From NCBI RefSeq assembly GCF_001908375.1, contig NZ_CP017244.1, positions 868,001 to 932,000 of the forward strand: a stretch of 64,000 nucleotides of DNA, in the 5' to 3' direction. Below are positions 1 to 64,000 of this stretch, one piece after another. This DNA comes from Rhizobium etli 8C-3. GTDB taxonomy: Bacteria > Pseudomonadota > Alphaproteobacteria > Rhizobiales > Rhizobiaceae. Each line of letters begins with the position of its first letter. Position 1 is the stretch's first letter. The notes below the pieces were generated by a model that did no database searches, had not been told where the DNA came from, and was given only the letters and a program-made list of their open reading frames with translations. The position numbers and the translations under genes are program-made.

Positions 1-1215
1 GAGCGTTAGATGACCGCTCTGCGCGAGTTCGTGCAGCCACATCTGGCTTTGGAGAATGCCGCCATGGGCAGGACCGGTGGTCACGACCACGGCATCGAAG
101 CGTTTCTCCACGCGCTCGCCACTTCGCCTCAATAGAAATACATCGATCGCCGCTCCGTCGATTTTTGCACCGGCTACGCAAGCGGCAAGGATCTCGAGGC
201 GTCCGTCAGCGATCGCCCGGTCCAGCACCTCTTCGACCTGCGGTGCGATGCGGAAGCGATGGACGTCCCAGTAAGGTCGCAAATGACGCACGATGCGCTG
301 CCGCTCGGCGAGAGGCAGATTGCGCCAGATTTCATGGCCGTTGCTGCGGACCTGATCGATGACTGCATGCCAGCTTTCGCCGAGTTCGGCAGCCTGCGCG
401 ATCGAGTTTCGGACGTTGCGGAGCAGTGCTGCAGCGCTTGTTGCCGGCTCGGAAAGGAAGTCGCCCAAGGGCTCCTGCGGGCACGGCGGGTGCCCGCGAG
501 AACGAAGCCCTCGGCGGGAGATCGAGGTGATCGGACCTTGATGGCCGCTGCGTGTTAGAGACGCGATGATATCGGCGGATGTCAAGCCGTTGCCGACAAT
601 GAGGACCCGATCGTCGGGACGGATGGCATCGAGTGAGCCGGGGCGCGTCGGATCGGCAAAAAAGCGCGGGTGGCCGGCCAATGCGGCGCAGAGGCTGGGC
701 GGTGCAGAGGGGGCTGGATGGCTGGTGGCGATTACGAGTAAATCTGCGCGCATCTCCTCGCCATCGCTGTCGGTGATCATCCAAGCCTTTGGGTCGGGTA
801 ACACCCTTTTTACACGCGTCCTCCTGTGCTCTATCCTGCCGTTTTCAAGGTATGGGCGCAGTCTCGCAGCGACATAGGCGCCGAAGAGCCGGCGTTGAGG
901 ATAGAGATTGCCATTCGGCCATAATGCTTCCGGATCGTCCGCGACACCATCGGTATCGGCAATCCAATCAAGGAAATCCTCCGGTTCATCGGGAAGCAGA
1001 CTCATACGGGCTGCCGGAACATTGATGCGGTGGGAAGGGTCGTCCGTATCATAGGCAAGCCCGCGGCCCAATTCGCGGCGCGGCTCAAAGACGATGAGGC
1101 GCGCCATCTCGTGCATTGTCCTTGCGAGGTGAAAGGCTACTCCCGCGCCGGAAAAGCCGCCGCCAACAATGGCAATGGCCGGTCTTTTGACACTATCCGT
1201 TTGGGTTTTCGTCAC
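1..1215 (-). CDS. FAD/NAD(P)-binding flavoprotein, C-terminus cut by window edge
   Basis: Reverse-strand reading frame open from a GTG at 1215 to the left edge (about 405 residues visible). The N-terminus has an FAD-binding Rossmann motif (AIAIVGGGFSGAG, residues ~10-22). A second dinucleotide-binding motif (VLIVGNGLTSAD) lies near residues 195-206, which is typical of the NAD_binding_9 'FAD-NAD(P)-binding protein' family. These cytosolic flavoproteins are poorly characterised and their substrates are unknown. No good in-frame ATG precedes the first motif, so I take the GTG at 1215. It lies in the same orientation as the next two flavoproteins but is separated from the GMC gene by about 200 bp. 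The stop codon lies outside the window. Family assignment is fairly safe; function is not known. Confidence 0.75.
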   Translation of the reverse strand, partial: MTKTQTDSVKRPAIAIVGGGFSGAGVAFHLARTMHEMARLIVFEPRRELGRGLAYDTDDPSHRINVPAARMSLLPDEPEDFLDWIADTDGVADDPEALWPNGNLYPQRRLFGAYVAARLRPYLENGRIEHRRTRVKRVLPDPKAWMITDSDGEEMRADLLVIATSHPAPSAPPSLCAALAGHPRFFADPTRPGSLDAIRPDDRVLIVGNGLTSADIIASLTRSGHQGPITSISRRGLRSRGHPPCPQEPLGDFLSEPATSAAALLRNVRNSIAQAAELGESWHAVIDQVRSNGHEIWRNLPLAERQRIVRHLRPYWDVHRFRIAPQVEEVLDRAIADGRLEILAACVAGAKIDGAAIDVFLLRRSGERVEKRFDAVVVTTGPAHGGILQSQMWLHELAQSGHLTL

Positions 1216-1423
1216 CGATGCTAATCCAACTTTGTTTAGATTTGGAAGGAGCTTGAGGCCTCTTCGAGGCTCGGCCTAGCCGGTATTTGGGGCCGACGCG
1301 GTAAAATAATCTATAATGGAGATCAATTTGAACCTGCAACTGCACTCACAGAGGCCAATATAAACTCGTTTCGCCAAGGTTCTTCAATAAAACCTGAGGT
1401 TGCTCGAACTCTGCAGAAAAATG

Positions 1424-3085
1424 CTAGGGCGCCGGCTGGATGATGTGCTGCGCGAGGCGAATTGCAAGGGCCATTGCCGTCAATGTTGGATTGGCTTGGC
1501 TCGACGTCGGAAAGACAGAAGAACTCGCAATATATGCGTTAGCAAGATCGAAGATCTTCAAGTTCGCGTCGACGACGGCTTCGTTGCGGTTCCTTCCCAT
1601 GCGTGTCAGTCCAATCTGATGCGTGCCATGGCGGATGCGCGTAGTGATGGCACTTGCAAGCGTATCGTCATTTCGATCGAGATCGAGTTGACCCAGGCAG
1701 TTTTTTTCAAGCCAGGCATTGAGGAGCCGATGGGTGCGAACGAGTGCATGGATATTTTCGTCGAGCACGCGCATGTCGATCGTCAGCCGCGGCATGAAGA
1801 AGGCATCGACACTGTCAGACAAACGCACGTGGCTTTGTCTGTCCGGGAAATGTTCGGCATGGAAAGCGAGCCTGTAGGTCAAACGGCTGTTATTGATGAA
1901 GAAGCCGGGTTTCCTGGCGCTTCGCCGATAGCGATTGCGTAAATAACCTGGTAGCTGCCTGACAATCTCGGTTGGGTTGATTGCGAGGTTCTTGAGATGG
2001 CCGGCGATTGCATCAAGGCGGCTTGCGTGATGCCGGCGGATGACTTCAGGAGCAAGGTATCGTGCGAGTGGACGAAAATTCAGGGCAAGATAAGCGGCGG
2101 ACAAAAAGGCACTTTCATGCTGCGGATCTGAAAGGGCCGGCACGTCGGGCCAGAACGCCACATTCGGCAGATGATGCTGGTTGATTAGCGTATCGCTCGG
2201 CACGATGCGTCTGCGCATGTATGCGCCTGTTTCGTCCCTGCGGAAGTCGAAAAGTGCCTCAGCCGGCCTGTTCGAAAATCTAACCGCGGCAACATGCCCG
2301 AAAAGATGGCCCATGTAATAGCGGCCAAGCGCTCCATGGGGGCCGCCGAACATCAGCGGGTGACGCCGCTGAATGTTGAGCAGAAGTCTCGCCGCTTCCA
2401 GCCCACCTGAGGCAAGAACCACGAGTTTGCATGAAATGCGGTAGGCAAGACCGTTTTTGTGACGAGCCACGATATGGCTGACTCTGCCATTTTCCGTCAG
2501 GACCAGATCCACGACTGTGGTGTTCAGGAGGATTGTCAGTCCCTTATCCTCGCTGAATTGCTGAAGGCTTGCGCGAAACAGTTTCGGATCACGACTGTAA
2601 CGTTCAAGGCGCGTGAGTTCGAAATGGGCGTCTGCCGACACAAGTGGCGTCTTATCGAGGAACCCTTGGCCACAGTTGGCGTATTCAACGGCACGGTCGT
2701 AGAACGGTCTTATCTCGTCATAGGACATAGGCCACCGAGCATCGGTAAATCGATCTTCAAAGTCGATCGGATCGAAGGGAAGGCATCGCCCGGTCCAAAG
2801 GTTGCTTGTTCCGCCGAATTGGCGCGAGACGCAGATGCGCACGTCATCATGGGTGGCAGGCTCCAGGATCAAGGCGCCGGCGAGTTCGTTCGAGGCCGCA
2901 GATGGGTCCAACCCGCCCGACTCAACAACGAGCACGCGCTTGTCGGCCCGCCGAAGCTCTTTGACGAGGGTGAGGCCGACGGGTCCGGATCCGACGATTA
3001 GGACATCGATGTCACCTGGCATGTCATCAATGCGCCCTGAAATCATTCCGGCCCCGTCACTATGATGCGATATGTTGCAATGCAT
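1424..3085 (-). CDS. GMC-family FAD-dependent oxidoreductase
   Basis: A 553-residue protein of the glucose-methanol-choline oxidoreductase superfamily. The FAD-binding motif VLIVGSGPVG is at residues ~28-37. The C-terminal GMC domain ends with the family pattern TRMG followed by NAYIASSSVFPT and NPTLTAMALAIRLA. Such enzymes oxidise alcohols or sugar hydroxyls, with the active-site His within the C-terminal domain. The substrate cannot be told from sequence. The start could be ATG at 3085, 3046 or 3022; the last two lie closer to the conserved fold, so the first ~20 residues are doubtful. No signal peptide is evident, so it is probably cytosolic. It stands alone, with about 400 bp of AT-rich DNA upstream. 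Confidence 0.85.
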   Translation of the reverse strand: MHCNISHHSDGAGMISGRIDDMPGDIDVLIVGSGPVGLTLVKELRRADKRVLVVESGGLDPSAASNELAGALILEPATHDDVRICVSRQFGGTSNLWTGRCLPFDPIDFEDRFTDARWPMSYDEIRPFYDRAVEYANCGQGFLDKTPLVSADAHFELTRLERYSRDPKLFRASLQQFSEDKGLTILLNTTVVDLVLTENGRVSHIVARHKNGLAYRISCKLVVLASGGLEAARLLLNIQRRHPLMFGGPHGALGRYYMGHLFGHVAAVRFSNRPAEALFDFRRDETGAYMRRRIVPSDTLINQHHLPNVAFWPDVPALSDPQHESAFLSAAYLALNFRPLARYLAPEVIRRHHASRLDAIAGHLKNLAINPTEIVRQLPGYLRNRYRRSARKPGFFINNSRLTYRLAFHAEHFPDRQSHVRLSDSVDAFFMPRLTIDMRVLDENIHALVRTHRLLNAWLEKNCLGQLDLDRNDDTLASAITTRIRHGTHQIGLTRMGRNRNEAVVDANLKIFDLANAYIASSSVFPTSSQANPTLTAMALAIRLAQHIIQPAP

Positions 3086-3489
3086 TCAATGCAAAAAAAG
3101 ACATGCAGGCGTGAGGTTCAACAGGATTTGGATGAAGAATCCCGACGATTCTCACGAAGGATGCGGCAGCATGATTCTGTCGGCTGCAGTACTTATTTAC
3201 TATCATAAGTTTGAAATAGTGTTCAATCACGTAATGTGTATGAAAAGATTAGTGATATCGCGCGGCCGGCATTGGAGCAGTATTTTCTCTATCACTGCGT
3301 GTATCAGTATCGATGCTACTAATACTCGAAATTTTTTTGATATCACTTGCTCAAAGGATCGGAACATTATTCCGGCATTCATCGCCAAGCACTTACAAGG
3401 ATCACCCTGCGAGAAGGCGTCGATTGCAGGAGATTCCGCTCCCTTGCTCGGTGAACTCGGCCGCGCAAGCAAGATAAGTAGTATAAGAA
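3086..3489. other. AT-rich intergenic stretch without a convincing gene
   Basis: About 400 bp between two minus-strand flavoprotein genes. It is visibly more AT-rich than the coding DNA around it. Open frames exist on both strands, but none has a ribosome-binding site, codon bias or recognisable motif. It presumably carries the promoter of the GMC gene. Confidence 0.5.
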
Positions 3490-4638
3490 CTAATTATCGA
3501 TCGGAATGGGTGGCTTGCTTATTGCTGCAACTCCAAGCGCGGCCGCAACCTCATCCGCGATCGCAAGCGATCCCGTCAGCCCCGGGCTTTCGATCCCGAA
3601 CAGATTGACCAGGCCTTTGACGCCGTGCAGGTGCGGTCCGTCGATGCGGAAGTCCGGCATTGGCATGGTTGCGTCGTGAAGCTTTGGCCGTATCCCGGCA
3701 TAATCCGGCTGCAAGGCGCCGTCACGCAAACCTGGCCAATAGCGGCGGATCGCATCATAAAACTGTTCAGCGCGCGAGGCTGCAACATCGAGCGAATAGT
3801 TCTCGTCGACCCATTCGACATCAGGCCCGAAACGACAGCGTCCGTTGAGATCGAGTGTTGCGTGGACTCCAAGGCCGGCATGGTCTGGCATCGGATAGAT
3901 GAGGTGCGAAAAGGGTTGGCGTCCGGAAAGCGCGAAATAGTTTCCCTTGGCGTACCACTGTGGCGGCACCATGTTGGGCGAAAGTCCCGCTGTTCTTGCC
4001 GCAAGGCCGGGGGCACCGTGGCCGGCGGAATTGACCACGAAGCTGGCCCCAATTTCGGTAGGCTCCGCTCCGCCCGTGGTCAGTCTGATCCGCGCACCGC
4101 CGCAGCTGATTGCTACAGCCGGCGTGTGGAAGGCGATCATGCCGCCGGCAGTCTCGAAATCCTCGCGCAGCGCCTGCATATAGCCGTGACTGTCGATGAT
4201 GCCCGTCGATGGCGAGAGCAGCGCGCCGGCGCAGTGCAGCTCCGGTTCGAGGTCGGCGACGTCGCTTTGTGTGAGCGGAACTAGGTCGAAAACGGCGTTG
4301 CGTTTGGCTGCCGCAGCAATCGCTTCAAGTTTGGGTAATTCCTCGGGGCTTGCTGCAACCAGAATCTTGCCTACCCGGCGCGCTTCCACGCCGCGGCGGG
4401 CACAATAGTCGTAAAGCGCTTCCCGGCCGTTGACGCATACCGTCGCCTTGAGCGAACCTTGTGGGTAATAAAGACCGGCGTGGATAACTTCCGAGTTCCT
4501 CGACGAAGTTTCTGTGCCGATTGCGTTGGCGCGCTCGAGAATGATGGTTTCAAGGCCGCAAAGCGCGAGCTTGCGGGCAACCGCCAGGCCGATGACGCCT
4601 GCGCCAACGACAATGGCGTCGACAAACAATCTGCTCAT
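3490..4638 (-). CDS. FAD-dependent oxidoreductase, L-2-hydroxyglutarate oxidase-like (DAO family)
   Basis: A 382-residue D-amino-acid-oxidase-fold flavoprotein. The dinucleotide motif AIVVGAGVIGLAVAR is at residues ~8-22, and the family signature TSSRNSEVIHAGLYYP follows at ~44-59. That HAGLYYP signature is typical of the LhgO/L2HGDH group, which oxidises L-2-hydroxyglutarate to 2-oxoglutarate and passes electrons to the respiratory chain. Length fits the bacterial enzymes (about 390-420) though slightly short. ATG at 4638 puts the Rossmann motif at the usual place. exoX lies upstream on the same strand, about 180 bp away, so co-transcription is possible but not shown. The exact substrate is inference; other 2-hydroxyacids are possible. 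Confidence 0.8.
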   Translation of the reverse strand: MSRLFVDAIVVGAGVIGLAVARKLALCGLETIILERANAIGTETSSRNSEVIHAGLYYPQGSLKATVCVNGREALYDYCARRGVEARRVGKILVAASPEELPKLEAIAAAAKRNAVFDLVPLTQSDVADLEPELHCAGALLSPSTGIIDSHGYMQALREDFETAGGMIAFHTPAVAISCGGARIRLTTGGAEPTEIGASFVVNSAGHGAPGLAARTAGLSPNMVPPQWYAKGNYFALSGRQPFSHLIYPMPDHAGLGVHATLDLNGRCRFGPDVEWVDENYSLDVAASRAEQFYDAIRRYWPGLRDGALQPDYAGIRPKLHDATMPMPDFRIDGPHLHGVKGLVNLFGIESPGLTGSLAIADEVAAALGVAAISKPPIPIDN

Positions 4639-4819
4639 CCGGCTTTCATCTCACCAACCGCCGCCACGCAAGAACCACCCTCATTCATCTGACCTCTGGG
4701 CAGCGAAGTCAATTCTGCAGCGTGCAAAGCGGTGCAGATTTTTCGTCATGCGAGATTGGAGAACGCTCACCTCGGGCCGATCTGAAACAGTCATGGGGAC
4801 TGCTTGAAAGGATCGGAGC

Positions 4820-5056
4820 TCATCGGGATCGGGGACGGACCGTCTGGTTCGAAATATCAAGGGCGCGAGAAGACCTGGACGCCTCCTCGTGCCAGACAAG
4901 AAAAAGCACTCCGAGAAAATACCCGCACTGGATCAGCACAGCGCATAACAGACTATCGGCAAATGCGCTGAGGACGGATCCTTGTATCCATAATATCGCG
5001 CAAAAGAAGGCGATGAGCACGGCGGCCATCGAAACAAAAACCCTGGGTGCGTACAT
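4820..5056 (-). CDS. exoX: ExoX/SyrA-like exopolysaccharide production repressor
   Basis: A 78-residue membrane protein that matches the short ExoX/SyrA family. It starts MYAPRVFVS and has two hydrophobic segments (residues ~5-25 and ~32-50) with the conserved core LLCAVLIQCGYFLGVLFLVW. In Sinorhizobium and Rhizobium, ExoX lowers exopolysaccharide output post-translationally, apparently through the ExoY undecaprenyl-phosphate sugar transferase. A longer frame extends upstream, but a strong ribosome-binding site (GGAGGGGGAG) sits just before the ATG at 5056, so I use that start. It is divergently placed from an exoY-like gene (5516) across a 459-bp regulatory region. Family call is confident; action here is inferred. 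Confidence 0.85.
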   Translation of the reverse strand: MYAPRVFVSMAAVLIAFFCAILWIQGSVLSAFADSLLCAVLIQCGYFLGVLFLVWHEEASRSSRALDISNQTVRPRSR

Positions 5057-5202
5057 GAACTCCCCCTCCGGCCTCGCGACGCACACTCTGATTTGGGACT
5101 TTCTTTTACCGTCCCGCAATACTTCGCATAATCAGAGATAACTGAGTTCTTTGATGCAATGTTACCATGCTTAATGCGTCACTTGAAACCTTCAACAGAC
5201 AA

Positions 5203-5222
5203 GATGTCAAAAAGATGTCATC
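5203..5222 (+). promoter_or_regulatory. Candidate PHO box
   Basis: GATGTCA-AAAA-GATGTCA followed by T: 7-bp direct repeats with an 11-bp period. This resembles the PhoB-binding PHO box (CTGTCAT-N4-CTGTCAT). It lies in the exoX/exoY-like divergent region, about 145 bp from the exoX start and 295 bp from the exoY-like start. Phosphate control of exopolysaccharide genes is known in rhizobia, so the placement makes sense. The match is by eye and unscored. Confidence 0.4.
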
Positions 5223-5398
5223 GTTAAAAAGTCATTAAACGCATTTTTGATAACGACATTTTCGGCAAATGACGAGACCCTGCCAGTAACCGGCAACATA
5301 GAAGATTACAAAACGAAAGATAATGAGTCATCAGCGCAAATCTGAAGTCTATGCGCCAGATGAATGACGTCGTGTAAATCGTTCATGACGTAACGCTA

Positions 5399-5414
5399 CC
5401 TACGGTAACGTAGG
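5399..5414. promoter_or_regulatory. Perfect 6-bp-arm palindrome, candidate operator
   Basis: CCTACG GTAA CGTAGG, 16 bp, about 100 bp upstream of the exoY-like start. The dyad has the size of a dimeric regulator site. The regulator is unknown; a LuxR-type protein is one possibility. Confidence 0.35.
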
Positions 5415-5515
5415 GTATTCCAGGACGTAGTTCATGCTTTCGAGGTATACATCAGATTCTGCTTGAAAATACTGATCACTACGATTTAAATGGCCGGCGC
5501 TGTGGAGGCCTCAGA

Positions 5516-6190
5516 ATGAAATACGATGCCGAATTTGCAAATCCCTCACGTGATCACGGCGATCGTCACATCCCGCAGCCTGCGGGGGGTGCGCAGAAGC
5601 GGGTTTTTGACGTCGTTCTGGCGGGAGTGGCTGTCATTTGCCTTCTGCCGCTGATGATTGCGATCGCGTTACTTGTTCGTCTTTCCGACGGCGGACCGAT
5701 CCTTCACTTGGAAAGACGGCGATCCGCCGGGGGAGAGGCGTTTGACTGCTACAGCTTCCGGAAACTGCCGGTCGACTGGCGCCTCCGGCTGGGTCAGCAT
5801 CTGTCGCGCTATCCAGACGAGCTTGCCAGTTGGATCATGACGGAAACGCTGAAGGACGACATTCTGCTTACGCCAGTTGGACGAGTTCTTCATCGAACAG
5901 GGCTTGATGACCTGCCGCAACTTTTCAACGTGCTCCTTGGTGACATGAGCTTCGTTGGTCCACCATCGCTGCCCGTTGAGCGCGGCTTCGTAAAAAGGGT
6001 CAATGTGTCGGCACAGTTCTGCAGGCCAGGCATGATCAGCGGTTGCTGCGCCACGGCGGACGGCGTCAAGAACGGAGAGATGGCGGCTGCTTCCTATGCC
6101 GCACAGTGGAGTTTTTTTGGTGATTTGAAAATTTTGGTCCGGGCGATCGGTGGTCTGTTCCAGGATGAAAGGTTTCAGCTCGATCATTGA
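5516..6190 (+). CDS. Divergent ExoY-like sugar transferase with altered catalytic motifs
   Basis: A 224-residue member of the bacterial sugar transferase family (polyprenyl-phosphate hexose-1-phosphate transferases such as ExoY/PssA). The N-terminal KRVFDV motif and one membrane segment (residues ~28-55) are kept. Key family motifs are changed: the catalytic Asp-Glu pair of SLDELPQ is GLDDLPQ (Asp131-Asp132), VGPRP reads VGPPS, KFRTM reads SFRKL, and PGLTG reads PGMISG. A good ribosome-binding site (GGAGG) precedes ATG 5516. A second, fully canonical ExoY is encoded at 14074-14757. This copy may be weakly active, have another substrate, or act as a partner or decoy for ExoX, encoded divergently next door. 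That role is inference. Confidence 0.75.
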   Translation: MKYDAEFANPSRDHGDRHIPQPAGGAQKRVFDVVLAGVAVICLLPLMIAIALLVRLSDGGPILHLERRRSAGGEAFDCYSFRKLPVDWRLRLGQHLSRYPDELASWIMTETLKDDILLTPVGRVLHRTGLDDLPQLFNVLLGDMSFVGPPSLPVERGFVKRVNVSAQFCRPGMISGCCATADGVKNGEMAAASYAAQWSFFGDLKILVRAIGGLFQDERFQLDH

Positions 6191-6263
6191 GAAGGCCGCT
6201 GTAGGCAGCGCGGTTCGTGACTGTGCTGGTGCGTAAGTCCGGGAGCCTTCGGGGCCAACCTCA

Positions 6264-7079
6264 CTAGCGAATCATGAGTTGGACGCGGGTAATATTGGTC
6301 TGACTATCACGCTGGACCGATAGCCGCGCGCCAAGGCCATTGACGGCGCGCCTTAGGATCGCAGCATCCCGGCCGCTCATGAACGGAAACATTAGCGTGG
6401 CGTTCTTTTGGATGAAAGTCACCGATCCTTCTGCTGCCCCGCCCGCGATCTCGACACTGACGGCCTCTGCTTCCTGTGCGCTCGCTGCCATTGTCGACAG
6501 CGCGATGATCAGGATCAGTAGTCGTTCCCGATAAGCTTCAATACCCTCGAAGCTGCGCAGCAAAGATACCCGCAGATCAAAAAGGATGGTCAGCGCGTCA
6601 AGGGCACGATGTAAGACAAGTCCGGGCAGGGCATCGTGTTGCGGCACATCGTTTGCGATCTCGGTGAATGTTTTGAGCAACTGGCCAATCAGGAAGCTTG
6701 CGGCGCTCAGCTTTTCCAGGGCGAGCGCGTCGCTGTGTCGTCCAGCACGCCTTGCGATCCCGACCGCACCATTTGCCAAGCCCTCTGCCGGAGATATTGC
6801 AGATGTCAGATAAAGTCCAAGCTCGCTGGATCTGACTTCGAGCACAGCCGCTGCAAAGTCACGGAAATAATTGTCGGCCGCCGCCCCGGTCTTTTCTTCG
6901 AAATCTTCAATGATTTCGCACCTTGCCGGCGCACCTGCTGTGCGCATGATAAGGACGAAGCGAGCCTCATAGTGAAAGTACAAAAATGATAATTCAGCGC
7001 TCTCGCTGACCAAAAGTCTGTCAAGTATGCAGATTGATGCTGCCTGAACGGCAGGAAACACGGTATCATTGAGTAACAT
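6264..7079 (-). CDS. Hypothetical protein, possible histidine-phosphotransfer/GHKL-like fold
   Basis: A 271-residue protein I do not recognise. It is helix-rich and soluble, with no signal peptide. The last ~80 residues (alternating strands, then ILRRAVNGLGARLSVQR and a terminal RVQLMI strand) loosely resemble the end of a GHKL ATPase domain. The middle has a helical hairpin with HRALDALTILFDLR near residues 155-170. This layout recalls ChpT-like phosphotransferases, but no phospho-acceptor or ATP motif can be named. The start is ATG 7079; a GTG directly before it (7082) is an alternative. It converges with the exoY-like gene (stops 73 bp apart). A regulatory role in exopolysaccharide control is only a guess. 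Confidence 0.55.
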   Translation of the reverse strand: MLLNDTVFPAVQAASICILDRLLVSESAELSFLYFHYEARFVLIMRTAGAPARCEIIEDFEEKTGAAADNYFRDFAAAVLEVRSSELGLYLTSAISPAEGLANGAVGIARRAGRHSDALALEKLSAASFLIGQLLKTFTEIANDVPQHDALPGLVLHRALDALTILFDLRVSLLRSFEGIEAYRERLLILIIALSTMAASAQEAEAVSVEIAGGAAEGSVTFIQKNATLMFPFMSGRDAAILRRAVNGLGARLSVQRDSQTNITRVQLMIR

Positions 7080-7291
7080 CACTATACCATCCGTAGAAGC
7101 GCTAACAATATGAAGACATATCCGACTAAAGGCCAGATAAAAACTTCGATTTTAGGCTCATGATGTTACGCTATCTGGATAATGAGACACAAATGCCTCA
7201 GGTTTATTCATGCATACGATCTGCCAATTTCTATCCATTGAAAAAGGCAAGCCCGGAGCAGCTCTTGGCGCGCCGATCCTTTCTGCTTGCG

Positions 7292-7381
7292 CTAGCGCAG
7301 CAGACAGGCAATCGCGAGCAGGATAAAGAGCCAGAGGAGCAGGGAAAGCCCGGTGGCATTCAGCAACGTCGCTTTCTTCAT
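7292..7381 (-). CDS. 29-residue single-pass membrane peptide
   Basis: A tiny frame below the size of most gene-calling cut-offs: 29 residues starting MKKATLLN, then a very hydrophobic stretch (roughly residues 12-28, Leu/Ile/Ala/Trp-rich), ending in Arg. A purine-rich ribosome-binding site (GGAGAGCGAG) directly precedes the ATG. It lies 80 bp downstream of the wzx flippase on the same strand, so it could be co-transcribed. The positive N-terminus and a single membrane helix suggest an inner-membrane peptide, perhaps a small partner of the flippase. No family is recognised. The alternative is a chance frame, made less likely by the RBS and composition. Confidence 0.45.
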   Translation of the reverse strand: MKKATLLNATGLSLLLWLFILLAIACLLR

Positions 7382-7461
7382 CTCGCTCTCCGCTTTCGCA
7401 TGAGAGAAGGATAGACGGTGAAGCTTGCGCCGGGACTGTCACCTGGCTTTGAAGGAGAGCG

Positions 7462-8913
7462 TCATCTTCCTTGTCCACGCAGGAGCTGGATACGCTCGAT
7501 CATCCAGCCTCGGCTGAAGCAGGTTAGCCAGCCGAAATAGATGACCATGCCAAGGCTCGCCGAGCTCGCGAGGCGGAAGGAGGGTTGCATCCCAACCATT
7601 GCTGTTGCTTGCACATAATAGACGATGATGCCCATGGCGAGTGCCGCCGCTGCGGCCGGCGCGAGCCCCATGTAATGCACCTTCGCCGGCAGGTTCAGCC
7701 GGCGCAGCAACAACATATTGCCGATCACACCATAGACGAGCGCCGGCGACGACATCACCAAAATCGCCGCGCCCGGCGTGCCTGTCGGTATGACGACGAG
7801 CGCACCGATACACGTCAGGGCAACCAGGGTGGAATATTGCAGCGACATGCGGTTCAAGCCAAGCGCGTTCATTGCAATGGGGTTGAACCAGACGATCGGG
7901 ATCATCAGCGAGGTGATCGCCACAGCGCGAAGAATGGGCGCAACCCCTGCATAGGAAGAGGGCAACAGCAAAGCCACCGCATCATCGGCGACAACGATCA
8001 GTCCGGTAAAGACCGGCAGTGTCACGAAGGCAGCGGTGCGTATGATGGCGGTAAACACTTCGCGTTCCGCCGCAAGGTTGCCGCGCACCTTGCTCATCAA
8101 AGGAAACCAAAGCGCAAAGAGCGGGCTGACCAGGGGATTTTGCAGCGACTCGCTGATCCTATCGGCCGCCCGGAAGAGACCGACGGTCGCGCCATCGAAG
8201 CGGATACCGAAGACCAGCACGGCGGCGCGTTGCATGGATATGTTAATGGCGGCGACCATCCACAGAGGCAGGAAGCGGCGAAGAATGTCGCGGCACGCGC
8301 CCTTTTCCATATGACGCCCGGGAAGCCAAGCGGTATGACGGAACTCAAAGACAACAACGGCCATTGTCGAAACAATGCGTTGGGCAGGTAGCGCCCAAAT
8401 CGCCAGCGGTGAGAATGCCAAGGTGATGCCGGCGATACCGCCCGCAAGGGTCGAAATCATATTGCGCTTGGCAAACGTCTTGAAGCCCAGTTCGCGCATT
8501 ATGAGCGCATCCATCACCGACAGCCACGGCGTAAAAAGCAGGAGGAGCCCGAAAATCGGCATATAGTAGCCGACCAGCGGCGCGTCCTCAAAGCTCGCGA
8601 TCATAGGTCCAGCCATGACCAGAAAGAGCGCGAAGGGGGAGGCGACCAAGGAAAGGGAAATGAAGGCTGCGTTCAAGCTCTTCTTGTCGAAGTCCCCACG
8701 CTGCAGGATCGCATCCATGCCGGCATAGCGGCCGTCATTGGCAATGAAGTCGGCAACAACAGCAGAGAGCGCGACTGCTCCGAAGATGGCCGGTTCCAGC
8801 ATGCGCGCAAGAACCAGGAAGATGACAAAACCGGCGCTCTGCGAAAAGATCGCGTTGATGGTGTTCCAGGCAATGCCATTTCGAAGTGCCGTTGCCAGCG
8901 ACGTTTCAGACAT
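7462..8913 (-). CDS. Wzx-type polysaccharide repeat-unit flippase (MOP superfamily)
   Basis: A 483-residue polytopic membrane protein with about 12-14 hydrophobic segments spread over its length, as in Wzx/RfbX flippases. The N-terminus (ALRNGIAWNTIN, then LARMLEPAIFGAVALSAVVADF) matches the MOP-family flippase opening used by WzxC and ExoT-type exporters. It would move undecaprenyl-linked oligosaccharide units across the inner membrane for polymerisation by ExoQ. The start is the MSET methionine at 8913; an ATG four codons upstream (8925) is equally possible. It is on the same strand as the GT8 and GT2 genes upstream. No ExoT is seen elsewhere in the window, so this is the likely flippase of the locus. 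Confidence 0.85.
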   Translation of the reverse strand: MSETSLATALRNGIAWNTINAIFSQSAGFVIFLVLARMLEPAIFGAVALSAVVADFIANDGRYAGMDAILQRGDFDKKSLNAAFISLSLVASPFALFLVMAGPMIASFEDAPLVGYYMPIFGLLLLFTPWLSVMDALIMRELGFKTFAKRNMISTLAGGIAGITLAFSPLAIWALPAQRIVSTMAVVVFEFRHTAWLPGRHMEKGACRDILRRFLPLWMVAAINISMQRAAVLVFGIRFDGATVGLFRAADRISESLQNPLVSPLFALWFPLMSKVRGNLAAEREVFTAIIRTAAFVTLPVFTGLIVVADDAVALLLPSSYAGVAPILRAVAITSLMIPIVWFNPIAMNALGLNRMSLQYSTLVALTCIGALVVIPTGTPGAAILVMSSPALVYGVIGNMLLLRRLNLPAKVHYMGLAPAAAAALAMGIIVYYVQATAMVGMQPSFRLASSASLGMVIYFGWLTCFSRGWMIERIQLLRGQGR

Positions 8914-9003
8914 GGACCATCTCATTTGTGCAAGGTGTAGCCGGCGCCGTTGCGCCGCTGCGGGTCATGATCAAGCATGTGCGCCTGGAAATCCAGGTCT
9001 GCC

Positions 9004-10071
9004 TCACGCCTGCAACCGGTACCAGTTGACGATGGTCTTGATTTTCCGACGCAGATCCTTGACGAAGTGGACCTCGCCAAGCTTGAGGACCTGGGCCCGA
9101 TAAGGGGTCTTCTTCAGGTAGCGATAATAGGTCCAGATCAACGGATGCCATCCGTCCGTCGACCAGGGTTTGTTGTGCTCGGTGAAGTGGATGATCTTTG
9201 GTCGGCGCCCTTTTTTTATCTCGGCAGCGGTTGCATAGCAGGGCTTTCCTTCCTGCGGCATCAGCATGCGGCGTTGGACGTTCCACAATATGTCAAGCTG
9301 TTTCCATCGGCTCCAGAAGACAACGTTCAGCGCGCACTGATCACCATATTCCATGTCGTCGATACGCGTTTCCAAAACGGTAATCACTTTGGAAAGATCG
9401 TCACTGGCACGCAGCTTGGCGAGATCCATCAACAGCACACCGGAATTGAAGTAGCCAAGACGCTGGGGCTGCAGCTGAAAGCGCTCGGCGAACACCTCGC
9501 CATCCATGCCGACGTCGCAGACCGCGCCAATTGCATGCTCTCCCAGATCGGATGCATAGAGTTCGCGAACATCACCCATGACGACGAGGTCGGCATCGAG
9601 ATAAAGGACCCGATCGATATCTGGCGGGGCAAGTTCGGCAAGCATCAGTCGGTAGTAGCCGGCGCGGCTGATATGGCGTTTGCCGGGCATTCCAAGGACG
9701 CTTGAGCCTTTGATCTCCAGCCAATCAAAACGATGCCCTTCGCCGCAGCGTTCAAAGGTCGAACGGGCCTGGGGGGAAATGCCATCATGGACCACCAGAA
9801 AACGGAATTTTGCGCCCGGTGCGTTAGCGATAAGCGATGCCAGCACAACAGCTGCATGCGGCAGGTAAGTGGTATCGAGTCCAAAGGCGATTGCCACCTC
9901 CGATGCTGGCGGGCGCGGGCGGCTGTATCGCTGCATTGCTGCCTCAAGTAGAGGTTCGGCAAGGGGGCGGCCGTTCAGGCCCCCGGTGATTGACCGCAAA
10001 CTGGCAGTCTTCATCGGCAAGGCGCCCATGGTAGGAGATGCCAGATTTCCTTCAAATGCGGGATCACTCAT
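9004..10071 (-). CDS. Glycosyltransferase family 8 protein
   Basis: A 355-residue GT8 retaining glycosyltransferase (general stress/LgtC/RfaJ type). The catalytic DXD motif is in YLDADLVVMGDV (residues ~150-160). Flanking family features are IAFGLDTTYLPHAAVVLASL near the start of the domain, YFNSGVLLMDL in the middle and KIIHFTEHNKPW near the end, where the His binds metal or the donor. GT8 enzymes transfer galactose or glucose from UDP-sugars with retention. I use ATG 10071 because GGAGGGG stands just before it; the frame extends eight codons further upstream without a comparable site. It lies between wzx and the GT2 gene, all on the minus strand. It probably builds a side chain of the local polysaccharide. 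Confidence 0.88.
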   Translation of the reverse strand: MSDPAFEGNLASPTMGALPMKTASLRSITGGLNGRPLAEPLLEAAMQRYSRPRPPASEVAIAFGLDTTYLPHAAVVLASLIANAPGAKFRFLVVHDGISPQARSTFERCGEGHRFDWLEIKGSSVLGMPGKRHISRAGYYRLMLAELAPPDIDRVLYLDADLVVMGDVRELYASDLGEHAIGAVCDVGMDGEVFAERFQLQPQRLGYFNSGVLLMDLAKLRASDDLSKVITVLETRIDDMEYGDQCALNVVFWSRWKQLDILWNVQRRMLMPQEGKPCYATAAEIKKGRRPKIIHFTEHNKPWSTDGWHPLIWTYYRYLKKTPYRAQVLKLGEVHFVKDLRRKIKTIVNWYRLQA

Positions 10072-10127
10072 TACCCCTCCATGCGGGAGCCTCATGCTCC
10101 TGTCTCATTTCATCGAACGTTCGCCGC

Positions 10128-11090
10128 TTATTGCCAGCCCGGGTATCCGGTCCAGGCGCGGCGCATGCCAAGCTTGACATAAATCCAGTCCAGGACGGCA
10201 TCGACGACAAGCAGGCCGTTAACACCAAAGCCGGCCTTTGCCAGTGCATCTAAATGCGGTTGCAGATGCTCGCGACCGCGATCTTCGCGCCACCAGGTCA
10301 AAATGCGGCGCACGTAGTGACGGCGAAACGTAAGAAGCTGGCGGCGGTAGTCTGGCCCGAAGGCGACCGGGCCGTGGCGCATGATGAGATCAAGGCCATC
10401 GCGCGTCCAGGCGCGGGTTTTGCCGGCATAATGTAAGGCAGTTACCGTATTTTCGTGAACACGGGTAAAGCCAAGCGCTTCATGCACAAAACCGAAATCG
10501 CTGATGGCCAGCATCCGGAATACCGTATCAAGGTCCCAACTGCCTTCCATGTCACCAGTGAAAAGTGGTTCGAGCGCGTCAGTCACACGCTTGCGCCACA
10601 TCATCTGGACCGGCATCAAAATGCCCTGGCGCAGCAGCGCCATACGCATGGCTTCCTTGCCGGAAAACACCGGCTTGCCGGGTGGCCAGAAGAAATCTTG
10701 AACGCCACCCGCGCAGTCATGCAGGCTGCCAATGACTCCGACATCGGGAAAGGTTTCGCCGAGTGTCGCCATCTTGGAGATCGACGTCGGGCTGATCGTG
10801 TCGTCGTCGCAGAGATAGCGCACATAGACAGCGTCCTGGGGTACGAGGCGATACGCTTGCGTCCAGTTTGCACGCTGATCCAGCGTTTTTTCATTACGGA
10901 AGCGAAGGACAGGGATGCGCCTGTTCAAATAGGCGGAGACAATCTCTTCGGTATTGTCGCTGCTATTGTTGTCGAGAACAACGTGAACAAGATTTGGCCA
11001 ATCTTGCTGCTGGACGGATTCCATTGTTTCAGCCAAGAACCGCCCGCCATTATATGTCGGTGTCACAACGGCGACAAGTGGCATAGACAT
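10128..11090 (-). CDS. Glycosyltransferase family 2 protein
   Basis: A 320-residue GT-A-fold inverting glycosyltransferase. It opens with VAVVTPTYNGGRFLAETMESV and has DNNSSDNTEE and the DXD-like CDDDTIS motif (residues ~90-97) that binds the metal-nucleotide sugar. No membrane segments are obvious, so it probably works at the cytoplasmic face of the membrane. ATG 11090 is preferred, with GGTGGA upstream; another Met lies two codons later, and an upstream in-frame start (11120) adds residues outside the fold. It is first in the minus-strand run GT2-GT8-wzx. Donor and acceptor sugars are unknown. Confidence 0.85.
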   Translation of the reverse strand: MSMPLVAVVTPTYNGGRFLAETMESVQQQDWPNLVHVVLDNNSSDNTEEIVSAYLNRRIPVLRFRNEKTLDQRANWTQAYRLVPQDAVYVRYLCDDDTISPTSISKMATLGETFPDVGVIGSLHDCAGGVQDFFWPPGKPVFSGKEAMRMALLRQGILMPVQMMWRKRVTDALEPLFTGDMEGSWDLDTVFRMLAISDFGFVHEALGFTRVHENTVTALHYAGKTRAWTRDGLDLIMRHGPVAFGPDYRRQLLTFRRHYVRRILTWWREDRGREHLQPHLDALAKAGFGVNGLLVVDAVLDWIYVKLGMRRAWTGYPGWQ

Positions 11091-11423
11091 TGTACATTCC
11101 ACCACGCGAAAGAAATCCAAAGAAGAACTAAAGCTATGTTATAGTTCAGGTGATATTAGTCAACAATGGCTTGGCTTGGAATCCAATTTATTATTACGAT
11201 ACTGTGGATACGCCGTATAGCTGACTATCAAAGATCTTTTGCGCCGTTCCTGTGCTTCTGATGACGGTTCGGCGTCAGCTTGCCGCCCTTGGGAATACGG
11301 CAGGATTTGAAACACAACGCCGCGCCGACCGTTTCGTGAGCGGACGGTGGTACATCGGGCAGACGATAGTCGACAGAACCAGATCAATGCCTTCCATCGG
11401 TCGCCTCACGGTTTTTTCGGCGG
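11091..11423. other. Intergenic region between exoQ and the GT2 gene
   Basis: About 330 bp, AT-rich near 11110-11220, without a supported gene. It should hold the promoter for the GT2-GT8-wzx run (minus strand). A strong hairpin overlaps its right border at the exoQ stop (11419-11438). Confidence 0.5.
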
Positions 11424-11438
11424 TCAAGCGTGACCGCC
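11419..11438 (-). repeat. Perfect 8-bp-stem hairpin over the exoQ stop codon
   Basis: GGCGGTCA-AGCG-TGACCGCC on the plus strand: 8-bp perfect arms with a 4-nt loop, spanning the TGA of exoQ (11424-11426). On the transcribed strand it is followed by an A-run, not a U-run, so it is not a classical intrinsic terminator. It may protect the 3' end of the exoYFQ message. Confidence 0.4.
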
Positions 11439-12722
11439 ACGGCGAGGCACATGGAAACCTTCTTTGCCAGCGAATTGAGAATAGTACCGCACCGAGGCGC
11501 TGCTTGCCGTTCCCGCGACCGGTTTTGCGAGTGCACCGGCACAATAGTAGATGAGGAAGGTTCCGATCGTGTACTGGTTGAGAAAATCCACCTCGAAAAA
11601 GGAGCGACCGATGAACAGTATGACGATACCGAAGAGGATCACGTCCTCGTCTCGCGCGCCTGATGACAGGAGGCGTCTGATGTATCCAACGAGGAGGCCA
11701 AGAATAACGGCGCCGAGCAAGACCAGCCCGATATAGCCGAGTTCGACCGCGGCCTCGATGTAGGTATTATGAAAGTGAAAGCCCGCACGCGAGGCAATGT
11801 AGAATTGCTGCCACAAGACCTCCGGTTGGGAAAAGCCCTGGACCCAAAAACCCTGAAAACCGAGGCCGAAGATCGGTTCGTCGTGTGCGATTTCGATACC
11901 GCGCTGCCAAAGATATGTCCGGCCTGTCAAGGTCGCATCCTTGCCGAAGACGCCGAGGATGGCGCCGAACAGCCCGCTACTCAGCGCAATTAGGAGTCCG
12001 ACGGCTGCTGCTGGAACGATAGACAGGAAGAGGACAGTCCTGTGTCGCGGTGAGAACCGCTTCAAAAAGACCGCAGCGACCGCTACGGCGATCGTTGCGG
12101 CGATCGTGATCGTAGACGTCGCCGACTGGGCGGCGTGCAACGAAAAGGCGCCGAAGACGCCGGACATCAGGGCCAGGATGCGCCAGATCATCTGCACGCG
12201 CAGAATGAAGACCAGCGAGAAGGAGGCAAAAACGCCGAGCGCGGCAAACATGCCGAGTTGGTTCTTCGACGCGAAGGCGCCGATGAAGCTGTAGACGCCA
12301 TCAAGAGGATCGTAGCTGAAGTGTCCAAACATCAGTGAGTAGAGCAGCACCAGCGATGCGCCGAGGCTCATTCCCAAAACCATCGCCTTTACAGGCACGA
12401 CCCGTGCAGCAATCAAGGCGCAGGCAATCGTTGAAAGATATTGGAGTCCGCCGCGCAGGCTGAGCCCCGGAACCGCGGACCAAAAAAAGGACAGGCACGC
12501 AAAGATGGAAAAGGCAAAAATCCAGTAGAAAGGCCGTGGATCTCCGATGACTGCGCGCGGATCCATGGCAAGAAGAGGCAGCCACACGAGATAGAACAAC
12601 AAAATGAAGACAGAGCCAAACAGTTGCGCATAGGCGATGAAAAACATCGTCGCGATCATAGCAGAGATCGCAAAGGGGGCGTTCTGTCCGGGTGATAAGA
12701 AAGCGTTGATGCTGATACGCAT
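11424..12722 (-). CDS. exoQ: ExoQ-like exopolysaccharide polymerase (O-antigen ligase/Wzy family)
   Basis: A 432-residue integral membrane protein with about ten hydrophobic segments and the Wzy/WaaL-type large periplasmic loop. The loop holds LTGRTYLWQRGIE, FGLGFQGFW and FHFHNTYIEAAVELGYIG, the motifs of the O-antigen polymerase/ExoQ family (PF04932). ExoQ polymerises undecaprenyl-linked repeat units into high-molecular-weight polysaccharide in the periplasm. I use ATG 12722. A GTG at 12767 would overlap the exoF stop by 23 bp and is an alternative. It is the third gene of exoY-exoF-exoQ, the same order as in Sinorhizobium, which supports the name. A hairpin covers its stop codon. Confidence 0.88.
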   Translation of the reverse strand: MRISINAFLSPGQNAPFAISAMIATMFFIAYAQLFGSVFILLFYLVWLPLLAMDPRAVIGDPRPFYWIFAFSIFACLSFFWSAVPGLSLRGGLQYLSTIACALIAARVVPVKAMVLGMSLGASLVLLYSLMFGHFSYDPLDGVYSFIGAFASKNQLGMFAALGVFASFSLVFILRVQMIWRILALMSGVFGAFSLHAAQSATSTITIAATIAVAVAAVFLKRFSPRHRTVLFLSIVPAAAVGLLIALSSGLFGAILGVFGKDATLTGRTYLWQRGIEIAHDEPIFGLGFQGFWVQGFSQPEVLWQQFYIASRAGFHFHNTYIEAAVELGYIGLVLLGAVILGLLVGYIRRLLSSGARDEDVILFGIVILFIGRSFFEVDFLNQYTIGTFLIYYCAGALAKPVAGTASSASVRYYSQFAGKEGFHVPRRGGHA

Positions 12723-12744
12723 GCCGACCTGCCGACCCCAAGTC

Positions 12745-14034
12745 CTATGATTTTTCGTTGGTGACACTGACCTTGACCAAGTCTCCCGGCTGCACGGGGG
12801 TCGTTTCGGTCGCTGGAATCTCCTGTATCTTGCTGGCGACTGTGCGCACGATCGAATAGCTGATGAGCCTGTCGGCGTCGCCTCCGGTCAATTGCGAGGC
12901 CATTGGCGCATTCACCAGCGCCTCTGCCATCAGTTGGCGATACATCTGAAGCTGCAGCGCATTTTCATCAAGCTGCGACTTCGTTTCCTGCATATCGAGC
13001 GCAATCTTGGATTTGCGCTCATTCTTCAGATCGATCGTGTCGAGTGCGGCCTTATTCATCTCCTGCTTGGCGCGCAGCGAGGCAGCATCGAGGTCGAGCA
13101 GGTTGCTCTGGGTTTCGGCAAGCGTCGTCTCCAGGCCCAGCGCCCGGGAACTGACTGCCAGGCCCTGATCGACGAGCTTGGCAGTCTTTTCAAGCTCCCG
13201 CTTGTAAAGGTCCACTTGCCGTGTCTGGTTGTCGACCTTCTTGCTGAGCGAGGTGATTTCGTTGCTGTAGAGGGTTTGCAGCTCATCAAGCCCTTTGAGG
13301 CGAAGGTCGAACGCGTTCCGGTTCGTTTCCATGATTGCTATTTCATCCTCGATCAGCGTTTGCGATTGCGCGATGGCGGCAAGGTCTTGGGGAACCGCAA
13401 TCTTCTCCTTGCCGGCAGCCTCGGAGGCAAGTCGCGCCTTCTTCGCCATCAGACGGGCGCGCTCGGCGACCAGCACCTCGTAGCTGCCCCTGGCGTTGAT
13501 GAAGTCCCGTTCGAACCGCTGACCTTCGTGCAATCCGCGACGCATGCCGCCCGCAAGGCTAATCGCTTTGAGAACAGTCATCTCCGGATCGTAGGGGTAT
13601 TTGCCGGGCGTGTGGACTTCGCCAGCTACGAAAATCGGCCGGAATTCCAGAATCTCTACCGAAGCTTCGGGCGGATTGGCAAGCCCGAAACGCTCCTGGA
13701 GAGCGCGTGCGATCTCGTGCGCCACCTCAGAGGTCGAGCGACCGGTGACCTTCAGCTCACCGGCAAACGGCAGAGCGAGATCGCCGTTCGGACCGACGAT
13801 GTATTCGCCTGTAATACCCGGCCACTCGCGAAACTGCCCCTCGGCAGTTTGCCATTCGACCACGCGGACGGACAGCTTGTCCATGATTCCAAGCTTGTAG
13901 GCATCAGCGCGCGCAGCCGACAGCAACGCCGGTTGAACAAGACAGACGACTGCGGCAAGTATTGCAAGGCACAGCCGCGGTAACGCGTAAATGGCGTTAG
14001 GCGCGGCAAGTGAAAGCTGACGAACTAACCTCAT
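12745..14034 (-). CDS. exoF: ExoF-like periplasmic/outer-membrane polysaccharide export protein
   Basis: A 429-residue protein with a Sec-type signal peptide (residues 1-~43, hydrophobic core LCLAILAAVVCLVQPALL). A Poly_export/Wza-like domain follows (GEYIVGPNGDLALPFAGELKV near residues 75-95), then an SLBB repeat (IFVAGEVHTPGKYPY). After this comes a long coiled-coil region (about 190-370), characteristic of ExoF rather than Wza. It would form the export conduit with ExoP. ATG 14034 has AGGAAAG upstream. It lies 39 bp after exoY, with exoQ directly downstream, so the three form an operon. In Sinorhizobium meliloti ExoF is needed for succinoglycan production. Confidence 0.9.
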   Translation of the reverse strand: MRLVRQLSLAAPNAIYALPRLCLAILAAVVCLVQPALLSAARADAYKLGIMDKLSVRVVEWQTAEGQFREWPGITGEYIVGPNGDLALPFAGELKVTGRSTSEVAHEIARALQERFGLANPPEASVEILEFRPIFVAGEVHTPGKYPYDPEMTVLKAISLAGGMRRGLHEGQRFERDFINARGSYEVLVAERARLMAKKARLASEAAGKEKIAVPQDLAAIAQSQTLIEDEIAIMETNRNAFDLRLKGLDELQTLYSNEITSLSKKVDNQTRQVDLYKRELEKTAKLVDQGLAVSSRALGLETTLAETQSNLLDLDAASLRAKQEMNKAALDTIDLKNERKSKIALDMQETKSQLDENALQLQMYRQLMAEALVNAPMASQLTGGDADRLISYSIVRTVASKIQEIPATETTPVQPGDLVKVSVTNEKS

Positions 14035-14073
14035 GGTTCTTTCCTATCTTCGCCTGGCAAAGGCGTGGGCGTG

Positions 14074-14757
14074 CTAGCGGGCACCCCGTGCGAACAGGAC
14101 AACCGGCACGGTTTTCAGGATGATCCAGACGTCGCCGACGAAAGACCAGTGCTCAACATACTGGCTGTCGAGCTGAACGCGCTCTTCGTAGCTCGTGTCG
14201 CTTCGCCCGCTCACCTGCCACTTGCCGGTGAGACCGGGGCGCGAGCGAAGGTAGTGACTTCCGCGATCACCGTAACGGACCATTTCCTCGCCCATGATCG
14301 GACGAGGTCCAACAAGGCTCATATCGCCGCGCAACACATTGAGCAGTTGTGGTAGCTCGTCGAGACTGAGTTTTCGCAGCACCTTTCCGGTGGCGGTTAC
14401 CCTGATGTCGTGACGCAGCTTGCGCGTCGTCGCCCATTCAGCAAGGGCGGCGGGGTTTTCGGCGAGATAGGCAGCAAGCCGCGCATCGCTCTCGGTAACC
14501 ATGGTCCGGAATTTCAGGCAACGGAACGACTTTCCGTTGTGGCCAATGCGCTGATGACCGAAAAGAACGGGGCCGCGATCATCAAGCTTTACGGCAATCG
14601 CGATCAGCAAGAACAGCGGGGAAAACAGGACGAGCAAAACCAGGGCGCCGACAATGTCAAACACCCTCTTGCGCAAACCGCCCAATGGCCTCATTGGCCA
14701 CTGGGTGTAATGCGAGAAAATAGAGGCATCGGCTAGATCGATATCATGCTTCATCAT
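14074..14757 (-). CDS. exoY: ExoY-like undecaprenyl-phosphate galactose-1-phosphate transferase
   Basis: A 227-residue priming sugar transferase with all family motifs. These are a membrane anchor (residues ~31-57), [16 protein letters not shown] (82-86), [12 protein letters not shown] with the catalytic Asp133-Glu134, [10 protein letters not shown], and [13 protein letters not shown]. ExoY transfers galactose-1-phosphate from UDP-galactose to undecaprenyl phosphate, the first step of succinoglycan assembly. ATG 14757 is preceded by GGGGAG; the next codon is also ATG. It heads the exoYFQ operon. It contrasts with the altered paralogue at 5516-6190. Sugar specificity (galactose rather than glucose) is inferred from the operon. 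Confidence 0.9.
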
Positions 14758-14987
14758 GAAGCTCCCCGAAAGCAGAATATTAAGAAATTAGTAACTAAAG
14801 TGTTCGAAAAGGCAATAGAAAAAGATCCTTCTTAATTGAAATATACTTAATGTAACAAAGTGATACAGATTGAGTCTGTAGTTCGCGCTGTTCGCAGGCA
14901 ATTTTCCATTTCGTAGCAGGTATTATTCAATTTCGGTTCGGGTGGGCCAAACCGCAGAGGCGACCTATCGCTCATCAAGGCTTCGTT
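14758..14987 (-). promoter_or_regulatory. exoYFQ upstream region with a short inverted repeat
   Basis: A 230-bp AT-rich region upstream of exoY. It contains the inverted repeat TACAGA-TTGAG-TCTGTA (14864-14880), about 105 bp before the exoY start, which is a possible operator. No clear -35/-10 pair stands out by eye. Confidence 0.35.
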
Positions 14988-15776
14988 TCACCCCGGCGTC
15001 GGGTCCCAGAGCTTCCATGGCGCATTGCCGCTCTCCCAGGCCTTCTCGAGCACCATTTTGTCTCGCAGCGAATCCATGCTTTGCCAAAAGCCCTGGTGCC
15101 AGTGCGAGCCAACCTTGCCCATGTGAAGCGCTCTTTCCATCGGACCCTCTTCCCAAACGGTGTCATCGCCCTCAATGAGGTCGAAGACGTCAGGCTCGCA
15201 GACAAAGAAGCCACCGTTGATCAGACCGCCATCGCCAATGCGTTTTTCGCGGAAGGCATGGACCCGAGTTCCGTCGTCAGACAGCCCAAGTGCGCCGTAG
15301 CGGCCCGGTTGGCTGACGGCGGTCAGCGTGATCCAGTTAGCGTCCCTCTCATGAAGCTCAATGGTTGCAGCGATATCGGTATCGGAGACACCGTCGCCAT
15401 AGGTAAGGAGGAACCGCCTGTCGCCGATGACGTCGCGGGCGCGCCTCAATCGTCCGCCAGTCATCGTGTTCAGTCCGGTATCGAGCACGGTGACCCTCCA
15501 CGGCTCTAGCGCGCGGCGAAGCCACTTAAACTCGCCCGTCGCTAGGTCGACTGTGAAGTCGCTGTTGATCATCGCATAGTTGATGAAGTAGTCCTTGATG
15601 TAATCCGCCTTGTAACCGGCAAGCACAACGAAGTCGTTGAAGCCGTAGTGCGAATAGATCTTCATAATATGCCAGATGATCGGCCGCCCGCCGATCTCGA
15701 CCATAGGCTTTGGCCGAAGCGTAGTCTCCTCCGAAAGACGGCTCCCGTAGCCTCCTGCAAAAATGACAACTTTCAT
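14988..15776 (-). CDS. rfbF: Glucose-1-phosphate cytidylyltransferase
   Basis: A 262-residue nucleotidyltransferase that makes CDP-glucose from CTP and glucose-1-phosphate, the first step to CDP-deoxyhexoses. The N-terminal nucleotide-binding signature is VIFAGGYGSRLSEET, then RPKPMVEIGG with the catalytic Lys. LTYGDGVSDTD carries the metal-binding Asp, and NGGFFVCEP and EEGPMERAL also match RfbF. Length equals the family norm (~257). ATG 15776 has GAGGG upstream and places the signature at residue 4. It is followed by exoY (230 bp on) and preceded 70 bp away by a sugar epimerase gene, probably in one unit. No CDP-glucose 4,6-dehydratase (RfbG) is visible, so the next step must be encoded elsewhere or done by the epimerase-like neighbour. 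Confidence 0.92.
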   Translation of the reverse strand: MKVVIFAGGYGSRLSEETTLRPKPMVEIGGRPIIWHIMKIYSHYGFNDFVVLAGYKADYIKDYFINYAMINSDFTVDLATGEFKWLRRALEPWRVTVLDTGLNTMTGGRLRRARDVIGDRRFLLTYGDGVSDTDIAATIELHERDANWITLTAVSQPGRYGALGLSDDGTRVHAFREKRIGDGGLINGGFFVCEPDVFDLIEGDDTVWEEGPMERALHMGKVGSHWHQGFWQSMDSLRDKMVLEKAWESGNAPWKLWDPTPG

Positions 15777-15846
15777 TGCGTCCCTCGTCATTTGAATCGT
15801 TGCCCGCCATAGGCGGTTTTAAAGTCACTGTGTCACATGAACCGGT

Positions 15847-16959
15847 TCAGCCAGACATGGCTTCGCGCGTTTGAAGAGCCGGATCCTTGAAACCAGGAAT
15901 GGAACCAAGGTCGGACGAATTGGCCGTGTAGCGCAGGTCGGTACCAAGGCTGCCGCCGTCGATTGCCTGTGTAAGCACGTTCAACCGCACGAGTTGGGAA
16001 GAGCGGTAATCGGGATCCTTCAAGCCCGCCGCAGCAAGGCCGTTTTTGAGATCGGCAATAGCGCCTGCAAGCGTTACTTCTGGCTGATGGGCCGGTGCCA
16101 GACTCCGGTATAGATCGAAATTAACCCGATAAGAGCGCCGGTCCGGTGGAGCGTCCTTGTTGATTTCGACCACCGTGCCCGCAACCGAGGCGGCGACGGC
16201 CTCCGCGAGCTCGCGGACCTGATAGTTCCAGTCCTCGGAACCGACGTTGACGGCCAGAAAGTTTGCGCCATCCCGCCTGAGCAGCGCCCATTCGATTGCC
16301 CTTGCCATGTCGTTGACATGAATGAGCGGACGCCAGGGCGTGCCGTCAGAGAGGACCGAGACGCGCCCGGTCTTCAGTGCCGAGGCCACAAAATCGTTAA
16401 GGACGAGATCGAGCCGGGTACGTCCCGAAAAGCCGCACGCAGTCGCGAAGCGCAACGCGCTGACCGTCATCTGGCTGTTGCGGGCAATCTCGCCAAGCCC
16501 GATCTCGGCCGCAACCTTCGAGCGCGAATAAGCGGTCAGAGGGTTAAGATCATCTGCTTCGGTGCGCGCGCCGCCCTCGGCAAAACCGTACATTGAGCAG
16601 CTGGAGGCAAATACAAAGCTTCTGACGCCCATCCTGGCGGCGAGCTCGGCTGTCCTGAGTGTGGCACGATGGTTAATCTCGTCAGTCACTGCCTCAAAGC
16701 GGCCACCCATCGGATCGTTGGAAACGGCTGCCAGATGCACGACCGCATCGACGCCCTCGAATAGCTCGGCAGGCAGATCGCGGACATCGGCAAAGACCTG
16801 ACTATTAAGCAAACGCTCAGGCAGGTTTGCTTGGGTGAGGCAGTGCGCGAAAAGGCCAGTATCGACGCCGACAAGCAAGCAATCAGGCATCGCACGGCGC
16901 AGGTGAGAGACGACAGCAGGCCCGACATAGCCCATGTTTCCTGTGATCAAGATCTTCAT
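15847..16959 (-). CDS. NAD-dependent nucleotide-sugar epimerase/dehydratase
   Basis: A 370-residue extended short-chain dehydrogenase. The NAD(P)-binding motif ILITGNMGYVGPAVV differs slightly from GxxGxxG. The next conserved blocks are VVHLAAVSNDP, the catalytic Ser/Tyr/Lys arrangement SSCSMYGFAEGG ... YSRSK (Tyr and Lys near 150-155), and GRTRLDLVLNDFV. This subfamily often sits beside glucose-1-phosphate cytidylyltransferase, as here (70 bp upstream of rfbF), so it likely acts on a CDP-sugar. Whether it epimerises, reduces or dehydrates is not decided by sequence. ATG 16959 follows GGAGCG; a TTG two codons earlier is an alternative. It lies downstream of exoP on the same strand. Confidence 0.82.
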   Translation of the reverse strand: MKILITGNMGYVGPAVVSHLRRAMPDCLLVGVDTGLFAHCLTQANLPERLLNSQVFADVRDLPAELFEGVDAVVHLAAVSNDPMGGRFEAVTDEINHRATLRTAELAARMGVRSFVFASSCSMYGFAEGGARTEADDLNPLTAYSRSKVAAEIGLGEIARNSQMTVSALRFATACGFSGRTRLDLVLNDFVASALKTGRVSVLSDGTPWRPLIHVNDMARAIEWALLRRDGANFLAVNVGSEDWNYQVRELAEAVAASVAGTVVEINKDAPPDRRSYRVNFDLYRSLAPAHQPEVTLAGAIADLKNGLAAAGLKDPDYRSSQLVRLNVLTQAIDGGSLGTDLRYTANSSDLGSIPGFKDPALQTREAMSG

Positions 16960-17065
16960 TTTCAAACGCTCCGGAACTGGTAACTGTCATTGAAAATCGG
17001 CATGGCGCAAACCAGAATTGCTTCACACCAACATTGCATCGGATCAGTGCTACTTGCGCGTTTCG

Positions 17066-19456
17066 CTAGAGCTCCTTCGATAGCTGCGCGCGCGACTTTC
17101 GCCGCCTGCGGCCTCGCGCCTTCATGATGGGCTCGCCCTGCTCGAGGTAGTAGCTCGCATATCGGGAGTAGAGCTTCTCGGAACTGCCAAGGCCGCCATA
17201 GGTCGAAAGCTTCTCCTGATCTGCCTTGTTGAGCACGACCCCCAGCAATTTCGCTGCTATTGCCGGCTCTTGTTCAAGTGTTGACTTCAAAAGGGCTCGT
17301 GGTGTGCCTCCCCATTCCGACACGAGCAGGAAACCATCGGCCAACGGCTCGAAAGCCTTGGCGTCGAAGACTGGCCCGATTGGTGGAAGGTCAACGATTA
17401 TGTAGTCGAACATGGAGCGGGCCTCTTCTAACAGAGCTGCCATGGAAGGACCTGAGATCAGCTCGCTCGTGTTGAAGACCTTAAGCTGGCGCGGTGTCGC
17501 GAGAAGGCTCGCACCCGTCTGCGGATCGACAACCAGGGTATCTTGCCATCTCGTTGCCCCGGCCAGCGCCTCCGTCCAGCCGGTCTCAAAGTGGATGCCA
17601 AGACCCTGCGTCAGTGATCCGCGTCTGAGATCAGCATCGATCATCAGCACCTTGGCTGGGCTGGAGGCCACGAGCGTCGCAAAGTTTGCCGCGACTGTCG
17701 TCTTGCCTTCGCCAGGCAATACTGAGACGACGCCGATGACCTTGCAGTTCTGGCTGCCAAGCATCGTGTCGGTCACGATCTTTGCGTGCCGTAGCGTCTC
17801 GGTAAACTTGGTGCCGCCCGATTTGACCGCAAACCGCATGGTCTCGACATCGGGATTGGCGATCAGCTTTCTTTCGTCATCGGGGGAGGGACGCGTGGCT
17901 CCAGGGATCGGCGGCAGATAACCGAAGAACTTCAGGCCGAGCGCCGTAAATTCCTCGCCAAGGCGGAACGTGCCTTCCCTAATCTCGCGCCACAGGCCAA
18001 GGCCGATACCGAAGATCGCGCCGAGTACCAGCGAGCCACCAAGCGTCAGGGTGCGCTTGGGGCTGGATGCCTCGGCCGGCGGCGAGGCAGGCGAGATGAC
18101 GCGCGCTTCTGATATCGGAAACGACTGGTTCTGGGCCGTTTCCTGATATTTCGTCAGATAGGTCTTGTAGAGGTCGCTGATGGCTTCGGCGTTGCGTTCG
18201 AGGTCCTTCAATTGCACGAGCGATTCATTCGCCGCCGAGGTTTGTCCGGTAATCCTCGACAGTCCCTCCTTCAGCGATGCCTCGCGCGAGAGGGCAACCT
18301 CATACTGATTGCGGTAGCTTTCCGTCATCTGCTTGAGCTCTAGAAAGATTTGCCGCCCGATGTCATCCTGCTCCTTACGCAGCGTGATTGCCTGCGGGTG
18401 TTCGGGGCCGAAACGGCCTTCGATCTCCTGAGCCCTCTTGATGACCGTCAGGTAGCGCGCTCTGAGCGTCGAAATGACTGTGGAGCCTTCCTGCTCCGAG
18501 ACGGTCGCGGCATTGTCGACTGCAGTCTGCTGGCCGGCGGCGACGATCGCTTTGTACTGATTGTAAAGCGCGAGTGCCTTTGCGCTGTCCGCCTGGGCCA
18601 GGATGTACTGGCCACTGATGTCGGAGAGCTGTTCTTCCGACAAGAGGGCACCTTTTGCTGAAGTGAGGCCGTTTTCCGTGCGGTAGCGTTCGACCTTCAG
18701 GGCCGCCTCCTGCGACTGGTCCTTCAGATCGGTCAGCCGAGCGCGCAGCCAGACCGTCGCCCTTTGTGACGCGTCGAAATTGGCATCGAGCTTGTCTGAC
18801 AGATAGGCTTCGGCATAGGCGTTAGCGATCTGCGCCGACAAGGTGGGGTCCGTCGAAGTGTAGTACAGGTCGATCACGAAACTCTGCGGTTGCTGCTCGA
18901 CCCTCAAATTGTCCATGAGAACTGCCACGGCAGTGCCCTTGCGCGCATCGAGGCTATCGGCATCTGCCATCTCTGTGCCTATGCCGGCAAACACGTCCAT
19001 CGCCATCTTGCCAAGGCCCTTGATCTGCTGGGTGACCGAGAGTGGAGGACTTATGAATTCGCGCTTTTCGTAAAGCTTCTGTCTGTCGACTACTTTTGCA
19101 GCAAGCGAGCTTGACCTCAAGATCGCCACCTGGCTCATGATCTTCTTGTCAGATTCCATGTTTGCAGGTGCCGGTGAAACGTCTCCAGCAAACCGGCTCA
19201 GATTGTCATCGATGAGGACGCTCGTGCCTGCCGTGTAATAATAGGTTGCAAACACCAGACGGGTAACGCCGAGCAGCAGGCCGATGGCGGCAAAAAGGAC
19301 GACGAGCTTTGCTTGACGCCTGGCGATCTGTATCAGGCGGTCGACGTCTATGAACCTCTCATCGCCGGCTTCCGGCTGCTTGGCCGTGCCCGGCGGGCCG
19401 AGATAGGGGCGTAGTGCTTCCTGCATCATCTTTGCCTTGCCTATGAACTCGTTCAT
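17066..19456 (-). CDS. exoP: ExoP-like polysaccharide co-polymerase with tyrosine autokinase domain
   Basis: A 796-residue inner-membrane protein of the Wzc/ExoP family. It has an N-terminal Wzz domain with a membrane segment at ~50-72, a periplasmic coiled-coil region (roughly 200-440), and a second membrane segment at ~475-495. The cytoplasmic BY-kinase domain has Walker A GEGKTTVAANFA, Walker A' VLMIDADLRRGS and Walker B YIIVDLPP. A tyrosine-rich tail (Tyr in STYGG, KLYSRYASYYLEQ) is the usual autophosphorylation cluster. It controls chain length and works with ExoQ and ExoF. The ATG at 19456 overlaps the stop of the 43-codon exoM remnant (ATGA), pointing to translational coupling. Confidence 0.92.
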   Translation of the reverse strand: MNEFIGKAKMMQEALRPYLGPPGTAKQPEAGDERFIDVDRLIQIARRQAKLVVLFAAIGLLLGVTRLVFATYYYTAGTSVLIDDNLSRFAGDVSPAPANMESDKKIMSQVAILRSSSLAAKVVDRQKLYEKREFISPPLSVTQQIKGLGKMAMDVFAGIGTEMADADSLDARKGTAVAVLMDNLRVEQQPQSFVIDLYYTSTDPTLSAQIANAYAEAYLSDKLDANFDASQRATVWLRARLTDLKDQSQEAALKVERYRTENGLTSAKGALLSEEQLSDISGQYILAQADSAKALALYNQYKAIVAAGQQTAVDNAATVSEQEGSTVISTLRARYLTVIKRAQEIEGRFGPEHPQAITLRKEQDDIGRQIFLELKQMTESYRNQYEVALSREASLKEGLSRITGQTSAANESLVQLKDLERNAEAISDLYKTYLTKYQETAQNQSFPISEARVISPASPPAEASSPKRTLTLGGSLVLGAIFGIGLGLWREIREGTFRLGEEFTALGLKFFGYLPPIPGATRPSPDDERKLIANPDVETMRFAVKSGGTKFTETLRHAKIVTDTMLGSQNCKVIGVVSVLPGEGKTTVAANFATLVASSPAKVLMIDADLRRGSLTQGLGIHFETGWTEALAGATRWQDTLVVDPQTGASLLATPRQLKVFNTSELISGPSMAALLEEARSMFDYIIVDLPPIGPVFDAKAFEPLADGFLLVSEWGGTPRALLKSTLEQEPAIAAKLLGVVLNKADQEKLSTYGGLGSSEKLYSRYASYYLEQGEPIMKARGRRRRKSRAQLSKEL

Positions 19457-19584
19457 TGCGACACCCGCCTAACGGCCGAGACAGGCGTCTGCAGCGCCAT
19501 TGCCGCTGGCTTGATGCGTGCCGCTCTGAGCGAGCCCCACGGGTATGTGCAAACAGCGATTTCGATGAGAAGTGGCCGGCTCAT
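19453..19584 (-). pseudogene. exoM: exoM remnant: 43-codon frame coupled between exoA and exoP
   Basis: A 43-residue frame whose ATG overlaps the exoA stop (ATGA, 19581-19584) and whose stop overlaps the exoP ATG (ATGA, 19453-19456). Its first residues, PLLIEIAVCTY, match the start of ExoM, the succinoglycan glucosyltransferase (recalled as HIDIGVCTYRRP). After that Tyr the match stops, and about 29 unrelated residues follow. In Sinorhizobium the order is exoA-exoM-exoO-exoN-exoP, so this is the expected place for exoM. The simplest reading is a deletion from early exoM through exoO and exoN that kept an open frame, and with it translational coupling into exoP. It is unlikely to be an enzyme. 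The identification rests on about 11 residues plus position. Confidence 0.7.
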
Positions 19585-20579
19585 GAGACGCTCCTTCTTG
19601 GACCAAGCGACAGCATCTCGAGCCAGAAACCCGTTGACCAGGCTACATGCATGACCATAGCAAGTAGCCCGGCCAATGGTCCGTGGGGCATTTGCTGGCG
19701 CACGCGAAGGTAAAAACCATAGCCGATACAGGTGAACGCCCAGGCGAAAGCTGGGACGATGGCTGCCCAGTAAAACAGCGCGAGCGCAGTGCCGGCAACG
19801 GCGGGCGCGACTGTAAGCGGCAGCATTTGGCGCAAGGCTGGCATCGTCTTGTGTTTGCGAATATTGCGCGCCCGTCCGCGGCCGTAATTGAGGTATTGAC
19901 AAAACAGCGCGCCAACGCTTGCGCGCGGATGATAGATCATGCTTGTCTTGCCGCTGATCCAGATCCTGTAGCCGGCCTTCGTCAGGCGGAAGTCGAGTTC
20001 GGCATCTTCATTATGGGAAAAGGTCTCGTCGTAGCCTCCAACGGCGAGAAAGGCGCTGACGCGCATCAAAGCGTGGTGTCCGTGGTCGACGTAGCGACCC
20101 GTCGATTGGTTGCGATGGGCAGAACCGCCGTTGCCGATCTTGGAGTTCTGTGCAATCGCCGCTGCTTTCTGGAATGTGTTGAAACCAGTCGTCTCCAAGG
20201 CGACGACGACGGAGGCAGCAGCGGTCATCTCGGCATCGGCAATCAGCTGCTGGCAATAATTCCTCGGATATTGACCATGGGCGTCCATGCGGACGAAATA
20301 GTCAAAATCACGGCCGTAGCGTGCCACGGCAAGATTAATCGCCGCACTTTGCAGGCGCTTCGGATTGTCAAGGAAGATGATGCGCGGATCGATGGCGCAG
20401 GCGGCCTTAATGATATCCTGCGAGCCGTCCTTGCTGCCGCCATCGGCCACAACAATGCGCCAGCCCGGCGCTTGAAGCTCCGTGCTCAGATCGTTCAGAA
20501 GCGCACCGATGTAGTTTCGTTCGTTAAGGCATGGAATGACGATCAAGCAGCAATCTTCTGGGCCCCCGTGCTTATTCAT
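19581..20579 (-). CDS. exoA: ExoA-like beta-1,3-glucosyltransferase (GT2)
   Basis: A 332-residue membrane-associated GT2 protein of the succinoglycan ExoA type. Its blocks are [44 protein letters not shown] (DXD-like) and the acceptor-side blocks [19 protein letters not shown] and [13 protein letters not shown]-terminal hydrophobic segments lie at ~245-320. In Sinorhizobium ExoA adds the second sugar (glucose, beta-1,3) to lipid-linked galactose. ATG 20579 follows an AGGA element and places the first strand at residue ~10. Its TGA overlaps the ATG of the exoM remnant. exoK lies 118 bp upstream on the same strand, although exoL, normally between them, is absent. Confidence 0.88.
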
Positions 20580-20697
20580 CGCGTTCAATCCTGTATGGCA
20601 AATGACGAAATGATCGGAAAGTGACCTGATGTCTTGCGAGGCGGCTTTCGCCAAGTGGGATCGTACAGATCGTGGACCAGGTAAAACACAGGCGCCA

Positions 20698-21567
20698 TCA
20701 AAGGTTCTCCTGCTGATTTGCAGGGGCGCTGACGGTGATCGTGCCGTCGCAGGTCACAGAGCCTGCAAACAGACATCTTTCGCCCGTAGCGGTAAAGCTC
20801 ACCCAGTCGACCTGCATGATCACCGGTCCTTTGTAGGCAAAAGGGCCCATCCAGCCTGTCAACGTATCGGTTCCCCACAGGCTAAAGAAGATTTTCTGCC
20901 TTGCCGTCGGAATGCGGAGCGGATCGGTAATCTCGTTGACGAGGAGGCCGTTTACGAAGAACCGCAGTCTGGAGGGCTCCCAGGTAAAGGCGAAATGGTT
21001 GAATTCCTCGTCGGCCGGACCGGCGAGCGAAACGAGCTTTTCGTTGCCGCCCTTCGCCTTCACATATTGGTTGACCTGGACAGCAGCACTGTTCTTCCCC
21101 AGCACCTCGAAATCAATCTCGTCGTGTTCCTCATGGTCGGCGGGGCCAATATAGGAGAAGAACGCCGAGTTGATGCCTGACCCGGTCGCCGTCTTTATCC
21201 GTGCCTCGTAGGTACCATAGCCGTAGCGCTGCTTCGTCTGGATTTCTGCGCATAGCAGGGCCTTCTGATCGATAGTGTCCTTTGCGAGCATGAGCGAGGC
21301 AAAGCCATCTGCAATCTTAAGCATTCTCGCCGACCAGATGCAGTTCTGGTGATCACCGTTCGTCCAGCCATCTGAAATATACCAGAAGTTGGGGTCGAGG
21401 CGGTCAAAGCTCTCCAAGAACGACGCTCCAGGGCGCCCGTCCGCGGCCCCGACGTTAGGAGCAAACCAACATGTCAGCAAGATCAGTGAAAGGATGTGCC
21501 GGAAAATGCAACTGAATCCCCGACCCGTAGCTGCACGGTCAGCATGTGAAGATTGATTGAAATTCAT
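20698..21567 (-). CDS. exoK: ExoK-like endo-beta-1,3-1,4-glycanase (GH16)
   Basis: A 289-residue secreted GH16 glycanase. A signal peptide covers about residues 20-42 ([21 protein letters not shown]). The catalytic motif is [10 protein letters not shown], containing the E-I-D-F-E nucleophile and acid/base pair. [20 protein letters not shown] and WDPSR-like [12 protein letters not shown] blocks are also kept. ExoK cuts nascent succinoglycan to low-molecular-weight forms. Its presence implies the local polymer still contains suitable beta-glucan-type linkages. ATG 21567 is chosen for the signal peptide, although the ribosome-binding site is weak. It is the first gene of exoK-exoA-(exoM')-exoP; exoH and exoL of the classical operon are not in this window. 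Confidence 0.9.
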
Positions 21568-22021
21568 AATAGCAACCCGAAGCGAGTACGAGAGACAAAT
21601 GGCGCGGCGACGTTGGCACTAAAAATTCCAGGCTATACTTCCCGATTCTTTTTTACAGGCAGAATACATGCATTGTTGAATCATTGCATAGTTTTCCTGC
21701 CTGATATGCGGCGCCGACGTTGCCAACTTCGACCGCGTTCAACTAATCACGATCGTCTATACCGGCATCCCGAGAACGGCGTAGCAGTATTTGCGGAGAC
21801 GTTATTTCAGAAAATTGAAAGAGGCAACATAAAATTAACGAATGTGATGGCTAAAAGCTTGATTTTACGCCGTAGATTAGTGTTTGAACAAAGTTCAGCT
21901 CCTGTCGTTTCATAATGGTACAGGTAGTCATTCCGAATGCCGGAGAGGCAGGGACGTTTCGTCCGCCATGCGTGCATGCGGTTTATCATGCTGGCGCTGG
22001 AGATCATGGCACTGGGAATGC
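21568..22021. other. exoK upstream region, no gene seen
   Basis: A 454-bp stretch between the SDR stop and exoK. It is AT-rich at 21780-21900 and has no supported coding frame. It should contain the promoter for exoK-exoA-exoP on the minus strand. No repeat or clear -35/-10 pair was found by eye. Confidence 0.5.
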
Positions 22022-22753
22022 CTAGTCGTTGAAGGTCGGCGTTGTCGGCCGTGCTGGCCGCATGAAAATTTCGGTCACTTCACAGGTGGACGGCATCGAC
22101 AAGGCTGAGATCAGGTTTGCTGCCACCGATTCCGGCTGCAACAGCTCGTCTGACTGGTAGAAAAGCGCCCTTGCATCATGGATAGTTTCCTGCATCGGCG
22201 TTGCGGTCTTGCCGGGAAAGATGCTGAGGACGCGCACGTCCTGATTGTTGATCTCGGCTCTCAGGACGTCGGCGAATGCCTTCAGGGCATACTTACTCAT
22301 CGTGTAACCCGCAAGATCGATTTTCGGATTGAGCCACACGCTTGAGTTGATGAATGCGATATAACCCTTCTGTCTGGCCAGTGCCGGGAGAAGGAGCTGT
22401 GTCAGAACATAGGGAGCGCGCAGATTGACGCGCCAGACGTTATCGAGTTCATCCACCGGGCTTTGCGCAACCGGGCCTGAACGAAAGACGCCAGCACTGT
22501 GCACGAGGTAATCGATGCCGCGTTCGCTCACCCGCAAACGGGCGACGAATTCGGCGATGGCCCGGTCATCGGCAAGATCGACGTGATGCCAGCTGATCGA
22601 TGCTCCATTGCTAAGGGACGACGGAGGGACGCCGCCGCGGGTAAGAGCATGAACGGTCACGCCGGCTCCACCGAAGGCCGAAACGATCGCCTGACCGATA
22701 CCGCCCGCTGCCCCGGTCACCACTGCCACGCGCCCCTGAAGAGATTTTTCCAT
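22022..22753 (-). CDS. Short-chain dehydrogenase/reductase (SDR)
   Basis: A 243-residue classical SDR. The NAD(P)-binding motif is VVTGAAGGIGQAI (residues ~11-23), the structural motif is HSAGVF (in place of NAG), and the active-site pair is YTMSK (Tyr and Lys near 158-162) with an upstream Ser in INSSVW. It reduces or oxidises a carbonyl or hydroxyl on an unknown substrate. TAGGAG stands just before ATG 22753. It starts 6 bp after the DUF4910 gene, so it is the last gene of the operon aminotransferase-(small frame)-methyltransferase-DUF4910-SDR. The context suggests a role in making or finishing a modified sugar; that is inference. Confidence 0.85.
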   Translation of the reverse strand: MEKSLQGRVAVVTGAAGGIGQAIVSAFGGAGVTVHALTRGGVPPSSLSNGASISWHHVDLADDRAIAEFVARLRVSERGIDYLVHSAGVFRSGPVAQSPVDELDNVWRVNLRAPYVLTQLLLPALARQKGYIAFINSSVWLNPKIDLAGYTMSKYALKAFADVLRAEINNQDVRVLSIFPGKTATPMQETIHDARALFYQSDELLQPESVAANLISALSMPSTCEVTEIFMRPARPTTPTFND

Positions 22754-22759
22754 GATCTC

Positions 22760-24070
22760 CTAGGTCCTCTGTGCCGGTGCAAGTAGATCATGGCCAATCA
22801 GAAGATCGGCGGCATCGGCGATCAAATCAAACGCAAGACCCGATTTTGTGGCGATATCGAGGAGATCATGTCTGCCGTCCGAGTAGTTTAGAACCCAGAG
22901 CAGGGCCATCTGACGTATCTTCGTGTCGGATTTTCCGCCGACGGCATCATAAAGCCCGCGTTTTCCAAGTTGCGGCTCGCACATCGGCGAAAGGTTCAGG
23001 AAAGCTCGGTTGCGGTCAAGTGTTTCGAGCACGGAGGCGTAGGTATTGAGTGAGTGGGCAAGCGCTTCAGGCTTGATGAAATCAAGGTTGTCGGCCGACG
23101 TATGGTACTCAGCAAACCGCCCGTAGGGTGTGCGCGACAGACAGCCGAAGGGAAGGTTGATGCCAGGTGAGCTGAACTGCCTTTCGTCATAGCCATAGGG
23201 AGCAAACGCCATAATCGAATGGGGTTGTCCCGCTGACTTCAGCACATGTTCCACAACCCGATCGATCTCAGCCGTCTCGTGACGGCTCTTCTTATAATGA
23301 AGCATCCCGGGATCGCCGAGGTTGACGGCAATAAGACCATGTCTGATGCACGACAACCGCTCGCGGTTCGTCGAAAGCCAGGCAATCGAACCGATGGTGC
23401 CCGGAATGAAGAGCAACCGCACGGAATAGCGCCGCTGTGCCGCCATCAAAAGCTTGGCAAGCTCGACACAGACGGCGATGCCCGACAGGTTGTCGTTGGC
23501 AAGTGATGGATGGCAGATATGGGTCGAGATAACGATTTCGTCGGTCGTGGTACCGGGGATGAAACATTCGCCCCACAGAAGTTCGCCATCTGAAAGTGTT
23601 GAGTCTATCAGGACCTCGTAGGTTCCTTCGCTCATCGCCTCCAGGGCGTTCTGGGAGAGGCAGAAGCCCCAGTCTGCCTTGTAGTAGGTCGTCCGGTAGG
23701 GGATCCAGGCGGGATGGGCGGGGTCGGTGTGCAGATGAAGCTTCAGTGCATTAAGCGGCAATGTCGCGCGGATCGGTCGGGAATAGTTGACGACGTGCAG
23801 ATTGCTTGCTTTGAAGTCGATGATCCGGTTGCCCTTCTCGTCCTTCACATAGGCATCGCGGATGCTCCATTCCTGCGGGACGGTCCAGTCAAAGATCTGC
23901 GTGCCGCTTGCTATGCGATGAATCGTAACCGGAATTTCCTGCCTGATAATCTCAAGGGTCTCGACGACGCCCGGACCGGTGATGCTGCGACAGATCGGAA
24001 AAAGTCGCTCGATGAGGGCAGCCATCCGCGCGCCGGCAGGCTCCTTGTCTGTCGCGCTGACGGCGCTCAA
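22760..24070 (-). CDS. DUF4910 family protein with aminopeptidase-like (M28-type) fold
   Basis: A 436-residue protein of the DUF4910/DUF2172 family. An M28-like metallopeptidase core (STHICHPSLANDNLSG near residues 185-200, likely metal ligands) is followed by a C-terminal winged-helix-like part (about 350-430). It starts with LFPICRSITG, a family hallmark. Members occur in polysaccharide and nucleotide-sugar clusters of many bacteria; their reaction is not established. Hydrolysis of an amide on a sugar precursor is a reasonable guess. The start may be TTG 24070, which overlaps the methyltransferase stop (TTGA), or ATG 24025. The next gene follows after 6 bp. No signal peptide is seen, so it acts in the cytoplasm. 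Confidence 0.8.
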   Translation of the reverse strand: MSAVSATDKEPAGARMAALIERLFPICRSITGPGVVETLEIIRQEIPVTIHRIASGTQIFDWTVPQEWSIRDAYVKDEKGNRIIDFKASNLHVVNYSRPIRATLPLNALKLHLHTDPAHPAWIPYRTTYYKADWGFCLSQNALEAMSEGTYEVLIDSTLSDGELLWGECFIPGTTTDEIVISTHICHPSLANDNLSGIAVCVELAKLLMAAQRRYSVRLLFIPGTIGSIAWLSTNRERLSCIRHGLIAVNLGDPGMLHYKKSRHETAEIDRVVEHVLKSAGQPHSIMAFAPYGYDERQFSSPGINLPFGCLSRTPYGRFAEYHTSADNLDFIKPEALAHSLNTYASVLETLDRNRAFLNLSPMCEPQLGKRGLYDAVGGKSDTKIRQMALLWVLNYSDGRHDLLDIATKSGLAFDLIADAADLLIGHDLLAPAQRT

Positions 24071-25305
24071 GCAACGACCTCGACATTGGGAAGCGGAACG
24101 ACAAACTGGCTGCCCAAGCCTTTGAGCTCCGACATTTGGCTGATGATCTCATCCTTGATGTTCCAGGGCAGGATCAAGACGTAATCGGGCTTGGTTTCTG
24201 CAATCTTTTGTGGTGCGTGGACCGGGATGCGGGTGCCCGGAAGCAAGTGGTTCTGCTTGTGAGGGCTGACATCGACAGTATATTCGATAAGATCCGTACC
24301 AACGCCGCAGAAATTCAAAAGCGTGTTGCCTTTTGCCGGAGCACCATAGGCGACAACGGTCTTCTTGCTTTCCTTTGCATCGATCAGAAATCGCAGAAGA
24401 TCGCGCTTGGAGCGGTGGACCTGCTCGGAAAATTTGCTGTAGCGTTGGATAGAATTGACGCCGCCTTCAATTTCGCGGGCACGCAGTTCATCTACACGCA
24501 CCGAGACCGGCTGGCTTTGATCTTCGGCGTGGCGAGCATAAATGCGCAACGATCCCCCTTGTGGAGCGATCTCGTCGACATCGAAGATCGTCAAGCCGTG
24601 GTGGGCAAAGATTTTCTCGACACTAAAAAGTGACAGGTACGAATAGTGCTCGTGATAGATCGTATCGTAGTAATTGAGCTCCAGCATCTTCATGAGATGC
24701 GGAAACTCGATCGTTGCGATGCCGGTTGCCGACAATACGATCTTGATGCCGGCAACAAAATCGTTGATGTTGGGGACATGCGCCAGCACGTTGTTGCCGA
24801 TCAGCAGGTCGGCGGTGAGACCATCGCCAACCAACTGCCGTGCCGTCTCCACACCGAAGAACTGTACCCTGCTCGGGATGCCGGCCTCTACCGCGACAGC
24901 CGCGACGTTGGCACATGGTTCTATGCCGAGCACCGGAACGCCGCGTTCCTTGAAGTTTTTCAAAAGATAGCCGTCGTTGCTGGCAATTTCGATTACCTGG
25001 TGGCCCGAGTCGAACTGAAACCGCTCGACCATATGATCAACATATTCGCGCGCATGTTTCAGTACCGAGGCCGAATAGGAGGAGAAATAGGCATACTCGC
25101 TGTCGAAGATGTCTTCGCGCGGCGCCATGGGAGGCACCTGGACCAGGAAGCACTCGTCGCAGACGAACGCATGTAGTGAAAAGAACGGTTCGGCGTCCTG
25201 CGTTTTGTCGACGGCGATATAGGAGTTTGCAAGCGGTGACGCGCCAAGGTCGACGACCGTCTGAGTGAGAGCGGTGTTGCAAAACCTGCAGTTGAATGAA
25301 GCCAT
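24067..25305 (-). CDS. NDP-sugar C-methyltransferase-like SAM-dependent methyltransferase
   Basis: A 412-residue three-part methyltransferase. The N-terminal zinc-binding domain has CRFCNTAL ... CDECFLVQ, four Cys. The central SAM-binding Rossmann fold has VIEIASNDGYLLKNF (residues ~105-119). A C-terminal Methyltransf_14-type domain contains VVAYGAPAKGNTLLN. This is the architecture of TylC3/NovU/EvaC sugar C-methyltransferases, which methylate C-3 of NDP-4-keto-6-deoxysugars. EHYSYLSLFSVE, with the active-site His, is also typical. ATG 25305 follows a G-rich site. Its stop overlaps the DUF4910 start. With RfbF and an RfbC-type epimerase nearby, the likely substrate is a CDP- or dTDP-keto-deoxyhexose. 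Confidence 0.87.
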   Translation of the reverse strand: MASFNCRFCNTALTQTVVDLGASPLANSYIAVDKTQDAEPFFSLHAFVCDECFLVQVPPMAPREDIFDSEYAYFSSYSASVLKHAREYVDHMVERFQFDSGHQVIEIASNDGYLLKNFKERGVPVLGIEPCANVAAVAVEAGIPSRVQFFGVETARQLVGDGLTADLLIGNNVLAHVPNINDFVAGIKIVLSATGIATIEFPHLMKMLELNYYDTIYHEHYSYLSLFSVEKIFAHHGLTIFDVDEIAPQGGSLRIYARHAEDQSQPVSVRVDELRAREIEGGVNSIQRYSKFSEQVHRSKRDLLRFLIDAKESKKTVVAYGAPAKGNTLLNFCGVGTDLIEYTVDVSPHKQNHLLPGTRIPVHAPQKIAETKPDYVLILPWNIKDEIISQMSELKGLGSQFVVPLPNVEVVA

Positions 25306-25371
25306 GATCTTCGTCCCCCTAGACGAAACGATACGGTGAAGAATTGGTTGAAACGCGGCTCCAAGAGACGT

Positions 25372-25464
25372 TTAGCTTTGCGGATCGGTTTGCAGAAGAA
25401 CAACTGCCGGCAAAGCATCGTCCATGAGTTTCAGGCTTCTTGGAAATGATACGTGGTGAAGCAT
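25372..25464 (-). CDS. 30-residue frame with strong ribosome-binding site
   Basis: A small frame of 30 residues beginning MLHHVSFPRS, between the aminotransferase stop (25477) and the methyltransferase start (25305) on the same strand. GGGAGG stands seven bases before the ATG, a better site than several real genes here have. The peptide has a mildly hydrophobic middle (ALPAVVLL) and no recognised family. It could be a genuine small protein, a translational-coupling leader for the methyltransferase, or the start of a gene truncated by deletion. Translation is uncertain. Confidence 0.35.
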   Translation of the reverse strand: MLHHVSFPRSLKLMDDALPAVVLLQTDPQS

Positions 25465-25476
25465 CGGCAAACCTCC

Positions 25477-26898
25477 CTATCGGCCAGCAGTGGCAAGGCG
25501 CGTCTCGCGCCGTTTGACGCGACGATCTAATTCAGGCACCAGAGCGGGAACAGCGTCAGGCTCCGTTGTCATGCGGTTCGTGGCGCGGAACACCACCTCC
25601 GATGGTCGCCCGACCAGATAACTGGATACGCCGTTTTCAAGGGCATTGCGGTAAACGCCGAGCGCGCCATCGACTGCATCGAGCGTCTTTGCAATCTCGG
25701 GGTCGCCGTGCGTGTAACTGACAACGAAGGAGGGAGCGAGAACGCCGCGCTTGATCAGTTCCTGCAGAAACAGCGTGCGGAACGCCTGGGAGGGACGACC
25801 ATCCTCATCAAGCGTTGCGTAGACGAGGTTACTTGCCAACCCGAAGACGCTGAAATGATTTCCTATTCCATGGCTGGCCGCAATCTGCGAAATGCCTTGT
25901 CGAAGCGCCTCGCCTTTTTCATAAAGGTGCTCGATCACCGGCTCGTCACGATAGATCTTCATCGTTGCAATTGCCGCCGCCATGGCGTGCGTTTCAGCGC
26001 CATGAGTGGTCGACAGCAGGAAGACCCGTGGCTTCTCGCGCTGATCTATACCGCCCAGCTCCATGAATTCGCGCTTTCCCGCAAGTGCGGAGACCGCAAA
26101 GCCATTGCCCATCGCCTTGCCGAAACAGGATAGATCTGGCTGGATATCGTAAAGAGCCTGCGCTCCGTTCCGATGCCACCGGAAACCGGTTATCATCTCG
26201 TCCAGGATGAAAAGTGCTCCATTGGCATGACAAAGATCACGCAGACGGTGCAGGAAATTATCCTTCGGCGGTTCGCCTTTCGATGGCTCAAGAATGACAG
26301 CCGCGATCTTACCGGGATGTTGCTCAAACAGTGCTCTGGCACTGTCAATTTCATTATAGCAAAACGATAGCGTCATATCCCGTACGGCTTTCGGGATGCC
26401 GGCATTCATGGGCGTTGTCCCGATAAACCAATCGTCGGTCGAAAAGAACGGGTGATCGGCACATCGAGCAACGAGGTCGCGCCCGGTGACGGCTCTTGCC
26501 AAACGGATTGCGCCAGAGGTCGCATGTGATCCATCCTTGCAGAATTTGACCATTTCGGCGCCTTGGATCGTCTCAAGAAAGATTGCTGCGCAATCCACCT
26601 CGATGACTGCCGGTCGCGTGAAGTTCGCGCCGTTTTTCAGCTCCCGCTCGACAGCGCGCAGGACCTTTGGATAGGCGTGGCCGAGGGAGACTGCGCGGTT
26701 TCCCATGCCAAACTCGATATACTTGTTGTCGTCGACATCGAAGACATAGGCGCCGTGCCCCCGGGCGATGAAGCCCGGCGACAAGACCGGATACTGATCG
26801 TCGCCCTTTGCATAAGTGTGCGCTCCTCCCGGAATCAACCGTCGGGCTCGCTGACGCAACTCATTCGAGTGCTCAAAGTTACTAATGAGGCTGGTCAC
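25477..26898 (-). CDS. Class III aminotransferase, glutamate-1-semialdehyde aminomutase-like
   Basis: A 473-residue PLP-dependent enzyme of aminotransferase class III. Landmarks are RRLIPGGAHTYAKG at the N-terminus, DGSHATSGAIRLAR (PLP phosphate-binding region), ILDEMITGFRW (the Asp that binds the pyridine nitrogen), and CFGKAMGNGFAVSALAG with the PLP Lys. Similar non-heme relatives occur in secondary-metabolite and polysaccharide clusters and make amino sugars or beta-amino acids. It is longer than HemL (~430), with a C-terminal extension, so a heme role is unlikely. GTG 26898 with GGAGGGG upstream is the start. It heads the operon running to the SDR at 22022. The substrate is unknown. Confidence 0.83.
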   Translation of the reverse strand: MTSLISNFEHSNELRQRARRLIPGGAHTYAKGDDQYPVLSPGFIARGHGAYVFDVDDNKYIEFGMGNRAVSLGHAYPKVLRAVERELKNGANFTRPAVIEVDCAAIFLETIQGAEMVKFCKDGSHATSGAIRLARAVTGRDLVARCADHPFFSTDDWFIGTTPMNAGIPKAVRDMTLSFCYNEIDSARALFEQHPGKIAAVILEPSKGEPPKDNFLHRLRDLCHANGALFILDEMITGFRWHRNGAQALYDIQPDLSCFGKAMGNGFAVSALAGKREFMELGGIDQREKPRVFLLSTTHGAETHAMAAAIATMKIYRDEPVIEHLYEKGEALRQGISQIAASHGIGNHFSVFGLASNLVYATLDEDGRPSQAFRTLFLQELIKRGVLAPSFVVSYTHGDPEIAKTLDAVDGALGVYRNALENGVSSYLVGRPSEVVFRATNRMTTEPDAVPALVPELDRRVKRRETRLATAGR

Positions 26899-27437
26899 CG
26901 GTTTCTACCCCTCCGAAAACACGTCGCACGCCGTTGCAAGAAGCGTTGGAGGACGTGTCTAACGACATTTTAAAATGGCTGAGCGGGGAAGGGTGACCGT
27001 GGGATGTCCCAAGCGCGGGAAGGCCATGCCTTGAGATATCAAAGCGGCCAAAATTCTTTCTGAAAAACTGTTGAGCCAGCCGCATATATTGCAACGCTAG
27101 CCAAATTGAAATCATGCAACGGTCGCATGATTTCAAGTTCGTCAGGTACACACTGGATACACTCAAGTACACTATACTCCACTGCTACTGTTCAAGAGTT
27201 ATCACCAAAGCAACAACATGTAAATGACAATTAATGAGGAGTTAAAATTGCAATCACGCTGGTGTATTTGTGTGCTTTGATATTTGGTGCCAATGGCATT
27301 GCGTTGGATGAAGCATGCAATTGTAACCAAATCCCATGGAGTTGTACCAAAACGGGATTCGGGAATTTTCCCCTTTGGGCTTCAGTTAAGATTCTTCCTG
27401 TAGGGAGATTTGAGTCCTTGTCATTTTCGGTGGATGA
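26899..27437. other. Divergent intergenic region with a perfect 12-bp inverted repeat
   Basis: About 540 bp between the aminotransferase (minus) and phosphatase (plus) starts. Part of it is AT-rich. The only clear element is a 12-bp-arm inverted repeat at 27106-27136. Frames reaching into 27262-27594 look like non-coding shadow. Promoters for both flanking operons should lie here. Confidence 0.5.
27106..27136. repeat. Perfect 12-bp inverted repeat, candidate operator or hairpin
   Basis: TTGAAATCATGC (27106-27117), a 7-base loop, then GCATGATTTCAA (27125-27136). The arms are perfect. No T-run follows on either strand, so it is not an intrinsic terminator. Its place upstream of the aminotransferase operon, about 210 bp from the start, suits a regulator-binding dyad. 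Confidence 0.5.
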
Positions 27438-28208
27438 ATGTTTCACTTCCCGATGCGTTGGCGCCGCAATCCGAACCCGCAGTCGATCGGCAGGCAAAGG
27501 CTCTTGTGGCTCGATAACGCCTTCGATGCGATCTACGCTGTCAGCGATATACACGGTTGCGCTGATGAACTGGCAGAAGCAAAACGACGCATAGACCATG
27601 ACGCTCGGGCCTATCGTGGCCCAAAGCTCCTCGTTTTTCTCGGCGACTACGTTGATCGCGGTCCCGCCAGCAGCAAGGTCCTCGACATGCTTGGCGCAGA
27701 GCCGCCTGATGGCTTCATGCAGGTCGCGCTTTCGGGCAATCACGACGACGAATTCGCCCGAATGTTCCGCAAACCTTCCATCATTGGCGATTGGCTCGAC
27801 TTCGCCGGGACCGAAACGCTTGCTTCCTACGGTATCGACGTTGCGCATGTCATCAAGACGAAAGGGACGCGCGGCCTTCAAGGCCTTGTCGCGGATCGCG
27901 TGCCAGAAAGGCACATCGCCATGATCGAAATGATGCCGGTCTCGCTTCAGATCGGCAAATTGCTCTTCGTGCACGCCGGCATAAAGCCTGGCGTCGATAT
28001 GTCCAAACAAACGGATATGGATCTCATGTGGATCCGCGAGCCGTTCTTAAGCGAGGGCCCGCGTCGGCCGCTCTTCGTGGTCCACGGGCATACCCCTGTC
28101 CTGCAGCCGACCTTCGGACCGCAGCGGGTTGCCATCGACACGGCGGCGGCGGCCACTGGCCACCTGACGGTGCTGAAGATCGCCGAGGAAAGCTTCAATT
28201 TCATCTGA
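27438..28208 (+). CDS. Calcineurin-like serine/threonine phosphatase
   Basis: A 256-residue metallophosphoesterase of the PP1/PrpA type. All metal-binding motifs are present: SDIHGC (residues ~36-41), FLGDYVDRG (~67-75), SGNHDDE (~97-103) and VVHGHTP near the end. The AVSDIHG start of the fold agrees with bacterial Ser/Thr phosphatases and diadenosine-tetraphosphatase-like enzymes. ATG 27438 has GGTGGATGA upstream; a Met six codons later is also possible. It is transcribed alone on the plus strand inside an otherwise minus-strand sugar module. Similar phosphatases are often linked to exopolysaccharide control in rhizobia. The target here is unknown. Confidence 0.85.
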   Translation: MFHFPMRWRRNPNPQSIGRQRLLWLDNAFDAIYAVSDIHGCADELAEAKRRIDHDARAYRGPKLLVFLGDYVDRGPASSKVLDMLGAEPPDGFMQVALSGNHDDEFARMFRKPSIIGDWLDFAGTETLASYGIDVAHVIKTKGTRGLQGLVADRVPERHIAMIEMMPVSLQIGKLLFVHAGIKPGVDMSKQTDMDLMWIREPFLSEGPRRPLFVVHGHTPVLQPTFGPQRVAIDTAAAATGHLTVLKIAEESFNFI

Positions 28209-28755
28209 CACGGGCTGGACCCTTTGGGTGGGTCTGGCCGCGCAGTCGCCCAGGTGTCGCGATGTTCGCAGCCTCGTTAAGAACGATGCCGTCGGCGGCG
28301 TTGCCGTGAAAATCGACGGCATAGCGTCGCGGGACGCCTGCACGCAATGACATCTCTCGTCTGAAATTGCGAGGGATGACAGGCCATCACTCTTCACTGT
28401 TTAGCCGTTGAAGACAAATTGCAGGGCGCATTGCCGACAGATTCTGGCGATCGCCGGCCACCCTTGCGCCCGCTGTTCAAGCGCATGGCGAAATTGGCAA
28501 GAGGGGCAAGGTGTGACTTTGAGTGAATCAACCCAAGTTCTTTAGGAGAGGCGCGGGCCGCTTCGACCGGTGAAGTAAGTCGCCGACGTGCGAACACCAA
28601 CAGCTACCCAGGAAAACCGATGAACAAATAAGAAACCATGTTACACGGGACAGATAAGCAAGTTTCTCCGGTTTAACTGTTCTATTGACACCGTCTTCTA
28701 AGCTGATAACCCATGACTAACAAAACTGAAAATCCTTCTACGAACTAGGATATTC
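28209..28755. other. Intergenic region before the acyltransferase, with a terminator-like hairpin
   Basis: A 547-bp stretch without a supported gene. It begins with a stem-loop just after the phosphatase stop (28214-28238). Near its end TTGACA (28685-28690) followed 16 bases later by TAACCC may be the acyltransferase promoter; the -10 match is weak. Confidence 0.4.
28214..28238 (+). terminator. Stem-loop after phosphatase gene
   Basis: A 9-bp stem (GCTGGACCC pairing with GGGTCTGGC, two G-T wobbles) with a 7-base loop, starting 6 bp after the stop. It lacks a T-run, so termination may need Rho or be weak. Confidence 0.35.
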
Positions 28756-30660
28756 ATGAAATATCGGCCGGAGATTGACGGGTTACGGACGATAGCAGTT
28801 ATGCCGGTGCTGTTCTTTCATGCCGGAGTCACTGGATTTTCTGGCGGATTCGTCGGCGTCGACATTTTTTTTGTTATTTCCGGCTTCCTCATAACAAGAA
28901 TTCTGGACGAAGATCTCAAGAATCGTCGCTTTTCCATACTGACATTCTACGAGCGGCGTTTTCGCAGGATCATTCCGGCACTGGTTTTCTATATTTTACT
29001 GACGGCGATCGCCGCCTACATGCTTTTCCTGCCGCCATTCTTCGAAGACTTCGCCCGAAGCCTGGTGGCCGTCGGGACGTTCACCTCAAATATCTATTTC
29101 TGGAAGTTCTCAGGTTATTTCGAAAACAGCGCGCTGTTACGTCCGCTGCTGCATACTTGGTCGCTTGCGGTCGAAGAGCAGTTCTACATCTTCATGCCGA
29201 TCGCCATGTGGCTGCTCTACAAAGTGAACTTCCGGGTGCGATTGGCGGCATTCGCACTCGCCTTAACACTGTCCCTGGCTTTAAGCATCTATGCAATCGA
29301 CGTCGCACCGACGGCAAATTTCTTCCTCTTGCCGACACGAAGCTGGGAGCTGTTGATTGGAAGCTTGCTGGCGCTTTGGGGCGGACAAAGCACGCTGTCC
29401 TACCGGTCAAACAGCGCCGTTGCGATCGGTGCGGCGATCTTGATCCTCTATTCGGTATTTGCCTATACCGATGCGACCCCATTTCCCGGGCTTGCAGCGG
29501 TTTTGCCATGCGCGGGCGCAGCTCTCATCATCTATACAGGCGGCCCGACCCGTTCCGTGGTTGGAAAAATCCTTGCGAGCGCGCCGTTCGTGTTCATCGG
29601 CAAGATTTCCTATTCGCTCTATCTGGCGCACTGGCCAATCACCGTCTTCGTCCGATACGTGACCCTGGAGGAGCCCAATGGGCTCCACGCCATGGGCATC
29701 GTCGCCGCGAGTCTCCTGCTTGCCATTTTCTCCTGGCGCTTTGTCGAAACGCCATTCCGTCTGCAGACCGTGAGTTGGACCCGGCGCGCGCTCATAGGCT
29801 CAGCGCTTGCCAGCATGACGATCGTCTCGCTGTTCGGTTACGCGGGGGTTGCCGCTCATGGCTTTCCCCAGCGTTTTCCAGGCTATGCAACAAACGTCGA
29901 AGCGCGCATGCTTGACGTTTCAGCAGTTGTAGCGAGCGCGGATACGACAGTGCAGGCCGGCCAGACGTGGCGGAATGGCACGTGCTTTTTCGAAGACGAC
30001 GATGGCTTTAAAAAATGGCTCCCCGAAAATTGCGCTTTGACGACAAGCACCGGCGATGTCGCGCTTTTGTGGGGGGATTCCTATGCCGCCCACTACGCCC
30101 CCGGGATCGTCGCCAACGCTGCGTCCATTCCTGGCCGAGTCTATGAGTATACATTTGCCGGCTGCCCTCCCGTCCTTGCCTACTACTCCTACGCCAGACC
30201 GAACTGCCAGGCATTCAATCAGAAGGCTTTAGACATCATCCGCTCACTCGACGTTAAGACGGTCGTGCTCTCGGGCCGGTGGGTTGATTTGCAGCGCCGG
30301 GGGCTGGAAATGCTCGAAGACACCGTCAGACAGCTTCAGGCGGAGGGCGTCCGGGTGATAGTGATCGGGCAATCGCCAATGTTTGTAACCAATGTCGACG
30401 TCATTGCTTTTAAGAAGGCCGCCTCCGGCCAAAAAGCGGCCTCCTGGTCAACCGTGATCGATCACGATTTCAACGAGCGGCTGCGTATTGCTGCGGGCGG
30501 CGCCGATTTCGTTGATCCGATTGCAATGGATTGCACAGCCGGCGAGTGCCCTTACATTGACGATGGCAGAATGCTTTATTTCGATTCCGGCCACCTGTCG
30601 AATTTCGGCAGCGCTCGCGTAGTCGAACGCTATTTCCCGCTCGTATCCCGTGTCAATTGA
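28756..30660 (+). CDS. OafA-type acyltransferase 3 with C-terminal SGNH domain
   Basis: A 634-residue membrane O-acyltransferase. The N-terminal acyltransferase_3 domain (residues 1-~360) has YRPEIDGLRTIAVMPVLFFHAG with the catalytic His region, then GGFVGVDIFFVISGFLIT, FYERRFRRIIPAL and SLAVEEQFYIF, and about ten membrane segments. The C-terminal periplasmic SGNH hydrolase-like domain has ALLWGDSYAAHY (block I Ser) and DSGHLSNFG (Asp/His). Such two-domain proteins O-acetylate O-antigen or exopolysaccharide. ATG 28756 begins at the conserved motif. Its location among polysaccharide genes suggests it acetylates the local polymer, replacing ExoH/ExoZ-type modification. The substrate is inferred. 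Confidence 0.88.
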   Translation: MKYRPEIDGLRTIAVMPVLFFHAGVTGFSGGFVGVDIFFVISGFLITRILDEDLKNRRFSILTFYERRFRRIIPALVFYILLTAIAAYMLFLPPFFEDFARSLVAVGTFTSNIYFWKFSGYFENSALLRPLLHTWSLAVEEQFYIFMPIAMWLLYKVNFRVRLAAFALALTLSLALSIYAIDVAPTANFFLLPTRSWELLIGSLLALWGGQSTLSYRSNSAVAIGAAILILYSVFAYTDATPFPGLAAVLPCAGAALIIYTGGPTRSVVGKILASAPFVFIGKISYSLYLAHWPITVFVRYVTLEEPNGLHAMGIVAASLLLAIFSWRFVETPFRLQTVSWTRRALIGSALASMTIVSLFGYAGVAAHGFPQRFPGYATNVEARMLDVSAVVASADTTVQAGQTWRNGTCFFEDDDGFKKWLPENCALTTSTGDVALLWGDSYAAHYAPGIVANAASIPGRVYEYTFAGCPPVLAYYSYARPNCQAFNQKALDIIRSLDVKTVVLSGRWVDLQRRGLEMLEDTVRQLQAEGVRVIVIGQSPMFVTNVDVIAFKKAASGQKAASWSTVIDHDFNERLRIAAGGADFVDPIAMDCTAGECPYIDDGRMLYFDSGHLSNFGSARVVERYFPLVSRVN

Positions 30661-31100
30661 AGTAAGCGCCGGTTGACTTTCGGCCGGGCCACCCCAGGGC
30701 CTTGCCCACTCCGCTTTTTTTCAGGCTGCAAGGGCATAACTCCTTCCCTCAAGCCTGGGCCTCTTCGTCAGGTGATCGTTGTCGCCAGTGGGTCGCGATG
30801 TTTGGTCTGAAAAGAACGGATTGATCTATCTTTCGAGCGCGGTCGCGACTTCGATCGGAGGGAAGGCCGAACGGGGATTTTCGCATTGCAGGAGAAGAGC
30901 GACGATCGCCACGCCGAATAACACATCCCAAGTAAGATGGAGTACGACGCGTTGCAAAGGAAGAGCAGCATGCTGGACGGCTGGACGATTCTTCGCCGCT
31001 CATCACCGCGGCAAGGACGAGTACGCCGAGGGAACAACCCCATTGAATCAGCCATATATATGTTGATGCAAGGGCCGCAGCCCGAGGCCCGTCTCCAGCA
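30661..31100. other. Convergent intergenic region with possible terminator
   Basis: A 440-bp stretch between the acyltransferase and the oppositely oriented oxidoreductase. GC-rich potential stems are followed by eight T residues (30715-30722), a possible terminator for the acyltransferase. Frames on the minus strand here show no motif, although one has a hydrophobic stretch; I do not call a gene. Confidence 0.35.
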
Positions 31101-32384
31101 CTACGCGGCAAACATCTCCGCCTGTTCGCGGCGCAACAGATCGATGGTGCGGCCCGCCGGTAGCACCACATCGGCATAGGTAAGGACTTGATCCTTCGCT
31201 ACGGCGTGTTTCACGACGCATCCCTCTGCAACCCCCATGGGCAGCAGATCCTGAGCACTGGCGACGTCGATGCGCTCGCACTGGCCATAGCTCATGTAGC
31301 CGCCCAAACCGTCGATCGTTTCGCCAGCATCAAGGTCGCGCTTCGCAGTCGCCACAACCTCGACCTTTGGCCCTTCCAGTGGCTGAAGCACCGGATCGCG
31401 TAAAAGTACAACTCGAGCCACTGAGAGGGGGACCTCAAAATGGCAGAGATGGTACGGTGTGTAAAAGCTATAAAGCGGGCCGGTTCCGAGCTTGTAAAGG
31501 TTCAGGTAATGCTGTTGCTTCGGATCGTCGTGATAGGCGAGAACAAAGACACCCGGACCTGGTATCGCTCCCACAACATAATCGACAGCTCCACCTACGG
31601 CTTTCAGTGCCTCAATGTCATACGCATTGACGAGTTCATCGACATGGCCACGATGCTCGAGACCCATCATGCCGCGCTTCAAAATGGACATACCAGTGCC
31701 GTTGGCGACGATAGCTTGCTCGAAGCTAATCTTCGTGCCATCAGCGAAGCTGGTGACCATATGCGGGTCCTGCCCCCATTTTGCCGCGAATGCGGCCTGC
31801 GTTGTCGGTGTGCGATAGGGATCCTGCAGACCCTTGATATTGCCGCACACCAGCGGCGTTAGCCCGATGGATTTGACGAAGCGCCACAAATTCATCTGGA
31901 CCCCGGGCTGGTCTCCATCGCAGGCCGTGAAAATAACCCCTGCCGCATCGGCCTTTTTCTTGAGAAGCGGGCCGACCGTACCGTCCAGTTCGGCGTTCAT
32001 CGTCACCATGTCGCGACCGTGCGCGATTGCACCTAAGCTGACATTGGCGCCATATTCGATCGCACCCGTCGCATCGATCAGGCAATCCAGGTCACCCGAC
32101 TCATAAAGCAATGCTGGATTGTCAGTGACGGCCGGCACGCCTTCGGCAATCAAGTCGGAAAGCTTGCTGCTATCGGAAGCGTAGGATGCTTCAAGGCCGG
32201 CATCGCGGTAGGCCAATATTGCCTTTTCCACGTTTCGGTTGCAGATCACGCCAAGGACCATTCCTGGCACGGAATTGGAGATCTGGTTGACGATGCCCTT
32301 GGCCATAAAGCCTGCGCCATACATCCCGACCCTGATGGGACGGCCATCCTCTTCCCGCTTCTTCAGGAGCGTGTCAATCACCAT
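31101..32384 (-). CDS. NAD(P)-binding oxidoreductase with SAF domain (homoserine dehydrogenase-like)
   Basis: A 427-residue protein. The N-terminal Rossmann domain has VGMYGAGFMAKGIVNQI (residues ~20-36), then a homoserine-dehydrogenase-like NAD_binding_3 region with LDCLIDATGAIEYG. A SAF domain lies near the C-terminus (ATAKRDLDAGETIDG around 345-360). The family recurs in nucleotide-sugar and polysaccharide clusters; its reaction is not established. ATG 32384 follows AGGAGG; the TTG before it is less likely. It lies 12 bp after the rfbC-like gene on the same strand, so they are co-transcribed. In context it should modify the unusual sugar or its acyl group. Confidence 0.82.
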   Translation of the reverse strand: MVIDTLLKKREEDGRPIRVGMYGAGFMAKGIVNQISNSVPGMVLGVICNRNVEKAILAYRDAGLEASYASDSSKLSDLIAEGVPAVTDNPALLYESGDLDCLIDATGAIEYGANVSLGAIAHGRDMVTMNAELDGTVGPLLKKKADAAGVIFTACDGDQPGVQMNLWRFVKSIGLTPLVCGNIKGLQDPYRTPTTQAAFAAKWGQDPHMVTSFADGTKISFEQAIVANGTGMSILKRGMMGLEHRGHVDELVNAYDIEALKAVGGAVDYVVGAIPGPGVFVLAYHDDPKQQHYLNLYKLGTGPLYSFYTPYHLCHFEVPLSVARVVLLRDPVLQPLEGPKVEVVATAKRDLDAGETIDGLGGYMSYGQCERIDVASAQDLLPMGVAEGCVVKHAVAKDQVLTYADVVLPAGRTIDLLRREQAEMFAA

Positions 32385-32396
32385 CAAAACCTCCTG

Positions 32397-32960
32397 CTAG
32401 ACGCCGCGTAGGCGTTCCACGCCATGAAAATCCTCGTCGAAGTCGGGCCATTTCGCGTCTTTCTCCGAAATTATGGCCCCTTCAACCGGCCAGGCGATGC
32501 CGAACTTCGGATCATTCCAACGCACACCGCGCTCCGAATTTGGATCATAGAATTCGCTGGCAAGGTACAATGCTTCGGTGTTGGGCCTTAGTGTTACAAA
32601 ACCGTGGGCAAAGCCGCGGGGCACATAAAATGCCAGCCGGTTCTCACCCGTTAGCTCAACTGCGTGCCAACCAAGGTATGTCGCCGAATTGGGTCGCAAA
32701 TCGATGATGCAATCCCACAGTGCTCCGGAGAGGCACCGGACGATCTTAACTTCTGGCGAGGGCGGGAGTTGATAGTGCAGTCCACGCAGGGTGCCTGCTT
32801 CGGCGTTGAACGAGTTATTGACTTGTACGAAGCGGCCTTCGAGGCCGGCATCGGTCATTTCTCTTTCGCAAAAGACGCGCTGAAACCACCCGCGTTCGTC
32901 GCCGCGCGGTTCCGGCTCGATAACGTATGCACCATCCAAAGGCGTCGCGTGAAACTTCAT
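32397..32960 (-). CDS. rfbC: dTDP-4-dehydrorhamnose 3,5-epimerase-like protein
   Basis: A 187-residue cupin-fold epimerase. Family motifs are DERGWFQRVFCE (residues ~22-33), FVQVNNSFN, GTLRGLHYQ with the catalytic His, and the downstream FYVPRGFAHGFVTL with a conserved Asp/His-Tyr system. RmlC-type enzymes epimerise C-3 and/or C-5 of NDP-4-keto-6-deoxyhexoses. No rmlA, rmlB or rmlD lies in the window, so it more likely serves the CDP-sugar or C-methyl sugar pathway suggested by rfbF and the methyltransferase. ATG 32960 follows GAGG. It heads the two-gene operon with the SAF oxidoreductase, behind a promoter candidate at 33115-33143. Confidence 0.87.
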   Translation of the reverse strand: MKFHATPLDGAYVIEPEPRGDERGWFQRVFCEREMTDAGLEGRFVQVNNSFNAEAGTLRGLHYQLPPSPEVKIVRCLSGALWDCIIDLRPNSATYLGWHAVELTGENRLAFYVPRGFAHGFVTLRPNTEALYLASEFYDPNSERGVRWNDPKFGIAWPVEGAIISEKDAKWPDFDEDFHGVERLRGV

Positions 32961-33114
32961 GCTGCTAGCCTCGTATCCCTCTGTTTAGCGGCCAGCTGCG
33001 ATGCAGCAGCCCCCGACTGTAGAGCGATGACATTCTGAGCATCCTTGGATGGCTCGCAAAGATTAATCTCGATCATGTGCTCTTCACGCTGCTCCGGAAG
33101 TTTAGTGTGCATTA

Positions 33115-33143
33115 GCGATAAATTTATAACTTTTAAAGTCAAC
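33115..33143 (-). promoter_or_regulatory. Promoter candidate for the rfbC-like operon
   Basis: On the minus strand, -35 TTGACT (33143-33138), a 17-bp AT-rich spacer and -10 TATCGC (33120-33115). This would give a leader of roughly 150 bases to the rfbC-like start. The match was read by eye and is unscored. Confidence 0.35.
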
Positions 33144-33382
33144 AAAATACACACCTCGTACAAATACAATGTCAATACAGGGGGGTTATGTTAAAAGAAT
33201 GACGATCGAACTTTGAAAGAAGCAAGGAACTCTGGTAGAAACAGTGTCTTAAACGTCTGTGCTAATTAAAATCGATACTTGCCAATATCGACAATACCAT
33301 ATCGTTTATTCCACCGTGCTATATGCTACCTTCCGCCATTACGCAATGTCAACTCTTAAGACTTATTCATCAGGAAGAAATA

Positions 33383-33478
33383 ATGTCGTTCGATAAACGC
33401 CGAGACCGAAGATTACAGGACAACATCACCTTGACGTTGCTAATTGCGGGAAGCGATAGCGTGACCGGGAAGGCGTGA
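33383..33478 (+). CDS. 31-residue hypothetical frame
   Basis: A small plus-strand frame starting MSFDKRRDRR, with AGGAAG eight bases before the ATG. It has a basic N-terminus and a short hydrophobic middle. It lies in an AT-rich intergenic region and has no recognised family. It may be chance. Confidence 0.2.
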   Translation: MSFDKRRDRRLQDNITLTLLIAGSDSVTGKA

Positions 33479-33600
33479 TGAATGCTGCGGCATGTGCTGC
33501 ATCATGAAACGGGCCGTTTGGGACACTCATCATTGACGATCCGGCGGATTGAAACGGTGTGGACGGTCAGACCGTGCCACAAGCAGGCGGCGCGCCGCGT

Positions 33601-34566
33601 CTAGCTTTTGAACGCTGGTAAGACCTCTTTGGCAAAGACGTCAATGAACTCGGCTTGGTTGCGCCCGACATTGTGCAAGAATACTTTTTCGAAGCCCATC
33701 CGCGCATCATCACCCAACCATGCGATATGATCTGCAGGATCGGCCGAAATGCGGACATGCTGATCCATGTCTTCTGGACGAACGTGCCGACAGGCATCGT
33801 CGAAATCCCCAGTGAGACGGAGGTCTTCCGCCATCGCCGCTGTTACCGCGTTGCTGCGCCACTGGTCGTAGGCATTCGCGCGTGCCTCAAACTGACTTCT
33901 TGCGAAGGAGACATGGGCCTGCAGATAGAGAGGTTTTCCGTTCCCGCCGCCGAGCCTGAAGGCGTCTATGATCTCTGCGAGCCGTTCGCGGGGTTGATTG
34001 ACGGTGATTAACGCATCTGCCCAGTGGCCGGCCCACTCGGCTGTTCCTGGTGAAAGTGCACCGGCAACGATCATCGGTGGTTCGGCTGGAAGCGTATAAA
34101 GTTTCGCCTCGTCAACCTTGATCGGCTTCAGCCGACTGACCGTCCGTCCTGCCCAGAGCTCCTTCATGATCTCGACCCCGGCAAGCAGCCTGGCGTTCCG
34201 TTCCGCCTTGGATGGCCAGTCGCCGCCGACAACGTGCTCGTTCAGAGCCTCGCCGCTGCCAACCGCCAGCCATGTCAGCCTTCCCGGAAAGAGCTCGCAC
34301 ACGGTCGCGGCAGCCTGCGCAGTGATCGCAGGGTGATAGCGCCAACCAGAAGGAACCGTGATGAGCCCAAACGGCAGACGCGTTGCCTGCATTGCCGCTC
34401 CAAGCCATGACCAGACGAAACCCGACTGGCCCTGGCGTTCGCTCCACGGGGCGAAATGATCAGAAGACATAATGCTCTGGAAGCCCGTGGCCTCGGCACG
34501 CTTCACATAGTGTAGCAAGTCCGAGGGTGTGAACTGCTCATGGGACGCATGATATCCTATATGCAT
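33601..34566 (-). CDS. LLM-class flavin-dependent oxidoreductase (TIGR03885-like, non-F420)
   Basis: A 321-residue luciferase-like monooxygenase-fold protein. It starts MHIGYHASHEQFTPSDLL; SSDHFAPW (residues ~31-38) and the GLITVPSGWRYHPA region are characteristic. It resembles the family of 'probable non-F420 flavinoid oxidoreductases' found in bacteria that lack F420. The true start is ATG 34566: it overlaps the GH13 stop (TGATG) and has AAGGAGG in front. The tight coupling to a GH13 glycosidase-like gene means the two are made together. The substrate is unknown; a stress-related flavin reaction is a guess. The stop is at 33601. Confidence 0.83.
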   Translation of the reverse strand: MHIGYHASHEQFTPSDLLHYVKRAEATGFQSIMSSDHFAPWSERQGQSGFVWSWLGAAMQATRLPFGLITVPSGWRYHPAITAQAAATVCELFPGRLTWLAVGSGEALNEHVVGGDWPSKAERNARLLAGVEIMKELWAGRTVSRLKPIKVDEAKLYTLPAEPPMIVAGALSPGTAEWAGHWADALITVNQPRERLAEIIDAFRLGGGNGKPLYLQAHVSFARSQFEARANAYDQWRSNAVTAAMAEDLRLTGDFDDACRHVRPEDMDQHVRISADPADHIAWLGDDARMGFEKVFLHNVGRNQAEFIDVFAKEVLPAFKS

Positions 34567-36209
34567 CAGCCGGCCTCCTTTTTTGAAGCGAGCCACCGAT
34601 AACCATATGGTGCCATTTTGACATTCAGCGTGGTCGATGCTTCGAAAACGTCTCCACTCGTCATGTCTTGCAGGCGCTCGCAGTGGACAGCATCGAGTGA
34701 TACCTCGACATCGACCGAGTGGTCGCCCAGGTTGTGCACCACCAGCAGGACGGAGCCGGCATCTTCAAATCCATATGCCAGGATCGCCGGGTGGTCTGCG
34801 GTCAGTCGCACAAAACGGCCCTGGGAGAAAATGACGTTCCGACGACGAAAGGTGATCAGCCGCTTGATGCAGCTAATCAGCGAGTCTGGATCCTTCTGCT
34901 GGCTTTCGACATTCACATGCTTGTATGAAAACGGGCCTCGCGAAATTGGAGGCTGACAGATCGTTTCGGCCTTAGCAGTCGAAAATCCGCCATTTCGTTC
35001 CGAAGACCATTGCATTGGTGTCCGCATGGCATTGCGTCCCTCTTGGGAAAGGTCCTCGCCCATTCCGATCTCATCGCCGTAGACGAATAGTGGTGGCCCG
35101 CGCAGGGAAAGAATGATGCTGAAGGCAAGTTCGATCCGCCGCTGGTCGCCGTCCAGCATCGGCGCCAGTCGGCGCCGGATGCCGCGGCCGAAGACCTGCA
35201 TGTTTTCCTCGGGAGCAAAAGCTTTGAAGACGACGTCCTTCAACTCCGGCGGCACGCGCGAAAAGTCCAGGTCGTCGAGATTGCGCAAGAAGTTTGCCCA
35301 GCCACACAGAACAGGCGGCTCGGGCAGCAAACTGAGCGCCTCGTAAATCGGCGCCGCCTCCTTTTTCGCCATCGCAGCAAAAATGTAGCAAGACAGCATG
35401 AAATTGAAGAGCAGTCCCAACTGATCGCCCTCGCCGAAGTAGAGGCTCATCTCACTTGGATCGAGATTGACTTCCCCAAGCAAAACGCCACCTGGCCGCC
35501 GCTTTTGCAGATACCCACCAACATCGCGCAATACTCCGTGAGGATCGCGTGGGTTTGCCCTTTCCAGCCCATTGTCGCCGATGATGAGCGGCGCTGCGTC
35601 CAAGCGGAAGCCGCTGATTCCAAATGCGAGCCAGTAGTCGACGACGCGTTCGATCTCCCAGCGAACCTCGGGATTGGCGAAGTTGAGTTCAGGCTGGAAG
35701 TGATAGAATTTGTGAAAGTAGTAGGCTCCTGCGACGTCGTCATACGTCCATAGCTTCGACTCCTCGCCGGGGAAGATCGACGTGGCGCCGGCTTCAATCG
35801 GCGGCGGATCATTGCTCCATACGTAATAATCGCGATAGCGCGTTTGATGGTCGCGTCGAGCGGCCTCAAACCAGGGATGTTCGTTTGATGTGTGATTGGC
35901 GACGAGATCGATGATCACCCGCATGCCTTGCTCGCCGGCCCTGTGGAGAAATTGCAGGAAGTCATTACGCGTTCCCACCTTCGGATTGATGGCGTAGAAG
36001 TCACTGACGTCATAGCCATTGTCTCGGTCCGGACTGCCATAGAAGGGCAACAGCCAGATACAAGTTACGCCGAGCTCACCGAGATATGGCAACTTTTCCG
36101 TCAGGCCGACGAAATCACCTATGCCATCGCCATTTCCGTCAGCGAATTTCTCGACATCCACGCCGTAGATAACGGCGTCGATATACCAGGGAACAATCGA
36201 TTCAGGCAT
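34566..36209 (-). CDS. GH13 alpha-amylase-family protein, trehalose synthase-like, altered NHD motif
   Basis: A 547-residue GH13 protein close in layout to maltose alpha-D-glucosyltransferase (TreS). It starts PWYIDAVIYGVDVEKFADGNGDGIGDF; region I is DLVANHTS (101-108), region II GFRLDAAP with nucleophile Asp204, and region III LLGEVNL with acid/base Glu246. Region IV, normally NHD(E), reads NLDD (310-313), so the third Asp is kept but the substrate-binding His is Leu. This change probably alters specificity or activity. A C-terminal beta domain follows (~450-545). No fused maltokinase is present. Its stop overlaps the LLM oxidoreductase start. Trehalose-type metabolism is plausible but not certain. 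Confidence 0.82.
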   Translation of the reverse strand: MPESIVPWYIDAVIYGVDVEKFADGNGDGIGDFVGLTEKLPYLGELGVTCIWLLPFYGSPDRDNGYDVSDFYAINPKVGTRNDFLQFLHRAGEQGMRVIIDLVANHTSNEHPWFEAARRDHQTRYRDYYVWSNDPPPIEAGATSIFPGEESKLWTYDDVAGAYYFHKFYHFQPELNFANPEVRWEIERVVDYWLAFGISGFRLDAAPLIIGDNGLERANPRDPHGVLRDVGGYLQKRRPGGVLLGEVNLDPSEMSLYFGEGDQLGLLFNFMLSCYIFAAMAKKEAAPIYEALSLLPEPPVLCGWANFLRNLDDLDFSRVPPELKDVVFKAFAPEENMQVFGRGIRRRLAPMLDGDQRRIELAFSIILSLRGPPLFVYGDEIGMGEDLSQEGRNAMRTPMQWSSERNGGFSTAKAETICQPPISRGPFSYKHVNVESQQKDPDSLISCIKRLITFRRRNVIFSQGRFVRLTADHPAILAYGFEDAGSVLLVVHNLGDHSVDVEVSLDAVHCERLQDMTSGDVFEASTTLNVKMAPYGYRWLASKKEAG

Positions 36210-36290
36210 CTGGGAACCCAGTTTGGACCACCCGATAGCGCGATAGGACGAAGGACAGCAGCGCTGTGATCTGCACCACCGATGAGACCC

Positions 36291-36503
36291 CTAGTGCGAT
36301 TGGCCCTCGTTCATGTCGGCGGGATCATAATTCGGATCCCAGTCTTTTTCCGGCTTTTGCCTGCCTGGAGGGTTCTTGTGAACCGTGGCATCCTCCGAAC
36401 CTGTTATGACGGTGGGCTTGGCGCTGTGGACGCCGGAAGCCTTTCTGTCTGCACGAGACCTCGCAAATTGCCCGGCTGCATCCTTTCTAGGGTTGCCACC
36501 CAT
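36291..36503 (-). CDS. Small hydrophilic protein, 70 residues
   Basis: A 70-residue, highly charged, Gly/Pro/Asp-rich protein starting MGGNPRKDAAGQFARSRADR, with no hydrophobic core, so probably unstructured. AAGGAGGG precedes ATG 36503. The ATG follows the TGA of the upstream small gene with one base between (TGAAATG), so the two are translationally coupled. No family is recognised. Composition and company (stress-type SDR, GH13) resemble small hydrophilic stress proteins; function is unknown. Confidence 0.65.
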   Translation of the reverse strand: MGGNPRKDAAGQFARSRADRKASGVHSAKPTVITGSEDATVHKNPPGRQKPEKDWDPNYDPADMNEGQSH

Positions 36504-36504
36504 T

Positions 36505-36708
36505 TCAGGTCCCTCCTTTTGTCTTGAAGGCATCGGAAAGATTTTTCTTCTCTGGATCACGATTGTTTTCACCAAGCGCGTCCCGATCATTGTCCGGATC
36601 GTCTTTCGGCGGAAGATAGCCTCGCGGAGTGTTGCCTTTGGGGCCTTCCCAACGTGGCGACTGATCAGTGGTTCCTGGTGGACCATTCTTCGGTGTATTC
36701 ATGCCCAT
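36505..36708 (-). CDS. Small hydrophilic protein, 67 residues
   Basis: A 67-residue protein starting MGMNTPKNGPPG, rich in Asn, Asp, Pro, Gly and Lys and without hydrophobic segments, so likely disordered. GGAGG stands before ATG 36708. It is the first of two coupled small genes. A GGAAC-N16-GGTT sequence at 36782-36806 looks like an EcfG general-stress promoter about 75 bp upstream. Function is unknown; a protective stress protein is a reasonable inference. Confidence 0.65.
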   Translation of the reverse strand: MGMNTPKNGPPGTTDQSPRWEGPKGNTPRGYLPPKDDPDNDRDALGENNRDPEKKNLSDAFKTKGGT

Positions 36709-36781
36709 CTTGGTCCTCCGTTTGTCTATGGGTTGTGGCAGGCTTGCTGGCTGCCGTCGCTGTAATCATTCCTGAGGGTCT

Positions 36782-36806
36782 AACCCTTGATCAACTCCAA
36801 TGTTCC
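36782..36806 (-). promoter_or_regulatory. Candidate EcfG (general stress sigma) promoter
   Basis: On the minus strand: GGAAC (36806-36802), 16-base spacer, GGTT (36785-36782). The alphaproteobacterial EcfG/RpoE4 consensus is GGAAC-N16/17-cGTT. It would start a transcript about 70 bases upstream of the small gene at 36708. Confidence 0.4.
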
Positions 36807-36910
36807 CAAGTCGGAGCAATGGGGATTTTGACCGTCGAGCCAGAAGCCGCCAGCAGATGCTCGCTGGCGCGCTTCAACTTGTCTTACCGGCAGGGTCCCG
36901 GCACTTGCCA

Positions 36911-37768
36911 TCAGATGATCGGTTTGCCCCCTGTAACGGCAATTGTTGCGCCTGAGACATAGCTCGACAGGGGATCGGCGAGCATTACATAGGTCGTCGC
37001 CAGTTCTGCCGGCTGCCCGGGGCGCTGCATGGGAACCTGTTTTCCGAAGTTCCTGACTGCGTCCTCCGGCAGGGTTGACGGGATCAGTGGCGTCCAGATT
37101 GGCCCGGGTGCCACTGCATTCGCCCGAATTCCCTTGTCCGCAAGCATTTGGGCGAGGCCAGCGGTAAAGTTCTGGATGGCGCCTTTTGTTGTGGCATAGG
37201 CAAGCAGGTGTGGGCTTGGACTGTCAGCGTTGATCGAGGCAGTGTTGATAATGGCGCTGCCCGGTTTCATGTGCGTAACAGCTGCTTTGCAAAGGTAGAA
37301 CATCGCATGGATATTGACCTTGAATGTCAGCTCCCATTCCTGGTCACTTATCTCTCCAATGTCGCTAAAGCTTGCCTGGTGAGCGGCATTGTTGACGAGA
37401 ATATCGATGCCGCCGAGTTCTGCCCTGGCCGTATCGATGATGTGGCGGCAATGCACCGGATTTTGGATGTCGCCGCGCATGAGGATGGCTTTGCGACCGG
37501 CTTTTTCGACCCATTTTTTTGTTTCATTTGCGTCGTCATCCTCGTCCAGATAGGCGATGAGAACATCGGCACCTTCACGAGCGTAAGCGATCGCGACGGC
37601 GCGGCCAATACCGCTGTCGCCGCCGGTGATGATCGCCTTCTTGTCCTTGAGGCGACCAGAACCACGGTACGTATGTTCGCCATGGTCAGGCAATGGCGAC
37701 ATGGCTTTCGTCGATCCGGGCATTGGCTGTCTCGGGGTGTCGAAGGGCGGGGCAGGATAGTGTGGCAT
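36911..37768 (-). CDS. SDR oxidoreductase, general-stress-protein-39/YghA type
   Basis: A 285-residue short-chain dehydrogenase with the ~45-residue Pro-rich N-terminal extension (HYPAPPFDTPRQPMPG) of the GSP39/YghA group. The NAD(P) motif is AIITGGDSGIGRAVA (~45-59), then VNNAAHQ, and the active-site YATTK (Tyr/Lys near 195-199) with the Ser in NTASIN. YghA-type enzymes reduce small aldehydes or ketones and are often under general-stress control. GGGAG precedes ATG 37768. It is on the same strand as the small hydrophilic genes downstream (200 bp). The substrate is not known. Confidence 0.88.
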   Translation of the reverse strand: MPHYPAPPFDTPRQPMPGSTKAMSPLPDHGEHTYRGSGRLKDKKAIITGGDSGIGRAVAIAYAREGADVLIAYLDEDDDANETKKWVEKAGRKAILMRGDIQNPVHCRHIIDTARAELGGIDILVNNAAHQASFSDIGEISDQEWELTFKVNIHAMFYLCKAAVTHMKPGSAIINTASINADSPSPHLLAYATTKGAIQNFTAGLAQMLADKGIRANAVAPGPIWTPLIPSTLPEDAVRNFGKQVPMQRPGQPAELATTYVMLADPLSSYVSGATIAVTGGKPII

Positions 37769-37972
37769 GGCGATCTCCCGGATTGCGTGTTAAGGTTCTT
37801 AGGCCATTTGGAGATGATCCTCGAAAGCTGGACGGCGCCTAGCGTTCGCGTGACGATTGATCTGCCCGCTTTTGTGCCCCTGAGTGGTTGCCGGGGCGAT
37901 GCAGGCGACTGGAACGCGTTTCGGGTCTCCTTGGCTGTGTCTTAAAACAACTTCCAAAGACGCTTAGAGTTC

Positions 37973-38194
37973 CTACGATTGCTTTGTCGTAAGCGTGTCG
38001 CGAAGCAGTTTCGAAAGCTCCGCCTCGTCCCGCACGCCGAATTCAAACCAGTCAATGAGGGCTTTCGCCTGCACGATGGCCGCCTCGCTCGAGGGCTCGC
38101 AATCTTGCTCGGTACACCATTCGCGAAGAACGCGATCGAGCATGTTCAAGGTTTCGCTTGTCAGCGGTTCCTTCGGCCAGTCCGTCTTTGCCAT
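37973..38194 (-). CDS. Small hypothetical protein, 73 residues
   Basis: A 73-residue, mostly helical acidic protein starting MAKTDWPKEPLTSET, with two Cys in WCTEQDCEPSS and an amphipathic C-terminal helix (ALIDWFEFGVRDEAEL). GGGGTAACC precedes ATG 38194; an upstream in-frame start lacks such a site. I do not recognise a family. It stands between stress-type oxidoreductase genes on the same strand. Confidence 0.6.
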   Translation of the reverse strand: MAKTDWPKEPLTSETLNMLDRVLREWCTEQDCEPSSEAAIVQAKALIDWFEFGVRDEAELSKLLRDTLTTKQS

Positions 38195-38341
38195 GGTTAC
38201 CCCGTTTTTGGACGACGATAGCGACCCACGGACAATGAGCAATCACCAGAAAGCCACACGCGCCGAAAATCTGAGCGGCCCGGTTATGAACCTTCGAACC
38301 GGTGGCGATGGCTTGGCGCGATAGCCGTTTTGCGACTGACC

Positions 38342-39445
38342 CTATTTTTTGCGAGGATGCTCCACGTCTCTTCCAGCTTCGATCATATTGCCGCGACGCT
38401 TTGCAATAACGGCCTGGCGCAGTGTCCTTGCTGCGTTTCGGACCTCGTTCTGCATATCGAGATCCTTTTCGAAGGTGACGTGGCTGGTGGCATATGCCTC
38501 CCAGTAGCCGATGTAGCGATCGATTTCAGCGAGCGCTCCGGCGGAGATCAGCTCCATCGAGCGCAACCAGTCTGATACGCTTCGCCGGACATTCTCTGCC
38601 CCTTCCGTATCCCCGTGGACGACGACCGAGAACAGGCGATCCTTGAGATGCCTGGGGTAGTTCCACCCCTTTACCTCAATTGCCTTTGCTTCGCGGGCGT
38701 GTTTGCCATGAGTGCTTGTCGGATCCGGATTGCCACCGTCTGCGCAAACAAGTCGGTCCATCATGAGCTTCAGTGGAGAGGAGGTCGCGTACCAGTTGAC
38801 TGGGGTTACGATCATGATGCCGTGTGCCTCGACCCACAGCGGATAGATGTCGTTCATCCAGTCGTGGATTTGCCCGAGAGAGTAGTTCGGATAGCACGAG
38901 CACGGCCAGTGACATAGGGGTGCCGCTGTGGAGAAGCACGACTTGCATGGATGGATCTGCCGCCCATATTCCGACGCAATACGGCTAAGGTCGAGGACCT
39001 TGACTTTGAAATCGGAGTTTTCCTGGAATATCTGCTTCGCCAGTTGGATCATCCTGTAACTTTTCGATAGTTCGCCGGGACAGGTGTGTTCGCTGCGCGA
39101 CGATCCATTGATCAAAAGCACCCTCGACGGTCCATTTGCATCCTCGTGGCGCGATTGCGCCTCCTGAACCGCGCGCCGAGCCTTGAGCCAGTCCGCAGAA
39201 AGCTCGTAGTCTGGGTCGAAGAAATTCGGGCCAGCTTTCCTCGTCACTGGACTCTTGCGGGAGTGCAGATAGGCCTGCCAGGCTGCAGATGCCACCTTAT
39301 CGATTTCGGCTGCCAAATCTGCGAAAGCTTTGTCCCTGAACTGGTTCAGGAACCGCTTCTTGAATTCCCTCTCATCGAGACGAGGACTAGGACTTCCCCT
39401 GCGCGGTTCGAGGGCGTCCAGGCTGGATAAAATTTCATGAGACAT
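38342..39445 (-). CDS. Flavodoxin-fold NAD(P)H-dependent FMN reductase-like protein
   Basis: A 367-residue protein. A helical N-terminal region (~1-110) is followed by an NADPH-dependent FMN-reductase/flavodoxin-like domain. It has VLLINGSSRSEHTCPGE (FMN phosphate loop, ~125-141), ILDL-type spacing, HPCKSCFSTAAPLCHWPCSCYPNY (five Cys) and GIMIVTPVNWYATSSPLKLMMDRLVC (FMN binding). The Cys cluster resembles the multimeric flavodoxin WrbA-like/iron-sulfur flavoprotein group. GGGAGG before ATG 39445 fixes the start. It probably reduces quinones or other small electrophiles under stress; this is inferred from fold and neighbours. Confidence 0.8.
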   Translation of the reverse strand: MSHEILSSLDALEPRRGSPSPRLDEREFKKRFLNQFRDKAFADLAAEIDKVASAAWQAYLHSRKSPVTRKAGPNFFDPDYELSADWLKARRAVQEAQSRHEDANGPSRVLLINGSSRSEHTCPGELSKSYRMIQLAKQIFQENSDFKVKVLDLSRIASEYGRQIHPCKSCFSTAAPLCHWPCSCYPNYSLGQIHDWMNDIYPLWVEAHGIMIVTPVNWYATSSPLKLMMDRLVCADGGNPDPTSTHGKHAREAKAIEVKGWNYPRHLKDRLFSVVVHGDTEGAENVRRSVSDWLRSMELISAGALAEIDRYIGYWEAYATSHVTFEKDLDMQNEVRNAARTLRQAVIAKRRGNMIEAGRDVEHPRKK

Positions 39446-39901
39446 TAAAGCCTCCCACATGTCAGCAAGTCCACGGGAACGTCCGCCGCGCTGTCGCTCC
39501 TTAGCGACCGTCCGCACAAGGAGGCGCCAGTGGCCGAACGTGAAGCATCACCCTTGCGTGAAAGAGCGTATCGGCTCTTGGGACCTGCGGCAAACCCAAA
39601 GGGTGGGGCTGGCAAATGGGTATCGCGTCCGCAAGAACGGGACGACGGTCTCGACGAGTTTGAGAGAAGATCCAAAGGCACGAGGGTCGCATCCTACGCA
39701 TCGGCATCGTTTCAGCAGGTAAGAGTGTCGAGACATCGCGGTGAAAACGACAATCGGCTCAGGAACCATCCTTTCCGGCAGGAGTTGAGCGCACGAGCGA
39801 TCACAGGGCAATCCGGTCGAGGCCTGTAAGAGGCACCCGGCGCGTGTTCGCAGTGCCATTGCGCGCTGTGATGTGACCCGCAAATCTATAGGAGAAACAT
39901 C
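39446..39901. other. Divergent intergenic region
   Basis: A 456-bp stretch between the FMN reductase (minus) and the DUF883-like gene (plus). Open frames on both strands lack ribosome-binding sites and motifs. An EcfG-like promoter match is at 39762-39786. Confidence 0.45.
39762..39786 (+). promoter_or_regulatory. Candidate EcfG promoter before the small membrane protein gene
   Basis: GGAAC (39762-39766), 16-base spacer, AGTT (39783-39786), about 115 bp upstream of ATG 39902. It is close to the EcfG consensus GGAAC-N16/17-cGTT. Confidence 0.35.
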
Positions 39902-40312
39902 ATGGCTAAAGGCGACACAACCCTCTCGCAAGACCTCGACGCCGACGTCGAGCTACAGGCTCATCTCGCCGCGCTTGAGGCCGAAACGGCGTCCGACAGC
40001 GGCCCGCCGCAAGCATATTCTTTCCAGCGGGTGAGAGAAGACCTTGATCATGTGCGGGACGAGATCGAAAATATCCGCTCAAGGCTGTCAGTCGTCAAAC
40101 AGCAGGCGGTAGTTGTCGCCAAGTCCAATCTCGAATGGGCCGACGCGAGCGCTCATGACCAACTCGGCAGCTACCCTTGGGCGAAGCTTGCCGGTGCCAT
40201 GGCCGCGACCGCTTTTGGCGTGCGGGTGCTGAGACACCTTCCTGTGAATGCGATCGCGACGGTCGCGATCTCCTTGATCGTCGCTCGCCTCGAGGCGAAA
40301 TCGCGCCGATAG
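39902..40312 (+). CDS. Small membrane-anchored coiled-coil protein (DUF883/ElaB-like)
   Basis: A 136-residue protein starting MAKGDTTLSQDLD. The acidic N-terminal half has a predicted coiled coil (FQRVREDLDHVRDEIENIRSR, ~46-66). The C-terminal third is hydrophobic (LAGAMAATAFGVRVL and AIATVAISLIVARL), giving a membrane anchor. The layout resembles ElaB/YqjD/DUF883 proteins, which are stress-induced inner-membrane proteins that bind ribosomes; the sequence match itself is weak. TAGGAG precedes ATG 39902. The frameshifted HD-domain gene starts 10 bp downstream behind a similar site, so they share an operon. Confidence 0.6.
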   Translation: MAKGDTTLSQDLDADVELQAHLAALEAETASDSGPPQAYSFQRVREDLDHVRDEIENIRSRLSVVKQQAVVVAKSNLEWADASAHDQLGSYPWAKLAGAMAATAFGVRVLRHLPVNAIATVAISLIVARLEAKSRR

Positions 40313-40322
40313 GAGAAACTAG

Positions 40323-40752
40323 ATGCAATCGGAACAGCATCTCCAGCACGCTATTCAGATCGCAACCGAGGCTCACGACGGCCAGCAGGACAAACTCGGA
40401 AAGCCTTACTTTGACCACTGCCGAAGGGTCGCGGACGCGGTCTCTGGCGACGAAGAGAAAGTGGTCGCCTACCCTTCACGATGTGCCTGAGAAGGCTTGG
40501 GGATGGACGCTGGATCGGTTGAAGGAAGAGGGCTTTTCCCAGGCCGTCCTCACCGCGGTCGATGCCTTGACGAAAAGGCAAGGCGAGGAAGACGAGGTCT
40601 TTGTGCGGCGGGCAATCGCCAACCGGCTGGCACGGCCTGTCAAGCAGGCGGATCTCGAGGACAATCTTGACCAAGCGCGGCAAATGGGAAGCGACACGCT
40701 AAAATACGAGCGCGGACTTGCGATCATTGCGGAAGCCTCTTCAGCAGATTGA
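40323..40752 (+). pseudogene. HD-domain phosphohydrolase gene disrupted by a +1 frameshift
   Basis: The first frame starts at ATG 40323 (TAGGAG upstream) and reads MQSEQHLQHAIQIATEAHDG ... DKLGKPYFDH, typical of RelA/SpoT-like HD phosphohydrolases, but stops at 40488-40490. The rest, beginning LHDVPEKAWGW with the HD motif and ending at 40752, continues in the next frame. Removing one C from the CCC at 40472-40474 joins them as VVAYLHDVPE and gives a protein of about 142 residues with the full fold (RVADAV, LHDVPE, LTKRQGE, VKQADLEDN). Such proteins hydrolyse nucleotides, for instance (p)ppGpp. It is either a recent pseudogene or a sequencing error in a C-run. Confidence 0.75.
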
Positions 40753-41200
40753 CAAAAAGTGTCGAAATGGTCCGGTTCCACGAAGGCGATGGGTCTTTGC
40801 GCATGACCTGAAATTTGCCGCTTCAGACACGCCCGAAGACAAAGTTGAAATCGGCAGGTTTCAGTTTGATCCACTGGTTTGGTCCGAGGAAGAACTTCAG
40901 TGAAGAGATAAAGAACTTAAACGAGGTTCTTGAATGTATTGACGAATATCCGAGGCGCAAGTGCATTGCCGAGGGCGTGCCGGAGGGCCGCTTGCGGTTC
41001 GATGGACCGAGCACGGACCGCAATATTGGGGAACGCCCAGGCGGCCAAACCATTCCCATGCTTCAAATCTCGCAACTCACCTACGGCGGACAATTGCCGG
41101 TGCCACCTGTTGTCGGCTTGCCTTTCGCGCCTTCGATCCGAAGCGGCGCAGTGTGCTGTTCTGCCGGCTGACCCGCGCCTGCCGACGCGAGCCGCACCGC
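40753..41200. other. Intergenic region without a supported gene
   Basis: A 448-bp stretch between converging genes. Several frames are open, but none has a ribosome-binding site with a recognisable protein. It may hold decayed coding DNA. Confidence 0.4.
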
Positions 41201-41515
41201 TTACTCCGCCACCTTGGTCTTAATCTGTGTTCCCGAATCCAGCACGATATGCAGCGTCCGGATCATGTCGGCGGCCAACAGAAGTGCTGTCTTGATTTCA
41301 CCGGTCTTGCGTCGCTCGACTGTCACTTCGATCGCTTGCAAGTCGAAGATCGCATCGTAGTTCGTATTGCTGCTCGGTATCCCGGTGCGCTCTCGCAGCT
41401 TATGTATTGCCTCGACTGCACGTTGCAGCAGTAGGCGTCTTTCGGAAGTGCTCAGCTTTTCGACCCTGTTGGCGGCACGGATGATTTCGGCAATAAAGTC
41501 GTTGGTAGAGGTCAT
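41201..41515 (-). CDS. Hypothetical protein, 104 residues
   Basis: A 104-residue, largely helical soluble protein starting MTSTNDFIAEIIRAANRVEK. GGGAGACC stands just before ATG 41515, and the composition looks coding. It contains TSERRLLLQRAVEAIHKLRER and a C-terminal helix LLLAADMIRTLHIVL. No known family or catalytic motif is visible. It is transcribed alone on the minus strand within the stress region. Confidence 0.6.
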   Translation of the reverse strand: MTSTNDFIAEIIRAANRVEKLSTSERRLLLQRAVEAIHKLRERTGIPSSNTNYDAIFDLQAIEVTVERRKTGEIKTALLLAADMIRTLHIVLDSGTQIKTKVAE

Positions 41516-41912
41516 AGAGGTCTCCCGAGTTTCATCGGAGGCAATAACTTGTCAAATGGCGACGATGGAAAGATCCGCTATTTCAACTGGTTGGGTACTG
41601 AAGTTGATGTTCATCCTTAGGTACGTCCGATCTCCGGACTGGGTTCGCTGACGGCAGGCTTTTGACCATGAACTGCGCCTGCCGCACCAGATTGCCTATC
41701 GTGCCGGCAGTTCCCGGATCGCCATGATGCGACTGTGTCATCGAGGGCGGGGGCTACCATACCGCCGAGGAACGACGTTTCAAAAGGTGCCCTCAACGAT
41801 GTCTTATCAAGCCGCACGATGGAGATGGCTGAGAAAAGATACTCGCTGCTGCATCCATTTCGATGCAGCCGCGTTGAACTGCGAGTTCCACGAAAGATTG
41901 AAGGATTACCAA
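41516..41912. other. Intergenic region with a hairpin before the next small gene
   Basis: A 397-bp stretch without a gene. A perfect 8-bp stem (GCTGCATC, 6-base loop, GATGCAGC; 41848-41869) lies about 45 bp upstream of ATG 41913 and would be in the leader of that gene. Confidence 0.4.
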
Positions 41913-42170
41913 ATGACCTTCCCATCACCGATGACAGACGTTCCTTCCCGACGCTTCAAAGAAGCAAGTGATGCCGCGCGCAAGGCTTTGGAACAGCTGA
42001 TTGCAAACGCCCAGGAAGCAGGATGGGGCACTGAAGAAATCACCGTCGCTTTTGCCGAGGCTGCAAATTTCCTCAAGGATGCCCATCGCAAGGAGCCTGA
42101 CCCGGCTGGCAATTCTTCGATAAGTGGCGCTGCAAAAGAGCAGATCGGCCATGGCGAGCTCTACGATTGA
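41913..42170 (+). CDS. Hypothetical protein, 85 residues
   Basis: An 85-residue soluble protein starting MTFPSPMTDVPSRRFKEASD. Helical residues ~14-55 include AARKALEQLIANAQEAGWG and EEITVAFAEAANFL, followed by a polar tail. AAGGA precedes ATG 41913. I do not know the family, but the codon use and RBS support a real gene. It is the last gene of the stress region and converges with the peptide ABC transporter operon (stops 75 bp apart). Confidence 0.6.
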   Translation: MTFPSPMTDVPSRRFKEASDAARKALEQLIANAQEAGWGTEEITVAFAEAANFLKDAHRKEPDPAGNSSISGAAKEQIGHGELYD

Positions 42171-42244
42171 TTGTCGTGACGGTCATATTGTTGATGCAGG
42201 GGTTGCGGTGGGGTCTTCGCGACGTGTTACCTGCCATCGACAAC

Positions 42245-44071
42245 CTATGCCCACGCAGGTTCCAGCCGGACGAGATGGCCAGCGCCGACCTCGCGGTAAC
42301 TGGGCGTCGGTCCGACATAATCTAGCGGTCGGATCGGACTTTTCAGCTCCTCCGTCGATAGTCCGCGTCTCATGCGCCGGCGATCCGGATCGGGCACGGG
42401 AACGGCTGCCATGAGCGTCTTCGTATAAGGGTGCTGCGGGTTGCCGAAGATGGCAGCGCGCGGACCGATCTCGACGATCTCGCCGAGATACATGACCGCA
42501 ACACGATGGCTGACGCGCTCGACGACGGCCATGTCGTGCGAGATGAACAGGAAGGCGAGGTTGAGGCTCTGCTGCAGGTCCAGCATCAGATTGATGACCT
42601 GCGCCTTGATCGAGACGTCGAGGGCCGAGACGCTTTCATCGGCGACGATCACCTTCGGATCGAGCGCCAGGGCCCGGGCAATGCAGATGCGCTGACGCTG
42701 CCCCCCGGAGAACTCGTGCGGAAAGCGCGTCATCATATCCGCGTTCAGACCGACACGTACCAATAGGTCGGCAGCCTTGTTACGAGCCTCGACGCGGCTG
42801 GCGAGACCATGCTCGATGATCGGCTCTGCGACCGCTGCCCCCACAGTCATCCGCGGATTGAGGCTGGCAAACGGATCTTGAAAGATCATCTGAATGCTGC
42901 GCCGCATGCGGCGCAGGTCCGAGGAATCAAGGCTTGTCACCTCATAGCCGTCAAGGCTGACCTTTCCCCCGTTCGGTTCGACAAGGCGGGTGATCGATCG
43001 GCCTGTGGTCGATTTTCCGCAACCAGATTCGCCGACGAGCGACAAGGTCTCTCCCTGAAAAAGCTCGAAGGAGACATTCTCGACCGCATGAATGGCGCCG
43101 GTCTTTGCACCGAAAAGCCCGCCGCGAACGGGAAAGCGCGTGGTGAGGTTCTGGACCTCGAGGACCGGCGTCTTGCCGACGACCGTATCGGCGATCGCGA
43201 CGGGCTCGCTCCGCTCGCCAGTTGCGGTATCGACAACAGGAAACCGGAGCGGCCATTTTTGACCGGCCATTGAACCCAATCGCGGCACGGCCGAAAGCAA
43301 CGCGCGCGTATAAGGGTGCTTGCCGCGGAGGAAGATATCACTGGTCGGGCCGGTTTCGACTGCCTCGCCGCGATACATCACGATCGTCCGGTCCGAGACT
43401 TCGGCGACGACGCCCATGTCATGGGTGATGAAGAGAACGGACATGCCTTCCTCTTCCTGCAGTAATTTAATGAGGTCGAGAATCTGTCCCTGGATCGTCA
43501 CGTCGAGCGCCGTCGTTGGTTCGTCGGCGATCAAGAGTTTCGGCCTGGAGGCAAGCGCCATGGCAATCATCACCCGCTGGCGCATGCCTCCGGAAAACTG
43601 GTGAGGATATTCATCGAAGCGCGAGGAGGCATTCGGGATACGGACCTTTTCCAGAAGACGGATCGTTTCACGCCGCGCCTCGGACCGGGTGATGTCGCCG
43701 TGACAGGTGATCGCTTCGGAAATCTGCCGGCCGATCGTAAAAACGGGATTGAGGCTCGTCATCGGCTCCTGGAAAATCATTGCGGCATCATTGCCGCGCA
43801 CGTGCCGCATCTCCCTTTCGGTAAGTGCAAGGACGTCCTTGCCGTTCAGAACGATCTTGCCGTCAATGCGGCTCTGGTTCCTGGCCAGCAGGCGCATGAT
43901 CGAGAGCGAGGTGACGCTCTTGCCGGAGCCGCTTTCGCCCACGATGGCCACAGTTTCACCTGGCATGACGTCGAAGGCGATGTTGCGGACCACCGGCTTC
44001 CATTGGCCATCGACGAGGAAGGAGATCGTCAGGTCATTGACCGAGAGCACGGGTTTTGCAGCTTCACCCAT
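42245..44071 (-). CDS. Peptide ABC transporter, fused double ATP-binding protein
   Basis: A 608-residue cytoplasmic protein with two oligopeptide-type ATPase domains. The first is residues ~8-260 (Walker [12 protein letters not shown], signature FSGGMRQRV, Walker [13 protein letters not shown]). The second is ~310-560 (Walker [12 protein letters not shown], signature FSGGQRQRI, Walker [13 protein letters not shown]). Each has the C-terminal oligo_HPY extension ([23 protein letters not shown]). It is like GsiA of the glutathione importer or fused DppD/DppF. ATG 44071 follows AGGGAA. It is the last gene of the operon with GntR, binding protein, two permeases, Ggt and the DUF1028 protein, and energises that importer. 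Confidence 0.93.
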
Positions 44072-44085
44072 TTCGTTTCCCTACT

Positions 44086-44856
44086 TTATGGTTTTGCGTG
44101 TGAAAGCTTAAGCGGCGTTGCAAAGGAGGCCGAAGGGCGGCCTTCGGCGATACGTGCGGCTTCAAGGGCGGCGATCTTTTCGTCGATCACGCGGCGGTCG
44201 ATCAATCCGCTCGGGTTTTGACGCGTCGCCATCGTCTCGGCGACATGCAGATAGCGCTCCTTTGCGACGGCGTAGAGGCGGCGAAGTTCGCCAAGCGGGT
44301 CGGCATGGTCGTCGGCGCGGATACTGAGCCAGGGGTAATCCTGATCGCGATAAACGAGCAGGGCCGCCGATTGCCTGCCGCGCTTGTCTCCGCCCGCATT
44401 TTCACCGGCCTGCATGGCTTCCAGCAGCCGCTCGGCAAGCGGCAACCCGGACGTCTTGCCATAGGCCGCGAGCGTCTTTTCGAGCACCTGCGGTCCGTCC
44501 AGCATATTTCCGGCCACGGATATGTCCTGCCCAACAAGATGACCTGCCCAATCGATACATCTTGCGCCCGTAAAAGCTGCATTCCGCCCCCTGGCGTCGA
44601 TTAAGTGGAACTGCCGCTGATCGCGGCCTTGGTCGCGGGCGGTCAATTCACGCAGGATTTCTACTGGAGCCTGTCCTGACGCGAGCGCAGCAAGACCGTC
44701 GACACCGTATAGCGGGCTGACGAAAGCCTGCGTCGCAACCGCGCCGATGCCTCCGCGAATATGCGGCACTAGGCCGCCGACGGCAAAGAAGCGGCTGGCA
44801 ACGGCAATGCCGAGCTGGCCGGTTTCGCAGTCACGGGCAACGATCGACCAGGTCAT
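44086..44856 (-). CDS. DUF1028 family protein (Ntn-hydrolase-like)
   Basis: A 256-residue DUF1028 protein. It starts MTWSIVARDCETGQLGIAVASRFFAVG, the usual N-terminus of the family, and has HIRGGIGAVATQA and GNMLDGPQVL. The fold is predicted to be Ntn-hydrolase-like. Members frequently lie beside peptide transporters and gamma-glutamyltransferases, as here, and may cleave amide bonds, but no reaction is proven. GGGAGATAGG precedes ATG 44856, 3 bp after the ggt stop. The ABC ATPase follows 14 bp later. No signal peptide is seen, so it acts in the cytoplasm. Confidence 0.88.
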   Translation of the reverse strand: MTWSIVARDCETGQLGIAVASRFFAVGGLVPHIRGGIGAVATQAFVSPLYGVDGLAALASGQAPVEILRELTARDQGRDQRQFHLIDARGRNAAFTGARCIDWAGHLVGQDISVAGNMLDGPQVLEKTLAAYGKTSGLPLAERLLEAMQAGENAGGDKRGRQSAALLVYRDQDYPWLSIRADDHADPLGELRRLYAVAKERYLHVAETMATRQNPSGLIDRRVIDEKIAALEAARIAEGRPSASFATPLKLSHAKP

Positions 44857-44859
44857 GGC

Positions 44860-46644
44860 CTATCTCCCGACAGCATAGGCCTGCATCAGGCGCGGCGTTG
44901 CTGCTGCCCGCATCAGGCCATCGGCGTCGCGGCGCGCAGCAGTGAGGCGGCCGACGGTCCATGGATCGGCGACTGTCAGATTATGGCCCTTGCTGCGCAG
45001 CGCATCGAGAACCTCGGTGCCGAAATTCGCCTCCGCCATCAAGCTGCCTGGCTCGCGGGAGCGGGGATAAAAGGAGCCCGGGAAATGTGAAGTGTGGAAG
45101 AGAGGCTGATCGATTGCAGCTTGCAGGTTCATCTTGTGATGCACATAGCGCATAAAGAAGGAAAGCTGCCATTGCTCCTGCTGGTCGCCGCCGGGCGTGC
45201 CGAAGGCGAGCGTCGGCCGGCCTTCATACAGGGCTAAGGATGGCGTCAATGTCGTGCGTGGACGCTTGCCTGGAGCAAGCGACGTCGGCAGGCCGGGCTT
45301 CAGCCAGAACATCTGCGCGCGCGAATTCAGGCAGAAGCCAAGGCCTGGCACGATGGGTGAAGACTGAAGCCAACCGCCTGAGGGCGTGACGGATACCATG
45401 TTGCCCTCCCGGTCGATCACATCGATGTGGACGGTGTCGCCCCTTTTTTCGGAGAGGTGTGCCATGGTCGGCTCGTAGACGGCGCCTGTCTTCGAGGTGG
45501 CGTTAATCATGTCCATGGTGAGGTCGTATTGGGCTTCGAATCCGGGAATGCGTCCCGGACGCAATTCAAGCGATGCCTCGGAGGTTATCAACTTTCGGCG
45601 TGCATTGGCATAAGCATCCGAGAGCAGATGTTCGATCGGGACTTCCGCGAATTTCGGGTCGCCATAATAGATTTCGCGGTCGGCAAAGGCGAGTTTCATC
45701 GCCTCGGTGAGCGTATGGACGAATTCGGCGCCCGCCGGATCCATTCCGGCGATGTCGATCTCCTTCAGAAGCGAGAGCGTCTGCAAGAACACCGGCCCCT
45801 GGCCCCATGGACCGGTCTTTGCGACCGTCCAGTCGTGATAATGATAGATCAGCGGTTCTTCGATCGTAGCTGACCATTTTGCCATGTCGTTTGCGCTGAT
45901 CACACCCTTGTGCCGACTGCCGCTTGCATCCATCACCGCCGTCGAGCCGGCATATTTGTCAATCGCTTCAGCAACGAAACCGCGATAGAAGGCATCGCGC
46001 GCAGCTTCGACTTGTGCCTCGCGGCCTTGTTTTACTTCTGCCTCTGCGATGACGCGCTTCCAGGTTTGCGCAAGCACCGGGTTCTTGAAGTTCGACTGCG
46101 GCGCCGGGACCGCACCGCCGGGCAGCCAGGTCTCATGTGAGGTCGGCCACTCTTTTTCGAAGAAAGTTGCCAGGCCGGAGATTGTCGCAGACACGCGCTC
46201 TAGGAGTGGATGACCGTGCTTGGCATAATGAATTGCTGGTTCAAGGATGTCGCGGACGGTCAGGCGTCCATAGTCTCGAAGCATCAGCATCCATCCATCG
46301 AAAGAGCCGGGAATGACCGTCGCAAGCAATCCGTTTCCGGGGATGAGGCTGAGCCCCTCGGACGTATAGTGCTCGATTGTGGCGCCTGCCGGAGCCGGCC
46401 CCTGGGCACAGATGACCTCGACCTTGTCCTTCTTCTTCGAATAAAAGATCGCAGGCATGTCGCCGCCCGGTCCGCAAAGATGCGGCTCGAGCACCTGCAG
46501 AACGAAACCTGTGGCGACCGCTGCATCAAACGCGTTTCCGCCTTTTTCGAGGATGCTCATGCCAACGGCGGAGGCGATCCAATGGGTTGATGTGACAACC
46601 CCGAAGGTGCCCAAAATCTCGGGACGGGTGGTGAACGTGGTCAT
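44860..46644 (-). CDS. ggt: Gamma-glutamyltransferase
   Basis: A 594-residue Ntn hydrolase that cleaves gamma-glutamyl bonds, for example in glutathione, by autoprocessing at a Thr. The predicted nucleophile is in GDTVHIDVIDREGN (Thr near residue 405), followed by the small-subunit motifs SVTPSGGW and TPGGDQQEQW. ATG 46644 has GAAAGGA upstream. In-frame upstream starts reach 46716 but overlap the dppC-like gene. No typical signal peptide is seen, unlike the periplasmic E. coli enzyme, so it may act in the cytoplasm on imported peptides. It sits between the permease genes and DUF1028, all in one operon. Confidence 0.9.
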   Translation of the reverse strand: MTTFTTRPEILGTFGVVTSTHWIASAVGMSILEKGGNAFDAAVATGFVLQVLEPHLCGPGGDMPAIFYSKKKDKVEVICAQGPAPAGATIEHYTSEGLSLIPGNGLLATVIPGSFDGWMLMLRDYGRLTVRDILEPAIHYAKHGHPLLERVSATISGLATFFEKEWPTSHETWLPGGAVPAPQSNFKNPVLAQTWKRVIAEAEVKQGREAQVEAARDAFYRGFVAEAIDKYAGSTAVMDASGSRHKGVISANDMAKWSATIEEPLIYHYHDWTVAKTGPWGQGPVFLQTLSLLKEIDIAGMDPAGAEFVHTLTEAMKLAFADREIYYGDPKFAEVPIEHLLSDAYANARRKLITSEASLELRPGRIPGFEAQYDLTMDMINATSKTGAVYEPTMAHLSEKRGDTVHIDVIDREGNMVSVTPSGGWLQSSPIVPGLGFCLNSRAQMFWLKPGLPTSLAPGKRPRTTLTPSLALYEGRPTLAFGTPGGDQQEQWQLSFFMRYVHHKMNLQAAIDQPLFHTSHFPGSFYPRSREPGSLMAEANFGTEVLDALRSKGHNLTVADPWTVGRLTAARRDADGLMRAAATPRLMQAYAVGR

Positions 46645-46657
46645 TTTAAGAATCCTT

Positions 46658-47530
46658 TCATGCCTCGCGCGGATCGAGCGCATCGCGCAGCCCGTCGCCG
46701 CAAAGGTTAAAGCCAATCACGACGAGGAAGATTGCCGCACCCGGCCACATCGCCATCCAGGGCGCCTGGGAGAGGAAATTCTTTGCAACGTTGAGCATTG
46801 AGCCCCAGCTGGGAGCAGGCGGCTGCTGACCGAGGCCCAAAAAGGAAAGGCTCGCCTCGGCGATGATCGCTGTGGCGATCGTCAGCGTCGCCTGCACAAG
46901 GATCGGAGCAAAGACATTCGGCAGGATATAGCGGCTGATGATGCTAAAGTGTCTAAGCCCAATGGAACGTGCACCCTCGACATATTCCTCGGTCTTGACG
47001 GCGAGCACCTGGCCGCGGGTCAGCCGGACGAATATCGGCATGGCCGAAAGACCTATGGCGATCATCGCATTCGTCAGACTTGGGCCGAGGAACGCCGCAA
47101 GTGCGATCGCGGTGATCAGGAACGGCATGGCGAGGAAGGCCTCGGTGACGCGGGAGATGATCTGATCCGTCCACCCGCCGAAATAGCCGGAGATGAGGCC
47201 GAACGGCACGCCGACCACTACCGCGATCGCTACCGAAAAGACACCCGCCATCAGCGAGGCCTGTGCGCCCCAGATCATGCGGGAGAGAATATCACGGCCA
47301 AGGTCATCGGTTCCCAACAAGTGGGCCGCTGACGGCGCCTTGCGGATTGCAGACCAGCTCGTCGCATTCGGGTCCGGGATCGGCAATAGCGGCGCTGCTG
47401 TCGCGAGAATGGCGAAGAAGGCGATGATTCCGAGGCCTGCGATCGCCCCCTTGTTCGCCTTCAGCTTGCGCCAGGCTCGTCTTGGCGGGCGATGATCCGT
47501 TGCAATGGTGATCTGATCGAGAGCGGTCAT
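46658..47530 (-). CDS. Peptide ABC transporter permease, DppC/GsiD type
   Basis: A 290-residue inner-membrane permease with six hydrophobic segments. The N-terminal oppC_N segment is residues ~25-50 (GAIAGLGIIAFFAILATAAPLLP). The binding-protein-dependent transport domain has the EAA-like loop EGARSIGLRHFSIISRYILPNV (~190-211) that contacts the ATPase. HLLGTDDLGRDILSRM is typical of DppC/OppC. ATG 47530 overlaps the dppB-like stop (ATGA), so the two permeases are translated together. Together they form the channel for short peptides. Confidence 0.92.
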   Translation of the reverse strand: MTALDQITIATDHRPPRRAWRKLKANKGAIAGLGIIAFFAILATAAPLLPIPDPNATSWSAIRKAPSAAHLLGTDDLGRDILSRMIWGAQASLMAGVFSVAIAVVVGVPFGLISGYFGGWTDQIISRVTEAFLAMPFLITAIALAAFLGPSLTNAMIAIGLSAMPIFVRLTRGQVLAVKTEEYVEGARSIGLRHFSIISRYILPNVFAPILVQATLTIATAIIAEASLSFLGLGQQPPAPSWGSMLNVAKNFLSQAPWMAMWPGAAIFLVVIGFNLCGDGLRDALDPREA

Positions 47531-48474
47531 AGGGCGGCCCTCATGCGCGGATTGAGAAGGACATAGACGATGTCAGCTAGCAGGTTCATCACGATGAAGC
47601 CGATTGCCGTGCAAAGTACCACGCCCTGGACGACCGCATAGTCACGATTGAAAACGGCATCAACGATGAGTTTGCCAAATCCGGGAATGGTGAAGATCTG
47701 TTCGGTCAAGACCGCACCTGCAAGCAATTCGCCAAAGAGCAATGCACTCAGCGTCACGATCGGCAGGACGGCGTTGCGAAAGCTGTGTTCAAGCACGATC
47801 TTCCGCTCGCAAAGACCCTTGGCGCGGGCGGTGCGGACGTAATCGGCGCTGAGCACGCTCAACATCGCAGAGCGGGTATGACGCATCAAAGTGGCGGCGA
47901 GTGCGTTGCCAAGCACAAAGGATGGCATCAACATCGTTTCAATCGAGCGTAATGGGTTTTTGAAGAAAGGTTCGTAACCGGAAGCGGGAAGCCAGCCGAG
48001 CTCCACCGAGACCAGCAGGATCAGCATGATGCCGAGCCAGAAATTCGGGATCGATAAACCCGAAAGCGCGAAAAGATTTGCGACGTAGTCGAAGGCCGTA
48101 TTCTTCTTGATTGCCGCTAAAATCCCCATCGGCACGCCAATGGCGAAAGCGAAAAGCATCGACATGATCGCGAGCTGGATCGTCAACGGCAGTTTTTCCG
48201 CCACAAGTTCCACAACCGGCTGGTTGGTACGCAGCGATATGCCAAGATCGCCTTTCAGGACCGAGCCGAGCCACGACACATACTGATAGGGAACCGGGTC
48301 ATTCAGCCGGTATTTTTCGCGCAGGTATTCGATCACCTGCGGATCGCGCTCCTCGCCTGCCATGGCAAGGATGGGGTCGCCCGGCAAGAGCTTCTGCAGC
48401 GAGAAGACGAAAAGCGAAATGATCACCAGCGTCGGAATGGCGACCAGAAGCCGCTTGGCAATATAGGTGTACAT
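47527..48474 (-). CDS. Peptide ABC transporter permease, DppB/GsiC type
   Basis: A 315-residue inner-membrane permease. The N-terminus MYTYIAKRLLVAIPTLVII gives the first membrane helix. It has QKLLPGDPILAMAG, the DppB hallmark, and the EAA-like loop VRTARAKGLCERKIVLEHSFRN (~210-231). Six membrane segments are visible. I use ATG 48474 with CAGGA upstream; an earlier in-frame ATG adds only seven residues. The stop overlaps the DppC-like start. Confidence 0.92.
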   Translation of the reverse strand: MYTYIAKRLLVAIPTLVIISLFVFSLQKLLPGDPILAMAGEERDPQVIEYLREKYRLNDPVPYQYVSWLGSVLKGDLGISLRTNQPVVELVAEKLPLTIQLAIMSMLFAFAIGVPMGILAAIKKNTAFDYVANLFALSGLSIPNFWLGIMLILLVSVELGWLPASGYEPFFKNPLRSIETMLMPSFVLGNALAATLMRHTRSAMLSVLSADYVRTARAKGLCERKIVLEHSFRNAVLPIVTLSALLFGELLAGAVLTEQIFTIPGFGKLIVDAVFNRDYAVVQGVVLCTAIGFIVMNLLADIVYVLLNPRMRAAL

Positions 48475-48539
48475 GAGCAGGTCCTGACACGGCACCGGGT
48501 GAATGGCGGATACTGATCCGCCATGCAGATCTGTTCGGA

Positions 48540-50048
48540 TCAGCCGGCTTTCTTCACGCCGGCGAGGCGGATCATGCCGTCCGGCGAAGGGACGAAGCCG
48601 GTAATGTTTTTGTGCAGCGCCCAGATCCAGGACTGGTGACCGAGATAAATGATCGGCAGGTCCTCGTTGAGAATTGCTGCGGCGGCGTCATACTTCTGCT
48701 TGCGCACGGCATCGTCGGTCGAGGCACGGGCTTCATTCAGCAGCTTGTCGACTTCAGGGTTGCAATATTTGGTGTCATTGATTCCGCCCTTGCAGGTGAT
48801 GAACTGGTGGATGTTACCGTCGGGATCGACTCGGCCGGACCAGTCGGAGCGGCTCAGTTGGTAGTTGCCTGCCGTCTGCTCGGACAGAAGGGTCGCAAAC
48901 TCCGTCGATTTCAGGCTGACGTCGAACCCTGCCTCGGCGACCATCGACTGGACGATCTGCATCATCTGCGCGGCGACCGGGTTGTTTGGGATCTGCATTT
49001 CTACGGGTACGCGATCGAAGCCGGCTTCCTTCACGAGCGCTTTTGCCTTGTCGAGATCGCGGACAGGCACTGGAATGTCCTTGTCGAACCAAGGGCTCTT
49101 GGGCGGAAACGGCTGATTGCCGCCCACGGCAGTGCCTTCGTAGACGATCTGGTTCAGCGCCTCGCGATCGATGGCAAGTGAAAAAGCCTGCCGCAGTCGC
49201 TTGTCCTTGCCGAACGGAGTGTCGGCGCGCGGGCCGTTGGCGATGTTCGCATAGAGCGCCATGTAGCCAATATTGACCACGTCCGCGTAGGTCAGGTTCG
49301 CATCCTGCTTGACCGAAGCTGCGTCGGTGGCGGCCAATCGCTCGATCATGTCGAGATCGCCTGAGCGAAGGTTGGCAAGGCGCACGGTCGTATCAGGGAT
49401 TGGCAGGTAGGTGACCTTGTCGATGAAGATATTGTCCTTGTTCCAGTAGTCCTTGAACTTCTCGAGCACAATACGATCCTGCTGCACGCGTTCGACGAAC
49501 TTGAACGGACCGGCACAGACCGGCCGGTTGCCGAAATTCGCGCCGAGTTCCTTTGCCGCCGTTGGCGAGACAATCATGCCGGCTCTGTCTGAAAGCTGGG
49601 CGAGCAAGGTGACGTCCGGGCTCTTCAGCGTGAACTTGACTTCATAAGGTGCGACCGCTTCGACTTTTTCAACAGAGGCGAGCTCGCTCTTGCGGCGCGA
49701 TTCAGGCAACGTCATGTTGCGCTCGATCGTGGCGACGACCGCTTCGGCATCAAGCGGCGTGTCGTCATGGAATTTTACGCCCTCGCGCAGCTTCATGGTC
49801 AGAAGCTTGCCGTCGCCAGACCAGTTCCACTCGGTTGCAAGCTGCGGCACGATTTTCAGGTCGGGCGTAACATCGACCAGCTTGTCGCACATTGCCGTGT
49901 AGACGATACGGCCCACGAAGGTGCGTGACTGTGCGGGGTCAAGCACATCGGCATCATCTTGCAGACCAATTTTTAGCTCGGCAGCGAAAGCGGGTAGCGC
50001 AATCAGTGCGCCCGCAAGAAGGATCGTCGCGAATCTGGCGGTCGTCAT
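48540..50048 (-). CDS. Peptide ABC transporter substrate-binding protein (SBP_bac_5 family)
   Basis: A 502-residue periplasmic solute-binding protein. The signal peptide is residues 1-~22 (ATILLAGALIALPAFA-AELK). The SBP_bac_5 domain follows, with KLVDVTPDLKIVPQLATEWNWSGDGKLLTMKLREGVKFHDDTP, typical of DppA/OppA/GsiB. ATG 50048 has GAGGAGAA upstream. It comes 66 bp after the GntR regulator gene and 65 bp before the permeases, all on the minus strand. Ligand specificity cannot be read directly; the operon partners Ggt and DUF1028 suggest glutathione or other gamma-glutamyl peptides. Confidence 0.92.
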   Translation of the reverse strand: MTTARFATILLAGALIALPAFAAELKIGLQDDADVLDPAQSRTFVGRIVYTAMCDKLVDVTPDLKIVPQLATEWNWSGDGKLLTMKLREGVKFHDDTPLDAEAVVATIERNMTLPESRRKSELASVEKVEAVAPYEVKFTLKSPDVTLLAQLSDRAGMIVSPTAAKELGANFGNRPVCAGPFKFVERVQQDRIVLEKFKDYWNKDNIFIDKVTYLPIPDTTVRLANLRSGDLDMIERLAATDAASVKQDANLTYADVVNIGYMALYANIANGPRADTPFGKDKRLRQAFSLAIDREALNQIVYEGTAVGGNQPFPPKSPWFDKDIPVPVRDLDKAKALVKEAGFDRVPVEMQIPNNPVAAQMMQIVQSMVAEAGFDVSLKSTEFATLLSEQTAGNYQLSRSDWSGRVDPDGNIHQFITCKGGINDTKYCNPEVDKLLNEARASTDDAVRKQKYDAAAAILNEDLPIIYLGHQSWIWALHKNITGFVPSPDGMIRLAGVKKAG

Positions 50049-50114
50049 GCCATTCTCCTCTGTCGTTCTTTGCTTCATGAGGGGCGGTATCGGCCTCTCT
50101 GCAGTCGGGCTCGC

Positions 50115-50840
50115 TCAGGCGAGTTCTTTTTTGATCTTCGGTTCATGGTGGTCCAGCGAGGTGATGCGGATCAGGCTTTCCTGGAGCGTCAACAGGTGTT
50201 GGCGCATGGCCTCGCCGGCCTTGGCAGGGTCGCGGGCAGCAATCGCCTCGACGATTGCGGTATGCTGGTCATAAGTGACCGTACGCGTCTTGCTGGCGCT
50301 GCGGGCGCGCTCGCGGATCACCTGCCAAGCCTCGTCCTGACGCACCCTGTTGATGACATCAAAGATTGCCAGGAAGAGTTGGTTGCCGGCGCACTGGGCG
50401 ATCTGCCGGTGCAGTGCCCCATCCCAAAGTTCTCGGCCGTCGGCATCGGTGCTTTCGTAGATCTTCTTGATGAGCTCGTACATGCGCTCGATATCGACGC
50501 TCTTGGCGCGCATTGCGGCAAGCTGGGCCAGCTGCGGCTCAACGCGCAAACGCACCTCCATGACTTCCATGAGGTCGGTCCCGGCGACGATCGAATCGAC
50601 ATGCTCGCTCCAGCCATCGGGACGTCGCCCGGCAAAGGTGCCCGAACCCTGACGACGCCAGATGAGCCCCTCGGCTTCCAGGACCTCCAGTGCACGGCGC
50701 ACAGCGCGGCGGCTAACGCCAAAGGTTTGCGAAAGCGCGCGCTCCGTCGGCAGCTTGCCGTCCGCGTCCAGTCTGCCGGAGCGCAGCAGCGTCCGGAGCC
50801 TGTCCAGTGCAAGGTTTGAGTTCCCGGCGGCTTCGTCCAT
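50115..50840 (-). CDS. GntR-family regulator (FadR/FCD type) of the peptide operon
   Basis: A 241-residue transcription factor. The N-terminal winged-helix is residues ~10-75 (LPTERALSQTFGVSRRAVRRALEVLEAEGLIWRRQG). The C-terminal all-helical FCD domain (~95-230) has metal-binding His/Asp residues (HRQIAQCAGN, HTAIVEAIAARDPAKAGEAMRQHL). ATG 50840 is the first start within the conserved fold. A TGGTCCGTACCA palindrome lies 8 bp upstream (50848-50859), the kind of site FadR-type proteins bind, so autoregulation is likely. It is the first gene of the transporter-ggt-DUF1028 operon. The effector is unknown. Confidence 0.9.
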   Translation of the reverse strand: MDEAAGNSNLALDRLRTLLRSGRLDADGKLPTERALSQTFGVSRRAVRRALEVLEAEGLIWRRQGSGTFAGRRPDGWSEHVDSIVAGTDLMEVMEVRLRVEPQLAQLAAMRAKSVDIERMYELIKKIYESTDADGRELWDGALHRQIAQCAGNQLFLAIFDVINRVRQDEAWQVIRERARSASKTRTVTYDQHTAIVEAIAARDPAKAGEAMRQHLLTLQESLIRITSLDHHEPKIKKELA

Positions 50841-51348
50841 TGGAAAATGGTCCGTACCAATTGAATATTGGTTCAATCCAGACCAAATTGACGGACGCGT
50901 CAAGTGAATTTTTAGGCAAATTCTGCAGTGCACAAGATTTGGGCTCTCGCGCCGATCTCTGAAAATGTCGGAAAGCAGCAAGGTGAGCCGCCTCGGCAAT
51001 GGCAATACGGCGGGCCCTTACTCGTGAAAAACTTCAATGAGTTACCGTGATTGTCACCCGCAATAGAAGGGACGCTGACACGCACCTCCTTCTTCTCATC
51101 GACGCGAGGAACTGTTGGCAAAATCAGCTCTGTTTACAGGTTTGATGCCAGCCGCTCTCGATCTGCGTGACGATAATGCATGGACAGCCATTGATCCTGG
51201 CCATGGCCATGTGCAGGCGTTTTCCATTCAGCGACTTTCTGTTGCCCGCAGTCGGATACTAATATACTACTTCCGCTGAGGACTTGGGAGGGCAATCGGT
51301 GCATGCCAATCGGTATTGCAAACTGCGATTTGAAAAAACGCGTGACGA
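50841..51348. promoter_or_regulatory. Divergent region between two GntR-regulated operons
   Basis: A 508-bp stretch without a gene. At the left end, dyads at 50848-50859 (TGGTCCGTACCA), 50861-50876 (TTGAA-N6-TTCAA) and 50868-50886 (TTGGT-N9-ACCAA) are candidate operators for the peptide operon. At the right end, tandem ATACTA repeats (51256 and 51264) lie about 85 bp before the second GntR gene. Confidence 0.45.
50848..50859. promoter_or_regulatory. GntR/FadR-type operator candidate
   Basis: TGGTCCGTACCA: TGGT and ACCA half-sites with a 4-bp centre, 8 bp upstream of the GntR start codon. Repressor binding here would block transcription of its own operon. FadR-type sites have similar TGGT/ACCA half-sites. 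Confidence 0.5.
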
Positions 51349-52119
51349 ATGAGTGAAGCGCGCAAGAAGCGTTCCTTGGCGGGCGTGACCCAACTTTCCC
51401 ACCAGCGTGCCGCAGTTCCTCGCGCCGCAACCCTGGTCTACGATGTTTTGCGCGACGACATACTCTCGCTTCGGCGCAAGCCCATGGACTTGTTGAGCGA
51501 GAAGGAGTTGGAGGCCCACTTCGGCGTCAGCCGCACGCCGATCCGTGAGGCGATCTTACGACTTTCCGACGATGGTCTCGTTGATATCTTTCCCCAATCC
51601 GGCACCTTCGTATCGCGCATACCGCGCCGCGCGCTCTATGAAGCCATCCTCGTGCGAAAAGCCCTCGAGATAACCACCGTCGGCCATGCCGTCGAAAGAA
51701 TGACGCCCGCCGGCCTCCGGCTGCTCGACCGCAATCTGGACGATCTTGGCGCCTGCCTGAGCAATGGCGACGTGACGGCATTCCACCGGCTTGATATCGA
51801 CTTCCACAAGTTGATCAGCGATATCGCCGGCTTTTCCGGCATCTGGGCAATCATAGAGCAGGTCAAGGTTCATTCCGACCGTTACCGCCTCCTGACCTTG
51901 CCGCAAGATGGCCGTCTCGCCCGCGTCCTCGAGGAGCATTCGACCGTCATCGGCTGCATGCGCAAGGGTGACAAGAAGGGCGCCGTCGAGGCCATGGACA
52001 TCCATCTCGGCAAACTACTGCACGAGGTTGAAAAGGCCGCGATCTGGGACCCGAATTACTTTATCGAGGACGCGAGAAAACCTATGTTATCAACTGAAAA
52101 AAAAGGATTGTTTCAATGA
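51349..52119 (+). CDS. GntR-family regulator (FCD type) of the kdu operon
   Basis: A 256-residue regulator. The winged-helix is ~28-92 (LSEKELEAHFGVSRTPIREAILRLSDDGLVDIFPQSG); the FCD ligand-binding domain is ~100-235 with the metal-binding His/Asp set (DIDFHKLISD, EHSTVIGCMRKGDKKGAVEAMDIHL). ATG 51349 is the natural start, although the RBS is weak. Its stop overlaps the kduI start (ATGA), so regulator and enzyme are co-translated. It probably represses the operon and is relieved by a uronate degradation product; that is inferred from context. Confidence 0.88.
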   Translation: MSEARKKRSLAGVTQLSHQRAAVPRAATLVYDVLRDDILSLRRKPMDLLSEKELEAHFGVSRTPIREAILRLSDDGLVDIFPQSGTFVSRIPRRALYEAILVRKALEITTVGHAVERMTPAGLRLLDRNLDDLGACLSNGDVTAFHRLDIDFHKLISDIAGFSGIWAIIEQVKVHSDRYRLLTLPQDGRLARVLEEHSTVIGCMRKGDKKGAVEAMDIHLGKLLHEVEKAAIWDPNYFIEDARKPMLSTEKKGLFQ

Positions 52120-52952
52120 AAGTCGACGTAAGGCACGCTTCCCATCCCGAGGCCGTTCGCGCCTACGACACCGACACACTGCGACGCCACTTTCTTGTCG
52201 ACCATGTCTTCGAAGGCGGCGAAATCAGGCTTACCTATTCGCATTACGACCGCATGGTGATCGGTGGCGCAATGCCGCTCGGCGCCGCCCTCACGTTGAC
52301 GGCGCCAAAGGCCATCGGCCAGGAGACCTTTCTTGCCGAACGCGAGCTCGGTGCGCTGAACATTGGGGGAGCGGGCCGCGTCCTGATTGACGGCAAGGCG
52401 TACGAGCTCTCGAAATACGATTGCCTATATGTCGGCAAGGGTGCGGTGGACATCCGCTTCGAAAGTACTGATGCCGGTAATCCCGCCAAGTTCTACCTCG
52501 TTTCGACGCCGGCACATCGACCGCATCCCGCGGTGCTCTTGACGCGCGAGCAGGCTCGGCATTTAACGTTTGGCGAAGCGGCAACTGCCAACAAACGATC
52601 AATCTTCCAATTCATCCATCCCGAAGTCTGCCAGTCCTGCCAGCTCACCATGGGCCTGACGATGCTGGAGCCGGGCAGCATCTGGAACACCATGCCCAGT
52701 CACATCCATGACCGGCGCATGGAAGCCTATCTGTACTTCGATCTCGATGCCGATCAGCGCATCTTCCATTTCATGGGCGAACCGCAGGAATCGCGGCACA
52801 TGCTGATTGCAAACGAGCAGGCGATCATCTCGCCTCCGTGGTCGATCCATTCGGGCGCCGGCACCAAGAATTACAGCTTCATCTGGGCGATGGCCGGTGA
52901 CAACAAGAGCTTCACCGACATGGATCAGATCGCGATCGCAGATTTAAGGTAA
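52116..52952 (+). CDS. kduI: 5-dehydro-4-deoxy-D-glucuronate isomerase
   Basis: A 278-residue cupin-type zinc isomerase that converts 5-keto-4-deoxyuronate to 2,5-diketo-3-deoxygluconate in pectin and uronate breakdown. The zinc-binding motif SHIHDRRMEAYLYF (His, His, Glu near 196-203) and the later His in WSIHSG fit KduI exactly, and the length equals E. coli KduI (278). AAAAGGA precedes ATG 52116, which overlaps the regulator stop. kduD follows 5 bp later. It acts in the cytoplasm. Confidence 0.95.
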   Translation: MKVDVRHASHPEAVRAYDTDTLRRHFLVDHVFEGGEIRLTYSHYDRMVIGGAMPLGAALTLTAPKAIGQETFLAERELGALNIGGAGRVLIDGKAYELSKYDCLYVGKGAVDIRFESTDAGNPAKFYLVSTPAHRPHPAVLLTREQARHLTFGEAATANKRSIFQFIHPEVCQSCQLTMGLTMLEPGSIWNTMPSHIHDRRMEAYLYFDLDADQRIFHFMGEPQESRHMLIANEQAIISPPWSIHSGAGTKNYSFIWAMAGDNKSFTDMDQIAIADLR

Positions 52953-52957
52953 GTCCA

Positions 52958-53713
52958 ATGGCAAACCAGTTTGATCTTTCCGGCCGCGTGGCCATTGTCA
53001 CCGGCGCCAATACTGGCATAGGGCAGGCCATTGCGATGGCACTTGCCCAAGCAGGTGCCTCGATTGTCGCTGTCGGCCGCTCGTCCATGGATGAAACCGA
53101 GGCGATGGTCACGGAGGAGGGCGCGCGCTTCCATGCCATCAAGGCCGATCTTGGCACGATCGCGCCGGTAAAGCGTATCGTTGCCGAAACGCTCTCGGCC
53201 TTCGGTGCACTCGACATCCTCGTCAACAATGCCGGTATCATTCGCCGCGCCGATGCGATCGACTTCACCGAGGAAGACTGGGACGCCGTTATCGACACCA
53301 ATCTCAAGACGGCCTTCTTCCTGTCTCAGGCCGCTGGCCGCCACATGATCGAAACGGGCAGGGGCAAGATTATCAACATCGCCTCGCTGCTGTCCTTCCA
53401 AGGCGGCATCCGCATTCCGTCCTATACGGCGTCGAAGAGCGGCCTTGCCGGCATCACGAGGCTGCTTGCCTGCGAATGGGCAGGCAAAGGCGTCAACGTC
53501 AACGCCATCGCGCCTGGCTATTTTGTCACCAACAATACGACTTCGCTCCGAGAAGATCCGGACCGCAGTGCCGCCATTCTCGCGCGCATCCCGGCAGGAC
53601 GGTGGGGAGTGCCCGCCGAACTCGGCGGTGCGGCGGTGTTTCTCGCCTCGTCCGCGTCCGACTACGTCCATGGCACCGTGCTGCCGGTCGACGGCGGCTG
53701 GTTGGCACGCTGA
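52958..53713 (+). CDS. kduD: 2-deoxy-D-gluconate 3-dehydrogenase / 2-keto-3-deoxygluconate oxidoreductase
   Basis: A 251-residue classical SDR of the KduD group, which reduces 2,5-diketo-3-deoxygluconate to 2-keto-3-deoxygluconate. The NAD motif is VTGANTGIGQAIA (~14-26), then VNNAGIIRR, the Ser in IASLLSFQGG, and YTASK (Tyr/Lys ~156-160). The FQGG-x-RxPxYTASK region is characteristic of KduD. It follows kduI after 5 bp, giving a two-step uronate pathway with its regulator. Later steps (KdgK, KDPG aldolase) and pectate lyases are not in the window. Confidence 0.93.
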   Translation: MANQFDLSGRVAIVTGANTGIGQAIAMALAQAGASIVAVGRSSMDETEAMVTEEGARFHAIKADLGTIAPVKRIVAETLSAFGALDILVNNAGIIRRADAIDFTEEDWDAVIDTNLKTAFFLSQAAGRHMIETGRGKIINIASLLSFQGGIRIPSYTASKSGLAGITRLLACEWAGKGVNVNAIAPGYFVTNNTTSLREDPDRSAAILARIPAGRWGVPAELGGAAVFLASSASDYVHGTVLPVDGGWLAR

Positions 53714-53808
53714 CGGGAAGGGTTGCATCTCCAAAGGCAGGCGTGTCTTAATCTTTCCCTTGTAGGCATCCCATCTGCTTGTTGAAGGAAGTGACGTGAG
53801 CCACTCGC

Positions 53809-53837
53809 TTGACACCGGCGACACGCGCCCCTAACCT
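53809..53837 (+). promoter_or_regulatory. Promoter candidate for the thi operon
   Basis: -35 TTGACA (53809-53814), 17-bp spacer, -10 TAACCT (53832-53837), so transcription would start near 53844, a few bases before the riboswitch. The -35 is a perfect consensus; the -10 is weak. Confidence 0.6.
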
Positions 53838-53848
53838 TTGAACATTCA

Positions 53849-55871
<2,023 letters not shown>

Positions 55872-55872
55872 C

Positions 55873-56856
55873 ATGCGCATACTTGTCAAAGGGGCCGGCG
55901 TTGCCGGCCTCTCCGTTGCCCATGCGATTCACGCCCGCGGTGGCGATGTGACGGTCGTTGATCCGAATGAGGGTTTCAAGGGCGCCGCATCCTGGTTTGC
56001 CGGCGGGATGCTGGCGCCCTGGTGCGAACGGGAAAGTGCTGGCGAGGCTGTTCTTTTACAAGGCCGCGATGCCGCCGACCGGTGGGAGGCGATGGTGCCG
56101 GGAGAAGTGCGACGCAACGGTACGCTCGTGGTCGCGCCGGCCCGCGATCTTGGTGAGCTGCAACGCTTCGCCAGCCGCACGACCGGCTGTGAATGGCTCG
56201 ATGGTAAAGCCATTGCTGAGCTGGAACCCGACCTTGCCGGGCGTTTCCAGCAAGGTCTGTTTTTTCCTCGCGAAGCCCATCTTGATCCGCGCCGGACGCT
56301 TGCAAGGCTGCGCGAGAGGCTTGCAACACAAGGTGTGTCGTTCATTCGAGATGCCGACGAGGGCAGCTTCGACGACCGTGTCGACTGCACGGGTGCGGCG
56401 CAGATTGGCAAGGCCGGCGGGCTGCGTGGCGTTCGCGGCGAGATGCTCTATCTTAAGAGCTGCGAGGTGCAACTCGCACGCCCGGTTCGCCTGCTGCATC
56501 CGCGCATCCCGCTCTACATCGTCCCCCGCGGCGACGGGCTTTTCATGGTCGGTGCCACGATGATCGAAACCGATTTCGACGGGCCGATTTCGGCACGCTC
56601 GTTGATGGAACTGCTGAACGCCGCCTACGCGCTTCATCCGGCCTTTGCAGAGGCAGCCGTCGCCGAGACCGGGGCCGGAATCCGCCCCGCCTTCGCCGAC
56701 AACTTTCCCCGCGCCGTCCGCGACGCAAACACAGTATTTGTCAACGGCTTGTATCGCCACGGTTTTTTGCTGGCACCGGCAATAGCGGCCGAAGCTGCGG
56801 AGCTTGTATTCGGCAAACTCCAACACGTAAGCCAACGGGAAGGAATGTTTTCATGA
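55873..56856 (+). CDS. thiO: Glycine oxidase ThiO
   Basis: A 327-residue FAD-dependent amino acid oxidase that makes the dehydroglycine imine needed by ThiG for the thiazole ring. The FAD motif is ILVKGAGVAGLSVAHAI (~3-19), then WFAGGMLAPWCE (the GMLAP motif of ThiO). The C-terminus has GLYRHGFLLAPAIA with the active-site region. ATG 55873 is one base after the thiC stop, and its stop overlaps thiS (ATGA). Somewhat shorter than Bacillus ThiO (369). Confidence 0.95.
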   Translation: MRILVKGAGVAGLSVAHAIHARGGDVTVVDPNEGFKGAASWFAGGMLAPWCERESAGEAVLLQGRDAADRWEAMVPGEVRRNGTLVVAPARDLGELQRFASRTTGCEWLDGKAIAELEPDLAGRFQQGLFFPREAHLDPRRTLARLRERLATQGVSFIRDADEGSFDDRVDCTGAAQIGKAGGLRGVRGEMLYLKSCEVQLARPVRLLHPRIPLYIVPRGDGLFMVGATMIETDFDGPISARSLMELLNAAYALHPAFAEAAVAETGAGIRPAFADNFPRAVRDANTVFVNGLYRHGFLLAPAIAAEAAELVFGKLQHVSQREGMFS

Positions 56857-57050
56857 GACTGATCATCAATGGCGAAGCTCAGAATATCTGTGCCAATACG
56901 CTTTCCGAGCTGCTGAGGCTGATGGACTACGAAGGCGAGTGGCTCGCGACCGCCGTCAACGGCGAGCTCGTCCACCGGGAGGATCGGGCTGACCATGCGC
57001 TTGACGAGAATGACCGGATAGAAATCCTGACCCCGATGCAGGGAGGTTGA
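56853..57050 (+). CDS. thiS: Sulfur carrier protein ThiS
   Basis: A 65-residue ubiquitin-fold sulfur carrier ending in the required Gly-Gly (TPMQGG). The start MRLIINGEAQ and NDRIEILTPMQGG are typical. Its C-terminal thiocarboxylate donates sulfur to ThiG. ThiF and IscS, needed to load sulfur, are not in this window. ATG 56853 overlaps the thiO stop. thiG follows 3 bp later. Confidence 0.95.
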   Translation: MRLIINGEAQNICANTLSELLRLMDYEGEWLATAVNGELVHREDRADHALDENDRIEILTPMQGG

Positions 57051-57053
57051 ACC

Positions 57054-57827
57054 ATGCTTACGCTTTATGGAGCCGAAATTGCCTCGCGCCTTCTTCTCGG
57101 AACGGCCCGCTATCCCTCACCGGCAATCTTGACCGAAGCCGTCCAGCGATCTCAGACTGCAATCGTCACCGTTTCCTTGCGCCGTGAAACCGCCGGCGGC
57201 CGCAACGGTGGTGCATTCTTCGACATGATCCGCTCGCTCGGCGTACGTGTGCTGCCCAATACGGCCGGCTGCCATGGCGTCTCCGAAGCGGTGCTGACGG
57301 CCAAGATGGCGCGCGAGGTGTTTCAGACCAGCTGGATCAAGCTTGAGGTGATCGGCAATCACGATACGCTGCAGCCCGATGTCTTTGGGCTGGTCGAAGC
57401 CGCGCGTATCCTCTCGGGTGAGGGCTTCGAAGTCTTCCCCTACACGACCGATGATCTTGTCGTGGCGGAACGCTTGCTGGAAGCGGGGTGCAAGGTTTTG
57501 ATGCCCTGGTGCGCGCCGATCGGTAGCGCCGCCGGGCCGCTCAATCTCTCGGCCCTTCGGGCGATGCGCGCGCACTTTCCCGAGGTGCCGCTGATCGTCG
57601 ATGCCGGCATCGGCAGGCCCTCGCATGCAGCAACCGTCATGGAACTCGGCTTCGATGCGGTTCTTCTCAACACCGCGGTGGCTGGCGCCGGCGATCCTGT
57701 CTCCATGGCCGAGGCTTTCGCCAGGGCGGTCGCGGCCGGCCATCAGGCGTTCGGTGCCGGCATGCTGGAGCCGCGCGAGATGGCCGTGCCCTCGACACCG
57801 GTGATCGGTAGGGCGGTCTTTGCATGA
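57054..57827 (+). CDS. thiG: Thiazole synthase
   Basis: A 257-residue TIM-barrel enzyme that forms the thiazole phosphate from deoxyxylulose-5-phosphate, dehydroglycine and ThiS-thiocarboxylate. The Schiff-base Lys is in [11 protein letters not shown] (~95-105). [30 protein letters not shown] and [10 protein letters not shown] are typical. ATG 57054 starts right after thiS; the stop overlaps thiE (ATGA). Confidence 0.97.
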
Positions 57828-58435
57828 GGCTCGATCCCTTCTATCTGATTGTCGACAGTGCACAGTGGATCGCCCGCTTGGTCCCGCTTGGCGTCAAGCT
57901 GGTTCAACTCCGCATCAAGGACCGGACGGAGGCGGAAATCCGTGCTGATATCCGCAACGCAAAGACGATCTGCTCTGCAAATGGATGCCAGCTGATCATC
58001 AACGACTACTGGCAACTGGCGATCGAGGAGGGATGCGATTTCCTCCATCTGGGACAGGAGGATCTGGCCGGAGCGGATCTTCGAGCGATTCGGAAGGCCG
58101 GTCTGAAGCTCGGGCTCTCCACCCATGACGGTGCCGAGCTGGAGACAGCGCTCGCCGCAAAGCCGGACTATGTCGCGCTCGGTCCAGTCTATGCGACAAT
58201 CCTGAAGCAGATGAAATGGGCGCCGCAAGGGCTGGAACGGCTCAGCGAATGGAAAACACGCATCGCCGGCCTGCCGCTTGTCGCCATCGGCGGGCTGAAT
58301 GTCGATCGCATCGACGGCGTCTTTGCCCATGGCGCAGACAGCGCGGCCGTTGTGACCGACATCACGCTGAACAGCGATCCAGAGGCAAGAACCAGACAGT
58401 GGCTTAAGGCCACCGCCAGATGGAGAATCTCATAG
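57824..58435 (+). CDS. thiE: Thiamine-phosphate synthase
   Basis: A 203-residue TIM-barrel enzyme joining hydroxymethylpyrimidine pyrophosphate with thiazole phosphate. VQLRIKDRT (~28-36), [46 protein letters not shown] and VAIGGLN follow the family order. Its shape is the shorter alphaproteobacterial type. It ends the thiCOSGE operon; a thiD kinase gene is not present, so it must lie elsewhere. Confidence 0.95.
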
Positions 58436-58605
58436 ATGTCATGATCGGGACGACTTTACCAAAAGCCGCGAGAAACGCACATGACGTCTGCTGAAAACCA
58501 CTCTTGCCGTGCTCATAGGACGCGCGGAAATGGAAGATGCAAGAACTGGGCTCTGACATTGGCGCGCTAACCCGACCATCGCAATCTACGGACTGCAACT
58601 GCGCG

Positions 58606-60003
58606 TCAGATGTGCAATGCATGGCCAAGTGCCTTAAGGGCTGCTTCCTGGATGGCTTCGCTGCGGGTCGGATGGGCATGGATCGTACCGGAAATATCCT
58701 CCAGGCGCTCGCCCATCTCCATGGCATGTGCGAAGGTGGCCGAAAGCTCCGAAACCCCGGCGCCGACGGCCTGAAGGCCGAGGACAAGATTTGTGTCGGC
58801 TCGTGCCACGACGCGCACGAAGCCTTCGTCCGAATGCATCGTCATGGCGCGGCCGTTGGCGCTGAAGGGAAACTGGCCGACGCGGATCTCATAGCCCTGA
58901 GCACGGGCCTCGCCGGGGGAAAGACCCGCCGTCACGATCTCGGGGTCCGTGAAGCAAACCGCCGGAATGCAGCGCTTGTCCCAGGCCCGCTTCCGGCCGG
59001 CCACAATCTCGGCCACCATTTCGCCCTGCGCCATGGCGCGGTGGGCAAGCATCGGCTCGCCGGTGACGTCGCCGATCGCATATATGCCGCGCATCGACGT
59101 GCGGCAGCGCTCGTCGATGCGCAGATAAGGCCCTGAACGATCTAGATCGAGCTCTTCCAGCCCCGATCCTGCGGTTTTCGGTTTGCGTCCGACGGTGACC
59201 AGGATGCGGTCGGCCGGCAGCTGCTGTTCCTGACTGTCCGCCGTCTCGACAAAGAGTGCATTTCCCTCGCCAGAGAGACCCTTGGCTTTTGCACCGGTCA
59301 GCACGTGAATGCCGAGTTCTCCGAGCTTGCGCAACACAGGGCGCACGAGATCGGCATCATATTGCGGCAGGATCTGCGGCATCGCTTCGACAACGGTTAC
59401 CTCGGAGCCCATCTTGGCAAAGGCGGTGCCGAGCTCGAGGCCGATATAGCCGCCGCCGACAACCACAAGCCTCTCCGGCAGATCCTTAAGCGACAGGGCC
59501 TCGGTTGAGGATATGACGCGGCCACCGAAGGGAAGACCTGCAAGCTCGACCGGCTCCGAGCCGGTGGCGATGACCACGGTGTCGGCGCGAATGATCTGCG
59601 CGCCGGTTTCCGTCTCCACCTCCACGGTCTTGCCGTCGCGAAAAGCCGCGCGTCCGTGGACGATCTTGACATTCGCCTTATGAAGCAGCGTTGAGACACC
59701 GCTGGTGAGCCTGCCAACGATACCATCCTTCCAACCGATGGTTTTCGCCAGGTCGATGGCAGCGTCCCCCACACGGATGCCGATCGGGCTCCTTCCGGCA
59801 GCCATACGGCGGACTGCGGCGAACTCTTCTGCCGCATGAATGAGCGCCTTGGACGGAATGCAGCCGACATTCAGGCAGGTTCCGCCCGGTTTGCTTTCCT
59901 CCACGATGACGGTGTCGATGCCGAGCTGGCCCGCCCGGATGGCGCAGACATAGCCTCCAGGACCGGCGCCGATGACGAGGAGCTTGCAGACGATCTCTTT
60001 CAT
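58606..60003 (-). CDS. lpdA: Dihydrolipoamide dehydrogenase (E3)
   Basis: A 465-residue FAD-dependent E3 that reoxidises lipoamide in the branched-chain 2-oxoacid dehydrogenase complex. It has VIGAGPGGYVCAIRAGQLG, the redox disulfide GGTCLNVGCIPSKAL (~37-51), the NAD motif VVGGGYIGLELG and the C-terminal AHPTRSEAIQE (catalytic His-Glu). ATG 60003 is preferred over the upstream extension because the FAD motif then starts at residue ~9. It lies 5 bp after bkdB and is the last gene of bkdA1-bkdA2-bkdB-lpd. Confidence 0.95.
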   Translation of the reverse strand: MKEIVCKLLVIGAGPGGYVCAIRAGQLGIDTVIVEESKPGGTCLNVGCIPSKALIHAAEEFAAVRRMAAGRSPIGIRVGDAAIDLAKTIGWKDGIVGRLTSGVSTLLHKANVKIVHGRAAFRDGKTVEVETETGAQIIRADTVVIATGSEPVELAGLPFGGRVISSTEALSLKDLPERLVVVGGGYIGLELGTAFAKMGSEVTVVEAMPQILPQYDADLVRPVLRKLGELGIHVLTGAKAKGLSGEGNALFVETADSQEQQLPADRILVTVGRKPKTAGSGLEELDLDRSGPYLRIDERCRTSMRGIYAIGDVTGEPMLAHRAMAQGEMVAEIVAGRKRAWDKRCIPAVCFTDPEIVTAGLSPGEARAQGYEIRVGQFPFSANGRAMTMHSDEGFVRVVARADTNLVLGLQAVGAGVSELSATFAHAMEMGERLEDISGTIHAHPTRSEAIQEAALKALGHALHI

Positions 60004-60008
60004 AAAAC

Positions 60009-61268
60009 TCAGCTTTCGATGAAAATGAGTGCCGGCGTTTCGAGAAGAACCCGGACGCGCTGGACGAAGGTGGCAGCATCCCATCCATCTATGATGCGAT
60101 GGTCGAAGCTTGAGGAGAGGTTCATCATCTTGCGCGGCACGAACTGCGTGCCGTCCCAGACCGGACGGATGGCGATCTTGTTGACGCCGATGATGGCGAC
60201 TTCGGGATGATTGATCACAGGCGTCGAGACGATGCCGCCGAGCGCGCCGAGCGAACTGATGGTGATCGTCGAGCCGCCGAGCTCATCACGCGTCGCTGAA
60301 CCCGTGCGCGCCGCCTCCGCAAGCCGGTTCATCTCGCTGGCGCAATCAAAGATGCCGCGCGCCTCTGCATGTCGCACGACAGGTACCACCAACCCGGCGG
60401 GCGTCTGCGCGGCAATGCCGATGTGGACGGCCGCATGACGGGTGAGTACGCCTGTGTGATCGTCGAAGGTGGCGTTGAGGTTTGGCTGTCCGGCAACCGC
60501 CTTGACGATCGCCCGCATCAGGAAAGGCAGGACGGTAAGCTTCGGCTGTTCCGGCCTGCGATCCCGGTTCATGGTGGCTCTCAGTTCCTCCAGAGCCGTC
60601 ATGTCGATCTCCTCGACATAGGTGATGTGGGGAATGCGGGAGGCCGACAGCGACATCTTCTCGGCAATGCGCCGGCGAAGGCCGGTAAGCTTGATCTCTT
60701 CCGTGGCAGTCTTTCTTCCTGGAACCGTTTGCGCCGGGAATGAGGCCCCGCCGCGGGCGAGAAACTGGTCGATATCCTCGCGCAGGATACGGCCCGCAGG
60801 ACCGCTTCCCGTCACCTGCCTGAGATCGACGCCGTTTTCCCGGGCAAGGAGCCGGACGGCAGGGGAGGCGAGCGGCCTTTCGGCGGGCATCGCAGCAACT
60901 GCACGAGGCGCAATACCGGCTTTTGGTACCGTTGCCTTTGCGAGGTCTAATGCAGGCAACAGTGGCTCAGGAGCTTTCGCGGGTGGTACAGCCGCAGGGA
61001 TTTCGGTCTTCCTCTCGCCGCCTTCACCGGCCGTTTCGATGCGCACCAGCGGCGCCTTTACGGCGATCCGGTCGCCGATCTCTGCACCGAGCCAGACGAC
61101 GGTGCCGGTAACGGGAGAAGGGATTTCGACCGTCGCCTTATCGGTCATGACGGCGGCGATCACCATGTCCTCGCGCACGGGGTCACCGGCCTTCACGTGC
61201 CATTCGACAAGCTCAGCCTCGGCCACGCCTTCGCCGACATCGGGCATCTTGATCGTGAACTCACCCAT
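60009..61268 (-). CDS. bkdB: Branched-chain 2-oxoacid dehydrogenase E2 (dihydrolipoyl acyltransferase)
   Basis: A 419-residue three-domain E2. The lipoyl domain (1-~78) has the lipoylated Lys in [12 protein letters not shown]. The E3-binding domain (~130-165) has [16 protein letters not shown] and GRILREDID. The catalytic domain (~190-419) has active-site [12 protein letters not shown]. Pro/Ala-rich linkers separate the domains. It transfers the acyl group to CoA. ATG 61268 lies 3 bp after bkdA2; lpd follows after 5 bp. Confidence 0.95.
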
Positions 61269-61271
61269 GGC

Positions 61272-62285
61272 TTACGCCTCCATGACTTCTGCAAGTGCCC
61301 GCCCGACACGCGCAGGCCCGGGGAAATAGTCCCATTCCTGTGCGTGCGGATAGGGCGTGTCCCAACCGGCGATACGCATGACCGGCGCTTCCAGATGGTA
61401 GAAACAATGCTCCTGCACGAGCGACACCACTTCGGCGCCAAAGCCGGACGTAAGCGTTGCCTCATGGACGACGACGCAGCGGCCGGTCTTCGTGACCGAC
61501 TGTACGATGGTATCGAGATCGAGGGGCAGGAGGCTCCGCAAGTCGATGACTTCGGCATCGATGCCGGCATCTTCCGCAGCTGCAAGCGCCACATGCACCA
61601 TGGTACCATAGGCGATGACGGTCACGGCTGATCCCAACCGCCTGATCTCGGCCTTGCCGATCGGGACGGTATAATGTCCCTCAGGTACTTCGCCGAGGTC
61701 ATGCTTCGACCAGGGAGTAACAGGGCGCTCATGATGACCGTCGAAGGGACCGTTGTAGAGCCGCTTCGGCTCCAGGAACATCACCGGGTCCGGATCCTCA
61801 ATGGAAGAGATGAGCAGGCCCTTGGCATCAAAAGGATTGGAAGGCACGACAACCTTCAGGCCGCAGACATGGGTAAAGAGCGCCTCCGGGCTCTGGCTGT
61901 GCGTCTGACCGCCGAAGATACCGCCGCCGGTTGGCATACGCAGCACGATCGGGCAGGTGAAATCGCCGTTCGAGCGGTAACGGATGCGGGCGGCCTCCTG
62001 AGTGATCTGGTCATAGGCAGGATACATGTAATCGGCAAATTGGATTTCGACGCACGGCTTTAGCCCGTAGGCCGCCATGCCGATCGCCGTTCCGACGATG
62101 CCCGATTCACTGATCGGCGTATCGAAACAGCGGGTCTTGCCGTATTTTGCCTGAAGCCCTTGCGTGCAGCGGAAAACACCGCCGAAGTAACCGACGTCCT
62201 CGCCGAACACCACGACGCTGTCGTCGCGGGCCATTGATACGTCCATGGCACTGCGCACGGCCTCGATCATCGTCATTCTGGCCAT
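61272..62285 (-). CDS. bkdA2: Branched-chain 2-oxoacid dehydrogenase E1 beta subunit
   Basis: A 337-residue transketolase-like E1 beta subunit. Features are VVVFGEDVGYFGGVFRCTQGL (~24-44), PISESGIVGTAIGMAAYG, EIQFADYMYPAYDQI and the C-terminal transketolase domain with DLRSLLPLDLDTI. It completes the thiamine-dependent E1 with BkdA1. ATG 62285 is taken because it directly follows bkdA1 and the family fold begins there. Confidence 0.95.
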   Translation of the reverse strand: MARMTMIEAVRSAMDVSMARDDSVVVFGEDVGYFGGVFRCTQGLQAKYGKTRCFDTPISESGIVGTAIGMAAYGLKPCVEIQFADYMYPAYDQITQEAARIRYRSNGDFTCPIVLRMPTGGGIFGGQTHSQSPEALFTHVCGLKVVVPSNPFDAKGLLISSIEDPDPVMFLEPKRLYNGPFDGHHERPVTPWSKHDLGEVPEGHYTVPIGKAEIRRLGSAVTVIAYGTMVHVALAAAEDAGIDAEVIDLRSLLPLDLDTIVQSVTKTGRCVVVHEATLTSGFGAEVVSLVQEHCFYHLEAPVMRIAGWDTPYPHAQEWDYFPGPARVGRALAEVMEA

Positions 62286-62286
62286 C

Positions 62287-63525
<1,239 letters not shown>

Positions 63526-63584
63526 TCATTCCTCCCTTTGCCGCCCGCTCCTCTCCTCCAGGAAGCGACGGCTCATCCTTGGTG

Positions 63585-64000
63585 TTACAGATTGCGCGCA
63601 ATCACCATGCGCTGCACATCGCTCGTTCCCTCATAAATCTGACAGATGCGGACATCCCGGTAGATCCGCTCGACCGGATAATCGGCCATATAGCCGTAGC
63701 CGCCATGAATCTGGATCGCGTCGGAACAGACCCGCTCTGCCATTTCGGAGGCAAAGAGCTTCGCCATCGACGCTTCCGAAAGACAGGGCAGGCCGCCTTC
63801 GCGCAATGCCGCTGCATGGAGGACGAGCTGGCGCGCGGCCTCGATCTGGGTCGCCATGTCGGCAAGGCGGAAGGCGACGGCCTGGTGCTCGATGATCGGT
63901 TTGCCAAAAGCGACACGCTCGCGCGCGTAGTCGCGCGCCGCCTCATAGGCCGCCCGTGCCATGCCAACCGCCTGCGCGGCAATGCCGATCCGCCCGCCTT
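63585..64000 (-). CDS. Acyl-CoA dehydrogenase, C-terminal part (cut by window edge)
   Basis: About 138 C-terminal residues are visible. They show the acyl-CoA dehydrogenase helical domain: [46 protein letters not shown] and [16 protein letters not shown], where the Glu of YEGT is the catalytic base. It oxidises acyl-CoAs to enoyl-CoAs with FAD; next to the bkd genes it may serve isovaleryl- or isobutyryl-CoA. The start is beyond the right edge. It is on the same strand as and just upstream of bkdA1. Confidence 0.93.

Follow-up and report, generated by a model that had tools for sequence, protein, structure and literature searches.

A fused exoM/exoO deletion remnant between exoA and exoP, a probable translational bridge in a second exopolysaccharide cluster of Rhizobium

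The window analyzed here is the whole stretch of 64,000 nt at C4:868001-932000 of a 7.3-Mb genome, which is assembled into 4 contigs and is 99.99% complete. It contains a cluster of exo-like genes (Table 1), in which the product of exoA is a glycosyltransferase resembling ExoA (58% to that of S. medicae) and exoP, which encodes an ExoP-like transport protein, shows a dN/dS of 0.08 against R. gallicum. Between these two genes lies a 43-codon frame, which the original prediction described as joined to both neighbors by ATGA overlaps. These overlaps are real: the ATG of the frame lies over the exoA stop, and its TGA lies over the exoP start. Shine-Dalgarno-like motifs precede both the frame and exoP, and the weak site before exoP reads AGACGG, GAGCGG or AGGTGG in relatives.

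Table 1. Features of the exo cluster in the window (positions count from the first letter of the window)
Feature	Position	Strand	Basis or remark
GT8 + GT2 glycosyltransferases, same cluster, conserved	9004..11120	minus	Pfam
exoQ-, exoF-, exoY-like genes, same cluster	11424..14757	minus	46-56% to S. medicae by tblastn; synteny with R. gallicum and R. sullae
exoP, 796 aa, its start overlapping the remnant stop	17066..19456	minus	TIGR01005, 506.2 bits (cut-off 411.7)
43-codon fused remnant, exoM (start) + exoO (end)	19584..19453	minus	translation and two-part alignment
exoO-derived part of remnant, ends in native exoO stop	19453..19525	minus	matches exoO end in L031 and L027
AGGCGG, weak Shine-Dalgarno-like, precedes exoP ATG, inside exoO-derived end	19465..19470	minus	sequence
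exoM-derived part of remnant, about 59-61 nt	19526..19584	minus	best split at nt 59-61
AAGGAG, Shine-Dalgarno-like, precedes remnant ATG, inside exoA	19591..19596	minus	sequence
exoA, 332 aa from ATG 20579, kept between two remnants	19581..20579	minus	dN/dS 0.07 vs R. gallicum
37-codon in-frame exoL remnant	20698..20585	minus	start overlaps exoK stop (TGATG)
exoK (glycanase)	20698..21567	minus	NF052392, 374.9 bits (cut-off 350)

The 43-codon frame is a deletion remnant of exoM and exoO, and both of its ends align to the parent genes in a syntenic intact locus. It unites, in a single frame, about 20 codons from the ExoM start and about 23 from the ExoO end. The likeness of the first residues to ExoM, which had been noticed from the sequence alone, holds up well, with residues 1-14 identical to ExoM at 14/14 positions in R. 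mongolense subsp. loessense and at 13/14 in R. sullae. Aligned in two parts to the stretch from exoM to exoO that is intact in R. mongolense USDA 1844, the remnant DNA gave 116/131 matches, whereas 2000 shuffles averaged 39.7 and never exceeded 57. The alignment to the syntenic USDA 1844 parents has 129 of 145 positions matching, with a single break point. The frame might instead be an independent small gene whose ExoM-like start arose by chance or domain reuse, and an open frame with the good Shine-Dalgarno-like AAGGAG favors such a gene. However, the match of its two ends to exoM and exoO in syntenic intact loci is far above the shuffles, and among 5.8 billion predicted proteins a word-based search at E <= 1 returned only the remnant itself and a 40-aa R. 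azibense protein, which is the scar sequence of the relative R602sp. We therefore rejected the small gene, chiefly on the origin of the frame from exoM and exoO, and regard it as very improbable.

The deletion had been predicted to remove most of exoM and all of exoO and exoN while leaving an open frame, with exoP still overlapping the frame behind exoA. Translation and alignment bear out the open frame and the overlap, and the loss of most of exoM stands; exoO is mostly lost but its end is kept. The right part of the remnant comes from exoO alone. No exoN is found between exoO and exoP in the four loci with intact exoO (L027, L031, L032 and L034). Since intact orthologous loci also have no exoN, this gene was not part of the deletion, and its inclusion is ruled out.

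A parallel in-frame scar, overlooked by the original prediction along with the other in-frame deletions present in relatives, lies upstream of exoA, where exoL is reduced to a short remnant. This region is 1,077 nt shorter than that of the 394-codon exoL of R. gallicum, a length divisible by 3, and the remnant aligns with 98/119 matches (maximum of 53 in 2,000 shuffles). An assembly or sequencing artefact has nothing in its favor and is hardly credible as the source of the exoM/exoO remnant, given the four-contig, nearly complete genome, the listing of the remnant protein on 3 contigs, and relatives that hold similar yet different scars.

To place these scars, 13 loci of the same cluster were compared, namely the window, L022-L027, L031-L034, G120 and G013. 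The closest plasmid records were R. gallicum IE4872 (L022), Rhizobium sp. 007 (L023), CC1099 (L024), R. gallicum M101 (L025), R602sp (L026) and R. sullae WSM1592 (L027). A contig scan added R. mongolense USDA 1844 (L031), a second R. sullae (L032), R. mongolense subsp. loessense (L033) and AFS086096 (L034), and a genus search of 148 genomes added the more distant G120 and G013 (R. leucaenae), with ExoP 63-65% identical; the genome of G013 carries its other exo locus at the coordinates of R. leucaenae USDA 9039. Of nine further stretches, seven duplicated records already named and were counted once. It was ExoA or ExoP, and not the state of the frames, that led to the loci other than the window. 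The window is syntenic over about 30 kb with this second exo cluster as it occurs in R. gallicum, R. mongolense and R. sullae, seen with IE4872 and WSM1592; most proteins are 82-98% identical to theirs, and one (27231-28010) is 61-77% identical. The relatives differ from the window in the state of exoM and exoO, which are intact in R. sullae and USDA 1844, shortened in exoO alone in loessense, and fused at another place in the gallicum type.

Both genes are intact in 4 of the 13 loci, with 314 + 323 codons in L027, L031 and L032 and 312 + 320 codons in L034. Two loci have an intact exoM with a short exoO (102 codons in loessense, 132 codons in G120). The remaining seven carry an exoM::exoO fusion, of 43 codons in the window, 40 codons in each of five gallicum-type loci and 61 codons in R. 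leucaenae; the gallicum-type scar consists of ExoM 1-34 and the last 6 residues of ExoO. Thus exoO, or exoM together with exoO, has been lost in 9/13 loci of the second cluster, and these nine losses look like the outcome of five deletions. exoL has 393-401 codons in 12/13 loci and is cut to 37 codons in the window alone, whereas all 13 have open frames for exoA (326-332 codons) and for exoP (784-798 codons).

The break points were used to examine the reading frame. The intact interval from the exoM ATG to a fixed point in exoP measures 1,919 nt in both R. sullae and USDA 1844. Relative to it, the window lacks 1,774 nt and the gallicum type 1,783 nt, each being 1 mod 3; because the exoO frame is offset by +1 from that of exoM, a deletion of this phase joins the exoM frame to the exoO frame. 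The exoO deletion of R. mongolense subsp. loessense is 663 nt (0 mod 3). Between R. leucaenae and G120 the difference is 1,151 nt, 1 nt of which falls in the gap before exoP (5 versus 4 nt), so the net 1,150 nt is 1 mod 3 and in phase with G120. The frame is therefore kept in 5/5 deletions that could be phased, four of the exoM/exoO type and the exoL deletion of the window; the G120 exoO lesion is not among them. Random deletions simulated on the USDA 1844 and R. sullae loci (n = 20,000 each) left the frame open to exoP in 33% of cases, and the frame-breaking ones met a premature stop at a median of 426 nt before exoP. The chance of five in-frame deletions out of five is about 0.4%. Without the exoM-exoO frame of the window, which had been noticed for being open, four out of four corresponds to about 1.2%. 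In the alignments, no long direct repeats were apparent by eye at the break points, where at most 2-3 bases are shared.

The window and gallicum scars each retain codons that the other has lost, so neither is derived from the other. Both could still stem from a single ancestral deletion whose exoM::exoO remnant was larger (at least 34 + 23 codons) and was trimmed separately in the two lineages, since such a parent could yield both scars with each holding the part lost by the other. The window and R602sp scars share CCG at codon 15, which agrees with a common parent and counts against clean independence. However, a five-gene tree (13 loci, 5,991 columns) places the window outside the gallicum and R. 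mongolense group, though the fork is weak (58/97), and in the best tree USDA 1844, whose genes are intact, sits with gallicum. An AU test marginally rejected the window and gallicum as one clade (p = 0.040), and a larger ancestral remnant costs one extra event. We consider the single parent unlikely, and in either case the lesions of loessense, leucaenae and G120, and that of exoL, stand apart from it. With G120 and G013 left out and states assigned by hand, the fewest deletion-state changes on the tree are 3, a count that contributes little because of this assignment.

The fate of the peptide after fusion can be followed where a scar is shared. Between R602sp and IE4872, the 40-codon scar accumulated 7 nonsynonymous changes over 88.5 sites, compared with 8/761 in exoA and 30.5/1,810 in exoP. 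In this one pair the remnant peptide of the gallicum group evolves far faster than exoA (Fisher p = 3.5e-4), and it also exceeds exoP (p = 1.3e-3). At synonymous sites the scar and exoA change at similar rates (p = 0.58), and within the scar the nonsynonymous and synonymous rates are not different (p = 0.30). This fast drift is a further point against an independent small gene. No stops or frameshifts were seen in the scars of the five gallicum-type loci. Measured against intact exoM of USDA 1844, codons 1-33 of IE4872 show 3 synonymous and 0 nonsynonymous changes, codons 1-33 of R602sp show 6 and 4, and codons 1-19 of the window show 4 and 3; there is no excess of amino-acid changes in these exoM-derived parts, whose spans include time before the deletion. 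The start of the exoL remnant has a dN/dS of 0.26 over a span that likewise includes pre-deletion time. For exoM, dN/dS is 0.50 between R. loessense and USDA 1844 and 0.21 between USDA 1844 and R. sullae, which is suggestive of relaxed constraint on loessense exoM after the loss of exoO.

The gene content of the cluster was used to judge what it makes. exoY-, exoT-, exoQ-, exoP- and exoF-like genes are present by sequence, so that the cluster fits a Wzx/Wzy-type exopolysaccharide cluster with a predicted initiating transferase, flippase, polymerase, co-polymerase and export protein. It also has its own sugar-nucleotide genes, GT2, GT8, a cytidylyltransferase (TIGR02623), an epimerase and a C-methyltransferase, and the GT8/GT2 genes are 89-94% identical in R. 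gallicum IE4872 and R. sullae WSM1592 (dN/dS 0.09-0.17). In comparisons with the same two strains, 14 intact cluster genes have dN/dS values of 0.04-0.26, and the second cluster is therefore still maintained. No homologues of ExoU, ExoW, ExoV, ExoH or ExoZ were detected within the window at E <= 1e-5, and beyond the remnants it gave no exoM, exoO or exoL hits; the sole ExoN hit is weak and falls on the cytidylyltransferase at 14988-15791. The window does not hold the gene set of a succinoglycan biosynthesis cluster (exoY, exoF, exoA, exoL, exoM, exoO, exoU, exoW and exoV), with ExoU, ExoW and ExoV missing at that threshold and exoL, exoM and exoO present as remnants. Lacking homologues of ExoU, ExoW and ExoV, the second cluster probably never built succinoglycan, and its product is likely to be another polymer.

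Homologues of the eroded genes are found on C1, the largest contig of the genome, where the best copies in the genome, open-frame exoL (59% identical), exoM (55%) and exoO (50%), lie beside an exoA. This exoA (C1:3026712) is the second in the genome, and C1 also holds an ExoN homologue (64%, C1:3453484). The 19.9-kb C1 stretch further shows exoQ, exoF, exoY, exoX, exoU, exoW, exoH, exoK, exoA and exoP, and gave no hit to ExoV, ExoT or ExoI within its limits, its edge cutting exoQ. The proposed loss of the standard octasaccharide therefore does not follow, because exoL, exoM, exoO and exoN homologues are kept on C1 and the second cluster was probably never the one for succinoglycan.

We propose that the fused exoM/exoO remnant likely serves as nothing more than a translational bridge, over which ribosomes pass from exoA on to exoP, and that frame-breaking deletions are selected against; we assign this reading a probability of roughly 0.7. 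A ribosome that terminates at a stop overlapping the next start can reinitiate there, and upstream untranslated stretches cause polarity. exoL, exoM and exoO would be dispensable in the second cluster, and frame-breaking deletions would stop translation far upstream of exoP, lowering its expression. In-frame deletions would persist while selection removed the others, as exoP would need the bridge, and the remnant peptide itself would have no function. Coupling may not be essential for exoP, because this gene has its own weak Shine-Dalgarno-like AGGCGG. What the DNA offers on the putative coupling is the overlap geometry and the keeping of the frame, over few events.

The losses in the second cluster are nested, affecting exoO alone, exoM and exoO, or exoL, exoM and exoO, and never exoA. 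exoM and exoO are also adjacent on the DNA. exoA is kept despite the second exoA on C1, even in the window, which has deletions on both sides of it. According to the available portion of one article, S. meliloti ExoA, ExoL, ExoM and ExoO act in series (PMC4496566); in the accessible part of another, S. meliloti exoA, exoL and exoM mutants make no succinoglycan, and an exoO mutant yields insoluble material of polymerised four-sugar subunits (PMC1403797). Set against this S. meliloti series, the nested loss runs backwards and can be read as a repeat unit pruned from the far end. The second polymer may accordingly have a repeat unit shortened from that end, a suggestion less certain than the bridge. 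The S. meliloti exoL and exoM phenotypes speak against simple shortening, unless later steps have changed or other copies help. In its widest form the proposal is that several Rhizobium lineages repeatedly trim the last-acting glycosyltransferases in reverse order (O, M, L), each by a frame-preserving deletion that leaves a "ribosome bridge" for the co-polymerase ExoP, with overlapping starts and stops filtering the deletions that survive. We put this forward tentatively, at somewhat less than even odds.

The main alternative to repeat-unit pruning is supply in trans, in which ExoL, ExoM and ExoO from C1 serve both polymers, the duplicates were lost neutrally and the kept frames were luck. It draws on the open-frame homologues on C1, on the constraint still acting on the remaining second-cluster genes and on the requirement for ExoL and ExoM in the S. 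meliloti polymer, as given in the same accessible text (PMC1403797). However, a second exoA exists as well, yet exoA is open in 13/13 loci; the loss is nested in pathway order; and the in-frame outcome has the low chance calculated above. Neutral loss of duplicates is possible but, in our judgment, stops short of being probable. Supply from C1 and selection for frame can both hold.

The closest known arrangement is the Sinorhizobium succinoglycan exoHKLAMONP region (S. medicae ml29, L029), which has the same K-L-A-M-O-P order with the same homologues and in which exoA/exoM and exoM/exoO overlap. Unlike that region, the window is without the exoN, exoU, exoW and exoV homologues of that cluster. 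It carries sugar-nucleotide, GT2 and GT8 genes of its own, and its exoL, exoM and exoO are cut to in-frame remnants. R. favelukesii OR191/LPU83 is similar in being a rhizobium with two exo clusters, one of them eroded; the latter is E. meliloti-like (exoPOO'MLKHTWV), has an exoA pseudogene and lies on an accessory plasmid, and the available sections of that article do not describe in-frame bridging remnants (PMC9048898). In titles and abstract starts and in open-licence PMC text, neither in-frame exoM/exoO remnants nor this second cluster was found among the matches listed.

The surroundings of the scar are more interesting than the scar itself, with five phased deletions, all in frame and nested in reverse pathway order. 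Gene loss from operons usually comes into view after its traces have vanished; in this cluster, sister species still show the intact, the partly cut and the fully fused state, with break points located within a few bases. This makes it testable whether translational coupling limits which operon deletions persist, and whether bacteria gain new surface polymers by dropping far-end transferases. Surface polymer matters in the infection of plants by rhizobia, and a shortened second polymer could affect symbiosis. For annotation, a 40-aa "hypothetical protein" can be an in-frame remnant and not a gene.

The survey was extended to other exo loci, with the best 80 of 398 relatives judged by alignment spans; 4 belonged to the second cluster (L031-L034) and 76 were other exo loci. 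The latter gave exoL, exoA and exoM hits in 76/76 and exoO hits in 75/76, and standard clusters are therefore discarded as sites of the same erosion. The one locus without an exoO hit (L104) ends inside exoM. In L044 and L104 the sequence ends before exoP, and in L101 neither exoN nor exoP lies within 8 kb after exoO, with no N in the stretch. Split hits in L088 and L090 may represent assembly frameshifts or lesions. Eight loci in two other genera (394 genomes, ExoP 52-55%) showed exoO hits up to the limits of the short flanks. Among the surveyed loci, these in-frame deletions were found in the second cluster only.

The 43-codon exoM::exoO fusion between exoA and exoP is accompanied by an in-frame exoL remnant, which was found in the window alone (1 of the 13 second-cluster loci compared). 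Codon 15 of the fusion is CCG (Pro) in the window and in R602sp, and the R. azibense protein also carries Pro at this position; the codon is CGG (Arg) in the remaining gallicum-type scars, which are 40-codon exoM::exoO fusions, and in the intact exoM of R. mongolense USDA 1844 and R. sullae. The CCG common to the window and R602sp could reflect parallel change, recombination or shared ancestry.

In R. mongolense subsp. loessense, comparison of exoM with that of USDA 1844 gave a dN/dS of 0.50, against 0.21 for R. sullae versus USDA 1844, and relaxed constraint on loessense exoM following the loss of exoO is possible. The exoO of G120, a more distant second-cluster locus, has lost its DxD-like motif as judged by eye, and its frame stays open for 132 codons, ending 5 nt before exoP. 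The standard-type exo locus of UBTF01000015.1 contains exoL, exoA, exoM and exoO, and neither an exoN nor an exoP match was detected in the 8 kb after position 7200, a stretch without N.

Coordinates of the features noted
Feature	Location	Strand	Remark
ExoX-like stretch	window 4856-5056	-	49%
Second ExoY-like protein	window 5516-6190	+	224 aa; 34% to ExoY
Sugar-nucleotide module	window 14988-16965 and 22022-26898	-	flanks exo genes
Codon 15 of 43-codon remnant	window 19540-19542		
exoL remnant	window 20585-20698	-	37 codons, in frame; exoK on one side, exoA on the other
Acyltransferase-3/SGNH fusion	window 28756-30660	+	adjoins exo cluster
exoM, R. mongolense subsp. loessense	L033 11059-12000		exoO shortened
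exoO, G120	L148 13539-13937	reverse	aligns only to about residue 108

The sugar-nucleotide module encodes a glucose-1-phosphate cytidylyltransferase, an NAD epimerase, an SDR, a DUF4910/DUF2172 protein, a C-methyltransferase and a class III aminotransferase, hinting that the second-cluster polymer may contain a branched CDP sugar. The polymer may also be decorated by the Acyltransferase-3/SGNH fusion, which is 94-96% identical in R. gallicum and R. sullae. The ExoX-like stretch and the second ExoY-like gene lie close together in the window; R. gallicum IE4872 has both as well, as does R. sullae WSM1592.
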